Below, piece after piece: positions 1 through 64,000 of a stretch of 64,000 nt of DNA (the first letter of the stretch is position 1; each line of letters opens with the position of its first letter). The stretch comes from Diadema setosum. Its lineage: Eukaryota > Echinodermata > Echinoidea > Diadematoida > Diadematidae. A program made the position numbers and the translations under genes. The stretch is from NCBI RefSeq assembly GCF_964275005.1, contig NW_027307651.1, positions 620,001 through 684,000 of the forward strand, given 5' to 3'. The notes below the pieces were generated by a model that was not told where the DNA came from, did no database searches, and saw only the letters and a list, made by a program, of their open reading frames with translations.

Positions 1-360
1 TGCATTCACCTTGTATCTGTAAAACAACTGAGTTGACTTTTCGTGTTTTTGCAGTTAGTGCAGTGAACATTATAATCAAATCGGTGTATATAGACAGTTC
101 ACTCAAAGGATTCACCAACATAAACGTTTTTTTTTTTTCAATAAATGCATGTCAGACCAGTCAAAAAAGTTTATGTATTTTCCAAGGAAACAATAATATC
201 GGCATTCAGGTTTTAGAATTTTTTTTTTTCGTTTGACGTAAGAATCCGTGAACCTTTGGAAACGTACAGCATAGAGAGATAAGAGAGAGAGAGAAACAAA
301 AAACACAAACAAAGTAACCCTTTAGGTAAGACAATGTTAGACATGCTAATGAAGAATCTA

Positions 361-1172
361 TGTGACCGTGTATCACAAGACCAACAAAAAGTCGCACATA
401 CTGATTTTGTGTTGGGGCTGAATATATGTCAGCGGGTCAACCTGATCAATTTTTTTTTTCATATTTCCTGAAAGAGCAAGTCTTCTTCTACATTATGCCA
501 AGGTTCTGGATCGTAAAACGTGCAAGAAATTGTATTTTTAGCAGTTATTTCTTGAACGCCATTTTTGTAAAATAGTGTGATTAAAATTTTGACATGTGTT
601 TTCATTTCTTAAAAACCCAGTGCACACTCTTCACTTTTAACTCTAATAACTTTAGAAAATATAAAGCTACTGCTTTGAAAGTTGGCATTTAATCATGGGG
701 AGAATGTGTTGATAGGGCATTCTTAATTTTGTGTATAGTGAAAGCAGACAGACCTCTCCTCTCTCCTCTCTCCTATCCTATCTCTATGCAAGTCATCCCT
801 CCCCTTATTTTCCTGTATGTTATGTATTATGTACGAGGGCTGCATGCAAATCAAGCAATGCTTAAGCTGTAGCCCTTCTGCGTTATTCATTGCATCACTA
901 ATATGTTCTGTTGTACATTGTAAAGGCAATGAAGAAACTGTATTGCTGTACATTCTAAAGGTAATGAAGAAACTTACCTTGTTAGCACTTAATGTTTATG
1001 TATATCCATTTATATGTATGGTACCAACAATGTATATGATATATGTGTATGTATCTGCATAAGCAATGATATAATGCAGGAACCAATAAATCAAATTAAA
1101 TCAAATCAAATTAATTTCGGCTTAATTTGATAATTCCTACATCATGTTTTTGTCCCATTAATCGCATACATC
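361..1172. repeat. TGTGACC element, family 1, interrupted copy
   Basis: The left end reads TGTGACCGTGTATCACAAGA and matches the terminal repeat of the ~690 bp family 1 elements further down the window (for example 18043-18734). The interior matches those copies up to the GGCATTCTTAATTT motif, is interrupted by a separate insertion at 730-1110, and resumes with TAATTTGATAATTCC and a TTTTGTCCCATTAATCGCA segment. The right third and the right terminus are missing, so this is a decayed partial copy. Confidence 0.75.
730..1110 (+). mobile_element. SINE-like or truncated LINE tail with 7-bp target duplication
   Basis: A 381 bp insertion sits inside the family 1 element. It is flanked by perfect 7-bp direct repeats TTAATTT at 723-729 and 1111-1117. 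It ends in a short A-rich tandem tail built on AAATC units. A tail plus a target-site duplication is the signature of LINE-type retroposition in + orientation. No tRNA-like head or reverse transcriptase segment was recognised, so it may be a SINE or the 3' tail of a 5'-truncated LINE. Confidence 0.65.
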
Positions 1173-1334
1173 AATATTGTATTTTTGTCACCCCAACCCA
1201 CACGATGGAGATTTCAAAGTTTTACAAATCACAGTAAATAATTTGGTGTACACTATAAGGAATGTTTGAAAAACTGAAGAATCAAGAAACATAATATTCA
1301 GTGACACTGTACATGGAAATTCTCTTAAAAATCG

Positions 1335-1462
1335 AGTAAATATGTTCACTCTTGAAGGAGTGAATAACAGCAAAGAGTGAATTCAGAGTAAAACTGGAAT
1401 GAATTTTGAGTGAAAATGCCCATTTTCACTCGTTTTGGAGTGTTTATACTGACAACAGGGAT
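1335..1462. repeat. Short ACTC-rich foldback repeat
   Basis: The stretch alternates GGAGTGAAT and TTTCACTC motifs in opposite orientation, around a GAAAATGCCCATTTTC centre. It is related to the similar palindromic stretch at 10113-10281 inside the intron of gene A. It is a non-coding hairpin-type repeat. Confidence 0.5.
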
Positions 1463-1502
1463 CACACAGAATCCTCAGAGGCGCAAGAGTCACATTATCT
1501 AG

Positions 1503-1845
1503 ATTAAGATTCAGTACCCATGAAATGGGTAAAGATTACACGATCAGGTCCCTCTTATCTAACCTCATATGAAATTTCAATTTTTGATGGTTATCTTGAA
1601 CATCTTAACGTCCTCAAATATGCACAAGTTGCATCATCCAGAAGAAGATTCAGCACCCACGAAATAGGTCAAATTATATGTTTTCTCTTCAATATTTCAC
1701 CATTTATGAGAAGATATAGGAATACCAGATTTAGGCAGCCATATTTGAGGTCATCTTGAATATCTCAAAACCTTCAAGAATGTGTAAGAGATGCACTATC
1801 CAGATTTAGATTCGGAAATTTAGAAATAGGGTAAGACAAACAATC
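1503..1845. repeat. Diverged tandem repeat, three units of ~140-155 bp
   Basis: Three successive units begin with variants of AGATTCAGTACCCATGAAAT (about 1503, 1645 and 1805) and share AAATAGGTCAAA-like and CATCTTGAATATCT-like segments. They are too diverged to be recent. No coding capacity is visible. Confidence 0.55.
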
Positions 1846-2899
1846 ATAGGGCGGACGGTCGCTATAAAACAAGGTTAGGCCAAAAGTCTGGTTTTGGCAC
1901 CTAGACTATAGTACATGTCAGAATATTCGCTAAACGTGTAACTGTCACATGGGCGGACTTAAATCATAACTCGATAACACTCGTGCCATTCACAGTTAAT
2001 TATGTACACTTTATTGGAACAATCTGTGAAAATGTTAAAACAACAACCAAACAAATTGGATTTCAAAAGAAAGCTTGTTACCACTGTTTTGCCTATGTTC
2101 CACACGGGTACCTGGATTAATCCGGTTTCAGCTGTAACTTCGACTTGTCACCTCATTCTAAATAATTGTAATGACTTCACTATCAACCGCATCACTTTAT
2201 ACTCCTACTATTTACACCACAGTGTAGTGCCGTGCTGATCCTGAAGTGATCAACCCGCACGCATTAATTGTTAACAATTTCTCGCTTCCAGCACATAACC
2301 TCGAGTGTGTACCGTCCGTGGGATTTTAAAGTTGAGGACGTATGGAACGCACTATCCCTGCTCCAACTCCAAAATATCGCGAATCGCGAGAGACACACGT
2401 TCTGCAGTAAACTGTCCCTGGCGTCCAAAGGCTCTCTCTAGTGAGGGGCGGACACAGTCGCTCTCTGCTGTTAATTAGTCTGCCCGGGAGTAAAGTCGGC
2501 CGCGACGCCATCTACAAACTTATTTAAATGCGACATATACCAATGGGGTACCTTCTAATCACACACACACAAAACATGTTGCCAACTTTTAGAATCATGA
2601 TATCATAGTGGTAGTTAAAATTTGCGTTATTATCCATTTCACGAACATGAATAACGCAATGAGATGTTGCAGTAATTATAAATATAACAGTGCATACTTT
2701 GTCAACCCTTACTGCTTCATTTTCAAAAGCTGTACACCACTACAATATACATTATCACTTGTTTATGAGGTTCTCCGGGGCTGTAATGCCCTCACATACA
2801 TTCAGGTCTTTCAACACAACAATTTTTTCAAACCGCAATTAACTAACCGATGACAGGTATAAATATGGATTAAATGTCTGTTCGACCTGTCTACTGTAA
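1846..2899. other. Unassigned stretch without recognisable gene
   Basis: No gene is supported here. About 2235-2520 is richer in CpG than its surroundings (CGCGAATCGCG, GGCCGCGACGCC), which could mark a promoter or simply a younger repeat. The leader exon expected upstream of gene A was looked for here and not found. Confidence 0.4.
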
Positions 2900-3790
2900 A
2901 CCTGCATAAAGGCTGAAGGTGTACAGCTTCCGGCCGGAAACGAAACTGAGCTCTGGTTGAAATATCGTGCCAAATGGCGTCTGGGTGTGGCGGGTGGTTT
3001 TCCTGCCATCGAGCAAAATGAGTGTGCCCCTGACGAAATCTAGATGGTGGCTTGATTTGCGGGGAAACAAATTTGCTACCCGGCGCTCTCCGCAGTTGGA
3101 CCGCACATGACGATACCTAGCGCGTATCTCACCTGTAGTTGCAAGGAGGTGCGCACGCAAGTCCGGTATAATCGCAACAGAGCCATCAGCATGACCAAAA
3201 CTTTTTTTTCTTGTTTTTTTTTTTTTTTTTTTTCCCGGGTGAGTCGCGGGGATGCCCGGAGAGGTCCACGCACAACGCCAGTAGGAGGGCCCTTAGCAGC
3301 AGCACTTCGCAGGCAACTCCCACGCAGGTACTTCGCAGTCCCTGTATGCAGCCAAGATAATGACATTCCGTGGGACTTTTGCCATTCCTTCAGAGGAATT
3401 CTGAGTTGTCAGCCTCCACGCGACTAGTGCACAGTTCACACAGTTCACACTCGCAAGTAGAATTTAAGTAGGACGTGTCCAGCAAGTAAGACACGTGCAC
3501 TAACTCGCCCAAATCCTTTTCCGCCCTCAAAAATTGTCCTGTTTGCCGGAAAATCCCTACGACAACAAACCCGCGTAGCTTGTCCGGAAAGGTGTGACAG
3601 GGCCTAAGCATGGTTGCGGGTAAAAAGATTTGCTTGCGCACCTCCAGGCGACTACGGGTAAGATACGTGCTAAGCACGGTCATGTGCGGATCATCTGCGG
3701 GGACCTCCGGGTAGTAAAAATTGTTCTTCTCAAGTCGCACTCACGGCTTGACGGAAAGTGTGAAACGGCCTGTCACGTTGTTATTAATTC
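2900..3790. repeat. Repeat family 6 (GGCCCTGTCACACC ends), composite
   Basis: Segments here recur in inverse orientation at 45863-46490. Shared pieces include CGGAAAGGTGTGACAGGGCC near 3582, CAAGATAATGACATTCCGTG near 3353, CTGAGTTGTCAGCC near 3401 and GCGGGGACCTCCGGGTAG near 3697. The ends CGGAAAGGTGTGACAGGGCC and CGGAAAGTGTGAAACGGCC look like related terminal motifs. It is non-coding; the open frames across it are shadows of inverted repeats. Confidence 0.6.
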
Positions 3791-4378
3791 ATATGCAAAT
3801 GAGCAAACTGGTCACGGTCATCGATGGCACAGTTCGCATAACATTGCTGCCCTGCCTACTTTGGCAAAAGGAAGCAAGTGGCATTTTTATGGATATTGAC
3901 TTTTTAAATTGATTTGGCATATTTGAGGCGTGCTCTATTTAACTAAAAAATCCAAAAGTTAAAATTTTGGTTGATTTCTGAGATATTCGGGTGGGAAAAG
4001 GAAGCAAGTGCATAAAATTTCATGAAACAATTTGGCAAAGCAAGTAACAGCAAACTAAATTGACCGATCACAATCCACCTCTCATACTGCTCAGCTCCTC
4101 ATAATGCTTCAGCAGCCAATCGACGTGAGCAGCAATTACATACACATTCACAGTGATCAGTGTAATGACAGTTACATAGAGATCAGCGGGTCATTGACAC
4201 AAAGCATGCATAATAATTATGTAATATAGAAGACGGCGAGTTGTCATATTGAGGTGTCCTTAAATTTCTCGGTATTTTGACTTTTGTACTATTTCCCCAA
4301 TTTTGAACTGAACACGAATCCACCTGTTGCCATATTTCTAAATGACGTCTTCAGCCGTTGCCATGGCAACGAACTATT

Positions 4379-5139
4379 TGTGACCCGCTACAACAAAATG
4401 ATCTTGAAGTCGGGCGAGGTCGATTATTTGAAAATTGCCTGATATAATCCCCTAATCTTTCTGCTTTAAATTGATATATAACACATTTTATAAAAATAAT
4501 CGGCTGCGGAGATATCGATGTTTAAAAGAGAGCATGTCGAGACGTCTGGAAAATCACTGTTTCGAGAAAAGCGCCCCATAAGTCTTCCTTTCGACGCAAT
4601 CGCGATCAAGGGACACGCAAATCAGTTTTCATCTCTGGACAATAGAAGGTAAGCCCTAGCAACCCCCGAAGAGTTCATTCAAGCACATCAGCGTCGGCGG
4701 TCTCCTTACCAACCAATCAGTGACCAGGATGTGAGAAGCGGCTGAGCATAGCGCACCCCGCCCGCACGCACCAGTCGACTGGGCAGTGTGCGAGCTTCAC
4801 GCTTCAGTTAGCAGCAAGCAGCAAACTGACCAATGAGATCACTCTGGTCGTTGTTAGGGGCGGAACCTTTCTGTGGCGCTCAATCCAAATTTTAGAACCT
4901 GTTTCAGCTTCGTTGAAACGCCAAAAAACATGGCTCAGAAAAACGCTATTTTCTTATCTTTCCTTTGATCATTTTGCTTCAAAATTTCGAGAGAAGATAG
5001 AAGACATGTTAGACTTTAATAATATATCAAAATCAGAAAATCGTAAGTTTTGACCAATTTTAATGCTCTGACTTCAAACTCGATTTTCACGGCTTCGACC
5101 GTGCGCGACTTTAGGACCTTTTTGTTGTAGCGGGTCACA
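4379..5139 (+). mobile_element. TGTGACC element, family 2, copy 1
   Basis: The termini are TGTGACCCGCTACAACAAAA on the left and the inverse TTTTTGTTGTAGCGGGTCAC on the right, enclosing 761 bp. The interior shares blocks with the other family 2 copies, including GCGGAGATATCGATG, TTTCGAGAAAA, ATCACTC.GG.CGTTG and a segment that reads MAQKNAIF-like in one frame. It lies within the CTGCCC element at 3847-6482. Confidence 0.8.
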
Positions 5140-5629
5140 TTTTCTTTAACAGAACATGTATTTTTTCAGCAAGCATTATAACAAAATAACATGTTGCAAA
5201 CACCAAAATATGTCAATATAAACATATTTCCTTAATCAAATTAAAAAACACAATTTTTCCAATGTCATGGTTACCTAATAGCAATTATGGTTGCCATGGT
5301 AGCATCTATTTTTAAAGAAACTTATAGTTTTTTTCATGCAAAAGCAAGAAAACAGAACAAGATTGAGTGGAATATCTATTACAAATTTATCATTAGGTTT
5401 TTCCACTAATCTTTCCACTCTTTCCTCTATTTTGGGCGTGCTGAACCTGAATTCACCTGTTGCCATTTTTTTCAAAATGACGTCTTCGGCTGCGGCCATG
5501 GCAACCAATTATTTTCTTTAAAAGGTCATGTGTCCTTTTTTAACATCATGAAATATGCTGTGAGCGCCCAAATATGTCAATGAAACATATCTTTTTAATT
5601 AAATTATAAAATCACCATCTGTTTCTATT

Positions 5630-5865
5630 CACATGTTCAAAAGGAATCGCTCTATCCACTGTTATCCAACTCGCCAGATTGACGCCTATCACCTTCCCCG
5701 TACTCGCACTATTTTTGCAAAAAAAACAAACAAACAAAAAAAACAATTGTATTTACTGGACCCAGATATTGGAATGACCTCCCTCAAGATATTACTTCTT
5801 CCTTATCTTTATTCACCTTCCAACGCAAATTAAAACAGTTATTACTTAGTGGAAACACACTACCA
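5630..5865 (+). mobile_element. LINE reverse transcriptase C-terminal tail fragment
   Basis: The + strand reads a peptide with YPTRQIDAYHLPRTRT and, in another frame after an A-rich stretch, GPRYWNDLPQDI followed by TFQRKLKQLLL. This order is typical of the C-terminal tail of CR1/L2-type LINE ORF2 proteins. An A-rich insertion near 5720 separates the two frames, and upstream reverse transcriptase is absent. It is a short, dead 3' fragment. Confidence 0.65.
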
Positions 5866-6482
5866 AGTTTTTAGCAACTTTATTTTTTATACTCCCAGTC
5901 GTTTGTCCTTGTCCGCAGCACCAAGTTATTTAAGTTATTTAATGGTACCGATACATCTTTTAATATATAGCATTTTTTTTTCAAACACTGCGAGATCCGT
6001 ATACAGTCTGGTTTGTGCGATATCTATGTGGTTCATTAGTTTATTCTTTATCGATTTTTGTACTGGTATAATTTTAGTTGGTCAAGACAAACATATCCGT
6101 CCTCCGTATCATCACATTACTATGAATTTGGGAACCTACAGTTCTATAAGCGTTAAAGCTTTTAAGTAGGCCCCATCATATTTCTGAAAAAAAAAATCTA
6201 ATTTTCCTTTTGATGTGATTGTCACTTGCTTCCTTTTGCCAGATTTTTCATGTTTGCTACAAATAATATAATACTTTAGCAAAAGGAAGCAAGTTACATA
6301 ATAATTAGTTTCTATGGGAATATCAACTTTCTTCGAATTGTCATAAATGCATCAACATATGGCTTGCACGAATACCGACATTATTTCTCATCACAAATTT
6401 ACATGCAGGAGGGCCTACCAAAAAACATATTTTCTTCATTTGTGGCATTTGCCACTTGCTTCCTTTTGCCATGGTAGGGCAG

Positions 6483-6818
6483 ATTGCCACCTGTCTTAAC
6501 AATTTTTTTCTCTCTCACTTTCTCTCTCGCTCTCTTACTCTCACTCTTTGTCTCGTTCTCCCTGCACACAAACAAGACTTGTCCAGTTGAATGTCCGATA
6601 AAAAAATCAAATACATGAACCGGCGTAGAAATGCATTTTCAATGTGACAGTAACTGACCACTTCACAGAATTTTGGCAAAAAAAGTTATATGGCAGACTT
6701 GGTGCAACATCATTTCAGATTCTTCTTTTTGTAGCTGCTCTTTTTCAGGAAACAATCAAAGTTCCGTGAGGAGTCAAGACACTTGCTAATAGTCAAATTT
6801 TCATTGTTGTACTCTTAG
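6483..6818. other. Intergenic or intron sequence upstream of the Ig V exon
   Basis: This holds a pyrimidine-rich CTCTCT tract (about 6510-6560) and ends with a polypyrimidine stretch and TAG acceptor directly before the Ig V exon of gene A. No start codon with a signal peptide in the right phase was found here, so the leader exon of gene A lies further upstream or was missed. Confidence 0.5.
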
Positions 6819-7118
6819 TGGTAGATACTGTCTCCAGCGTTCAGGGATGGAAAGGGGAAGAAATCCGACTGCCATGCCTCTTCCAAGGGGAGCCTGCAGC
6901 TGTGACCTGGGTCAAGGAGAGCGTCTTATATCAGCCGGTTCCCAAGGCTCAATTTAGTAATGGGACTTTTGAGAGCTTGGAGGAGGGATTCGAATTCGAC
7001 AGGGACTTCAGCCTTGCCATCACCGACTTGAAGTTGGCAGATGAGGGCCATTACGTTTGTCGCGTGCTTCTGAAGAATTTCGGGAATGTCGAAAATTCTG
7101 TCCATTTGACGGTTAACT
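6819..7118 (+). CDS. Gene A exon: Ig V-like domain
   Basis: The exon is 300 nt with phase 1 on both sides, the usual form of a shuffled Ig exon. It encodes ~100 residues. C20 in RLPC, W31 in VTW and C81 in the D-E-G-H-Y-V-C motif (D75, G77, Y79) are the canonical Ig core. The LAITDLKLADEGHYVC stretch and the final SVHLTV strand resemble V-set domains of nectin/PVR-like receptors. NFGNVENS is not a proper J-like FGxG motif. N48-G-T is a potential N-glycosylation site. Acceptor: TGTTGTACTCTTAG; donor: GTAAGT. Confidence 0.85.
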
Positions 7119-8582
7119 GTAAGTGATATTTTGTATCATGATGTGGAAGTCGGGGTTGGGTTTTTTTTTCGGTCTGCATTAACTTGTGAAAGAATTTGAT
7201 AAAATCAAAGCAACTGTCAGTGGAAGAGACAAATAAAGGAGTAAATAGCTATGATGGACAGGTTATTTGTCCTCAAATCATTTAACATATTGTCAGCCAC
7301 TTTAATACGAAAAGGGGGTTGTTTTTTATATCTTTTTTTCTCATTTTAGTTAACCTACTCATTTATTTGTTCTTGGTCTTTTTAAACAAAAGGAACAGTG
7401 ATAAAAGCAAGCTTTCTCTAGTTTTCATTAATTGTAATTGTATCAGTGTAACCGTGTTACTTTTATAATAAACCAAGTTGAAGTGAATTTATAGGCCAGA
7501 AATTATACTGCTCAATCATGTGTCAATGGTAAAGTGGGAAGCTAGTTCGCTGTTCATGGCAGGTGATGAATTTCAACAAATCAACCCGATGAAATCAACA
7601 ATACCAGTGATTCAAATCCTTCTCACTCTCCCCATTCTGAACGATAACTTCTAAATGTTCAGTATAACATCAAGGTATATGACCAATAAAATAATTATCA
7701 TAATCTATCCTCTTCTTTTTCTTTTTCTTTCTTCCTTTTTGTTTTGCATATTAAGAAGCAATATATTAACATTTTTGATTGCAATAGGTTGAATTCCGTG
7801 ATATTACCCTGTTGCAAGCTGCACATCAGCGTGTAATTATTCGTCACTATGGCATTGCTTGGGCAGAAGTCTTCATGATTTGTACGTGTATACAATACTA
7901 TAAAGAGAAGAGCTGCAGAATGTATATGCCTCTTGGGTGGGAGTGGGGAAAAGGAAAAGAAGGCAATATCTTACCATACTTTGGCGGGTTGCTGTGATAT
8001 CAATTGATATTCATCATGTGATTACACTATTCCCACCTCTCGTTCACTATAACGCCTTTCTCCAATGTTCCTGGTGTGGCATGGTTTGGTCAATTCCTCA
8101 ACTTGATCCTTTTGATTTGAAGTTATCTTTTTGACCTTCTGTACCAATATTTCGAAATCAAAAGCAAAAGAAAATGATAAAAAAATGACTGGCATTACCA
8201 TAGCAACTGTAACATTAAACAATATCTTATCTGAAAGTAAAACATAATTTGTTCTCGAGGAGTTTTAATTTTACTATTTACACAAAACAAAACGGTGGTG
8301 TTCGTTCTTTCAAAGGTTGATGTTATTATTCCGAAATACCTTATACCTCTTGATGATGAAATTCATTAACAGCGTTAGTCCGAAAATGGGGGAAAATACA
8401 TACACACACAAAAGAAGCAGAAAAGTGTGACTAACCCACATTCGAAATATCAGGAATCTTTGATTTAGTCAATCAAAAACTGCCTTAAATATTTACTTTC
8501 TAGAATACACATAATAAAATATATTATGAATAACATCTATATGTATATATGCATATATATATATTACTTATATATATATGTA

Positions 8583-8645
<63 letters not shown>

Positions 8646-11600
8646 TTATACTTTTAGTATACAGTGTGTGCCAGATCTTGTGCTTTTCTTGTTTCCTTAG
8701 CGCTGGCATCAAGACATATAATCGAGGAATGCGTCAATAGGAGTCAGTCCAGTCAATACCGATGCACGTACCAAGCCCCATCCAACGCTACTTCAATTAC
8801 ACTTACGTGTGTCGTGAGTGGATTCAAGCCTGACATTTCTATGATATGGACCGATGAATCTGGGGAGAGACTACAGTCCATGTCTTCGCTACGGACAACA
8901 CTTTCTGACTACACATACGAGAGGTTCGAGAAAATCAATATTTTAGTCAATCACGGGACAGAGCAAACCTTCGTGTGCATAGCTGTCGGTGACTCAGTAA
9001 ATGGAACGTCGACCGCAGAAATCACTCTTCTGCCTATATCAGGTTTGTGAAATTGTCAATTAATTATTTGTGGTTTTGAATAATAACGAGGAGTAGCATA
9101 GCTTCTGTCGTCACTACCAGAAATTCTGCACAACAAAAAAGTATAAACAATACTTCAACAAATGTTTTACATATGATTTGTCACTGGGAAGTCGAATCTG
9201 AGTTTGCTGTTTTGAGTAATATAATTGCTTGACCAAACAATCTTATAAGAGTATATTTTGCTATTACAAACACACGTTTAAAAAAAGCGTTAATGAACTT
9301 CGTTGAGTAAAGGCAATAACCGGGGGGCCGAAAGCTAAAAACAGAGGTCGAGTTGTACTCCCTCTACAAACTAAGTAGACCATGCTTATTTTCTAGTTTT
9401 AATTGTAACAAACAACATTCCAATGGTCTACCTCAAAAAAAAAAAATTGTTGCGAAAGCCTCCAATTCCAAGATGGCGTCCAAGATGGCCGCCTTATATA
9501 CTGAATTTGTTATTTGAAAGATAGAATTTGATAGACACATCAGATTTCAACAAATTTGATGTCATTTGAAAGATATTTAAAATTTCTACAAGTTGATACC
9601 ATGTTTGTGGTTTGCGCCAAGACTACTACACGCACCACTGGCACTGGCGCTTGTAGCAGTGCCAGTGGTGCGTTCAGTAGTCTTGGCAAACGCAGACTTT
9701 TTCTTTGACAAACAAGGGTTTGTGCCTGCAAACTAGCTTTCAGTGGTAGCTCAAGTGACGCTTATCGCTATTATTTCAAAGTAGATTGTTTTGAAGCAGA
9801 TGAGATGAAGCAAAAAATATTTTTCAAATAGAGGTAGTAGCTTGAAACTTGGCACCAATCTTATTATAGATAGTTTAAGACAGAATTTAGATCAACCACT
9901 CAAAAAATAAAATCTAGATGACAGCCATCAAAGTTGACACAGTGTATTGCGCCAGATTAAATGTATCATTTCGATTTTGATACAATTTTGTCTGTTGTGC
10001 TATCTATTTATATATTTTTGTATATTTTGAACATTGTAATGCTGTTTTAAACCGTCTTAGGTTTTTATGGAGAAATTTTTAAAACCAGTGATATTCTACT
10101 CTCCGAAAAAGAAAAAGTTTTCACTTTGGAAGGAGTGAATAACAGAAAACAATGAATTTAGAGTGAATTTGGAGTGAAGTATTTTAGAGTGACCTTAGGG
10201 ATCACTCGTCACTCTTCGAGTGATTCCTGTGGTCACTCTAAAATGAATGAAAATGAACATTTTCACTCTCGAGTGATCCTGATATCTAATACGGGAAAGC
10301 ATCTACCAATGGCACAAGTTCAGATCAATTATTGTGACACTATAATCCATTTGAAATCAGCCTAAAAACGATGTAAAAAAAAAAATCTAATAACAGTAAA
10401 TACAGTTTCAGCATGCTTGTTTTTAAATATGAATATACATCACGAATAATCAATTTGGACAGTTTTATTCGAACAATATTCTAAAAAGTAATTTCGCAAA
10501 ACACATTCAAGAGCAAATTTGAGAAATTGCAGCCACGTCGGATACTTGGGGGGGGGGGAGAGTTTTTTTTTTTCTCGGATCAGAAGGGCTTCCAAGGACA
10601 TCTACGACAGACATTATTACACACATACCATCATCATTCAAGTTTCTACAACAGCAGAGTAACATACAAATAAAAAAAGCATATCTTTGATACAGAAGCA
10701 TATATTTTTATATCAAAGATCGGGCCTTACCCAAACACTGGAATGAGCTCCACCCCCCCCCCCCAAAAAAAAAGACCCTCAATATGGTTTACACTATAGT
10801 ACAATATCGTTCTGATGTATAGAAACATATAATTGACAGGAATATAAAAAGATTAAAAAAACAGATCAAATTATAAGTTGAGATTTAACTTTGACGCAAC
10901 ACACTAAAGGTATTGTTTACCATTGGGAGAGATATCACATTCGATTTATATGTGCAGGTTAGTTGTATTACAAAACATTCTACCATGTAAAAAAAATATA
11001 ATAAAGCCTAAAACATACAGAGATATTACCATTTCTTTTCAAGAAACCATAACCATGATAAGTGTTGACAGCTTTGTATAAAAAAAAAAAAAAATTCTTA
11101 TCAGATCTATTTAGTATATCTAACAACATTTAGCATCAATTATACTGATTTAAGTTTGTACATTAGTTGTTCTATCCCTAACTCACAGTTTAGAACTAGT
11201 TTGAGGAATTAACTAAAGCTGGTTTTTTGTTTCACGTGCACTAATGGAAATAATATCTTTAACGACAACCTGGATCAATTACCGCCATCTTGAATTTTGT
11301 GTGAATACTATCTTTGTCACTAAATATGACACATTGGCAAAATTTGTGCCAAATTCCAAGCTCCTTCTTCTTTTTGGAAAATACTTTCTGTCCCATCTTA
11401 TCTGCCTCAGTACAATCTAAATTTGCTATGAAATGCTACAGTAATAGCGACCAGCGTCACCTACCACTTGGCATGAAATGCGAGTAACTAGACCATTCCA
11501 GTACTGCAAAATGAATAGATAATGCATAAATATAATTTTGTCAAGTTTGAGATGTTAACTTGTCAACAGTGTATGATATTGCCTGTAATTACATGATGAA

Positions 11601-14600
11601 TATGAATTGTGTCTCAATCTCAATCGCAGGTTTCAAAGTAATCCTTCAGTTCTTCTTTGATAAATACTAAATCACGCATTTTTACATTTCTTCCTTTTTT
11701 CAAAACAATAATTATATAAAAATATGGATTCCCCCCCCAAAAAAAAGAGAGAAACAAACAACCCCCTCACAAATATATCACAATATACAGCTAAAGTGGT
11801 ATCAACAGTTAGTACGTTTTATTCTCCATTATATGACATCAAATTTGTTGCAATCTAATGTCTCTATCAAATTTTATATTTGAAATGTTAAATTCAATAA
11901 AAATGGCGACCCTATTGGACCGCATCTGTACTTTGGAGGTTTTCGCAACAAATCTACAGAGTGTACTTACGGAACATTGCTTAGTGTATTTAATATTGTG
12001 TATGGTCTTGCGTATAGAGAGTGGAACTCGAAAAGTAAGCACAATCTTGCCAGTGGATTTGACCCTCTGTGTAGTCTTTGGGAACAGATGCCTGTTAATA
12101 CATGATATCATGTAAAATGAGATTTTAAGTTTGAGACATTATAACTTCTGAACCAAATACAATACTGACCTCTAATTTTCTCCAAATATTAATCATATGG
12201 GAAAGATGTTAATTTCTACATGGTTTTCATAGACATTTTTATTATTTTTTTTTTACTTTTTAGAGAAATATTCATGGTGCATTCTGAAAAATGTCTCCAT
12301 AAAAACCTTGGACGGTTTGAAATAGCAATGCAATGTTCAGAATATATAAAACCATAATTATAACTAGACAGCAAAACAGAAAAAAATTGTATTAAAATCG
12401 AAATAATACATTTACTTTGGCGCAATACACTATGTCAGCTTTGATGGCCTGCAATCTTGAATTTTTTGAGTGATTGATCTAAATTTTGTTTAAACTTTCC
12501 TTAGCAAGGTTGTTTTAAGCTTCTACCTCTATTTGAAAAATATTTTTTGCTTCATATCATCTGCTTCAGAACAATCTACTTTGAAATAATAGCGATCAGC
12601 GTCACCTGAGCTACCACTTGGTATGAAAAGCTAGTTTGCAGGCACAAACCCTTGTTTGTCAAAGAAAAAGTCTACACGCACCACTGGCACTGATGCAAGC
12701 GCCAGTGCCAGTGGTGCCTGAAGTAGTCTTGGCGCGCGCCTTTTTTTTTTTTTTTGTTACGACCAACATGGTCTTGTCACAACTAAAGTGGCCATTTTTA
12801 CAAAGTGAGTTTTCAAGTTTGAGACATTATAACTTCTGATCCGAAAATGTTACTGACCCCTAATTTTCACCAAATATTAAGTACATGTCAAACAAAATTC
12901 TGGAAACGTTTCAAAATAATCCTTCAGTCTTTCTGTGATTTATGCTGAATAAAGCATTTTCATGATTTTCCTTTTTTCAGAAAAATATCAAAAAAATGAG
13001 TGTTTTTTCCTTAAAATCTCAATCTAGTTATCACAATAACCCACAAATATGGTATCAACTTGTAGAAATTTGAATTTTCTTTCATATGAAATCAAATTTG
13101 TTGAAATCTGATGTTTCTATCAAATTCTATCTTTCAAATAACAAATTCAGTAAATATGGCGGCCATCTTGGACGCCATCTTGGATTTGGAGGCTTTCGCA
13201 ACAATTTTTTTTGAGGTAGACCAGTGGAATGTTGTTTGTTAGAATAAGAACTTGAAAATAAGCATGGTCTACTTAGTTTGTAGAGAGAGTGGAACTCACT
13301 CGAAAAGTAAGCGGGTTTTGGGGGTTTGGCCCTCCGGTTACAAGGGCCAGTACCAATGTACTTTTGTGAAAAAAAGAAAAAAAAAAACGCTTTTACCCGT
13401 TTAGTCAACTATGTTTTCGACGCTGCAAAATGTGTTGATGCTGTTAATTATCGAGAAACTGTTTTTCGCTTCTTGCTCATGTAATTATTGAAAAACGCGA
13501 TTTTGCTGTGTCTTTAACAAATTTAAGGAAAGCGTGAGAATGTCGGTCTCATCGTTGGACTAGTCATTGGTATACCAGCTGGCGTATCCATCCTGTTTCT
13601 CCTTTTTCGAAAGTTTCGGCAAGCATCCGATCAGGAGTACCTACAGCAAAGAGGTGTCCTTTTATGTTTTATGTTATTTCATTTGATTGCTTGTTTTCTT
13701 CATAAAATCACTAAATTGGGATGTACCAAGATAGGTGTAGCCCTTTGTGCCCTTCAAATAGTTGTAATGATATGATTAGAATTGTTTTTAATCAAACATT
13801 TCTGCACTGTCTGCATAATATTATAGTAACAGAATCAGCAAAAAGAAATAAAAAAAAAACGATTAGTCCATATTTGCCAAATGGAGATATTTACGATTAA
13901 AGGTCAAGAAAAATAAAGAGAATAATAAGAAAGTTTTTGCTTCTTTTGACCATAACTTCAAAAATGTACCTTTAGTGACCAATATATCATTTAAAAGGTA
14001 TTATTTTGTACTTTATGACAGAGACCGTACTTCAAAATCTTCAAAAATGGACTTAAATCGGTTTTTGCGAACAAACTCTCCAAATACAGGATCTCTCGTT
14101 TTACAGTCATAAGATTTTTAAAGTCGCTTTTCATGTTGTCCAGTTTCGGAGGAATCATCACCTGCCCAACAGACAACCATAGATTTTGAAGATGGGAGCA
14201 GAAAGTGGTACTCCGTACAATGGTCGGACTTCAAATTTTGTTGCAGACGACTCAAAGACGTGTCCACGCAACACGTGAGTATTCGTGGTTATGTGTAGAG
14301 CGACAACACTCTTCATGTAGACAAAAAAAAGATCATTATTATAGGTAAATATTTGTATCACTATGAGCGTTGTGTTACACCCTTCGATGACACTGAATGC
14401 TGAATCTTGTGCTCAATGGCAGAATGAATACATTTGTGTTGTTTTTGTGAATGGTTCCTTGACAGGCAGTGCATGAAAGCATGCAGCTTGTAACGATCTT
14501 ACCGAATAGGCTGGCAATGTATACCACACAGTCTCTGTCAATCTGTTGGCATATCGTCGGCAAGACACAGTGCATCAAACTGCTATGTCACTCGCATATT

Positions 14601-17600
14601 GTATATTGTGATTACAGATATTGCAAACCGTTTATCAAAGGGAATTTTAAATGATGTAATTCCATGTTTTATATGAAAGTTGAGTGAGGGAAGGAATTTC
14701 GTTTCTTCTTATTTTTTTCATTGAGACTGAAGAAGTTGAGTCACTCTTAAAAGTCTTTATATTCCTGCACTGGCTGACTTTTATCACAATAGCCTGAAAA
14801 CGAAACAAACAAAACAAACAAACAAAAATATTGACGCAAGATATGAGTACTCTGGAAATATACTTACCTATTTGAATATCGGAATGCCTATACCTTGTTT
14901 TTACATTTGGCTTTTACATTCCCATTTATGTGCATCGCACTGAATCTTCACTGAAATAACTAGGAATGAGGGTGGAATAGATGAGGCAGTTGGAAGTGTT
15001 GTGAATTTTCTTGGTTTCCTTGATCATTTATACTGGCATCTTAATGTGATATTTTTTGTTGTCATTATTGTTGTTGTAATCAATACGATATCATTACATA
15101 CATTATTGCAATATCGTTACAGCATTACTGTTATAATTATAAGAGTTACCGCGGCAATGTCCGGGTAACGTCCTGGTTTTTGTTTGTTTGTTTGTTTGTT
15201 TGTTTGTTTGTTTGTTTGTTTTTTTACCTTGACTTATAAAACGGTCCCCGAGTAGAATTTGACAAAAATTACCGACAAAAACACCCCCTACAAAAAACAA
15301 AAACAAAAACAAAACAAAACGTAAGACATTGCTCGATATCTAATTCCCTGGCAAGCATCCTATCAGAAGGCAAATGCGGTAACATTCCTTTGATACACTC
15401 AACACGCATGCGCATCATTGCAGAGAGAGAATGATTGACGCTCCGATCATGTGCATGGATTGTAATTTCTGGGCCCCATTTCATTAAAAAAAAAAGAAAA
15501 AAATGTTAGGATGACAACATTGGACACTGGAATGGCAACTTCCAGTAGCAACACCCAATCAGGAAGCTGAAATGGCAATTGTCATGGTAACGATTTTCAT
15601 TGCCATTTCAGCAAGAGTTACTATCATATCAACTTTTTATGAAATGGGGCCCTGATTTCAAGTATATTATAGTTGAGATCATTGGTTGTAACCATGTTTT
15701 GTTTGCGCAGAATCTAGAAAAATAGGCCGCTCTGGCCGATGGGCGGGGTAGTCGCATCGGTGGACGCACTCCCATCGTGGAAACATACCTGTGTGAATGT
15801 GTCTTTTAAAATTGTACCCTCGCTGTCTCCTGCGCTTTTTTGTCCGAGGGGAGGAATTGTTCTCCGGACGTTGTCGTGACTTTGTCGCGGTAAGGTCTGT
15901 TCAAATGGGGCTCAGTTCAGTGTTTTACCCCATGTTCGAGTTTTTTGTTTTGTTTTGTTTTTTTTTTTTGGGGGGGGGGGTGTCTTTTATGTACCCACCG
16001 TGGTGTATACACTGTATAATACGACAGACGAAGAATAACCAAGCAATAATGACCTTACAGGTTGAGGGTTGTAGCAGATACCAACTTTCTTCGTCAACCG
16101 AAGACATAATCTTTTAAAACTGCTTTTATTACATTACATGGTTAGAAGAGCTCCGAACCCATATGAGCCGTGTGAGTTTGTGAAGGGCGTTTCACCGCCA
16201 GAGCTGGGGGAAATTTTGGTAAATTTCAACTTAAAATATTAATTTTCACAATAATTTTGAAAACAAATCGTTCATGGATAACTACGTATATGTGTATGTG
16301 TATGTTACGTGCTTTCCGAGCGGACCTCAAGTCGCCTCTTCCTCTTCCGTTGTTATCACGGACATGGAGAAAGCACATCAGCAGCAGCTCATTTCATTCA
16401 CCTGACGGTTTGTTAGATTTAGCTTGATAATGATTCAAGTTACCATTAAAAAAACCCACTCAATTAATGGTACTTTTTCTTTAAAGCGAAGTCAGAATAC
16501 CAAATTTGTATTGACACTTATTGACATTATCATGCGGTCTATCGTATCATTCTCAAACCCTCCCCATCCCTCACCTTTCACCGCTTCAAAAAAAAAAAAA
16601 AAAAAAAAAAAAAAAAGCAATCAGGAAAATGAGATAAACTGTAGACTTTAATTCTTTCTGTTCCAATGAGTCACAAGGGCACACATTTCACAGACAAACC
16701 AGTCGACAGGAAAATAAAAAGTGGCATGCAAACGGTTAATATCATGGTTTGCAATATCTGCCTATCATTAATATTGGGGGATTTCAAGTTCCGTGCTACA
16801 TAGCACTGGGTCTGTAGTGTTATCTCCTAAACAGCCGCCTTAAATCGAGCTCCAACATCTGCGGTCAGATTAAACACAAGCTACAACACTATTGGACAGC
16901 ATACCTGAAAACACTGTTCATCGAAACTGAACTCATCTTTTTCCCTTTCAGCCCCGAATACCTTTCTGCGTGTACGCCCTCTATCGGTTCACACTCGCCG
17001 CCTATTTCTTCGGGTTTTTGATCACGTATATCATATTGGCAAGGGAGGCAGTTGGCCCGAAGATCTTCATTTTCCCCGGTTTTTGGACACATATTACGAC
17101 AACATGTTATGTTTGCTTTGCCTGTTTTAATGTTGCGATGGACCTCAAGAACAGCATGACGAAGGCAGCACATGAAGGTACGGGGGTAAATTTTCTACAT
17201 GACGAAATAGAAGCTTGTTAAATCTTGAATTGATGTTGTTACCCTACGACAACAAGATATATATGACCCGCTGCAACAAAATGATCCGAAAGTCAGGGGA
17301 GGAAAATGTTCTATAGATGACATAACATCATTTCCTTACTAGTCTTCATATAGCATGATTCACAAAAAGTACTCGGTTGCGGAGATATCGATGATTTTAT
17401 TAGTGCATGTCGAGTGGTGTAAGAAATCAGCGTTTCGAGAAAACTGCTTTCAAAGTTTTCCTTCCGGCGTTATCATTATCAAGGGGAAGCAAGGCAATAG
17501 AATACAATAGAATGCAGCATCCTAGCTAACTCCGCGATGTTCATTCAAGCTTAGCGCCAGCAGTTTACGCACGACCAATCAGTAACCAGCGTGCTACGCA

Positions 17601-20600
17601 CTGATCAATGAGATCACTCGCTCGTTGCTATGGGCGGAGTCTAGCTGCAGCGCTAAATCGGACACATTTCTGTTCAGTTGAAAGTCGGAAAATCATGGCC
17701 CAGAAAAATGCCATTTTCTTGTCTTTCCCTTGTTCATTTAGCTTTGAAATTTCGGAAGATGATAGAAGATACATTAGACTACAAAATTACGTAAATAAAA
17801 ACACCGAAATCTGAAAGTTTTGACGGAATTTTGATGATCTGACTTCAAACTCGATTTTCTCGGCTCACCCGTCAGTGACTTTAGGTACCTTTGGTTGTAG
17901 CGGGTCACATATATCATCGACGATTTCTGGCATTGTGAACTTGATTTAAGGAAATGTGTTACACTGTACTGCATTTATTTCCTGAGCTTTGTAATCACGC
18001 TCGAAGTGATACACATACACACACAACACTCAAATACATATATGTGACCATGCATCACAAAACGAACAAAAAGTCGCACCCCATGATTTCACGTTTGGGA
18101 CTCAAAAAAGGTGAAACGGGTCAAATAAATTGCTTTTTTATTTTTCTTTAAGGAACGACCCTTCTCCTATATTATTACTGAATTTGGGATCATAAAATGA
18201 ATGGAAAGTTACATTTTTAGCAGTTTCTCTATAACTCTTTTTGTAGAGTGGTGAGATCATGTGTGTCTTAGAGGCCCCTATTCATTTTTGATAACCCTTT
18301 TGCACACTCTTCACTTTCAAGTCTGATAACTTTTTGAAGGGATAAGGCTACTGCTTTGAAAGTGTTCATTAATCATGGTCTGTATGTGTTAATAGTGCCT
18401 GCTCAATTTCAAATTGATCTGATAATCCCTTCATTGCAATGCCCCCGGTGGTTTACATCCTGTTTTTATTTCCCATTCATCGCATGGCTAGCACGTTGTG
18501 GTAAAGATCAAGCGCTTGAATAGACAGGTAGACCCTATGATTCAGAGCCTCTTTTCTCGATTCACACTTTTCCAGAGTGTGTGCCTTTTTTTCAATATAT
18601 AAATAGGTTAGGAGAGTACAGTTCAATTCAGCTAAACATCATTTTAAGGCTTAGAGTCTACTCTTTCAGAATCTGCCCTTAACTGATATTCCCTGTCTGG
18701 CGACCTTCTGTTTGCTTTGTGATGCAGGGTCACATATATGAGGTTAACACAGAAAAAAAATCATCATGACTTTCAACCGTGCTTGCAATGGTCTGTTATA
18801 TTACTTCTCTCAATGGAAAAGGAAACACTGAGTAGGTCCCTGTGGTGAATTTGGTCACATACGGATTGTCGTCATTTTGGTAACATTTTGTGAACATTTT
18901 GATTTTGTTTTTGTTTTTCTCGATAATATCAGAAACACCAAGCAAGTCATATCCTTCATCCTGCTAAAGCAGCGAGAAACTGCTTCTTTCATAGATAGGT
19001 TACATATATGTAACCGTGCACCTCAAAACGAACATAAAGTCGCACACACTGATTTTGCGTGAGGACTGAAAATAAGTGAAATGGGTCAACTTGACTTTTT
19101 CATATTTTCTGAAAGAGCGGGTCTTCGTTTACATTATGCTAAAATTTGGTATCATAAAACGGGCAGGAAAGTGTGTTTTTTTAGCAGTTTATCTTGAACA
19201 TTTTTGGTAGAATAGTGTGGTTAGGTGTGTCTTTAGAATCCCTTTTTCATTTCTGAAAAACATTGTCCACACTCTTCACTTTCAACTCTAATAACTTTTG
19301 AAAGGATAATGCTACTGCTTTGAAAGTTGGCATTAATTATGGACGGAATGTGTTAATGAGGCATTCTTAATTTCAGTTTAATTTGATAATCCCTTCATTG
19401 TTGTTATTCTGGTGGTTTGCTTCCTGTTTTTTGTCCCATTCATCGCACAGACAGTACGGTTTGGTTAGATTAAGATTAAGCGCTTGAATAGACACTGTAC
19501 TTCAGAGCCTCTTTTCTCAGTTCACACTTTTCCTGAGTTTGTGCTTTCTTTCCAATGTTTAGATAGGTTAGGAGAGTACATTTGATTTGAATTATATATC
19601 ATTTTAAAGCTTAAGGTCTGCTCTCTCAGAATAATTATGGTCTTAACTAAAAAGTCATATCTGGCCACTTTTTGTTTGTTTTGAGGTGCAGAGTCACATA
19701 AATATGAGACCAAACTCGTCATTTTGATGAATTTCAATTGATAGTATCTACCAGAATCAAGCAGAAACGTGGATATATCAGAAGAGAAACATAACAACAT
19801 GTTGATAGATTAATTTGGTAGTAGGAGAGAACCTCGCAAACCATGAATTTTCTTTCTCAGAATCAATTCAAATTTTAGGGAAGATCATTCTACAGACTCT
19901 GTCATTATTCAATTTTGTGACAAAACAAAAATAGTTGAAGCTTTTATTAACAAGGGACATGATATAGGAGTTTTCATGAACCTGATTTAGACATTTGATA
20001 CTATTAACTACAATATTCATACTAAAAGATTAAGATATCATGGCGTCCGAAGATTACCTGTGTTATGTTCACTGATTTTTAATCTAACAGTATATAATGA
20101 GCAACATGTTGATTTTGACTCATGTTCCTGCAAGACATTATAAATAAATTGTGTAGTACCACAAGGGTCTATCTCGAGCCCCTTTTATATCTTATCTATG
20201 TGAATGATTCAACCAATGCTTCACCAATTTTAACTATATCATTTGTTTGCAGATGATAATAACATATCTTATTTACATAAAGATCCTCAGACACATGTCT
20301 GTGCACTTGATTTTGAATTATGTACAGTTTCTTCTCGGTTCAAGTGCAATACATTATCCTTTAATATTGATAAAACGAATTTCATATGTTAATGTGACCC
20401 TGCACTACAAAACAAACAAAAAGTCGCCAAATGTGAGATTTTAGTGAAGACCATATGTGACCCTGCACCTCAAAACAAACAAAAAGTCGCCAGACATCAA
20501 TTTTTAGTCAAGGCCATATTCTGAAAGAGCAGACTGTAAGCTTTAAAATGATGTATACCTCAAATCAAATCGACTTTTCTAACCTATCTAAATATTGGAA

Positions 20601-23600
20601 AGAAAGCACAAACTCAGGAAAAGTGTGAAATAAGAAAAGAGGCTCTGAAGTACAGTGTCTATTCAAGCGCTTAATCTTTACCAAACCGTGCTGGCTGTGC
20701 AATGAATGGGACAAAATCAGGAAGTAAACCACCAGAGTAACAACAATGAAGGAATTATCAGATTAAACTGAAATTAAGAATGCCTCATTAACACATTCTG
20801 TCCATAATTAATGCCAACTTCAAAAGCAGTTTTAGCACTATCCTTTCAAAAGTTATTAGGGTTGAAAGTGAAGAGTGTGGACAAGGCTTTTCAGAAATGA
20901 AAAAGGAATTCTAAAGACACACCTAATCACACTATTCTACCAAAAATGTTCGAGATAAACTGCTCAAAAAACACACTTTCCTGCCCGTTTTATGATACCA
21001 AATTTTAGCATAATGTAAAAGAAGACCCGCTCTTTCAGAAAATATGACAAAGTCAAGTTCGGCTAAGTTGACCCACCTTCACTTATTTTCAGTCCTCACG
21101 CAAAATCAGTATGTGCGACTTTATGTTCGTTTTGAGGTGCACGGTCACATATTGTGAAAGAGCAGACTTTTAGCTTTAAAATGATGTATAACTTAATTCA
21201 AATGGACTCTCCTAACCTATCTAGATATTTGAAAGAAGGCACACACTCAGGAAAAGTGTGAACTGAGAAAAGAGGCTCTGAAGTGCAGTGTTTATTCAAG
21301 CGCTTAATCTTTAGCAAGCCGTGCTGGCTGTGCCATGAATGGGACAAAAAACAGGATGTAAACCACCGGAGTAACAACAGTGAAGGGATTATCAGATTGA
21401 ATTGAAATTGATCATGCCTTATTAACACATTCTGTCCATAATTAATGCCAACTTTAAAAGCAGTAGCGTCATCCTTTCAAAAGTTATAGGACTTGAAAGT
21501 GAAAAGTGTGTACACCGTTTTAAGAAATTAAAACGGGACTGCAGAGACACAATTAATCTCACTACTCTGCCAAATAATATTCCAGAAAAACGGCTAAATT
21601 GTATACTTTCCTGTACGTTTTATCATCCCAAATTTTAGCATAATGTAGAAGAAGACTTGGTCTTTCAGAAATCATCACACAAAATCAGTGTATGCGACTT
21701 TTTGTTCGTTTTGTGGGGCACGGTCACATATATCAAAAAGTTCATTCTTTTGATATTGAATATAATTGTGACCCGGTACAAAAAAAAAAAAAAAAAGGAT
21801 CCTAAAGTTGCTGAACGCCGAGCCGAGAAAATCGAGTTTGAAGTCACTTCGTCAATATTGGTCAAAACAATCGGAGTTCTGTTTTGGGGATAATTTTGTA
21901 GTCTAATGTTTTGTCCAACATCTGCCAAAATTTCGAAGCTAAATGATCAAAAGACAGGCAAGAAATTAGCGTTTTTCTTGGCCATGATTTTCCGACTTCA
22001 AATGTAAGAGAAACATGTCCGAAGATTTAGCTTTAGCGCCGTAGGTAGACTCCGCCCCTAGCATCGAGGGAGTGATCTTATTGGTCAGTACGTGGCATCC
22101 TGATTACCGATTGGTCGTGCGTAGACCGCTGGCGCTAAGCGTGACTGAACATGGAGGAGTTCGCTAGGAGCGTGCCTGCTATTGTAAAGCGGTGAAAACT
22201 GTCTCGCCTCCCCATGACCATGATAGCGTCGGAAGGACAACTTTTTTCTCGAAACTCTGATTTCCTCAACCACTTGGCATGCGCTCATAAAATCATCGAT
22301 ACTCCGCAATCGAGTACTTTTGTGAGTTGTGATATATGAAATCAAAGTAGAAGAGTACAAGAAAAACATCATGCCATTTTTCAGAAAATTGTCCTCCCCC
22401 GACTTTCGGATCTTTTTGTTGTAGCGGATGACAATTTATATATTGATGTTTTACCCTTTGTAAAAAAAAAAAAAGAAAAAAAAAAAGAAAAAAAGGTCTA
22501 CCAAATTCCTTGGTGTAATCGCTGATGCCAATCTTACCTGGAATAAAGACGTAATACAAGTACTATTATATCGAGAAATAAATATTTATCTATTAAACTG
22601 AAGGATCTTTTAACAGAAAAGTTTGTTTTCATTTTGTACAATGCACTGAATCTAACATACGTGACGTACTGCAATGTGGTATGGACATAGTCTAACAAAA
22701 CAAAAAGTCAATCAGTTTACCTTCTCAATAAGAGAGCATCCCGTACTGGCACCAACTCACCTCATCTTGCAAACTGTGAACCACTATCTCTAAATTGAGG
22801 CCCTGAAAATAAATGATATTCATACATTACAATGCGCAATATTTATGTACAAATACACATCCGACACCCTACCATCCTCGTCACAACCTCTTCACCGTTA
22901 CGTCCAGCGTCCACCCTAACCCAACTCGAGACGTCAGACTATAACCTCCACACTCCCAAGCTAATGACATATCACAAGCCAATTAGTCACTTTCTACCAG
23001 ATGTTCGGAATTATGTCCCTGAGCAAATAAAGACAACCACTAAATTATGTTATTCTTAGCCATTTATGACAAATGCCTTTTATCGAAATATGATAATGAA
23101 TGAGTGATAATGTTAACTCAAAAACAGCTTACAGGTATATTACGAGTTCGGTAATTTGCTGTATGCATTTTTTTTTTATTGTTTTATGATCACATTAAAA
23201 TCAATAGTGTAAATATAAATATGTAATAGAAATGCACATGGCACAGGATACACTAAAAACAAACCCACTTAAGTATCATGCCCAAACGTTAAAATTAGCA
23301 AAACTGCATTTAATGGCACATACAACACAACGCAGCACAGCAGAGCACTCACCCCAGCATATCAGTTGAGTGGAGAATGTCTCTTGAAAACAAATGAACG
23401 ATAGCTAGTTTGAATTTCCCCTGTATTCTTTGTGCTTCACAATTTACTACAATATTTTTGGGTTGATTATTGATTTGATTTTGTGGCAACATCCGTTCTA
23501 CAGTTTTGAAAATCGTATTTAAGTCTCTTTACTTTTTTCCCCTAGACCTCAAACCATGTCAAGTTGCTGCTTATGATCACGGTATCCTGCGTTTACGTTA

Positions 23601-25244
23601 TTGCAATGTCTATAATTGTACAATTCTAAACTCAATTCATTCAGATCCTCCTCTTCAGCATTTCCGTATATTTAAAATATACTGTATAAAATAATTTTGT
23701 TGAATATTGATGTAATTTATTAATTCAATTTTTTGTAAAATATTCAATGTTTTTGTTGGAAATGATGAAAAATAATGAATAAATGAATGAATTAAGATTT
23801 GAATTGATATCAATTTTAGATATCTTGTGTTTGCGTAATTTTGCCAGCACCCGGAACTACAGATTCAAAATGGTAGAAAAAGATGCAACAGATTGGATGA
23901 CGACACAAAAATGGAAATGTATTTGTGACACGTAAAACATGTCAGGGGAGGACAATTTTCATGGGGAGGACAAATGTCATGACATAATTCTCTTACTCTT
24001 CTACTTTGATTTCATATACCCCAGTATAACACAACTCATAAATGTACTCGGTTGCGGAGATATCAATGATTTTATTAATGTATGTCAAGTGGTTCAGGAA
24101 ATCAGAGTTTCGAGAAAAACGCCTTCAAAGTTTTCCTTCCGACGCTATCATGATCAAGGGGAGGCGCCACAGTTTTCACCGCTTGACAATAGAAGGCATG
24201 CTCGTAGTGACCTTCGCGATGTTCATTCAAGCTTAGCGCCTGCGGTCTACGCACGACCAATCAGTAATAAGGATGCCACGCACTGACCAATACGATCACT
24301 CCCTCGTTGCTATAGGGGAGGAGTCTAGCTGCGGCGCTGAATCTAAATATTCGGATACGTTTCTGTTATGATGAAAGTCGGAAAATCATGGCCCAGAAAA
24401 ACGCCAATTTCTTGCCTATCCTTGATCATCTAAGCTTCAAAATCTCGGCAGATGATAGACAAAAGATAAGACTAAAAAATAATGCCAAAAATAGAAATCT
24501 GATTGTTTCGACCAATTTTTATGATGTGACTTCAAACTTGATTTTCTCGGCTCAGCCGTCAGCGACTTTAGGATTCTTTTGTTGTAGCGGGTCACATTTT
24601 TTTCCAACAAGCCGTTTCCCAAGCCATTTTTTAGAAAACCCCGAAATCCTAACCAAATTTCTAACAATGCATTCTAGTTGACGAGGGCGCCTCATCACTG
24701 TTATTCTCTCTTTCTCTGCACAAAATGATCTTTTGTTGTACTTTCAGACAAATTGCGATACCAGATTCAGTGGTTTCTTTTTAACTTTACGGCCGCTCCT
24801 TCCATCCTCACAACTCTTGCCGACTGGCAGCACCTTAACTTCGTTGTGTTTATCATATCGGACAAGGTACCGTTGTTGCTTTACATCAGTTTACAACCGC
24901 TTCCTGCAGTTGTCTGCCTCATCGAAATCTTCCTCACCCTGATCGTCGTCCGCTTCGTACACGCGGTCTACCCGTTCCTTTTCGTGATTACCTACGAGCT
25001 CTTCCTCGTCACATATTGGGCTACTGGGGGAACAGACCAGAACGGATACCGTATCACTGCTTATTATCTCAATTTCGAAGAATACCCCGGCATTGCGGCC
25101 GGAATCCTGGTCGGCTGTGTTTTGACAACGCTGGTGTTTCACGCAATCTTAAAGGGATTGTACGCCATTCGTGTCCGATGTATGGATAGGAGAACAGAAG
25201 CTGTGCCTCTTACAGATGAGGTGCCAGCTGTCGAGCTCGAATAG
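6819..25244 (+). CDS. Gene A: Ig V - Ig C1-like - TM - Rolling stone chimera (spliced, leader exon not found)
   Basis: Six exons are seen: 6819-7118, 8701-9042, 13528-13653, 14144-14274, 16952-17177 and 24748-25244, each bounded by AG and GT. Junction phases run 1,1,1,1,0,1 and fit without a break. The predicted protein has, in order, a V-set-like domain, a C1-set-like domain with an extra cysteine pair, one transmembrane helix with a basic stop-transfer (RKFRQ), a ~44-residue cytoplasmic linker (WYSVQWSDFKFCCRRL), and a Rost-family multi-pass domain with YRFTLAAYFFGFLITY, IQWFLFN, FVHAVYP and TYWATGGTD. Rost proteins are usually ~270-300 residues with six to seven membrane segments; here that domain is fused to an Ig receptor. 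Drosophila Rost is required for myoblast fusion. Coupling of surface recognition to a fusion-type membrane protein is inference. Copy B repeats the same exon order and phases, which supports a single gene. No stop or frameshift was seen in gene A. Confidence 0.8.
7119..8700. other. Gene A intron 1 with TA microsatellite
   Basis: No gene was recognised. A (TA)n run lies at about 8584-8641, some 60 bp before the next acceptor TTTCCTTAG. Open frames across the TA run are low-complexity artefacts. Confidence 0.6.
8701..9042 (+). CDS. Gene A exon: Ig C1-like domain
   Basis: The exon is 342 nt, phase 1 on both sides, ~114 residues. SITLTCVVSGFKPDISMIWT carries C37, the G-F-x-P turn and W50; C93 lies in TFVCIAVGD. 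The C37-C93 spacing of 56 and the CxVxGFxP pattern are C1-set features. Two more cysteines (C11, C22) precede the fold and may pair. Potential N-glycosylation sites are NRS, NAT and NGT. The copy B homologue at 49631-49914 plus 56782-56842 is closely similar. C1-set domains are classically associated with jawed vertebrates, so this assignment needs profile testing; an I- or C2-type domain is the alternative. Confidence 0.85.
9043..9317. other. Gene A intron 2, left part
   Basis: Donor GTTTGT follows the Ig C exon. No gene or clear repeat is seen before the foldback element that starts at 9318. Confidence 0.5.
9318..13339. mobile_element. 4.0 kb foldback element in gene A intron 2
   Basis: Long inverted arms run at about 9318-10085 and 12285-13339. 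Matching points include AACCGGGGGGCCGAAAG versus GGTTTGGCCCTCCGGTT at the ends, AATTGTTGCGAAAGCCTCCA and its complement near 13185, the GCACCACTGGCACTG block in both arms, and AGCAGATGAGATGAAGCAAA opposite TTGCTTCATATCATCTGC. The flanks fit a TA duplication (CAATA|ACCGG and CCGGT|TACA). A further diverged copy of the right arm occupies about 11210-12120. A short ACTC palindrome lies at 10113-10281. G and C homopolymers lie at 10551-10559 and 10755-10765. No transposase was seen. Confidence 0.7.
10113..10281. repeat. ACTC-rich palindrome
   Basis: TTTTCACTTTGGAAGGAGTG at the left is mirrored by ATTTTCACTCTCGAGTGATC at the right, with TCACTCTTCGAGTGA at the centre. It is related to the repeat at 1335-1462. 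Confidence 0.5.
13528..13653 (+). CDS. Gene A exon: transmembrane segment
   Basis: The exon is 126 nt, phase 1 on both sides, ~42 residues. It starts GKRENV, continues with a hydrophobic helix GLIVGLVIGIPAGVSILFLL, then basic FRKFRQ and a polar tail SDQEYLQQR. This is a typical single-pass helix with a basic cytoplasmic stop-transfer signal. Copy B (57297-57395) has the same helix but ends right after RKFQQK, so its exon is 27 nt shorter. Confidence 0.85.
13850..14080. mobile_element. Family 5 short inverted-repeat element, copy 1
   Basis: About 230 bp with termini AAAACGATTAGTCCATATTT and the inverse AAATCGGTTTTTGCGAACAA. The interior TAAAGGTCAAGAAAAATAAA and ACTTTATGACAGAGACCGTA recur at 48461-48697 and 61339-61586. 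Non-coding; it lies in the intron just before the cytoplasmic exon of gene A. Confidence 0.7.
14144..14274 (+). CDS. Gene A exon: cytoplasmic linker
   Basis: The exon is 131 nt, phase 1 in and phase 0 out, ~44 residues. It reads VSEESSPAQQTT, then an acidic IDFEDGS, then RKWYSVQWSDFKFCCRRLKD. Copy B keeps the second half best (KKWYSIKWADFKLCCRRLRD). In Rost-family proteins a short N-terminal segment with an SQW-like motif precedes the first membrane helix, and KWYSVQW may be its counterpart. The CC next to basic residues could be palmitoylated; this is speculation. Donor: CAC|GTGAGT. Confidence 0.8.
14275..16951. other. Gene A intron 4: repeats only
   Basis: No exon was recognised. It holds a (GTTT)n run at 15181-15222, a GGGCCCCATTTCAT foldback at 15470-15653, homopolymer T/G at about 15959-15980 and a ~30 bp A run at about 16587-16616. 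The stretch 15700-15900 contains CCGCTCTGGCCGATGGGCGG and similar GC-rich bits of unknown nature. Confidence 0.5.
15470..15653. mobile_element. GGGCCCCATTTCAT foldback MITE
   Basis: The ends are TGGGCCCCATTTCATTAAAA and the inverse TTTTTATGAAATGGGGCCCT. The interior has complementary halves (AACTTCCAGTAGCAAC, GAAATGGCAATTGTCATGGT, CATTGCCATTTCAGC). ~184 bp and non-coding. Repeats with this terminus are common in echinoderm and other marine invertebrate DNA (general recollection). Confidence 0.7.
16952..17177 (+). CDS. Gene A exon: Rolling stone domain, N-terminal part
   Basis: The exon is 226 nt, phase 0 in and phase 1 out. It begins PRIPFCVYALYRFTLAAYFF, a hydrophobic helix with the family's LYRxxLAxYF pattern, followed by GFLITYIIL, then IFIFPGFWTHITTTCYVCFA as a second helix, and ends DLKNSMTKAAHE. 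The layout (short N-terminal segment, TM1, loop, FxTxWxxxxxxxYF-like TM2) matches Rost proteins. The copy B exon (58887-59112) has exactly the same length but carries a TAG near its start. Confidence 0.85.
17262..17909 (+). mobile_element. TGTGACC element, family 2, copy 2
   Basis: The left end reads TATGACCCGCTGCAACAAAA, the right end TTGGTTGTAGCGGGTCACAT. Shared interior blocks include GCGGAGATATCGATGATTTT, CGTTTCGAGAAAAC and CCCAGAAAAATGCCATTTTC. ~650 bp, in the last intron of gene A, starting 85 bp after the donor at 17178. Confidence 0.8.
18043..18734 (+). mobile_element. TGTGACC element, family 1, copy 2
   Basis: A 692 bp unit starts TGTGACCATGCATCACAAAA and ends TTTGTGATGCAGGGTCACA. 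The flanks are TA-rich (ACATATA before, TATATG after). Interior landmarks shared by the family are TTTTGAAAGGATA-like, CTTGAATAGACA, CAGAGCCTCTTTTCTC and TAGGTTAGGAGAGT. Non-coding. Confidence 0.85.
19009..19698 (+). mobile_element. TGTGACC element, family 1, copy 3
   Basis: A 690 bp unit starts TGTAACCGTGCACCTCAAAA and ends TTTTGAGGTGCAGAGTCACA. It is similar to copy 2 throughout and retains the same landmarks (CTTGAATAGACACTGTACTT, GAGCCTCTTTTCTCAGTTCA). Non-coding. Confidence 0.85.
20393..21728 (-). mobile_element. Two family 1 elements, one inserted in the other
   Basis: The outer element starts at 20393 (TGTGACCCTGCACTACAAAA), is cut after GAAGACCATA at 20455 and resumes at about 21152 with TTGTGAAAGAGCAGAC, ending at 21728 (GGGGCACGGTCACA). 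The inner complete copy spans 20456-21150 (TGTGACCCTGCACCTCAAAA to GAGGTGCACGGTCACA). Both have the reverse orientation relative to copies 2 and 3. The insertion point lies next to a TA step. Confidence 0.8.
21777..22433 (-). mobile_element. TGTGACC element, family 2, copy 3
   Basis: It starts TGTGACCCGGTACAAAAA with an expanded A run, continues with GGATCCTAAAGTTGCTGAAC, and ends TTTTTGTTGTAGCGGATGACA. It is the reverse orientation of copies 1 and 2 (GGCCATGATTTTCCGACTTC near 21980 is the complement of their GTCGGAAAATCATGG). It splits the LINE at 19850-23060 a second time. Confidence 0.8.
23924..24595 (+). mobile_element. TGTGACC element, family 2, copy 4
   Basis: The left end is worn (TGTGACACGTAAAACATGTC); the right end TTTTGTTGTAGCGGGTCACA is well kept. 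The interior reads GCGGAGATATCAATGATTTT, CGAGAAAAACGCCTTCAAAG and CATGGCCCAGAAAAACGCC. The longest open frame of the family (97 codons from 24388, MAQKNANFLP...) runs here and extends past the element end. The element ends ~150 bp before the last exon of gene A. Confidence 0.8.
24748..25244 (+). CDS. Gene A last exon: Rolling stone domain, C-terminal part and stop
   Basis: The exon is 497 nt, entered in phase 1, ending in TAG at 25242-25244. It encodes DKLRYQIQWFLFNFTAAPSI, hydrophobic stretches around FVVFIISDKVPLLLYI and VVCLIEIFLTLIVVRFVHAV, then YPFLFVITYELFLVTYWATG, the family hallmark YWATGGTD, and a last helix PGIAAGILVGCVLTTLVF followed by KGLYAIRVRC and an acidic tail EVPAVELE. Four to five membrane segments are likely here. 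The Rost assignment rests on the WxLxN, FVHxxYP, YWAxGGTD and PGxAAG motifs together. Confidence 0.9.
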
Positions 25245-25530
25245 ACATGACAAACCAGCCACCAGTAGTTTTCAAGGTAGGGCCCTCACTGTTTACACAC
25301 TGTTCATGTCTCCTGAGGGAAATTTCTACCTCAAAAATATGTATATAAAATGATGGAAACTTGTCAACGACGAACAATAGTAATTATCAAAATTAAATAC
25401 TTAAATTAAATACTATGCAAACGGGTTGTGCGACATTTCTCTTTTAGAGATATAATTCATTCCAACAAATTTTAATCGAAAGCAGACAACCGATTGGTTT
25501 CACCGTATTTCGTTTTAAGATATGTCTTTG

Positions 25531-25536
25531 AATAAA
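25531..25536 (+). promoter_or_regulatory. Candidate polyadenylation signal of gene A
   Basis: AATAAA lies 287 bp after the stop codon of gene A, in an A/T-rich 3' region. It is the first canonical hexamer downstream of the stop, so it is a plausible 3' end signal. No transcript evidence is available. Confidence 0.4.
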
Positions 25537-25852
25537 GATAATATTAGTATAGCAGCAGCACTGAAGACAAGCCTTAGGAAGCGTTACCATGTTGAAACTT
25601 CTTTTCTTTTTCTCATTTCTCTTGGAATTTTATCGAATCATGCCTGATCTGTTCATCCCACTTTTCTGCATTATTGAAGTCGCAAGGTTGATAGGGTTGA
25701 GATTCAATCAAAGGGGAAGTTGATTTTATGAGTTTGGATCGCCTTTTAAGTCATGATAATCCTGCTGTTTATCTACCATCTACATGTTAAAATTTTGAAT
25801 GTGACTAATCTAGAATTCTACTCTTTTCATGTTAGAATCCCAATCGGCAATA

Positions 25853-25891
<39 letters not shown>

Positions 25892-27647
25892 TAAATGATA
25901 TTATGAAGAAAGAGTGGTTGATAAAAAGAGTTTTTCGACCCCGAATGAGACAAAACAAGAAAAAAAAAATGGTACCCCTACAACAAAGAGTGACGTATAT
26001 ACATTACTGAAAATATCGTCAAAACCGTACAGATTAAAATCGCCAAATGACCTTCCTTAAAATCACCGATATACTACAACTGGATGGTTTGTAAAGATAG
26101 ACCAAATGCTTTGAAGAGTCAGGATTGGGGTATAATTGTTTTTATCTCAGTTATATCGCCAACACATGTTCACTCACACGATTATAAATAAAGCAAAATG
26201 AATAAATACTAGTAAGCCATAAAAATCACATTAAAATCTGTGGACATGGTCACGTTTTCCGTCAACATTACCAACAATGAGTTAATAGTTATTTACTTCT
26301 CCATTGACTTCTCTATCTATATATCTATCTATCAGTCTGCCTTTCTACCTATAATCTATCTTCATCTTTTTCTCTGTATCTTATTTTTATTGTACATAAT
26401 TTTTCATTGCATATAATAACATTATCATAAAGCTAATTATTATATCCTCGAAATTTCCTACAGGAGTAGCAATATTGTTCACAGTAAAACATTGTTTGGG
26501 ACAGAAAATGTCTTTTAGGTTTATTTGGTTTTGTTGCTACCTTACCTAATACACTGCAATCTCATTTGTTGGGAAATTGTGTAAAATCAAAATTGAAAAA
26601 AAAATGTTTTGCAAAAGAAGGCTGTGAGAGATTGTACAAATTCCACCTTCACTACATACTTTTATGTACACGTCCTTTATTTCATCGATTACGAAAAGGT
26701 CTCAAATTAGATGATATCAATGCTTTTCAAACAGTATTAAAGAATACTATGTTTAAGCATACCAAAAATGTGTTACCTCAAGCTTTAAAAGATTATTTCC
26801 CATCCAAGAGAAACATTTATTCATATCCAACCAACATTCAACATTCAATCGTCAACATCCAACATTTATCATTGATGATCAGTTAGATGTATTTTTTAAC
26901 TTCATTTCACACAACATTAGAAATAACATGCAGCTCATGTTCTTCGCCCAAAAGGGATATTCTTGCATAACGCCTTTAAAACTTTTCACTTTTTAATAGT
27001 CGATTTCCTTAGTCACTCTCACCTTTGCCAATTCTGTTCCACCTTTTATGTACATACGTAGTTGATTTTATTCTTTGATTCATGTGATTGTTTTGTTTGT
27101 TTTTTTTTTTTCATCACTGCCTGTTCATTCTATCTACCACTCTATGCTACAAGGGTGCCATTGTAAAACATATCAAACTGAATTAACCCACAATATGTAT
27201 TTTCAAGAAAACGTTGATAAATTATTAAAACAAAGAATTATTAATGATTAATATGACAACCTAAGTGCTACGCGAAGTATATAGTGTGTCATTAAAGTTC
27301 ACTTGTTTCCGATGCAGGGCTACCCTTTTTATCTTACGGCGACTGAAACAAGCGGTATGCAAGTACGAACGTTTTCAGCACGGCTATTTTCTTTTCTGGC
27401 CAGGGTATTATGGTTTAGTTGGTCTATGATCAAAAGATGAATTGGCTCACAGTACGAAAATGAAGGTGTATTTCTTCAAACAAACGTATGGTAATATTTG
27501 AGATGAATAAACTACACAAGGCTCTTATACTATGCTAGTTCAGAGATAAGCGCATTAAAGAGGGTCGTTTATCATTTTCGTTTTCATTTGTGTTGATTAC
27601 TATTTTTCTCCTATTTTTATGTTATTTATCCTTCCTTTTACTTTCAG
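25537..27647. other. Intergenic stretch between gene A and copy C
   Basis: It holds a (TA)n run at about 25855-25881, a possible LINE tail at about 26566-26980 and otherwise AT-rich sequence. No Rost first exon, TM exon or Ig exon belonging to copy C was found here. Confidence 0.5.
26566..26980 (+). mobile_element. Possible LINE ORF2 C-terminal fragment
   Basis: The + frame reads KNVLPQALKDYFPSKRNIYS then YPTN near 26770-26840, reminiscent of the HxYxTR tail of LINE proteins. In another frame FFNFISHNIRNNM follows. No reverse transcriptase block is present. The assignment is weak. Confidence 0.35.
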
Positions 27648-28011
27648 GGGAAATCTGATACCAGATTCAGTGGTTTCTCTTCAACCTCACCGCCACTACT
27701 TCTATCATCATAACCACTCTCGACTGGGGGCCGTTGTACATTGCCATATCGATAAAAGTACCAAACTTGTTTTACGGCAGCATCCATCTACTTCCCACCG
27801 TTGTCTGCGTCATCAGAAATATCCTCACCCTGATCGTTGGCCGCTTCGTGCACATACTACATCTTCTTAATGAGCATCTACCTGCTCTTCATTGTCATAT
27901 ACTTGGCCACTGGAGGAACGAATGCGTTCGCCATTTCCTTCATTGTCGTCTTCGAGAACCACCCCAGCAGAGAGGCTGTCATAGTAGTACTCGTGACCTT
28001 GCAGCAAGGAG

Positions 28012-30211
28012 TATACCCTCAGCAAAAAAAAAAAAAAAGAAATTCAATTCAATTCAATTGTTATTTTCCACTCATGGGGTGGAACACCCTCGTCAGCCAA
28101 AGGCTGGTTTTCAAAAGGGTCCACACATTGATTAAAAATACAAACATTATACGTACAGTATGACACTTTTTCTATTCCATATTTTTCATGGAAGATTTTA
28201 GTCAAAATCTTTGTGTCATATACCATATTAAAGGTTATTTAATTAGCTATCAATCCAGTAGGTTAGTACAAAGGGAAATTTCACGCATGAGTGAACACAT
28301 TTTTTTTTTTGTCTTCGAAGGCACGAAAGTAAAAATTGCAGAACTTGACAGTTGGTCATTCATTTGAAAATGCATTCATTCAATTCAATTCAATAGTTTA
28401 TTTATTTCCATCATCACAAAGAAAGAAAAGAAAAAGTTGACATAATCCACAGTGATACAATTTTTTTTCATTTCTCTTACACTCGTCCGATAAAGGATTT
28501 TTTTTTTCAATACAATATAAAGTATATTATACACGAATGGTGTCGTAAAAAGAAACAATGCACTTTGTCATGGCAACAAAAATAGTAAATAATCACAATG
28601 ATGGAAACCAGTGTTCCACTAAAAAAGCCACGCTTGTAAAACGTGGAACACTGGAACAAAACAACAACAGCACCAATTTGTTATACCAAATAGACATATT
28701 CATTTCAATTCTTCTATATACTATTGTACATTTTACTAATTGATATAATGATGTTGATACTATGAACAATACTTACTAGGATTTTAGGATGCAATCGTAT
28801 AAACTATATAACATATCACATTTGTGGCACAGACACTATGGGGCCAGGTGTGCCAGGAAAATTGAATGGAAAAAGATATGCAATCTGCCACAAAAAACAT
28901 AACGACGACAACAACAATAACACAATACACAGAAATAACAAAATTTGAGGAAATGCACTCAGACAGATACTGGACAACGAAGAACGAGGAAAAAGTAGCA
29001 GGGAAGAATAGAGAAGGAAAAGGAGAGGGATGGAAAAGGTCTGTGGACACACTACAAAATCTCAAGGAAAAGTGAAACATGACGGGTTTTTCCATTAAAC
29101 AGAATTAACTGGTATATTTAGAAAACAAATATTTTTTGAGTTTATACTTAAATGTAATTAACTTCACAGATTCTTTTAGATCATTATCTAAGCTATTCCA
29201 AAATCTGGGTCCGGTATAAACAAATGTATTTTGAGTGTGTACAGTTCTAACTAAGGGAAGATGAAATTCTTTAGATTGTCTAGTGGGATAATTATGTACG
29301 TGGCTGTTACGGTGAAATAAAGAATAACATATTTTGGGTAGATGATTGCAGTTGTAATTAAACATAAATTGACCAAGTTGTAACAAATACAACTCATTTA
29401 TTTTCAGAATGTTGTGCTCAAGGAAAAGCTTGTCAGTATGTGCTCGGATATGAAGGTAGCACTGATAGCAAAAGATTAGTTTAAGACAATGAGAGATATG
29501 AATGAATACCAAAAGTAAGCTTTTTGTTCCCTTGTATCTCTTTATATCCTCAAACAAAAAGGAAGTGGGAAACTAAAGGAGGAAAATAAAACCTTTTTTG
29601 TCCACTCAAATTCAAATGACATAGGGAGTAAGCCGTAAAGGTGATTCAGTGAAAAGAATTTCTGTATTTCATTCTTTTAATTTAGGAATTTAAGAATTTA
29701 AGAAATCATGATACAAATTCAAGAACCAAATATTTTCAATTTTTTAAATTTGAAATAACATTTCGAATTTCTACCATTTTTGTTAATACTGCCTCTTCTC
29801 TAATGTCATTTGAATTTGGATATTACAAAATATTCTTCATTTTCTCCATTTTTTTTTTGCCTTTCTTTATCTTTGGAGGCTACAAAGACATTATAGAGAT
29901 CAGTGGGTGATTCTGTACATTAATTTGTGGATCTGATCGTGTTAAATTTGTCTTTTGCTCTCATTGTTACATGAGAGAGCACATACGCATGAATAAGAAC
30001 TTGTCCATTTTTGCAATTTTTACTTTTGTGCCTTGGAAGAGAAAAACACATGTGTTCACTCATGCGTAAAGTTTCCCTTTGTACTAACCTACCAGGGTGA
30101 TAGCCAATCAAATTACCTTTAATATGATATATAAAATATAAATATTTAGCCAAATATTTTATGAAATATATGAGCTTGGAAAAGTGTTTACTTTTTTTGC
30201 TGAGTGTATAT
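28012..30211. mobile_element. Inverted-repeat element with TATACCCTCAGC ends, inside copy C exon
   Basis: The left end TATACCCTCAGCAAAAAAA matches the right end TTTTTTTGCTGAGTGTATA in reverse. Subterminal arms also match: GGTTAGTACAAAGGGAAATT then CACGCATGAGTGAACAC at 28261-28297 against the complement at about 30045-30095. The element itself carries LINE 3' tails (about 28031-28220 and 28372-29557), so the core is only a few hundred bases. No transposase was seen. Confidence 0.7.
28372..29557 (-). mobile_element. LINE 3' fragment (ORF2 tail and 3' UTR)
   Basis: On the minus strand the frame at 29105-29557 reads LFHRNSHVHNYPTRQSKEFH, then LPLVRT, TGPRFWNSLDNDLKESVKLI and KYKLKKYLFSKY. This is the classic C-terminal tail of CR1/L2-type ORF2 proteins, with a stop near 29105. 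The downstream UTR runs to an AATTC/GAATT tandem at about 28375-28395, which is a typical short 3' microsatellite tail. It is heavily 5' truncated. A second, shorter tail of a related type is at about 28031-28220. Confidence 0.7.
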
Positions 30212-30215
30212 AAAC

Positions 30216-30855
30216 TAGCGCTAAGAGGGCTTACTCCCGCGATTTCGCGTAACACGCTAATGGCGAAATACGGACGTCATTTAGGTAACAGACCGATAGA
30301 GGGCGTATATTACGTGATCATAGCAGTGTCGTTATAGTGAGTTCTGTCTCCCTTTCATTTTTCCCCGTTTTAGGGGACATACATGGGAAGAGATGTACTT
30401 AGGACCTCGTTTTGTCATACAAAAGGATCATTCCTGTCTAATCATGAAATGCAATTGAAGAAATGTCATTTATTTTCCAGTATGCAGTCCCACAATGTTT
30501 GAGCTAATGTAGCCCGAGAGAGAAAGAGAGAAAGCGTTTGTCAGCTCAAACACAAACTTTGAGGGACTACAGATTGATAAGTAAATGACATTACTTCACT
30601 TTGTTGAACGTACCGACACAAAATATGCTTCTGGTGATATTTTGAGGTCTGAAACAAAATTTTACCGCTATGTGCCTCCTTAAAATGTAGAAAATGTAAG
30701 GAAGGCACAATTTGCTCCATTATAGGCTCACGTGTCTAAGAAGCTCGCGTTATCTTTACTATTAAAGTAGCCGCCATTGGGCTCCATGTGAGGCTCCATG
30801 GCGTACTACACCCGTTTGCGTGCGAACTCGCGAGAGTACGCCCTCTTAGCGCTAG
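30216..30855. mobile_element. MITE with CTAGCGCTAAGAGGGC ends, inside copy C exon
   Basis: The left end CTAGCGCTAAGAGGGCTTAC and the right end GTACGCCCTCTTAGCGCTAG are inverse repeats, 640 bp apart. The interior has a second inverted pair around 30470-30500 (TTTTCCAGTATGCAGTCCCA) and 30550-30590 (ACTTTGAGGGACTACAG). It begins only 5 bp after the end of the element at 28012-30211. Non-coding. Confidence 0.75.
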
Positions 30856-31005
30856 CTTCTATACGTTTTGCTTTGTGCTGTTGGCTCTGACCATTTTTAA
30901 TGGATTGTAAGAAATTCGTGTCCGATGTATGGTGTTAGGAGCGTAGAAGCTGTTACTGCTGCCAACGAACCGGTATCTGTCGAGGTCGAAGCACTGACCG
31001 AATAG

Positions 31006-33048
31006 TGTTCATGGTTGGCACCCTCACCATTCACAATCTCGACCAGTTTATTCACTGCCAACATAGCACTGATTTGTATTATTATAATCGACTGAAGTCT
31101 AACATTTACGTAATGATGGTTAGCTGCGCTGGTGTTGTTGTCGTCTCTGGTTCAAGTATTTCTTACATTTTATATGATAAGAATACTTAACATGCATCCC
31201 TTTGGAGGCCAGGTCGTGTAACGTTAAATTTGCATGACGCTTCAATTTATGTACACGAGTTTACAACACGGCAATACCGATGCTTTGTATTCTTTTCATA
31301 CATATTCTGTGAGATAAGCATTCTTATAAGTTACAAACTATCATCTATGCGACTTAGGGTTACTGTTGCTTTTTTTTTTGTAGGTCAAATGCACAGTAAT
31401 GTACTATAAAGGAAAATATTCAATGTTGATTTTGTCAAAGTCTTCATTTCTTTATTTTTTTTATTGCACTCTCTACGTCATAATGTATTTTAGCGTGCAG
31501 GGAGTGCATAATATCAGAATGGTGTTTAGTGCCTGCTTGGGCCTATTTTCTAATAAAGCATACTATTGCAGCAGAAAAAAAAAAATCACTAGAGGTAAAC
31601 CTGAGCTATATTCCATACGAGACGATCAGCCCAGTCAAGCCATGCATATGTTGACGGCCTCCTGCTTCCTTTTTGAATCAGATGTATACTGCCTTATCTG
31701 TATTACATGCAACTATAAATGCTTTACAAATATTTTTTTTTTTTTGTTATACGTGTACTATAGTAGTATAGACTGCACTTGCTATATTCCATACGAGACG
31801 ATCAGCCCAGTCAAGCCATGCATATGTTGACGGTCTCCTGCTTCCTTTTTGAATCAGATGTATACTGCCTTATCTGTATTACATGCAACTATAAATGCTT
31901 TACAAATATTTTTTTTTTTGTTATACGTGTACTATAGTAGTATAAACTGCACCTCTGTATTGCTCATTTGTCATTTGGTTATGTTTTGTTTCAATTTGTT
32001 GCACCTTTGTAAATCGTGTTGAATTGATTTGGGATGCAAAATAATTAAGAACGAGCGACCGAACGAACGAATGATATTCTTTTCCCAAAATAACAGTAAA
32101 ACAATAAAATGGTTAACGAGTCCTTTGACCCCAAATATGTTTGCATATTTTAATTTACAGTTTCTCAGAGTTCTCAAAATTAGAAATATTTGTAAACACT
32201 TTGTTTTGAGATACCAAATTTACCTTAGTAGAGGAGGAGAATACCATTACCATAATAAAAATGTTAAAAAAACTGTAAGAGCCTCAATGAATGCATTGTA
32301 TACATGTTTATGTGACCCTGCACCACAAAACCAACAAAAAACCGCTTCATCCAAGTTTTGTGTAGTTAGGTTCATCTCACAATTTTTTTTTAAAATCTAT
32401 TCAAGTGGGGCAAATAATATCTGTTTACGTTCAGCCACAGGCGTACATCTGCAAGGATTTTCTTTTGTTCAGAACTTGGGGATGACCTATTCATTCATCC
32501 CTCCCTGATGCTTTCAGCGAAAGATGACAGAATCTGATCAAAATCTGAATAGGGTACAAAATGAATTCTAAACAGAATTCAATCAACGAGCACCATGCAA
32601 GGCGACAATATTCAGAAATGTGCTCAAGTACAAACAGGGAAACGAGTAGAAGCAAAAAAATTCAACAAGGGCAGATCGGGGAGAAGAGTAACAGTTCGAA
32701 CACAAGAACACATCGGCATGCACCACGTGATGCAAAGCCTCATTCAAGAACCCCGACAAAGTTGCAGGAGAAACAAGCTCTACATGTAATGTGACTACGT
32801 ACTATATTCAACGTAAAAACGAAACTTGGATTGAGAGGTTTTCTGATGACTGCTGAAAGAAGGCTCATATCTCTGTCTTCAGTAGACCATAAAGCATAAA
32901 ATTTAAGCCAGTAGTATAACATGAATGCTAGCTTACGATTATAAAATCATATACAATCCGATTTTGTAAATTTGAAGTTCTACTAATTTAGAGTGCAATT
33001 AGCATGTTTTTGTGGGACACGTTATACATAATTAAAGATATATAATAA
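31006..33048. other. Intergenic stretch with tandem repeat and fragments
   Basis: No gene is supported. The tandem duplication at 31605-31960 is listed separately. At 32311 a lone TGTGACCCTGCACCACAAAA terminus of a TGTGACC element appears without a matching right end. Confidence 0.4.
31605..31960. repeat. Direct tandem duplication, two units of ~175 bp
   Basis: Both units read CTATATTCCATACGAGACGA, then TCAGCCCAGTCAAGCCATGC, then a T run and TATACGTGTACTATAGTAGT. The first starts at about 31606 and the second at about 31782. Differences are few (GGCCTCC versus GGTCTCC and T-run length), so the duplication is young. The two units differ mainly in homopolymer length. Confidence 0.85.
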
Positions 33049-34443
33049 TGTGACCGTGAACCACAAAACGAACATAAAGTCGCACACACTGATTTTGCGT
33101 GAGGACTGAAAATAAATGAAATGGGTCAACCTAGCCGATCTTGATTTTTTCATATTTTCTGAAAGAGCAGGTCTTCTTTTACATTATGCTACAATTTGGT
33201 ATCATAAAACGGGAGGGGGTCTTTAGCAGTTTATTTCGAACATTTTTGGTAGAATAGTGTGATTAGGTGTGTCTTTCGAGTCCCATTTTCATTTCTGAAA
33301 AAACCTGGTACACACTTTTCACTTGTTTTGAAAGGATAGTGCTACTTCTTTGAAAGTTGTCGTTGATTATGGACAGAACGTGTTAATAAGGCATGCGTAA
33401 TTTCACTTTAATCTCATAATCCCTTCATTGTTGTTAGTCTGGTGGTTTACTTCCTGTTTTTTGTCCCATTCATTGCACAGCCAGCTGCTACGGTTTGATA
33501 AAGACTAAGCGCTTGAATAGACACTGTACTTCAGAGCCTCTTTTCTCGGTTCACACTTTTCCTGAGTGTGTGCTTTCTTTCCAATATTTAGATAGGTTAG
33601 GAGAGTCGAGTGACCGTGCACCTCAAAACGAATATAAAGTCGCACACACTGATTTTGAGTGAGGATTGAAAATAAGTGAAATGGGTCAGCCCAGCCGAAC
33701 TTGACTTTTTCATATTTTCTGAAAGAGCGGGTCTTCTTTTACATTATGCTAAAATTTGGTATCATAAAACGGGCAGGAAAGTGTGATTTTTTAGTAGTTT
33801 ATCTCGAACATTTTTTGGTAGAAAAGTGTGATTAGGTGTGTCTTTAGAATCCCTTTTTCATTTCTGAAAAACCTTGTCCACACTCTTCACTTTTGACGCT
33901 AATAAGTTTTGAAAGGATAGTGCTACTGCTTTGAAAGTTAGCATTGATTATGGACAGAATGTGTTAATAAAGCATGTTTAATTTCGGTCTAATCTGATAA
34001 TCTCTTCATTGTTGTTATTCTGGTGGTTTACTTCCTGTTTTTTGTCCCATTCATCGCCCAGCCAGCACGGTTTGGTAAAGATTAAGCGCTTGAATAGTCA
34101 CTGTACTTCAGAGCCTCTTTTCTCAGTTCACACTTTTCCTGAGTTTGTGCTTTCTTTCCAATATTTAGATAGGTTAGGAGAGTCCATTTGATTTGATTTG
34201 AGTTACATCATTTTAAAGCTTAAAGTCTGCTCTTTCAGAATATGGTCTTAACTAAAAATTCATGTCTGGCGACTTTTTGTTTGTTTTGAGGTGCAGGGTC
34301 ACATTTGATTTGATTTATACATCATTTTAAAGCTTAAAGTTTGCTCTTTCACAATAATATTGTGAAAGTTTTAGTTAAGACCATATTATGGTCTTAACTA
34401 AAAATTCATGTCTGGCGACTTTTTGTTTGTTTTGTGGTGCAGG

Positions 34444-34447
<4 letters not shown>
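33049..34447 (+). mobile_element. Two family 1 elements, one inserted in the other (second case)
   Basis: The outer copy starts at 33049 (TGTGACCGTGAACCACAAAA), is cut at about 33608 after TAGGTTAGGAGAGTC, and resumes at about 34304 with a TTTGATTTGATTTATACATC segment, ending at the GTGGTGCAGGG at ~34445 where a TA run replaces the last bases. The inner full copy spans 33609-34303 (GTGACCGTGCACCTCAAAAC to GAGGTGCAGGGTCACA). Both share orientation. Confidence 0.8.

Positions 34448-34498
<51 letters not shown>
34448..34498. repeat. (TA)n microsatellite
   Basis: About 25 TA units directly follow the right end of the outer family 1 element, replacing its last terminal bases. Confidence 0.9.
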
Positions 34499-34503
<5 letters not shown>

Positions 34504-35775
34504 ACTACCCAGCAGAGAGTGTGGAAGCGTCATTTCCAACAAAGTGAAATGGCTTCTGTGGTGTACATGATAAGAAAGGAAATGAGTACTGAAAGGAAAG
34601 AGAAAAGAAAAAGAAATCTTAATCCAAGAGGTTTAAGGTCTCGGAGAAATAAATATATGATTTCTTTACTCCAATATGTAAATGTAATATATAACTTTGA
34701 ATAATATTTGTAGGGAAGCACTGCATTACCTTGCTCGGTATACCTGATTTTATGTTGACAGTTTGCATGGGAAGTCCATGACAGGTCATTACCGATCGAG
34801 GCCAAAGAATTTGGTGTAATCAACCTATGGCAATGCAACATTGTTAATAGTAATCCCATTAGATAGTTCCTATAAATCTATTAATTTCATAAAACGAGTA
34901 AGGGGATGATTAATTGTTTCAATCTATGATTGAATCGAAATAATTTCATTGTGACAGGTATCAACAAAAGTATAGGTATTGCTATTTAAAATGAATATAA
35001 TAGTCCGCTGCAGTGAGAGATTATCTTTTTTTTTTCTTTAGCAGAAATGCAGAAAGTTAAAATAAATAAGAGAGCACCCTACACAGAGGGAGCCTTGTGG
35101 CACAACACAGAAAATAAACTTAAAACGGAAACTACTTTTAATGTTAAAAACTGCTTTCGATGGATAGGTTATTCCTTAAACCAATGTGCAGGTCTTTCAC
35201 GAATCCCGGTTTGACTCAGTTTGCAAAGTGATACTTAGGCGTCTAAAACGGGAGAGGGTTGGAGGAGGGGGTGTCAAATTATATTTCGGTAAAAACCAAT
35301 ATGTCTCTACTTTGGAAGTTCAAATTCAATTAATGCACTCTCAGTTGCATCTGACACAGCACAATTGATCTAAAACTTCACAATCATAATCTTAGCTCAT
35401 TTTCTGAGACTTAAACCAACTCACCCATCGTTATTCCCTCTAGTTGCTTTGGTAAAATAATTTGTCTGGTATGACGGAGTTTAGTAACTTATCGCCACGT
35501 CTCACAAGAAATGTAGCAAAGTGTGTGTGTGTGTGTGTGTGTGTGAACATTTCTCTTTCCAAGTTTGGACCTTTCACGGGCTTGCTTGAGGCGTTGGGAA
35601 AGTCTAGAATTAACTTAAGTAGATTTGACTAGGGGTTTTGTTTCTTGTTAAAGACAAGTCCCAAAGAAGACCATTCAAAAGGTCGTAAACTTGGCATTGA
35701 CATTAAAGGCATTCAAAGTGAACGAATGCTGCGCCCACTTTCTCCACATTCCCGTCATGATTATGTGTGTGTATA
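34499..35775. other. Unassigned stretch
   Basis: No gene or clear repeat family was recognised; it contains a (GT)n run at 35521-35547. Confidence 0.4.
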
Positions 35776-36457
35776 TGTGACACTGCACCACAAAACGCAC
35801 AAAATTCGCCAGATATAGATTTTTAGTTATTGGCAGATTCTGAAAGAACAGACCCTAAGCTTTAAAATGACGTATAACTCAATTCAAATGGATTCTCCTA
35901 ACCTATATAAATATTGGAAAGAAAGCGCACACTCTGGAAAAGTTTGAACTGAGAAAAGTGGTTGCATGTGAAGTACAGGATGTATTCAAGTGCCTAATCT
36001 TTACTAAGCCGTGCTACCCGTACCATGAAAAGGACAACAAACTTGATGTAAACCTATGTAGCAGCAACAATAAAGGGATTATGAAATTTAGCATGCTTGA
36101 TAAACATTTTCTGTTCATAACAGCTGTCAACTTTCAAAGCAGTAGTATCATCCTGTCAAAAGTTAATAGAGTTGAAAATGAATGTGTGCAAAGGATTTTC
36201 AAGGGAATTAAAAGGGGCCTCTGAGAAAAACCTGATCACACTACTTTACCAAAAAGAGGTTGTAGAAAAACTGCTGAAAACCGACTTTCCCATTCAATTT
36301 ATGATCCTAAACTTCGGGATAATGTAGAAAAAGAACAGCTCTTTCAGGAAATATGGATAACTCAAAATTGACTGGGTTGACTCGTTTCACCTTTCTAAAG
36401 TCCTAATATAAAATCAAGGGGTGCGACTTTTTGTTTCTTTTGTAATGCACGGTCACA
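35776..36457 (-). mobile_element. TGTGACC element, family 1, further copy
   Basis: A 682 bp unit starts TGTGACACTGCACCACAAAA and ends TTTGTAATGCACGGTCACA. Interior blocks (TTTTGAACTGAGAAAAG-like, AAGTGCCTAATCTTTAC, TCCTGTCAAAAGTTAATAG) match the inverse orientation of copies 2 and 3. It is more diverged than the others. Confidence 0.8.
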
Positions 36458-39370
36458 TATATGTTTATATTTCACATAATTATGTATACGCACCGACACA
36501 TACAAATGTATAGACCTGCATACATGATATTGCACGCAACTTCAGGTGACGTGATTTAAATCGTGTTTGAAATTGTCAGAATTTGGTTGCATTTACTTAC
36601 TTTCAAAACGTTCTCTTTTGAAATCGCACCTCCTCATAAGTTGTGGCATACTGGAGGTTTCCGCCTTGGCACATAAAGAGTCAAAAGGGATCGCGTAGTT
36701 TTGGTTGAGAGATAGATTTAGGTTTCTGTCATTTTCGTGACATAATGAGAAACATGTTATAGAATATGAAAGAGCATGTAATTGTAAGAGGGATTCAGAG
36801 TTTATGTGATGAAAATTTGTTTTGAAATGGTTGAAATATCTAAACGGAGCAATACTAGGTTTTCCCGGTCAACTTCAAGTTACTGTTCGGAGCATTCAAT
36901 TTAAAATATCCCACGCTCGCAGCCCTGAATCAGAAAATCAAATTAAAAATCCGGTCATTCGAATTCTCTATTGGAGCATTCAAATTTAAGAGAGGAGCAC
37001 GCATTTCAGCAAAGAACATTCAAATTCATCTCAAGCTGCCGAAGGAATGTCATTCAAAATTCGTCATCTAAATTCGTGAATAAGCAACCATATTCCAAAT
37101 AGGTGCATTCAAATTAAAAGAAATCCTGAATCTGTGTAGTTCGGAACCGTTCACGATTGCCTTTTTCGTCTAGCTTTGAATGTATATTGGGATTTTCGGA
37201 AATGTGTCCTGTTCATTCTAAATTTTGAACTCCGGCTTCTCGAGAAGGACAGGCACATTAGGCACTGCATAAGCCTACAGACAAGCATAATAGAGAGGAC
37301 TGATTGACACATTCGGATGAACAATTTCGACTAATAGTCCAGTCAAAATATGAAATGACCCACAACTAATTGCAACAGAAACGATTCCACTTGCATTTGA
37401 CCCGGAAGAGCTATTAAAATAACATATTAAAAGTTCCCTAAAATTCGAGTGGTGGATCAGTGTCTGATTTGCATAAATTCAAAATGGCCGCCATACAACC
37501 TATTTATGCCTATATCTCGGGATATATAACCCACAGAAAGTAAATTCCGGTGTCTAAACCTATGTTTTTTAGGTCAAGGAATACAAATATGATATCTTTA
37601 TCAACTTTCAAGCATCCCTTTATATAGTTTTTGCATATATTTGCATACAAAATGGCCGCCATATTGCCTGTGCAAGCCCTATCTTCGTATATCATTAATG
37701 TAGCACTCAGAATTAAGTCGCTATATATCTGGACATAAAACCTGTAGAAAATAGATTCTGGTGTCTAAACCTATGGTTTTTAGGTCGGGAAATACAATTA
37801 TGATACAACAGTAACTTTCAAGCTTCCCTTTATACATTTTCTGCATATATTTGCATTTAATTAAATGCAAATTGGCCGCCATTATAACTCCACAGGCTTA
37901 TATCTCTCTCTGTAAAAGGTACCTTGTGATGGTGTCTGTGGTCTTAATTTTACTGCTGAGAATCACTGATGTAGAATACGTTCCACTCAGGAATAATTAC
38001 CTATATCTCACTAAAAATTTGCATAGCTATGTTTAAGCATAAATCTATTCAAATTTTTATCGTGAATATAATTTCTGATATACGAATACAAGCTACAGAA
38101 CGTTAATTGTACTGTAATCAATGCATCCAATATTTCAAGGGCAAAATTGTTAGAATTCCATTCATGACCTTAACGATTATCCTTACACCCAGTTTTATAT
38201 TCTTGCATTGATTAAAAGTATTGTACTACATTAAACTCACATTTTCTTGAGATAAAGCCTCAGAACAGAAAACAACTGTAAGTAGCATCAAATAGAACAT
38301 ATCTTTATTCAACTGTAATCTCAACTTAGCTTCCAAAGTGTGCTCAATAGGTACACAACAGTAAAATCTCAAATTATGTAGTAGGAATCGTTAAAAGATT
38401 TTTATGATTGCATAATATTTAATGTATTATATCGTGTAATTTTACCCTCATGTTTACTGCTTATACTTGTGTCTATGTTGCAATACTTTTTTTTTTTAGG
38501 CCAAAGGGGGGGGGGGGAGGGGAAAGTCATCAAGATCATGATTATCCATAAGCTACTCTACAAAAGTTTCATGAGTTTGGACATATTTTGTTTAGATGAT
38601 GTTCTTGTCATATTATCTCATATAGCTTTCAAAGTGTGCTTACGGTACGCCAAGATTGGTCTTAAATCATTCAGCAGATTTTTTTCAACATCTTTTTCCT
38701 TACCTGCGATGATTTGCAGCCATGTTTAGTCGATACTTGTGTCTTTTGTTGCAAAACTTTTGGCAAAGGCATGTTTATCAATGAGCAACATATGACCGTG
38801 ATAATTTGTATGGAAGTGGATTTTGTCATATATTTGCATGGTTTCACCCAATGACTTACAGAAAAAAAAAAGCCAGATACAAAAAAAAAAAGAAAGAAAG
38901 AAAAGAAAAAGGAAATGCCTTAACATTTCTATTCCTACTCTTGATTCATCAGTCGATCAATACAAACAGCATCCTTCTCATTGGCTTCAAGCTCATAAAA
39001 CGCTTATAAATTCTGATAAATGTTACTTTTACCATTTGTCGTGTTGTATCTGTTACATCAGGCTGTTAGCAAACTGGTAGTGTATAGTTGCAGGGCAAAC
39101 AGATTTGACTGCACACAACCCATATCAGTGGCAGATGCGGGCCATTATAGATTAGACATTTGTAATGTTGTATTTCTAAAATATCTGAGGAGTCAGATGA
39201 TGCTGTTCTAATTGGTGACTAGGAATGAATAACATTTTTGAAAGACATCAACACAGTTTACAACAAATGTGAGACTTACCACTTTTCTTTTCGTCAGTAT
39301 GAAATGAAGCCGGGATCATATTTGCTTTACATTAATCGACTGCAATTTCACACTATCCTAGTCCAGAGTT

Positions 39371-41705
39371 CTGCCCCCCACGGAAAAAAGCAGTAACTGA
39401 CATTTTTATGGATGTCTACTTTTTTGCAAAAATGAATAGTTTACCCAATGCTTTCCAATGTTAATAGGTCAGTTTTGCAAAAAGAAAAATGAAAGTGACC
39501 AAAAATACAATTTTTCACTTTTGCAAAAAGCAGTAACTGCATCCAGTTGATTCAACTTTGCAAGTTTCCCCACGGAAAAAAGCAGTAACTAACAAAGCCC
39601 ACGGAAGAAAGCAGTAACTAACAATTTAGTCTTTATCATTCAGACTCTGTATAGTCCTTCCTGCATATTTTTTCCTCTAATACCATTTATTTTTTCTAAT
39701 AATTTTTTTGAAACAATGTAAACAGCAGTTTCTCCCATAATTTAGGAGAGTAGATATAAAAAGATTGTTTCACCAGTAACTTGACTCTGCCCGCAGGGAA
39801 TCATATGACAAGTTGTAGAAAAAGCTTCTTTCTGGAGACTAGCAAACCTGGCAGACTCAGCGCGCTCAGAGTGCAGAATACGCGTGCAGCAGCTGCATGT
39901 ATGCGCATAAATTCTGCAGCATACAGTAACTAGCTAAACATTGCATCACATCACACTCATCACTTGCATGCACAGTATTGCAGGTCTGGTACAGTCTGAG
40001 TGATCATGCCAGTGCTAACCTAGCCCGACCAGACGCTGTTAATACGCTACGCGAATACAGCGTCTGACCAACGAGCGGGCACCTACAAAGTGGGGAACCA
40101 CAACACAACTACAAAACTTATGAAAATTTATACGTTCTTTATAAACAATGTACACGTTACCAAACGTTACTCACCTTAAGTGCATGCTTGTATTACAGAA
40201 GGTTCGTAAGTCCATTGAGAGCCCTCGTGATAAGTCCGTGGAACCAAAAAATGATACTTTCTGGCGGATTCCCTAACACCGTCAGGGTTCATCGTTGCAG
40301 AATTCAAAATGGCGCCTTGATCTCTGCGGAAATCTTTTGCGTGCGTGCGATGCGCTGCTTGAGTGTTGGTGTAGCAGCACGGTCGACAGCGCGACCTTTT
40401 GAAAGGGCATTCAGATCATGTGACCTCCCGGATATTGGAAATGGCCTGGCGTGAAAGACGATGTACCGTTCGTGAACCGTTCACACATGCTGCATATAAC
40501 CATCATTTTAGGTAAGTTATCAAATCTAAATTTCAATATTCATAGCATAGATATGAAGTCTCATTATCATTTTGTTCGTCAGATGAGTTTGAAGTGACAA
40601 AAAAATGATCTAAAGTATCAAAATTCAATCCGATCGCATGCTATCGTTGGACCCTCTTCGTGTTTGGAGCTTCGTTGGTACAGCCCTGTCGCGCTACGTA
40701 TGTACAGCGGCGACTGGGCTGTGTATAGTTAGTGCTAACCATGCTGTCACACAGTTTCTGCGGTCCAGGCATGCCTGTAAATCTATCATGAATTGCAGAG
40801 GAAAAGTCATGGTAGCCATGGCTTTGGCCAGAACCAGAAAATCTAGGTGAGCTGAAAATATATTGAAGGGAGATGAGCACTAGTATTAATGCACTAACAT
40901 TAGTCTAAAGTTATGTGTAGGCCCTAAAGTTTAAAATAGGTCTACCAGATCTAACGTTACAGAGTAGATCTAGATTCTAATCTATTGTTAACTGTTTAGT
41001 GTTAGACAAAATGTCAGTAGGCCTAATCTAACGTAATAGACCTAGGTCTAGCACTAACATTGGGCATAGATCTGTAGTCTAGCTTAAGTGTAACGTCAGA
41101 GTTCGACTAGGATCTAAGACGAAGAGACTTGACTTTATTGTCTAGGCCTAGTCCAGGGTCATGTCATGATGTGTCAGGGGCCAGGCCGGGCACTCCAAAG
41201 TTCAATTAGGGTACATAGGTGTCTACCTTATTTTTACACAGAATGTCATTCAATCGACAAGACCTAGTCTAGGTCTAGCGATAGGTCCTAGATCTTATAG
41301 ATCTAGACTAACCAGAAAGTAGAAGAACTTTATAACCTGGTGGTGGTAACAATTCTCCTCCTATGGTCATGTGGCATGTGCAGTTACTGTTTTTTTTCCA
41401 TGGGGAAAACAGCAGACTCCTGGCCGTCTGCAGTTACTGCTTTTTTCCGTGGGGAAACTACCCAGAATCAAGGGTGAGCCACCGCAGTAACTGCATTTTC
41501 CTAAATAACATTTAAGAAATAACGGAAACATAATTTTTTCCTAGGTATTGTTAGACAACTAGGTATGGTGCATAATCATACCACAAAATTATTTTTGAAT
41601 GTTTCTGTGTTTTTAAAGAATCTGCAAAAAACACAAAATCGCATTTATCTCAGCTCAGCAGCTATGCAGTTACTGCTTTCTTCCGTGGGGGGGGGGGGGG
41701 GGCAG
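39371..41705. mobile_element. Non-autonomous DNA transposon with CTGCCC ends, second copy
   Basis: The left end reads CTGCCCCCCACGGAAAAAAG then CAGTAACTG. The right end is CAGTTACTGC, TTTCTTCCGTGG, a G run and GGGCAG. A perfect 4-bp duplication AGTT flanks it. The motif ACGGAAAAAAGCAGTAACT or its complement is repeated inside (about 39573, 39601, 41388 and 41437), as in the element at 3847-6482. The middle (about 40020-41350) is GC-richer, non-repetitive-looking sequence with an AAAATGGCGCC motif and many CTAGATCTA-type half palindromes. Confidence 0.75.
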
Positions 41706-42169
41706 AGTTTGTGGTATAGAACACTTTGAGTGTACGCGAGTTTTCATGTTTTACACTTTTATCATTGATCTATATTTTCAGAGATCACATAACATACCTT
41801 AAGTATCTGTATTATCACAAGACAGAAAATGAAAATGATGTACTTGAAACGGAAGAAAGTTTTCTTGAAATCCAATGACTTTGATTATTAGATTTTAAAT
41901 TCATCTTAGCCAAAGGTTAAAGACAGCAAAAAAAGGTTCAAGCTAATATTGCAAATAGCCATCATTTATCTTCTGGCGTCTATCGACAGTCATGCATGCA
42001 TTTTCAAAAACCATTTTCAGATTCTCTTTTAAGACCCCATGTAATGACAGATCTTCAACAAACTAGGCAAGTAGCATCCCAAGGATGACAGACTATCAAG
42101 TTGTTCAAATAGACGCCATGTCCAAAAGGTCCCAGAACCCCAAAATTAAGGAATTTATCATAAAAAAAG

Positions 42170-42172
<3 letters not shown>

Positions 42173-42203
<31 letters not shown>
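42173..42203. repeat. (CA)n microsatellite
   Basis: About 15 CA units in the loop of the 7.9 kb foldback. Confidence 0.9.
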
Positions 42204-42204
<1 letters not shown>

Positions 42205-42341
42205 GTACAACCAGTTATAACAGAGCTAGGTAAAAAGTACTAAGATGAATATCTTCCAGACTGCATAGTTTCGCAGTTTTATCTTCCTTCTTTTCAAAAT
42301 TTTACACATTATATATATATATGGTACCTGTACAGAAAATA

Positions 42342-42531
42342 TGACGAAGTAGGGTAGTAATGCATTTCAGTCCAGCAGTGCTATTTAGTCACACCAAATT
42401 TTCGACGAATACATTCGTCTTTCTTCAGAATTGCCATTGTCGATCTTCAGGAAGACAAATATATTCGTCGAAAATTTGGTCTGAATAACTAGCACTGTTG
42501 GACTGAAATGCATCACCAGTCTACTTCGTCA
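42342..42531. mobile_element. Near-perfect 190 bp hairpin MITE
   Basis: The left arm TGACGAAGTAGGGTAGTAAT and ATGCATTTCAGTCCAGCAGT is mirrored by ACTGTTGGACTGAAATGCAT and CTACTTCGTCA. The inner parts ACCAAATTTTCGACGAATAC and ATTCGTCGAAAATTTGGT also pair. Almost the whole element is one inverted repeat, set in a TA-rich context (runs at 42311-42322 and 42532-42604). Confidence 0.8.
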
Positions 42532-42548
42532 TTATATATATATACATA

Positions 42549-42604
<56 letters not shown>
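42532..42604. repeat. (TA)n microsatellite
   Basis: Long TA run with two interruptions directly adjoining the hairpin element, which suggests the element inserted into a TA tract. Confidence 0.9.
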
Positions 42605-42608
<4 letters not shown>

Positions 42609-44779
42609 ACGTGTGGGCACTAATGTCCCCATCTGTATCTAGAGTTGCTGCTTTTATAAAACCAGAAGAGCATCGAGTAAATACATCAGTGAGTGTATTA
42701 GCATACTTTCAAGATTATTATGGCAGATGCAGGGGTGACCTCCTTGGGGCTAGTGCCAAATATGTACCAATTTTCACTCTTTCATCTTCAAAAAAAACCC
42801 AAAAACTGTTCAATTTGTTATCAGACTTGGCTGGTAGAATATTGGTATATAAAATGGGAACCATCCCCCGGCCACAGAATGCCCAAAGGCACCTCAAATC
42901 TGATCTAGGTGCGGCCACCTTTGGGCTGGGACCAAATTATTGGAGGCCACTTTTGATTTTTGATCCTCCTTTTGAAAACACATGGTCAAATTTACAACAA
43001 ACTTAGTACTGTAAGTGCATTTATCGCTAGTGGCATGCATATATGGACATCATGCCTCCCTGGGCCCTGGAGGTCCCTAAAGACTTCGAGATATGGCCCT
43101 ACAGTTTCCCAACGTCTTCCAATTTCCTTTCTCCCAAGTAATAGTCTGTAAACATGCAAGGAAGGGGAACTTGAGATGCTCGGATGAGGGCTGGACCCCT
43201 GGGTCTTTTATTCAGAAAGTGAGTGAGTGACATGGTACCCTGATATGACAAAATCGTCATCTAATGTCCAAACTCATGAAACTTTTGTAGAGTAGCTTAT
43301 GGATATAAGCTACTCTTAGTTTGAATAGATTTATGTATGAATATACGCAAATTTTTAGTGAAATATAGGTAATTATTCCTGAGTGGAAGGTATTCTACAT
43401 CAGTGATTCTCAGCAGTAAAATTAAGACCACAGACACCAACACTGGGTACCTTTTACAAATGGAGATATAAGCCTGTAGAGGCATTGTGGCGGCTTTTTT
43501 GCATTTAATTAAATGCAAATATATGCAGAAAATGTATAAAGGGAAGCTTGAAAGTTACTGCTTATATGATAATTGTATTACTTGACATAAAAAACAAAGG
43601 TTTAGACACAAGAATCTATTTTCTGCGGGTTTTATGTCCAGATATATAGCGACTTATTCCTGAGTGTACTACATTACTAAGATACCTGCTTATATATGCT
43701 TAATATGACGGCCATTTTGTATGTAATTATATGCAAATATATGCAAAAACTATATAAAGGGATGCTTGAAAGTTGATAAAGATAACATATCTGTATTCCT
43801 TGACCTATAAAACATAGGTTTAGACACCGGAATTTACTTTCTGTGGGTTATATATCCCGAGATATAGGCATAAATAGGTTGTATGGCGGCCATTTTGAAT
43901 TTATGCAAATTAGACACTGATCCACCACTCGAATTTTAGGGAACTTTTAATATGTTATTTTAATGGCTCCTCCGGTTCATATGCAAGTGGAATCGTTTCT
44001 GTTGCAATTAGTTGTGGGTTAACCCACTTTTTGTCGTATTTTGACTGGACTATAAATTGAAACTGATAAAATGAGCATTGTTTACGTCTTGTTTGTTGTT
44101 TATTGCTATCTTATTGGTTTACTTTTGCGGGACTATGTGAGATCATTGTGTGTCAGCTTGTCTTTAAATTGATGCGTTTTCATTGTGTGGTTAGTGTTGG
44201 GGCGTGATTACATTGCCGTTGTGTTGTTTGGTTGCACTGCTCATTACACCTTACAATTTAAAATTTATTGAGATGAAAAACAAAGAATACACCGTGAACA
44301 CAGAACAATGCAGAGCCTTCATACAATCATAATTACATTATATACAAGCAAGTTCAAAATGTATAATGAACACGTGGACATATGCCAAAAAAAAAATATA
44401 TAATCTTCATCATAAATCCCAGTATATTCAAAGCTAAATGAGAAAGACACATATACACGGCCCCAAACTAAACAAATTCAGGACTTCTTTTAATTTGAGT
44501 GCAATTATTTGGAATATGGTTAACAATTATGAATTTGAATGACCGACGAGATTCCGTCGCTAGCTTGAGATGAATTTGAATGCCCATAGCTGAAATGCGT
44601 GCTCCTCTCTTAAATTTGAAATCTCCGATAATGAATTTGAATGCTCCGATAGTGAATTCGAATGACCGGATTTAGAATTTGATTGTTGATTCAGTGCTGC
44701 GAGAGAGGAATGCGTGGAATTGAATGCACAGAATAGAAACTTAAATGACAAAAGTATATGAAATTGGCCGGGAAAACCT

Positions 44780-45592
44780 ATAATAAAGGGCGGGACCCAC
44801 CTTTTATTAGGATTGCTTTGTTTTATTCTCTTTTGGATATCACAGTCATTTCAAATCCGGTTTATATAAATGAACTTTGAATTCCTCTTAGAATTGTATG
44901 ATTTGTCAACATTTCATACAGTGGTTTCTAAATTTCTCGCAAAAAAGATAAAAGCTGAATTCTCACCTCAATCGATACTATGCCATCCCTTTAAAAGCAC
45001 ACCTACTCGTAGCAGTCTGATGTTCTTTACAGTGTCAGTCAACATTGTCACTGACATTATCATTACAATCGGTTGAGCTGGCACCATTTCATTCTTCAAA
45101 TGATGATGGTTCCTCCTTTAAGCTGCTGCGCATAAACCTGATATGTATTACTTACAAAAAAGAAAAAAAAAAGAAAATGCATTCAGTTTGGACTTTGTAC
45201 GCAAAACAATAAAAAAAAAAAAAAAACTTCAGTGTGGAAATCAGGGTGATATTAAGCACTTGTCACAGGCGAAGGAAGAGACACATAATACCTCAATGAA
45301 CTTGAATAATACGTCTTTTAAAACTGGCGTATTTTGCGCCTCACTATCTTCAAGACACGGAGACTTCGATAAACTTGCAGGCACACAGCTACACCGTGGC
45401 ATTAAAGGAGTGGTAAATTACCCCCTCCCTCCCCACATTATTAATGCAGGAATCTGGCGTGTCTAGAGAGGGTGCATTGCATGGAGTGTGCTCTGCAATA
45501 CTCCATGGTTTGAGAACAGTGCTGACTGTGATCACTTCTTGATAGACTAACTTACCTTGTTGATCAAAGTTTGTCTTCGTGTATGTCTCCCT
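44780..45592. other. Upstream region of copy B
   Basis: No gene or named repeat was recognised beyond A-rich runs at about 45157-45175 and 45211-45226. Any promoter of copy B would lie here; no TATA box at a convincing distance was singled out. Confidence 0.4.
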
Positions 45593-45668
45593 ATGATGGA
45601 TGAAATATCCGACGTCGTTCTGTTATTAATATTGACTGCCTCTGTGTTCTGTGGGCCCACGGCGGAAG
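45593..45668 (+). pseudogene. Copy B leader (signal peptide) exon
   Basis: ATG at 45593 and a second at 45596. The second has A at -3 and G at +4, a better start context. The peptide MMDEISDVVLLLILTASVFC then GPTAE has a hydrophobic core VVLLLILTASVF followed by a small-residue cleavage region, typical of a type I signal peptide. Donor AAG|GTAACT leaves phase 1, which fits the phase 1 acceptors of both the V exon of gene A and the Ig C exons. It is intact; it is listed as part of the pseudogene copy. Confidence 0.7.
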
Positions 45669-45862
45669 GTAACTCTGGCTTCATTTTCATTAACCTGTAT
45701 TCATGCTACAGATGAAGTCTACCGTTATTACGTCCCAACCTATAAATATCACTGAAAGGCGTTGTTAAAAAGATGCACTGAAACTAATGTACATGTATGC
45801 AATGCGATTATCATCATTTTGTTTGATGTAAGAATGCCGGTAAGCTCAATCCTCTGCTAAAG

Positions 45863-46490
45863 CCCTGTCACACCTTTTCGGGCAAGCCTTGCGTGCGACT
45901 TGCGAAGAACAATTTTTATACCCGGAGGTCCCCGCAGATGACCCTCACATAACAGTAGCCAGCACGTATCTCACCCACTGTTACCCGGAGTTGCTCACGC
46001 AAGTCCTATTCACCCGCAGCCCAGAATAGGCCCTGTCACACCTTTTCAGGGCTAGCTAGGCGGGCTTGTTGCGTGTGGGAATTTTTCAGCACCCAGGACA
46101 ATCTTTGCAGGCGGACAAGGATGTGGGCAAGTTTCGCATGCGACTTACCTGCTGGAACCGTGCTACTTACGATCTACTTCCGTGTGACCTGTGTGTCAGG
46201 CGCATGGGTGGCTAGTGAGGGCTGACAACTCGGTGAAGGAATCCCTCTGAAGGATTGGCAAAAGTCCCACAGAATGTCATTATCTTGGCCGCATAGAGAA
46301 CTGCGAAGTACCTGATTCATAGCTGCGAAGTACCTGAAAAAAAAAAAAAGTGTTGGTATTGCTTAAAACTTGGCTGCGGGTAAATCGATACGCGCTAGGT
46401 ACTGTCAGGTGCGGACCAACTGCTGGGAGGTCCGGGTAGCAAAATAAATAAATAAATAAATAAATAAATAAATCTCCACAAGTCAACCTG
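45863..46490. repeat. Repeat family 6, second occurrence
   Basis: It starts GCCCTGTCACACCTTTTCGG, repeated as GGCCCTGTCACACCTTTTCA at about 46029. It contains GCTGACAACTC, GGCAAAAGTCCCACAGAATG and the TAAA microsatellite at 46441-46472. It is the inverse of much of 2900-3790. Confidence 0.6.
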
Positions 46491-48515
46491 TACCGTCACT
46501 CAGTGTACAGGCATGCTAATCTGGAAACATTGAACTGCACATTACTTGAATATGAGACCATTCTGAAGCAAACAATTTTCACACAACAATAAAAGATTGG
46601 AACAATCATCTCCCACCATTCACATTGATTCCCACTGATCAGTTACTAGCCATCCCCTTTAAGAACAGGAATATAAGATGATAACAATTTTTTTTAAGAT
46701 CAGCAACTGATCAGACAAAACTCTGATGTATTGTTGCACATGCTGCTGACATTGACTGAAGAGTATTGGGGGGGGGGGGGGCAGAGGATGGCGCCCCCTC
46801 CCCCATGGAAATGTTGGGGGCCAATTTATAATTTTGCCCCCACCTCCAGTAATTTCCCTACATATGAAAAAAAAAAGTCGTGATTTTTTGATTGAAAACT
46901 GTCAAAATAATTATTTCTCAAGAAAGCATCAGTTTGCTAAATTTCAATTCTAAAAATGCGAAATCTCCCTCGCTCGGTCATTTTCCATAGACTTAGTAGG
47001 GCCTACACTATTACATTGACAAATTTCGGAATATTTCATCAAATGGGTGCACTACATCTTTCAATGAGTTCCACAAGTGAAAAAAACAAAACAAAACAAA
47101 ACAAACTAAAATCAGATGGTGTGAGTAGTACTCGTCTGGGATGAACAATATTCCAAATTCCATTAAACATGTCTTTGTCAGATATTTGTATTTGATTTAT
47201 AGAAATGCAACAGCTCCCTCGTATGTAGGGTCGTCGATCCTGGAGGGCAAGGGAGCAGTTGCCCCCCCCCCCCCCCCACACACACACACACAAATGATGT
47301 TGGGGAGGAAGCTTCCTCGAATGGGAACACATGAAGAGTTAGTTTGCAAAAACCGATAAGTCCATTTTTGAAGATTTTGAAGTACGGTCTCCCACAGAAT
47401 GTCATTATCTTGGCCGCATAGAGAACTGCGAAGTCCTGATTCATAGCTGCGAAGTACCTGAAAAAAAAAAAAAGTGTTGGTATTGCTTAAAACTTGGCTG
47501 CGGGTAAATCGATACGCGCTAGGTACTGTCAGGTGCGGACCAACTGCTGGGAGGTCCGGGTAGCAAAATAAATAAATAAATAAATACATAAATAAATCTC
47601 CGCAAGTCAACCTGTACCGTCACTCAGTGTACAGGCATGCTAATCTGGAAACATTGAACTGCACATTACTTGAATATGAGACCATTCTGAAGCAAACAAT
47701 TTTCACACAACAATAAAAGATTGGAACAATCATCTCCCACCATTCACATTGATTCCCACTGATCAGTTACTAGCCATCCCCTTTAAGAACAGGAATATAA
47801 GATGATAACAATTTTTTTTAAGATCAGCAACTGATCAGACAAAACTCTGATTTATTGTTGCACATGCTGCTGACATTGACTGAAGAGTATTGGGGGGGGG
47901 GGGGGCAGAGGATGGCGCCCCCTCCCCCATGGAAATGTTGGGGGCCAATTTATAATTTTGCCCCCACCTCCAGTAATTTCCCTACATATGAAAAAAAAAA
48001 GTCGTGATTTTTTGATTGAAAACTGTCAAAATAATTATTTCTCAAGAAAGCATCAGTTTGCTAAATTTCAATTCTAAAAATGCGAAATCTCCCTCGCTCG
48101 GTCATTTTCCATAGACTTAGTAGGGCCTACACTATTACATTGACAAATTTCGGAATATTTCATCAAATGGGTGCACTACATCTTTCAATGAGTTCCACAA
48201 GTGAAAAAAACAAACAAACAAACAAACAAACTAAAATCAGATGGTGTGAGTAGTACTCGTCTGGGATGAACAATATTCCAAATTCCATTAAACATGTCTT
48301 TGTCAGATATTTGTATTTGATTTATAGAAATGCAACAGCTCCCTCGTATGTAGGGTCGTCGATCCTGGAGGGCAAGGGAGCAGTTGCCCCCCCCCCCCCA
48401 CACACACACACACACACAAATGATGTTGGGGAGGAAGCTTCCTCGAATGGGAACACATGAAGAGTTTGTTTGCAAAAACCGATAAGTCCATTTTTGAAGA
48501 TTTTGAAGTACGGTC
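46268..48515. repeat. 1.12 kb composite repeat, tandemly duplicated
   Basis: The unit at about 46268-47389 is repeated at about 47390-48515 with only a few differences, mainly in A, C, CA and TAAA run lengths. Each unit starts TCCCACAGAATGTCATTATC and ends TTTTGAAGTACGGTCT, the end being a piece of a family 5 element. Inside each is a G-run repeat (GGCAGAGGATGGCGCCCCCT) and a second one (GTCGATCCTGGAGGGCAAGG with a C run). The near identity indicates a recent local duplication. It occupies the place where the V exon of copy B would be expected. Confidence 0.9.
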
Positions 48516-48697
48516 TCTGTCATAAAGTACAAAATAATACCTTTTAAATGATATATTGGTCACTCAGGTACATTTTTGAAGTTATGGTCAAATGAAGCTG
48601 AATTTTTCTTATTATTCTCTTTATTTTTCTTGACCTTTAATGGCAAATATCTCCATTTGACAAATATGGACTTATCGGTTTTTGCAAACAAACTCTT
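48461..48697. mobile_element. Family 5 short inverted-repeat element, copy 2
   Basis: The ends are AGTTTGTTTGCAAAAACCGA and the inverse TCGGTTTTTGCAAACAAACT. ~237 bp. Interior as in 13850-14080 and 61339-61586. The left part was co-duplicated in the preceding tandem repeat. Confidence 0.8.
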
Positions 48698-48955
48698 CAC
48701 ATGATCCTCCGTTAGGTTCTTTTTCATACACTCATTAGTCCACGTTTTAGACTGAAAAATTCTCATATATTTCATAAAGACGTGTGCACTAGATTTCAGT
48801 TCCTTTAAGTGCAATCTGTTTCTGCATTCTGTTTTCAATACAATACATTACAAAATTTGACAATAGGTCACAAATTACGTCAGTTGTTCCAGCACATTGA
48901 CATATACTGTGCAGCACGATTGAATGAAGAAAGTGTATCGATATAGGTAGAAATA

Positions 48956-49534
48956 TGTGACCCGCTAAAACAAAAGGATCCTAAAGTCGCTGACGGTAGA
49001 GCCGAGAAAATCGAGTTTGAAGTCACATCATCAAAATTGGTCAAAACAATCGGATTTCTGTTGTCAACATAATTTTGTAGTCTAATGTTTTGTCTATCAT
49101 CTGCCGAAATTTCGAAGCTAAATGATTCAAGTAAAAGCAAGAAATCAGCGTTTTTCTGGGCCATGATTTTCCAACGTTCAACGTAACAGAAACGTGTCCG
49201 AAGATTTGGATTTATTGAACAAATATTGAGTGAATATCGCGGAGGTCGCTAGGAGCATGCCTTCTATTGTCAAGCGATGAAAACTGTCTCGCCTCCCCTT
49301 GATCATGATAGCGTTGGAAGGAAAACTTTGAAGGCGTTTTTCTCGAAACGAAACTCTGATTTCCTCGACCACTTGACATGCGCTAATAAAATAATCGATA
49401 TCTCCGCAACCGAGTACTTTTATGAGTTGTGCTACATATGAAATTAAATTAGAAGAGTAAGGGAATAATGCCATGCCATTTTCAGAAAATTGTCCTCCCC
49501 CGACTGTAGGCTCCTTTTGTTGTAGCAGGTCACA
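48956..49534 (-). mobile_element. TGTGACC element, family 2, copy 5
   Basis: It starts TGTGACCCGCTAAAACAAAA and ends TTTTGTTGTAGCAGGTCACA. Reverse orientation relative to copies 1, 2 and 4. On the minus strand a 94-codon frame begins MAQKNADFLLLLESFSFEIS at 49164. It is the shortest copy (579 bp), with part of the interior missing near 49210-49240. Confidence 0.8.
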
Positions 49535-49630
49535 TTATTATATGAAATAACGTCAAATTAAAGGTAACCCGTGCGACTAAGAACACATCGATTTTTTTTT
49601 AATTCATCTCATGAATTTGTTTTTCCCCAG

Positions 49631-49914
49631 CGACGGAATTACAACATGGAATCGAAGAATGCACGCATAAGAGCCAGTCCAATCAAAGCGGGTGTACGTA
49701 CCAACCTCCCTCCAACACTACGTTCCTTATACTTACGTGTGTCCAGAGTGGATTTAAGCCTGATGTTTCTATGATATGGACCGATGACTCTGGAAAGAGA
49801 CTAAAAAACCGTGGCTTCGCGACAGACATCATTGTCTGACGACACATACGAGAGGTTCGAGAAAATCAGTGTTTCAGCCAAACATGGGAGAGAGCAAACC
49901 TTCGTTTGCATAGC
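49631..49914 (+). pseudogene. Copy B Ig C1-like exon, 5' part
   Basis: After TTTTTCCCCAG the phase 1 exon reads GIEECTHKSQSNQSGCTYQP, then TCVQSGFKPDVSMIWTDDSG and KRL. One extra A in the run at about 49803-49808 shifts the frame; beyond it DTYERFEKISV and REQTFVCIA match gene A. The exon is cut after TGCATAGC by the ~6.9 kb insertion. The single-base change lies in a homopolymer, so it could be a sequencing error; the insertion cannot. Confidence 0.85.
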
Positions 49915-50809
49915 ATGGGCGTAAATCCCGGGGGGGGGGATGGGGGGGATATATCCCCCCCCCCCCCCCTGAAATGGAGGAGGGGGGGATGGCCTGTACA
50001 ATCATCCCCCCCCTGAATTTTGAGGAAAAAATGGAGGAAGCAGAAATGTGATTGTATCAATTTTGGCATATTGCATGACGTTTGTACGCCGGCCTTCAGA
50101 CAGGTAACAGAGCTGAACAGTATTCTATCTTGTAGGAAAATGTATAATTTTCTCAAGCGCTCGCTCGCTTCGCTCGCTCACGAAGAAAGTAAAATCGACA
50201 TGCATTGTAAGGTGTGGCTCAGACGTTGACAACGTCAAATAGTATAGGCCTACATGTAAACATGCTATGACGCGAGTAACTGGGGACCATCTGCAAAATA
50301 TGTACGAAAAGAAACAAACAAAAACTATATAGCCATAATTGAACCCCCTCCATTTCCTGAATCATTCCTGAGAAACGACAGTGACTGATGACTCAGTCAG
50401 GATACATCTATGGGCATACCCAGGGAAGATCATTGGCGTCGAGTCTATGGGGGGGGGGGGGGCAAAGGGGCATTTGCCCCACCCCTACGGAAGTGTTTAA
50501 GCAGACAAATCATTTATCCCCCAAGCAATTCCCGAGATGAGGACAAATCTCGAACTTTCTAAATGGAAAATTGTCCAAATATCGCCAGAACTATGCACCG
50601 ATCGTTGCATTGCAATCATAAACATGCAAAAGTTGCGCCATACAGGATCCCTTTCGATAAACTTTGTACACTTTTGACATTGACGTATATATCCCTAATT
50701 TATCAAAGGGTGTGTAGCAGATCTTTCACTTAATTAACAAAAGCACCCTCATTGATATGCAGAGGCGTCGATGGGGGGGGGGGGGAAATGGTTCCCCCAT
50801 AACAGTGGG

Positions 50810-53800
50810 ACAAACAAAAGCGAAAAATATAGCTACAAACGGCAGTTTTTTTTTAGTGTAAAATGTAAAAATTTGAAACTCGCTCGCTCCGCTCGCTCGC
50901 ATTTAACCGCTATGCCGTTCTCCTAATGTTGCTGCCACTGACTGACAGCAGTTGCGCCCGGTGCGCCCCCTTAATTTCCAAAGCGGAAAAAAAAAACAGC
51001 CACAAACGACAGTTTTGGGGACTGTAAAATGTCAAAATTTTTAAGTTCACTCGCTTCGCTCGCTCGCATTTAATCATTATGCCATTCTCCTGATGTTGCT
51101 GCCAGTAATTGCCAGCAGTTTTCGCCCGGTGTGCCCCCCCCCCTTAATTTCCAAAGCGAAAAAAAAAAATACAGCGACAGACGGCAGTCTTTGGACTGTA
51201 AAATGTCAAAATTTTGAAGCTCGCTCGCTTCGCTCGCTCGCATTTGATCATTATTCCATTCTATTGATTTTGCTGCCAGTAATTGCCAGCAGTTTTCGCC
51301 CGGTGCGCCCCCCTTAATTTCCAAAGCAAAAAAAAAAAAAAATAATAAAAAAAAATAAAAAAATATATATATATATATATATATATATACAGCCATAAAG
51401 GACAGTTTTGGGGACTGTAAAATATCAAAATTTTCAAGCTCACTCGCTTCGCTCGCTCGCATTAAATCCGATTATTCCGTTCTCCTGATGTTGCTGCCAG
51501 TAATTGCCGGCAGTTACGCCCGATGTGCCCCCCTTAATTTCCAAAGCGAAAAAAAAAAAAAAATACAGCGACAAACGGCAGTCTTGTGACTATAAAATGT
51601 CAAAATTTTGAAGCTCGCTCGCCTCGCTCGCTCGCATTTGATCATTATTCTATTCTATTGATTTTGCTGCCAATAATTGCCAGCAGTTTTCGCCCGGTGC
51701 GCCCCCCTTAATTTCCAAAGCGAAAAATATAGCTACAAACGGCAGTTTTTGGACTGTAAAATGTCAAAATTTAGAAGCTCGTTCGCTTCGCTCGCTCGCA
51801 TTCATTATTATGCAATTCTCCTGATGCTGCTGCCAGTAGTTTTCGCCCAGTGCGCCCCCTTAATTTCCAAAGCGAAAAAAAAAAAGCCACAAACGACAGT
51901 TTTTGGGACTGTAAAATGTCAAAAATTTTAAGCTCACTCGCTTCGCTCGCTCGCATTTAATCGTTATGCCATTCTCCTGATGTTGCTGCCAGTAATTGCC
52001 GGCAGTTGCGCCCGGTGTGCCCCTCTTAATTTCCAAAGCGAAAAAAAAAATACAGCGACAAACGGCAGTCATTGATCATTATTCTATTCTATTGATTTTG
52101 CTGCCAATAATTGCCAGCAGTTTTCGCCCGGTGCGCCCCCCTTAATTTCCAAAGCGAAAAATATAGCTACAAACGGCAGTTTTGGGACTGTAAAATGTCA
52201 AAATTTTGAAGCTCGTTCGCTTCGCTCGCTCGCATTCATTATTATGCAATTCTCCTGATGCTGCTGCCAGTAATTGCCTGTAGTTTTCGCCCTGTGCGCC
52301 CCCTTAATTTCCAAAGCGAAAAAAAAAAGCCACAAACGACAGTTTTTGGGACTGTAAAAATAATGTCAAAAATTTTAAGCTCACTCGCTTCGCTCGCTCG
52401 CATTTAATCGTTATGCCATTCTCCTGATGTTGCTGCCAGTAATTGCCGGCAGTTGCGCCCGGTGTGCCCCCCCCTTAATTTCCAAAGCGAAAAGAAATAC
52501 AGCCACAAACGGCAGTCATTGATCATTATTCTATTCTATTGATTTTGCTGCCAATAATTGCCAGCAGTTTTCGCCCGGTGCGCCCCCCTTAATTTCCAAA
52601 GCGAAAAATATAGCTACAAACGGCAGTCTTTGGACTGTAAAATGTCAAAATTTTGAAGCTCGCTCGCTTCGCTCGCTCGCATTTGATCATTATTCCATTC
52701 TATTGATTTTGCTGCCAGTAATTGCCAGCAGTTTTCGCCCAGTGCGCCCCCCTTAATTTCCAAAGCAAAAAAAAAAAAGAAAAAAAAAAGATATATATAT
52801 ATATATATATATATATACAGCCATAAAGGACAGTTTGGGGACTGTAAAAAAAAAAAATCAAAATTTTCAAGCTCGCTCGCTTCGCTCGCTCGCATTAAAT
52901 CCGATTATTCCATTCTCCTGATGTTGCTGCCAGTAATTGCCGGCAGTTGCGCCCGGTGTGCCCCCCTTAATTTCCAAAGCGAAAAAAAAAAAAATACAGC
53001 GACAAACAGCAGTTTTTGGACTGTAAAATGTCAAAATTTTGAAGCTCGCTCGCTTCGCTCGCTCGCATTCATTATTATGCAATTCTCCTGATGCTGCTGC
53101 CAGTAATTGCCAGTAGTTTTCGCCCTGTGCGCCCCCTTAATTTCCAAAGCGGAAAAAAAAGCCACAAACGACAGTTTTGGGGACTGTAAAATGTCAAAAA
53201 TTTTAAGCTCACTCGCTTCGCTCGCTCGCATTTAATCGTTATGCCATTCTCCTGATGTTGCTGCCAGTAATTGCCGGCAGTTGCGCCCGGTGTGCCCCCC
53301 TTAATTTCCAAAGCGAAAAGAAATACAGCCACAAACGGCAGTCATTGATCATTATTCTATTCTATTGATTTTGCTGCCAATAATTGCCAGCAGTTTTCGC
53401 CCGGTGCGCCCCCCTTAATTTCCAAAGCGAAAAATATAGCTACAAACGGCAGTCTTTGGACTGTAAAATGTCAAAATTTTGAAGCTCGCTCGCTTCGCTC
53501 GCTCGCATTTGATCATTATTCCATTCTATTGATTTTGCTGCCAGTAATTGCCAGCAGTTTTCGCCCGGTGCGCCCCCCTTAATTTCCAAAGCAAAAAAAA
53601 AAAAAAAAAAAAAGATATATATATATATATATATATATATACAGCCATAAAGGACAGTTTGGGGACTGTAAAAAAAGATATCAAAATTTTCAAGCTCACT
53701 CGCTTCGCTCGCTCGCATTAAATCCGATTATTCCATTCTCCTGATGTTGCTGCCAGTAATTGCCGGCAGTTGCGCCCGGTGTGCCCCCCTTAATTTCCAA

Positions 53801-54530
53801 AGCGAAAAAAAAAAAAAAAATACAGCGACAAACGGCAGTTTTTGGACTGTAAAATGTCAAAATTTTGAAGCTCGCTCGCTTCGCTCGCTCGCATTCATTA
53901 TTATGCAATTCTCCTGATGCTGCTGCCAGTAATTGCCAGTAGTTTTCGCCCTGTGCGCCCCCTTAATTTCCAAAGCGGAAAAAAAAGCCACAAACGACAG
54001 TTTTGGGGACTGTAAAATGTCAAAAATTTAAAGCTCACTCGCTTCGCTCGCTCGCATTTAATCATTATGCCATTCTCCTGATGTTGCCGCCAGTAATTGC
54101 CAGCAATTTTCGCCCGGTGCGCCCCCCTTAATTTCCAAAGCGAAAAATTACAGCCACAAAGGACAGTTTTGGGGACTGTAAAATATCAAAATTTTCAAGC
54201 TCACGCGCTCCGCTCGCTCGCATTTAATCGTTATGCCATTCTCCTGATGTTGCTGCCAGTAATTGCCGGCAGTTGCGTCCGGTGTCCCCCCCCCCCCCCT
54301 TAATTTCCAAAGCGAAAAAAAATACAGCCACAAACGGCAGTCTCTGGACTGTAAAATGTCAAAGTTTTCAAGCTCGCTCGCATTTAATCGCTATGCCATT
54401 CTCCTGATGTTGCTGCCAGTGATTGACAGCAGTTGCGCCCGGTGTGCCCCTCCCTTAATTTCCAAAGCGAAGAATATAGCTACAAATGGCAGTTTTTGGA
54501 CTGTAAAATGTCAAAATTTTCCCCCATACC
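50810..54530. repeat. Satellite-like array, ~165-220 bp monomers with higher-order pattern
   Basis: About twenty monomers share the order: GCTGCCAGTAATTGCCAGCA, GCCCGGTGCGCCCCCCTTAA, TTTCCAAAGCGAAAAA, an A run, ACAAACGGCAGTTTT, GGACTGTAAAATGTCAAAAT and GCTCGCTCGCTTCGCTCGCT. Length varies with A runs, (TA)n inserts (51363-51389, 52792-52816, 53614-53640) and missing blocks. A block of about 830 bp starting with GGCAGTCATTGATCATTATT at 52507 recurs at about 53338, so a higher-order unit is present. Reverse-strand open frames (MRASEASELENFD...) are products of the periodicity and not genes. Confidence 0.9.
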
Positions 54531-55015
54531 ATACCCTCCCCCCCCCCCCGCTTGCTTCGCTCCCTAACATAACCGCTCCTCCTTAGATCAAATACTGTCT
54601 ACGCCGGTGATAGGCCCCACTATTTAGTAGGCCTTCATAGTGATGTCGCACATGCGGAGCAAGAGCTGAAATACCACGATTTAGTCATTCAATAATATAT
54701 TGCGAATATTTCATTTTCTTATTTTTTTAAAGAAAAGAAAACACATTTTTTACCAAAAGTGTGCACCAGATCGCTGAATTTCAGGGCTGAAAATGCAAAA
54801 TCTTCCTCGTGTGGGAGAAGGCTATCACCCCCCCCCCCCCCCCATACACAACCTCCCCCCGTTCGGTCGTTCCACTCTGTCACAGGGGACTTTCCTCTAA
54901 ATGTGGGGAACGAAAGTCCTCCCTGCGACTGAGATCTTTTCTATAGTCAAAGGTTGTCTTTCTCTAAATGCAGCAGATTGTTAGCAGACCATTCACTCAT
55001 TCAACTCTTTCGACT

Positions 55016-56450
55016 TGTGCAACTACAGTGCCTCGAAAGAAGTAGCCAATCACACAGTGTTCTTACAATATAACAATCAGTAAGATTTATTATCTGGTCT
55101 CAAATTGTGGTCGTTTACAATAATAACATATTACAAACTTGAATACAGATATCCAATTCCACTTGATCTTGAGCTTGGTTGCTCTGCTCGTTGGTTTATT
55201 CTAGAAGCTCCCGTGCTTGGTTGCTCTAGGTTGTCGACGATGCCCTGCCTGAAGTAGCGGGTCGTCTACCCTTACTTCTGGTCCTCTCTGGAACCCTAAA
55301 CGTGGTCCTCGCTGGAACCCTAAACGGTGGCTCTCTCCCTGGAACCCTAAACACCCTGTTAATTTAATAACATGATACCTCCCTTATAATTTGTGGTCTT
55401 TGGTTATTCCTGATTCTATTCATATAACTTCAACAAAACATATGATTGTATATTCCATCATATTAACATTGATTAGCCACACATAATTTCCATAATAATG
55501 TTTCACCATGGATCATTATCTTTCATTGTTGAATAGGGGTGATTAATCAGCCCATTAAAATCTAAGCGTTGTTCTAATTCTCTATTTTAACAATGCAATT
55601 AAAATTCGGTTTGACATACAAACATCACACATACAATGCAATATCGGGAATTACATAGGAACTTACAAGGCATAAACGACTTCAATTAAATGATCGTGTA
55701 CTTACAACAGTTGTTGGTGTTTACACTCGAATCCTCCTAGATTCTCTTCTGGACGGTCAGGCTGTCCAAGCCGAAATGCAACAATCCCTGAATCACACTG
55801 ATTCCAAATAACACTCTGCTACTCTCTAACTTCGCAATCTCGAAGTACCGTAGCCTGGTCCTGAGTGTTCCGCAAATAATGTGGCATCTGAATTTTATGC
55901 TCAAACACTGCATATTTATACATTTGTTGGACCATAGGTCTCCATGTAAAATTAATTAAATGAAGTGACTTCCTAGAAAGTTTTCACAGAAGTCCTGCCC
56001 CCTTTTCTTATTGGTTGGCGTTTTCTGTCTGTCAAAACTTTCCTGAGTATCTCATTTTGCATTGGTCAGCCTCTGCTTGACGTCACCACTTCCTGTCTAC
56101 AGAAACCAAAATTCTTTGAAGTGGCCCTGTTTTGACCTAGCTAGAAACTTGTGTTTGACGTCGTGAATGACGTCCACATACCAGTTAGTATGAGGCATAC
56201 TACCAGGGATACCCTTTCCTCGTATTTTGACGTCATGTACGGTTTACTCATCCCCAAAACATTTAATTCCAAATCACTCTCTTTTACCTTGATTGTGCAT
56301 CGCAGCATCTCCTTATATGGTTATTTTGATGCAAGCTTTTGTCCTTAAAGCTGCACTTCTTTTGTAACCATTGCGATAACATCAATTTCTTACATGAGCT
56401 ACTTAATAAACAGTAGTACAATGAGACAAAATATGTCATATCATGACACA
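55016..56450 (-). mobile_element. Probable solo LTR, retroelement fossil
   Basis: About 1.4 kb, bounded approximately by TG and CA, lying inside the larger insertion. Read on the minus strand it begins TGTCATGATATGACA, has a TATAAATA box in its middle and an AATAAA signal near its far end, the usual layout of a long terminal repeat. No internal retroelement genes adjoin it, so it appears solo. The family was not determined (Ty3-like or BEL-like are possible), and the exact ends are uncertain. It must be younger than, or brought in by, the insertion that split copy B. Confidence 0.45.
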
Positions 56451-56781
56451 CTCCCTCTCACATATATTAAAAAAAAAATGTTTTCATACTTTTAAGGTCT
56501 GATTTTCCGCCGAAAGTCATCTGATAAGCAAAAAAAAAAAAAAAAAAAAAAGCAAAAAGAACTTCGTCTTCATATTTTTGCTGCCACTTTCCTCCCACAT
56601 TATATTTCATGCAAAAGAGTGGGACATCCGATCCCTGTATAAAGTGTGTGTGTGTGTGTGTGGGGGGGGGGCACCAAGCTTCTCCCCCCCCCCCTCCCCA
56701 AGGCTGCGCCGGTCCGGTGGGCTTGTAATCGTGGTGATGGTGACCATCCCCCCCACTCCTCAGGACGGATTTACGCCGTTG

Positions 56782-56842
56782 GCTACCGGTGACTCTCTGA
56801 ATGGAACGTCAACCAAAGAAATTACTCTTCTGTCTATACCAG
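56782..56842 (+). pseudogene. Copy B Ig C1-like exon, 3' part
   Basis: It reads ATGDSLNGTSTKEITLLSIP and ends at donor G|GTTCTG in phase 1, matching VGDSVNGTSTAEITLLPIS of gene A. This is the remainder of the exon split at 49914. Confidence 0.85.
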
Positions 56843-57296
56843 GTTCTGTGGAAAGTTTTCAAGTTTGTCATTCTGAATAATAGCGTGTCTTATTAGACCT
56901 TCATACCGCCATACAAACTATGAAAAAAAGGTATCCATAACAAAAACAGAAAATTAATTTGTTTTTATTCTGATTTGTCACGTGGAAATCTAATCCGAGT
57001 TGGCATTTTTATTTTGATTGAATGGAATAGACTGACAATACAAACAAATGCGAGGTTACTCTGCTTTTAAAAGCTCTTGAATAAAAAAAAAAACACCGTT
57101 CACTATATATCGCTCAGTATAATTTATTGTCTATCATAATGTGTAGTTTTGTACAGTCAATTCAAACGTCTGTGGCACTAAGCAGAACATCGTCCATGCT
57201 GTAAAGTTAACGAGGTACAAATCGACATGTTTAATGACTTCTAACTCTATCAATTATGGACTAACGCTTATTTATTGTGTCAATATGAAATTTCAG

Positions 57297-57395
57297 GAAA
57301 ACGCATAAATGTTGGTCTCATCATTGGACTCTCCATTGGTATACCTGTCGCCGTATCCATCCTATTTCTCCTCGTTAGAAAGTTTCAGCAAAAAG
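57297..57395 (+). pseudogene. Copy B transmembrane exon
   Basis: After TTTCAG it reads GKRINVGLIIGLSIGIPVAV then SILFLLVRKFQQK and donor AAG|GTAGGT. It is 99 nt, open, phase 1 on both sides, and clearly homologous to 13528-13653. Confidence 0.85.
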
Positions 57396-57652
57396 GTAGG
57401 TATCGTTTTATGTTTCTGCGTTTACTTGTATATTCATTTTTGGTTTGTTTTCTTCATGACATGGAATGAATTTAAGATATTTCCGTCTTTTGAATTTTCG
57501 TATTTAAACGATTGAAATTGTTTAAATGAACCATTTCTGCCATGTCTGCCAAGTGATTATTGGGAGAGACTCAGCGAAAGATTAAAAAAAAATACAAACA
57601 ACTTCGGCTGTATGGTAATAATATTTCGAAAATCAATATTCATGTCATTCAG

Positions 57653-57783
57653 TTTCGGAGGAATTAACATCGACCGAGCAGACAACCCTGAATAGCGAAG
57701 TTGAGAGCAAAAAGTGGTACTCCATTAAATGGGCGGACTTCAAACTTTGTTGTAGACGACTAAGGGACGTATCCAGCCCACAC
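57653..57783 (+). pseudogene. Copy B cytoplasmic exon
   Basis: It is 131 nt, the same length and phases as in gene A. It reads SEELTSTEQTTLNSEVES, then KKWYSIKWADFKLCCRRLRD and donor CAC|GTGAGT. No damage is seen in this exon. Confidence 0.85.
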
Positions 57784-58886
57784 GTGAGTATGAAGTGGGG
57801 ATGACGTGTGCTTCTCTACAGGAATCTTATGTGATGATTTGTGCAAAATGATATAATATGGACTGGTCTTGAGAGGATACAACATTTAATTCCCCATTCT
57901 GTTCTATTTCTACATGTTAACGTAGGGGCCTACATTGTATAGCTGCATTTATACGATCCTCCGAGGCTCGAGTTTTTTACTTGTTTTTTCAACTGTTCAC
58001 AAGCTCAGAATTAACGGGTTAGCTATCGTGCTCAGTATCTCGAGGTTTTATTTTGTGTTTATGTGTTGTTGTTGTTGTTGTTGTTGTTTTATTTTGTTTT
58101 GTTTTTTTAGTACACATATAGAAATAACCCGTTAATTGGTAATGGAGATATCTGCCAGCGAATCTGTGCCTGTATAAAATCTTCCAAACTGGGGGCACGC
58201 TAACCCGTTATATTGTGCGTGTGAATGCGGCTTTAAGAAGTTAAAGACCTCGTCATTGTGCGCACGCTGGTATGACTTTGCACTGTAATTATTGGATATA
58301 CAATCTCGCGCCAGTATTTGAGGCGTTCCCACCTTCACCGCGAGGAAATCAGCATGCTAATTCGGAAATAAGCGGGAGATTTCTTGGGTTTAGCTTCGTG
58401 CTCTTGATCGCGCTAATTTGTTATTGTTTCGGGGTCTCAGGTGAAAAAAACGAAAAAAATATAAATACCCCTCTTGTTTAACACGCAAATCTCATAGGCG
58501 TTTGTATAATATGGAGATGTGAGAAATTTACCCCTGCTGGTCACGTAAAAAGGAGGGGGATACAATTTCGTAGAACCACAGCTCACATGTCTCATAAAAT
58601 TATGAGTAAACATGCAAAAAATTTCCCCACTATGGATATGCAGGCATGTCAAAATATCAAAATGCTCATCGTTATATGGGAATTATTTTTGCAAGCATTA
58701 AATCCATGTCATTTTAAGCATTTCAGAATCTTATGCTCGTACATATGTATTGTAAGGCAAAATGTCGTTTTGTAGGGACATTGTTTATACAGCTTTGTTT
58801 AAACATTTTATTTAAAAACATTGTTACTATAAAAAACAAACTGTGAAAAAAAAAAAAATTTGTCTCTCTCTCTCTATCTCTTTCAG
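57784..58886. other. Copy B intron between cytoplasmic and Rost exons
   Basis: Contains a (GTT)n run at about 58068-58087 and otherwise nothing recognisable. It ends in a CTCTCTCT polypyrimidine stretch and the CAG acceptor. Confidence 0.5.
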
Positions 58887-59112
58887 CCACGAATACCATT
58901 CTGGTTTTAGGCCTTATACCGGACCGTAATCGCCGCCTATTTCTTTGTATTTTTCATAACGTACGTTGTACTCGGCGTGAAGGCACTGGGCGCGAAGTTC
59001 TTCATTTACCTTCCGGTCTGGGCGTATACTGCCTCCGTGTGCTATGTGTGCCTTGCCTTCTTCAATGCTGTGGTGGACTTCGTAAAGAGCAGAAGAAATG
59101 CAGAACTTGAAG
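58887..59112 (+). pseudogene. Copy B Rolling stone exon 1
   Basis: It is 226 nt as in gene A and reads PRIPFWF, then TAG where gene A has a Tyr codon, then ALYRTVIAAYFFVFFITYVV, GAKFFIYLPVWAYTASVCYV and SRRNAELE before GTATTA. Only the one stop interrupts it. GAKFFIYLPVW is closer to the family pattern (GAKWFIYLTNW-like) than gene A is. Confidence 0.85.
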
Positions 59113-59618
59113 GTATTAGTATGAGGGAGATGAGGAAGCTAACATAAAAGACAATGATGAGGTTTCCTGTTTTAATAATAAGCCCACTAATGCAGGGGTC
59201 GGCGTTAGCCATGGTCCGGCCAACGGGTGGCCTGGGTCACTAAAATGTGATGTTTGGCCACCAATTAAACTCCCTTCTGATAGTTATGGTTTAGTGGCCC
59301 AACAGGGCAAATCAGAATGAAAATAAATTCTTATACTTGCTTTTATTTCCTTTCGGGCCAGTTTAGTTTCAAATCAATTCTTTTTGCAAATTTTAGTGAC
59401 CCAAAGGCAAAAAGTTTGTGTCGAGGCTTTGTGATATTAGTATATATATTTTTTTTTTTCTATGTCGAGCAAAAGTTATTCAGGACGAGTTATTTAAAGA
59501 GCTTACTGAGATTTTTATGCGGTTACCCCTAGAGAAAGACCGTGTTGACATTGTTGTCACTTGGTATTATAATAATGATGTGATGAATGACCAGTAGAAT
59601 GAATTTTCAGATGCTTAA

Positions 59619-59625
59619 ACACACA

Positions 59626-59667
<42 letters not shown>
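59619..59667. repeat. (AC)n microsatellite
   Basis: About 23 AC units with one interruption, in the last intron of copy B. Confidence 0.9.
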
Positions 59668-59669
<2 letters not shown>

Positions 59670-60248
59670 CAGACTAATTAAGTATACAAAATTATGATGC
59701 TGATAAACAAATATGACTGCGTTCTTAAGCCATTTCAGTCATGGTCTATTTTATCGATATGACTTTGGAAGACACAATTACTCATACGGCAATTTTCGTT
59801 TCCTTTCGAATCATTTCCCTTTATTTTTTTTATCTTTTTGGTCATATACAGTAGCTTCATCTTTCAAATTATCAACCATACTGTTAGCAACACGCGTTTG
59901 ACATTTAAAAAGAAATGAAAGCATTCTCAAGCAACGCTGTAACATTTATATAGTGATCGCAGGGTTTCGTTTCTCATTGTCTTCTTACAGTTTATCAATT
60001 GGCTACTCTTTCTTCTGTCCTATACTTTCTCATTTCTCTTTCTCTCTCTCACATACACAGTTTCGTTTATCTGAATTTACATGAGGGAAAATTAGGGTCG
60101 AAACAACAGCACCCGTCCATGCTTACATCAAAGTCGTGAGTGCATATAGCATAGCTTCCTTGATCATTTTCGTTTCGTTTTAATCTTTCTTCGTGCCAAT
60201 TTGTGTTGATTACCATAGTATACATGTATATTCTCTTTATACTTTTAG

Positions 60249-60787
60249 ACAAAGTTCGGTCCCAGATTCAGTGGTGTCTAACGGGGGGTGGTTGGCTATT
60301 CCTGTACTTCAGCATTTCGGTAAAGCTACCCATTTTCGTGTACCTTTGCGTCGATGTCCTCCCCACCGCCGTCTGCATCATCGAAGTCTTTCTCACCCTG
60401 ATCGTTGTCGGCTTCGTGCACGTGGTTTACCCAGACTTCTATCTGGTCATCAACTTGCTCTTCACTGTCATCTACTAGGCGGCTGGAGGAACGGACCCCT
60501 TTGGAAACCCCTATATTTCTCACTTTATCGACTATGGAAACGCCCCAGGCATCGCGGCCGCTAGTGTTTTTGGCGCGGCCTTGGCAGTGCTGCTGGCTCA
60601 GGCCGTTTTCAAGGGATTGTACGCCCTCCGTGTCCGATGTATGCATAGGAGAAAAACAGAAGCCGTTCCTGTTACCGATGAGCTATCAACTGTCGAGGCC
60701 GCTAAACTCGACCGTGCTATAGGTACCCAACTCACTGACAACATAGCACATCCAGATGCCGTTTTTTTTTTTTTTCTAATTAAGTGA
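60249..60787 (+). pseudogene. Copy B Rolling stone exon 2
   Basis: After CTTTTAG it reads DKVRSQIQWCLT, lacks about 20 codons of the FTAAPSILTTLADW region, then LYFSISVKLPIFVYLCVDVL, VGFVHVVYP, FTVIY, TAG in place of TGG (Trp), AAGGTDPFGNPYI, PGIAAASVFGAALAVLLAQA and GLYALRVRCM. AAGGTDPFGNPYI is the textbook Rost motif. The tail runs past the gene A stop position to TGA at 60785 through an A/T homopolymer. Confidence 0.85.
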
Positions 60788-61307
60788 AATATAGAACATA
60801 CATTAAGATTAAGTACGAGTGCATTGACCCCGAAATTCGTTGCGTAATTGAAATCATTGTTTAAAAAAAATCTCAGAATTGAAAAAGAAGAAGTTGTAAC
60901 AGCATAAATACTAAATACACACTTAACATTATGTTCGTAAAGGAACTTTATACATAATTATTATTACAGAACTATGATTATGTCAATGTACAGCATGATG
61001 TCAGAGGCAGTGACAGTACCAGAAACATGACCAAAATGAATATGGAACCTATACTGTAACCTCTTAGGGAACTCGAAAACTTGCAGTATCCAAATTAAAG
61101 AGACAATTACCAGGCAAATTGGAAATGAAATAAAAATGGAAACATCGTTTCGTATAATGTATGTGTAGGGGAAAAGGGGGTTTATATCGAAAGGAGAAAA
61201 AAAAGTTATCAACTTTTCGAAGCTGACAATGCAGAAATGTATCTACATGACCCATGAGAAATAATTATCTAATAAACAAATTTAGCCCAATGTACCCAGT
61301 CAACCTT

Positions 61308-61338
<31 letters not shown>

Positions 61339-61586
61339 GAAGGGTTTGTTTGCAAAAACCGACAAGTCCATTTTTGAAGATTTTGAAGTACGATCTCTGT
61401 CATAAAGTACAAAATACTACCTTTTAAATGATATATTGGTCACTACATATAAATATATATTTTTGAAGTTATGGTCAAAAGAAGCAAAAATTTTCTTATT
61501 ATTGTCTTTATTTTTCTTTACCTTTAATCGCAAATACCTCCATTTGGCAAATATGGACTTATCGGTTTTTGCAAACAAACTCTTCA
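61339..61586. mobile_element. Family 5 short inverted-repeat element, copy 3
   Basis: The ends are GGGTTTGTTTGCAAAAACCG and CGGTTTTTGCAAACAAACTC, between two TA tracts (61313-61338 and 61586-61595). Interior as in the other two copies. Confidence 0.8.
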
Positions 61587-61611
61587 TATATATATACATA
61601 TACATATAAAC

Positions 61612-63485
61612 ATGAATGACTTGGCAACTCGAATTGACAGAATGTATAACGTCTGTAGACTTATACCGTTTCACGGATTTATTCATTTATTTCCGTTTTA
61701 TTTCAACAGGGTAGCCCTTTCAGTTAACAAACTGCTCTACCAAGGGGGCCTGCACAATAAAAAGATACAAAAACATATATTCAAATGCACAACGTTATGA
61801 TCAAAACAAACGTAAACATATCAACCAGATAGCAAAGAGAGAAAAAAAAAATATGTGTAACAAAAAGTATACTTTGATAAGAATACAGCATGAATTAGAA
61901 AGAAAGAAAGAAAGAGAATATACATAACGCGAGTTAAAAAACAACTATAACAACAACAACAACAACAACAACAGAACAAATGATATGTCAGTTCCCGGTG
62001 TCACAGAAAAAGTCATATTATGTATTGCACTCTGTTTTTCGTGTGAAAAATCACAATAGGGTTAAAACTTGAGAGATAAAATTCTACTCTGTTTTTTAAA
62101 TACAGGAAAAGATGACAAAACTTGCATAAAACGAGGTAATTCGTTCCAAAGATTTGACCCTTGATAATGCAGAGATCTCTTATAATATTCCGTGCGGGGT
62201 GTATTGATTTTTAGTGGGCAAGAGAGTGCATGTCGAGTTCGCAAATTGACATTACGAAAAACAATTATATCTTTTAAATACACTGGCAGCATATCGTTGA
62301 TCAATTTATACATAAAAAATACGTTTGGTATTGCTTCCTTTGTATAATCGTTTGCCAGTTTAATTGTCTTAAAAGAGTAGTACTGGATATTGAAAAATCA
62401 GCATATAAAACCAAACGAGCATATCTATTTTGCAATTTTTGTATTTTCTTGATATTGCACTTTGTACTTCTGCCCCAGATTACAAGACCATAATCAATAC
62501 GCGGCAAGATTAATGCACTATATAACATAATTAAAATATTTCGTGGAATGTTCTTTCTTAACTGTCGGATACACCCAATAATTTTAGAAACCTTCACATA
62601 TACCTTTTCAATTTGCTTATTCCATGTGAAACACTCATCCAATACAACACCCAAATATTTAAATTCATGAACTTGATCAATTATTTCCTTATTATATTTG
62701 ATAACTAAAACAGCACTATTGACTCTCCGTTTTGTACCAATCAACATACACTTACATTTCTCAACATTCAATTCTAGATCATTAAATTCCACCCATTTGC
62801 ATATCTTCTTAAACTCCTTTTGCAACAGTTTAGAAACAACATTAATATTTCTGTCTTTACCAAAAACTGAAGCATCATCCGCATATAAACACAATTTTGT
62901 ACTTTGTACAAATGATAATTTGCACATGTCATTAATGAATATAGAAAAAAGCAGAGGTCCCAATATTGACCCTTGTTGGCGATCAAGGAAATAATTTCTA
63001 AACCAGTTCAGTTCATTGTCATGAAAACCATATCTTAATAACTTACTGAGTAGAATGATATGTGAAACTTAATCAAAAGCTCGTTTGAAATCTAAAAACA
63101 AACATCCTGTTACATAACCTTCGTCAATATTCCTTAGAATGTATTCATTCAAATCCAGTAATACTGTTGGTGTTGAATGCATTGGGCGAAATCCAGATTG
63201 ACAATCACTTAATAACTTATTTGAAGTGAAATAATCATCCACTTGCTCGTATACAGCTTTCTCAAAAATTTTCATGATGTGACATATAACAAATAGGTCG
63301 ATAATTGCTATTACACATTGTCCTTATTTCCACTCTTAAATACAGGTGTAACTTTAGCCTTTTTCCGATCAGAAGGTATAATTGATAAATGAAGTGACAA
63401 ATTAAACAAATAAGTAAGCGGTTTGGAAATAAAGGGCGAAGCAATCTTTAAAAGATACGGGTGTAGGTTGTCAAGACCACATGAT
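61612..63485 (-). mobile_element. LINE, 5'-truncated, ORF2 reverse transcriptase to 3' end
   Basis: The minus strand reads, in order, KAKVTPVFKSGNKDN and NYRPICYMSHHENF (63262-63380), FEKAVYEQVDDYFTSNKLL with LFLDFKRAFD (63069-63275), GPLLFSIFINDM, LCLYADDASVFGKD, FNDLELNVEKCKCMLIGTKR, FKYLGVVLDECFTWNKQIEK and the C-terminal tail RTRHALSCPLKINTPRTEYY with LHYQGSNLWNELPRFM (62062-62313). The YADD motif is intact. About three frame breaks separate the pieces. The UTR contains a TTG/AAC run at 61949-61972 and a CCTTGGTAGAGCAGTTTGTT segment. It is a CR1/L2-like non-LTR element, cut at its 5' end by the minisatellite that starts near 63490. Confidence 0.8.
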
Positions 63486-63494
63486 TTACCCGTA

Positions 63495-63735
63495 TCAGGA
63501 CAACTCCCCCGGAGGACGTCTCCCCCGGAGGACTACTCCCCCGTAGGACGTCTCCCCCGGGGGGCAACTCCCCCGGAGGACAACTCTCCCGGAGGACAAA
63601 TCCCCCGAGGACAACTCGCCCGGGGGGCAACTCCCCCGGAAGACAACTCCCCCGGAGGACAACTCCCCCGGGGGACAACTCCTCCGGAGGACAACTCCCC
63701 CGGAGGACAACTCCCACCTGACAACTGCCCCGGGG
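63495..63735. repeat. 17-bp GC-rich minisatellite
   Basis: About 14 units of GGACAACTCCCCCGGAG with variants (GGACGTCTCCCCCGGAG, GGGCAACTCCCCCGGAG). It is open in several frames on both strands (PPEDNSPGGQLPRG on +), which is expected of a repeat whose unit is not a multiple of three and contains no stop; it is not evidence of a gene. Confidence 0.9.
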
Positions 63736-64000
63736 ACGTATGCTGGGGGACAATCCCATAACTAAAAAAGGTGTTTCTTTTTTGTGTCCCAGAAATGAAA
63801 ATTAAATTCATCTGTGTAAAAACAGTATTCTTTTTTTATATAAAATTTAAATTAAAGTTAGCGTTACCTAAGACACGTCCATCTATATAACAAAGTTTTT
63901 GAAATCTCAGCACAAATTTTTCACCATTGTACACGCTACATATAATGTCGAAAAAAGTAGAAACGCAGGGCCATTTTATCACTGAAAGTTGGTCAAGAGA
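63736..64000. other. Unassigned end of window
   Basis: AT-rich sequence with nothing recognised. Confidence 0.4.

Follow-up and report, generated by a model that had tools for sequence, protein, structure and literature searches.

What does this stretch of sea urchin DNA encode? The window analysed here, 64,000 nucleotides of the Diadema setosum genome (C25:620001-684000; exon positions follow window numbering unless prefixed with C25), holds six exons of a predicted seven-exon gene for a signal peptide, a V/I-set and a C1-set immunoglobulin (Ig) domain, a single transmembrane (TM) helix, a linker and a multi-pass Rolling stone (Rost) domain. Relatives of this gene occur in many copies in one genome, alongside stand-alone genes that look like their source. 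Its architecture, and a division of the related loci into two classes, can be read from the sequence itself; the direction and mechanism of the fusion we infer. Taken together, it is probable that a fusion gene of seven exons arose by splice capture, spread in tandem with mixing between loci and encodes a receptor with a ligand-triggered role at the membrane. We found no earlier description of such an Ig-Rost receptor architecture, and the literature searched turned up no Ig-Rost family, in agreement with the first-pass annotation of this DNA, which knew of none. The genome searched comprises 912,680,840 bases; the published D. setosum assembly is given as 912,728,646 bp in 101 scaffolds (PMC13264686).

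A predicted Ig-Rost gene and its surroundings

The first-pass annotation had joined six exons of matching phase into a V-like domain, a C1-like domain, a TM helix, a linker and a Rost domain, and had proposed comparing them with the V-set, C1-set and Rost profiles. Its model is borne out: the six exons (Table 1) form one frame of 539 codons that closes at the terminal TAG, all five introns are GT..AG, and the joined six-exon protein matches the Pfam profiles I-set (41.2 bits, residues 5-98), V-set (40.2 bits, residues 6-98), C1-set (21.6 bits against a cut-off of 21, residues 129-192) and Protein rolling stone (PF21534; 39.1 bits against a cut-off of 26.8, residues 304-521, i.e. the C-terminal 218). 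Whereas Protein rolling stone is known as a stand-alone protein, the predicted window protein places two Ig domains and a TM helix, with a signal peptide in front, ahead of this Rost part. The signal peptide, 24 aa in length, comes from a seventh exon at C25:619706-619777, 295-224 bp before the window start, which was recognised through its similarity to the public protein P0010; its phase-1 donor matches exon 2 and brings the whole protein to 564 aa. With Ig domains above the Pfam cut-offs, a signal peptide and a single TM helix, the product has the features of an Ig superfamily receptor. A second, near-identical signal-peptide exon (L058, C25:614861-614932) lies about 5 kb further upstream of the window gene.

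Table 1. Predicted exons of the window gene and of its copy B, with one further fragment (window numbering)
Feature	Position	Strand	Basis
Exon 2 (first of the six exons of the first-pass annotation), V/I-set Ig domain	6819..7118	+	in-frame, GT..AG, Pfam I-set/V-set
Exon 3, C1-set Ig domain	8701..9042	+	in-frame, Pfam
Exon 4, single TM helix, phase-1 donor GAG|GTGTCC	13528..13653	+	joined frame, donor phase
Exon 5, cytoplasmic linker	14144..14274	+	linker-exon alignments
Exon 6, Rost part 1	16952..17177	+	in-frame, Pfam
Exon 7, Rost part 2 and stop codon TAG at 25242-25244	24748..25244	+	in-frame, Pfam
Frameshifted fragment of another (third) Rost part-2 exon, immediately following the window gene	27659..28016	+	alignment
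Signal-peptide exon near copy B, donor G|GTAACT	45596..45667	+	similarity search
Copy B, C1 exon, frameshifted	49636..49915	+	alignment
Copy B, detached tail of C1 exon	56731..56859	+	alignment
Copy B, TM exon (aligned stretch)	57290..57424	+	alignment
Copy B, linker exon, open, fusion type	57652..57783	+	alignment, linker classes
Copy B, Rost part 1 (aligned stretch), TAG at 58908	58842..59111	+	alignment
Copy B, Rost part 2, TAG at 60476, alignment gaps	60248..60697	+	alignment

The predicted topology places two Ig domains outside the cell, followed by one TM helix and a multi-pass domain that starts on the cytoplasmic side. Hydropathy suggests that some six long helices follow the one TM helix of the window protein, and a low-confidence AlphaFold2 model of P0002 (pLDDT 55.9) comprises one long helix, a disordered linker and roughly six long helices. 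Sequence searches of the PDB (query A1) matched the Ig part to antibody constant regions, IgE and similar chains (best E 8e-4) and returned no match for the Rost part.

Public protein models support the joining of these exons. P0002 (D. setosum, 393 aa) is 100% identical to the window gene product over its length and crosses four of the junctions (C1-TM, TM-linker, linker-Rost1 and Rost1-Rost2); it begins at an ATG within the C1 exon, the V exon being omitted from the annotated model. Further annotated C1-TM-linker-Rost proteins are found in D. setosum (e.g. P0004, P0005 and P0008) and in D. antillarum (e.g. P0014 and P0035), the latter being examples of proteins with both domains in a related genome, for which the first-pass annotation had suggested looking. 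Beyond Diadema, no Ig-Rost fusion stood among the matches listed by protein searches, P0039 on a 583-base contig excepted, and such searches for the fusion in other echinoderms depend on shared short words, two of the three having considered at most 8000 candidates. Two D. setosum models appear to reflect read-through or annotation error: P0001 runs on past its Rost part into a V domain resembling the one at the next locus, and P0016 carries a V-like piece between its Rost exons.

The window also contains a second copy of the gene (copy B), whose unchanged exon order and phases had been put forward as a reason not to regard the fusion as two neighbouring genes read together by chance. This description stands in part: C1, TM, linker, Rost-1 and Rost-2 follow in the same order and on the same strand, but no V exon was found between 45596 and 60697 and the C1 exon is frameshifted. 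With C1 frameshifted and split and a TAG in both Rost exons, copy B is, as its exons read, a degraded pseudogene. By itself it does not prove the fusion, since tandem duplication of two neighbours would also have preserved the exon order; owing to its degradation, better support comes from other loci. Between its C1 and TM exons lies a large tandem-repeat array (50823-54521), with units of ~155-174 bp and a higher unit of 447 bp. Elsewhere in the window, positions 31605-31952 hold a tandem pair of nearly identical 176-bp units (97% matches), and two ORFs on the minus strand (62301-63068 and 29105-29572) resemble, on inspection by eye, stretches of a reverse transcriptase from a LINE-type retrotransposon.

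Linker exons of two kinds

How widespread are the parts of this gene? With a Rost query, 144 matches were obtained at the level of exons; nearly all fall on C25 and at 38.8-40.6 Mb of C4, with a few on C1; the weakest, elsewhere on C4 and on C8, resemble ordinary Rost genes. Matches to the linker exon, about 58-59, are confined to C25, the same interval of C4, and C1. The TM exon has 103 matches in the genome and the C1 exon at least 150 among 281 candidates; many of both sit on contigs that lack a linker exon, the TM exons there being far from any Rost exon. Some matches on C25 pair with matches at 38.8-40.6 Mb of C4 at equal scores and in reversed order, and the loci L033 and L038 are 96.5% identical over ~8.5 kb. 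C25 may in part represent a retained alternate version of the C4 cluster, from the other haplotype; since this pairing may be allelic, all locus counts are upper bounds.

Aligned to a query of 51 residues that combines several public models, the 59 linker loci fall into two clear classes and a small remainder: 38 are of fusion type, their match starting at residue 6-12, 17 are of stand-alone type, with a start of their own and a match from residue 1 or 2, and four are truncated. Among the stand-alone type, the exon contains a stop at L031 and L032 and has GTG for ATG at L049. Annotated proteins that start in the linker exon represent this class in both species (P0032 in D. setosum; P0028, P0031 and P0034 in D. 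antillarum).

The two classes differ in what lies before them. In the 10 kb upstream, and on the same strand, a TM exon is present at 31 of the 38 fusion-type loci and two of the four truncated ones, as compared to none of the 17 stand-alone loci (Fisher p = 5e-9 for fusion versus stand-alone type). A more sensitive comparison raises the fusion-type loci with an upstream TM exon to 34, leaving four without (p = 9e-11, again versus 0/17); both tests treat loci as independent. This comparison covered 20 loci of 10 kb. A TM stretch was detected at all 14 fusion-type loci among them (just 12 residues in one case), C1 at 12 and V at six, whereas V, C1 and TM exons were absent at all six loci of stand-alone type.

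Proposed origin and spread of the fusion

The acceptor of exon 5 corresponds in position to coding sequence just after the start codon of stand-alone Rost genes. Over that start codon, all 14 fusion-type loci aligned with five stand-alone loci have a gap of 13-14 nt (14 nt in 13 loci and 13 nt in L025), and ~40-50 nt upstream of the gap can still be aligned between the classes. At the junction itself, AG is found in 15 of 16 fusion-type loci (L039 has TG) and, as coding AG, in 11 of 14 stand-alone ones. The 20 nt before the junction contain on average 13.8 pyrimidines in the fusion type versus 8.7 in the stand-alone type, and an upstream in-frame ATG is present at one of 16 (L056) versus 11 of 14 loci.

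The simplest reading, as we infer it from these alignments, is one of capture: a small deletion occurred, and the donor of an Ig-TM gene took over the first coding exon of a Rost gene that had until then stood alone. The two genes would have been neighbours, the phase-1 donor of the Ig-TM exon coming to splice into this Rost exon; the deletion would have removed the Rost start codon, and a pre-existing coding AG would have become the acceptor. The donor occupies the identical position in all three non-Rost TM exons read and hence also serves other tails. Ordinary Rost is known as a stand-alone protein, and there are numerous Ig-TM genes that lack Rost, which argues for the direction from stand-alone to fusion. 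If so, the step can be followed base by base, from a lost start codon to a coding AG turned acceptor, and would provide a clear example of how splice capture can give birth to a gene. In a tree of 13 fusion-type and five stand-alone proteins with four ordinary Rost exons, the stand-alone P0029 branches first; a single clade of all fusion types was not recovered, P0005 and P0011 grouping with stand-alone types, so reversals, repeated origins or exchange would be required.

Could the window instead hold two neighbours, an Ig-TM receptor and a Rost gene, that were duplicated together and are joined just by annotation or occasional read-through? Annotated models in the Ig-Rost cluster can indeed merge separate genes, as seen for P0001 and P0016, and stand-alone Rost genes are present in the same clusters. 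Moreover, an in-frame stop follows about ten codons beyond the TM exon of the window gene, so intron retention could give a short isoform, that is, a closed Ig-TM product. We regard such a pair of neighbours as improbable nonetheless. In the window gene, the linker exon lacks an in-frame ATG, an in-frame stop lies a few codons upstream of the acceptor of this exon, and the next Met sits within Rost part 1; an exon without a start and closed upstream is reachable by splicing alone, and on this point the earlier rejection of two neighbours read together by chance is upheld. In addition, the start-codon stretch is lost in the fusion-type loci and kept in the stand-alone loci, and it is the fusion-type loci that have both the pyrimidine-richer acceptor and the upstream TM exon. 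A separate stand-alone Rost start exon was sought within the window: the pattern 'M.SEG' is absent on both strands, and tblastn gave no convincing match. Chance joining of the exons is ruled out by the Pfam matches, the homologous proteins and the two clear locus classes. The junction 14274/16952, on which the first-pass annotation had staked the fusion, occurs in stand-alone Rost genes too; the diagnostic junction is 13653/14144.

Following splice capture, the Ig-Rost family would have spread via tandem duplication, with ectodomains and Rost parts mixing between loci. Between the window gene and its closest paralogue (C25:466-475 kb), dS is 0.12 for V, 0.16 for C1, 0.18 for TM, 0.18 for the linker and 0.13 for Rost part 2, with dN/dS of 0.40-0.64 across these five exons (here and below, dS and dN rest on 25-164 codons). 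Such similar dS values have the pattern of a gene that was probably copied whole. Against the gene at C4:38.92 Mb, dS amounts to 0.14 for V, 0.20 for C1, 0.41 for TM, 0.37 for the linker and 0.73 for Rost part 2, and against C4:39.19 Mb to 0.37 for C1 and 0.11 for Rost part 2. This synonymous divergence suggests that ectodomains and Rost parts were later exchanged between loci. Four of the five comparisons of Rost part 2 give a dN/dS of 0.33-0.59, and the fifth, against L023, gives 1.02 on few codons; for the TM exon, dN/dS exceeds 1 in several pairs of 25-41 codons. Identity in the C1 half and in Rost showed rho 0.09 (p 0.40) over 91 pairs of 14 proteins, a weak comparison that includes partial sequences (P0009 without a proper C1 half, P0035 and P0037 with only part of Rost). 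The tree of C1 halves has zero starred branches.

A possible role at the membrane

What might an Ig-Rost receptor do? The closest likeness in architecture is to AjNLRC4 of the sea cucumber Apostichopus japonicus, an Ig-TM-NACHT protein described as binding bacteria via its Ig domains and driving phagocytosis (PMC8699970). Like the window protein, it is a membrane receptor of an echinoderm in which two extracellular Ig domains precede a TM helix and a cytoplasmic module that is unusual for Ig receptors. The module is NACHT in AjNLRC4 and Rost in the window protein, in which Pfam detects no NACHT after the TM helix, and the likeness is one of architecture. In Diadema, six of the 26 homologous proteins combine the same ectodomain with NACHT tails (P0019-P0021, P0023, P0025 and P0026), and a recognition receptor with exchangeable tails is therefore the simpler frame. 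Together with AjNLRC4 and the resemblance of two ordinary Rost exons to AIG1/ADTRP (see below), these NACHT-tail forms lead us to favour a recognition receptor whose Rost part would act on membrane lipid or membrane traffic. The Ig ectodomain might bind a microbial or cell-surface ligand; clustering via the single TM helix would bring Rost, as a tethered domain, to the site of contact and might there let it act on a membrane lipid or on traffic such as uptake. Should the Rost part work on lipids, recognition would act directly on the membrane.

A more specific proposal would make Rost a lipid hydrolase of the threonine/histidine type, like AIG1/ADTRP, and the fusion a ligand-gated one. AIG1 and ADTRP are described as six-TM hydrolases of FAHFAs that use Thr and His (PMC8123165), and the multi-pass FAR-17a/AIG1-like family (PF04750, Far-17a_AIG1) is matched near its cut-off of 24.5 bits by two ordinary Rost part-2 exons of this genome (23.9 and 24.5 bits). 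However, these are just two of seven ordinary Rost exons and close paralogues of each other, and the fusion-family proteins scanned gave no match (the window protein, P0008, P0014, P0018, P0027 and P0029). The candidate catalytic His of ordinary Rost is, moreover, a Gln in the window protein, in a correspondence made by eye and unproven. We consider a gated hydrolase rather unlikely.

The first-pass annotation had pointed elsewhere, to a receptor that couples recognition to membrane fusion as for Drosophila Rost, in allorecognition or immune-cell fusion. Drosophila rost is required for myoblast fusion, going by the title of Paululat et al. 1995 in the reference list of PMC9309062, and the many ectodomain relatives in this genome fit a role in recognition. 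Yet nothing in our analysis, beyond the shared name, ties Rost to the fusion of cells or membranes, the NACHT tails on the same ectodomain point to immune signalling, and the Rost parts have diverged far from those of ordinary Rost genes, with 23-35% identity in part 2; a membrane-fusion receptor thus appears very improbable.

Diadema Ig C1/V receptors without Rost have the same V, C1 and TM exons and phase-1 donor as the window gene, and their tails are NACHT, GTPase-like (P0024) or short. One could picture a single Ig-TM cassette whose shared donor serves Rost, NACHT and GTPase-like tails, the loci reassorting and Rost being a ligand-controlled lipid enzyme or an inactive relative of one, a broader scheme to which we assign a low probability. 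In P0024 (D. setosum), the same ectodomain and TM helix precede a GTPase-like tail, all Pfam matches of which fall below their cut-offs.
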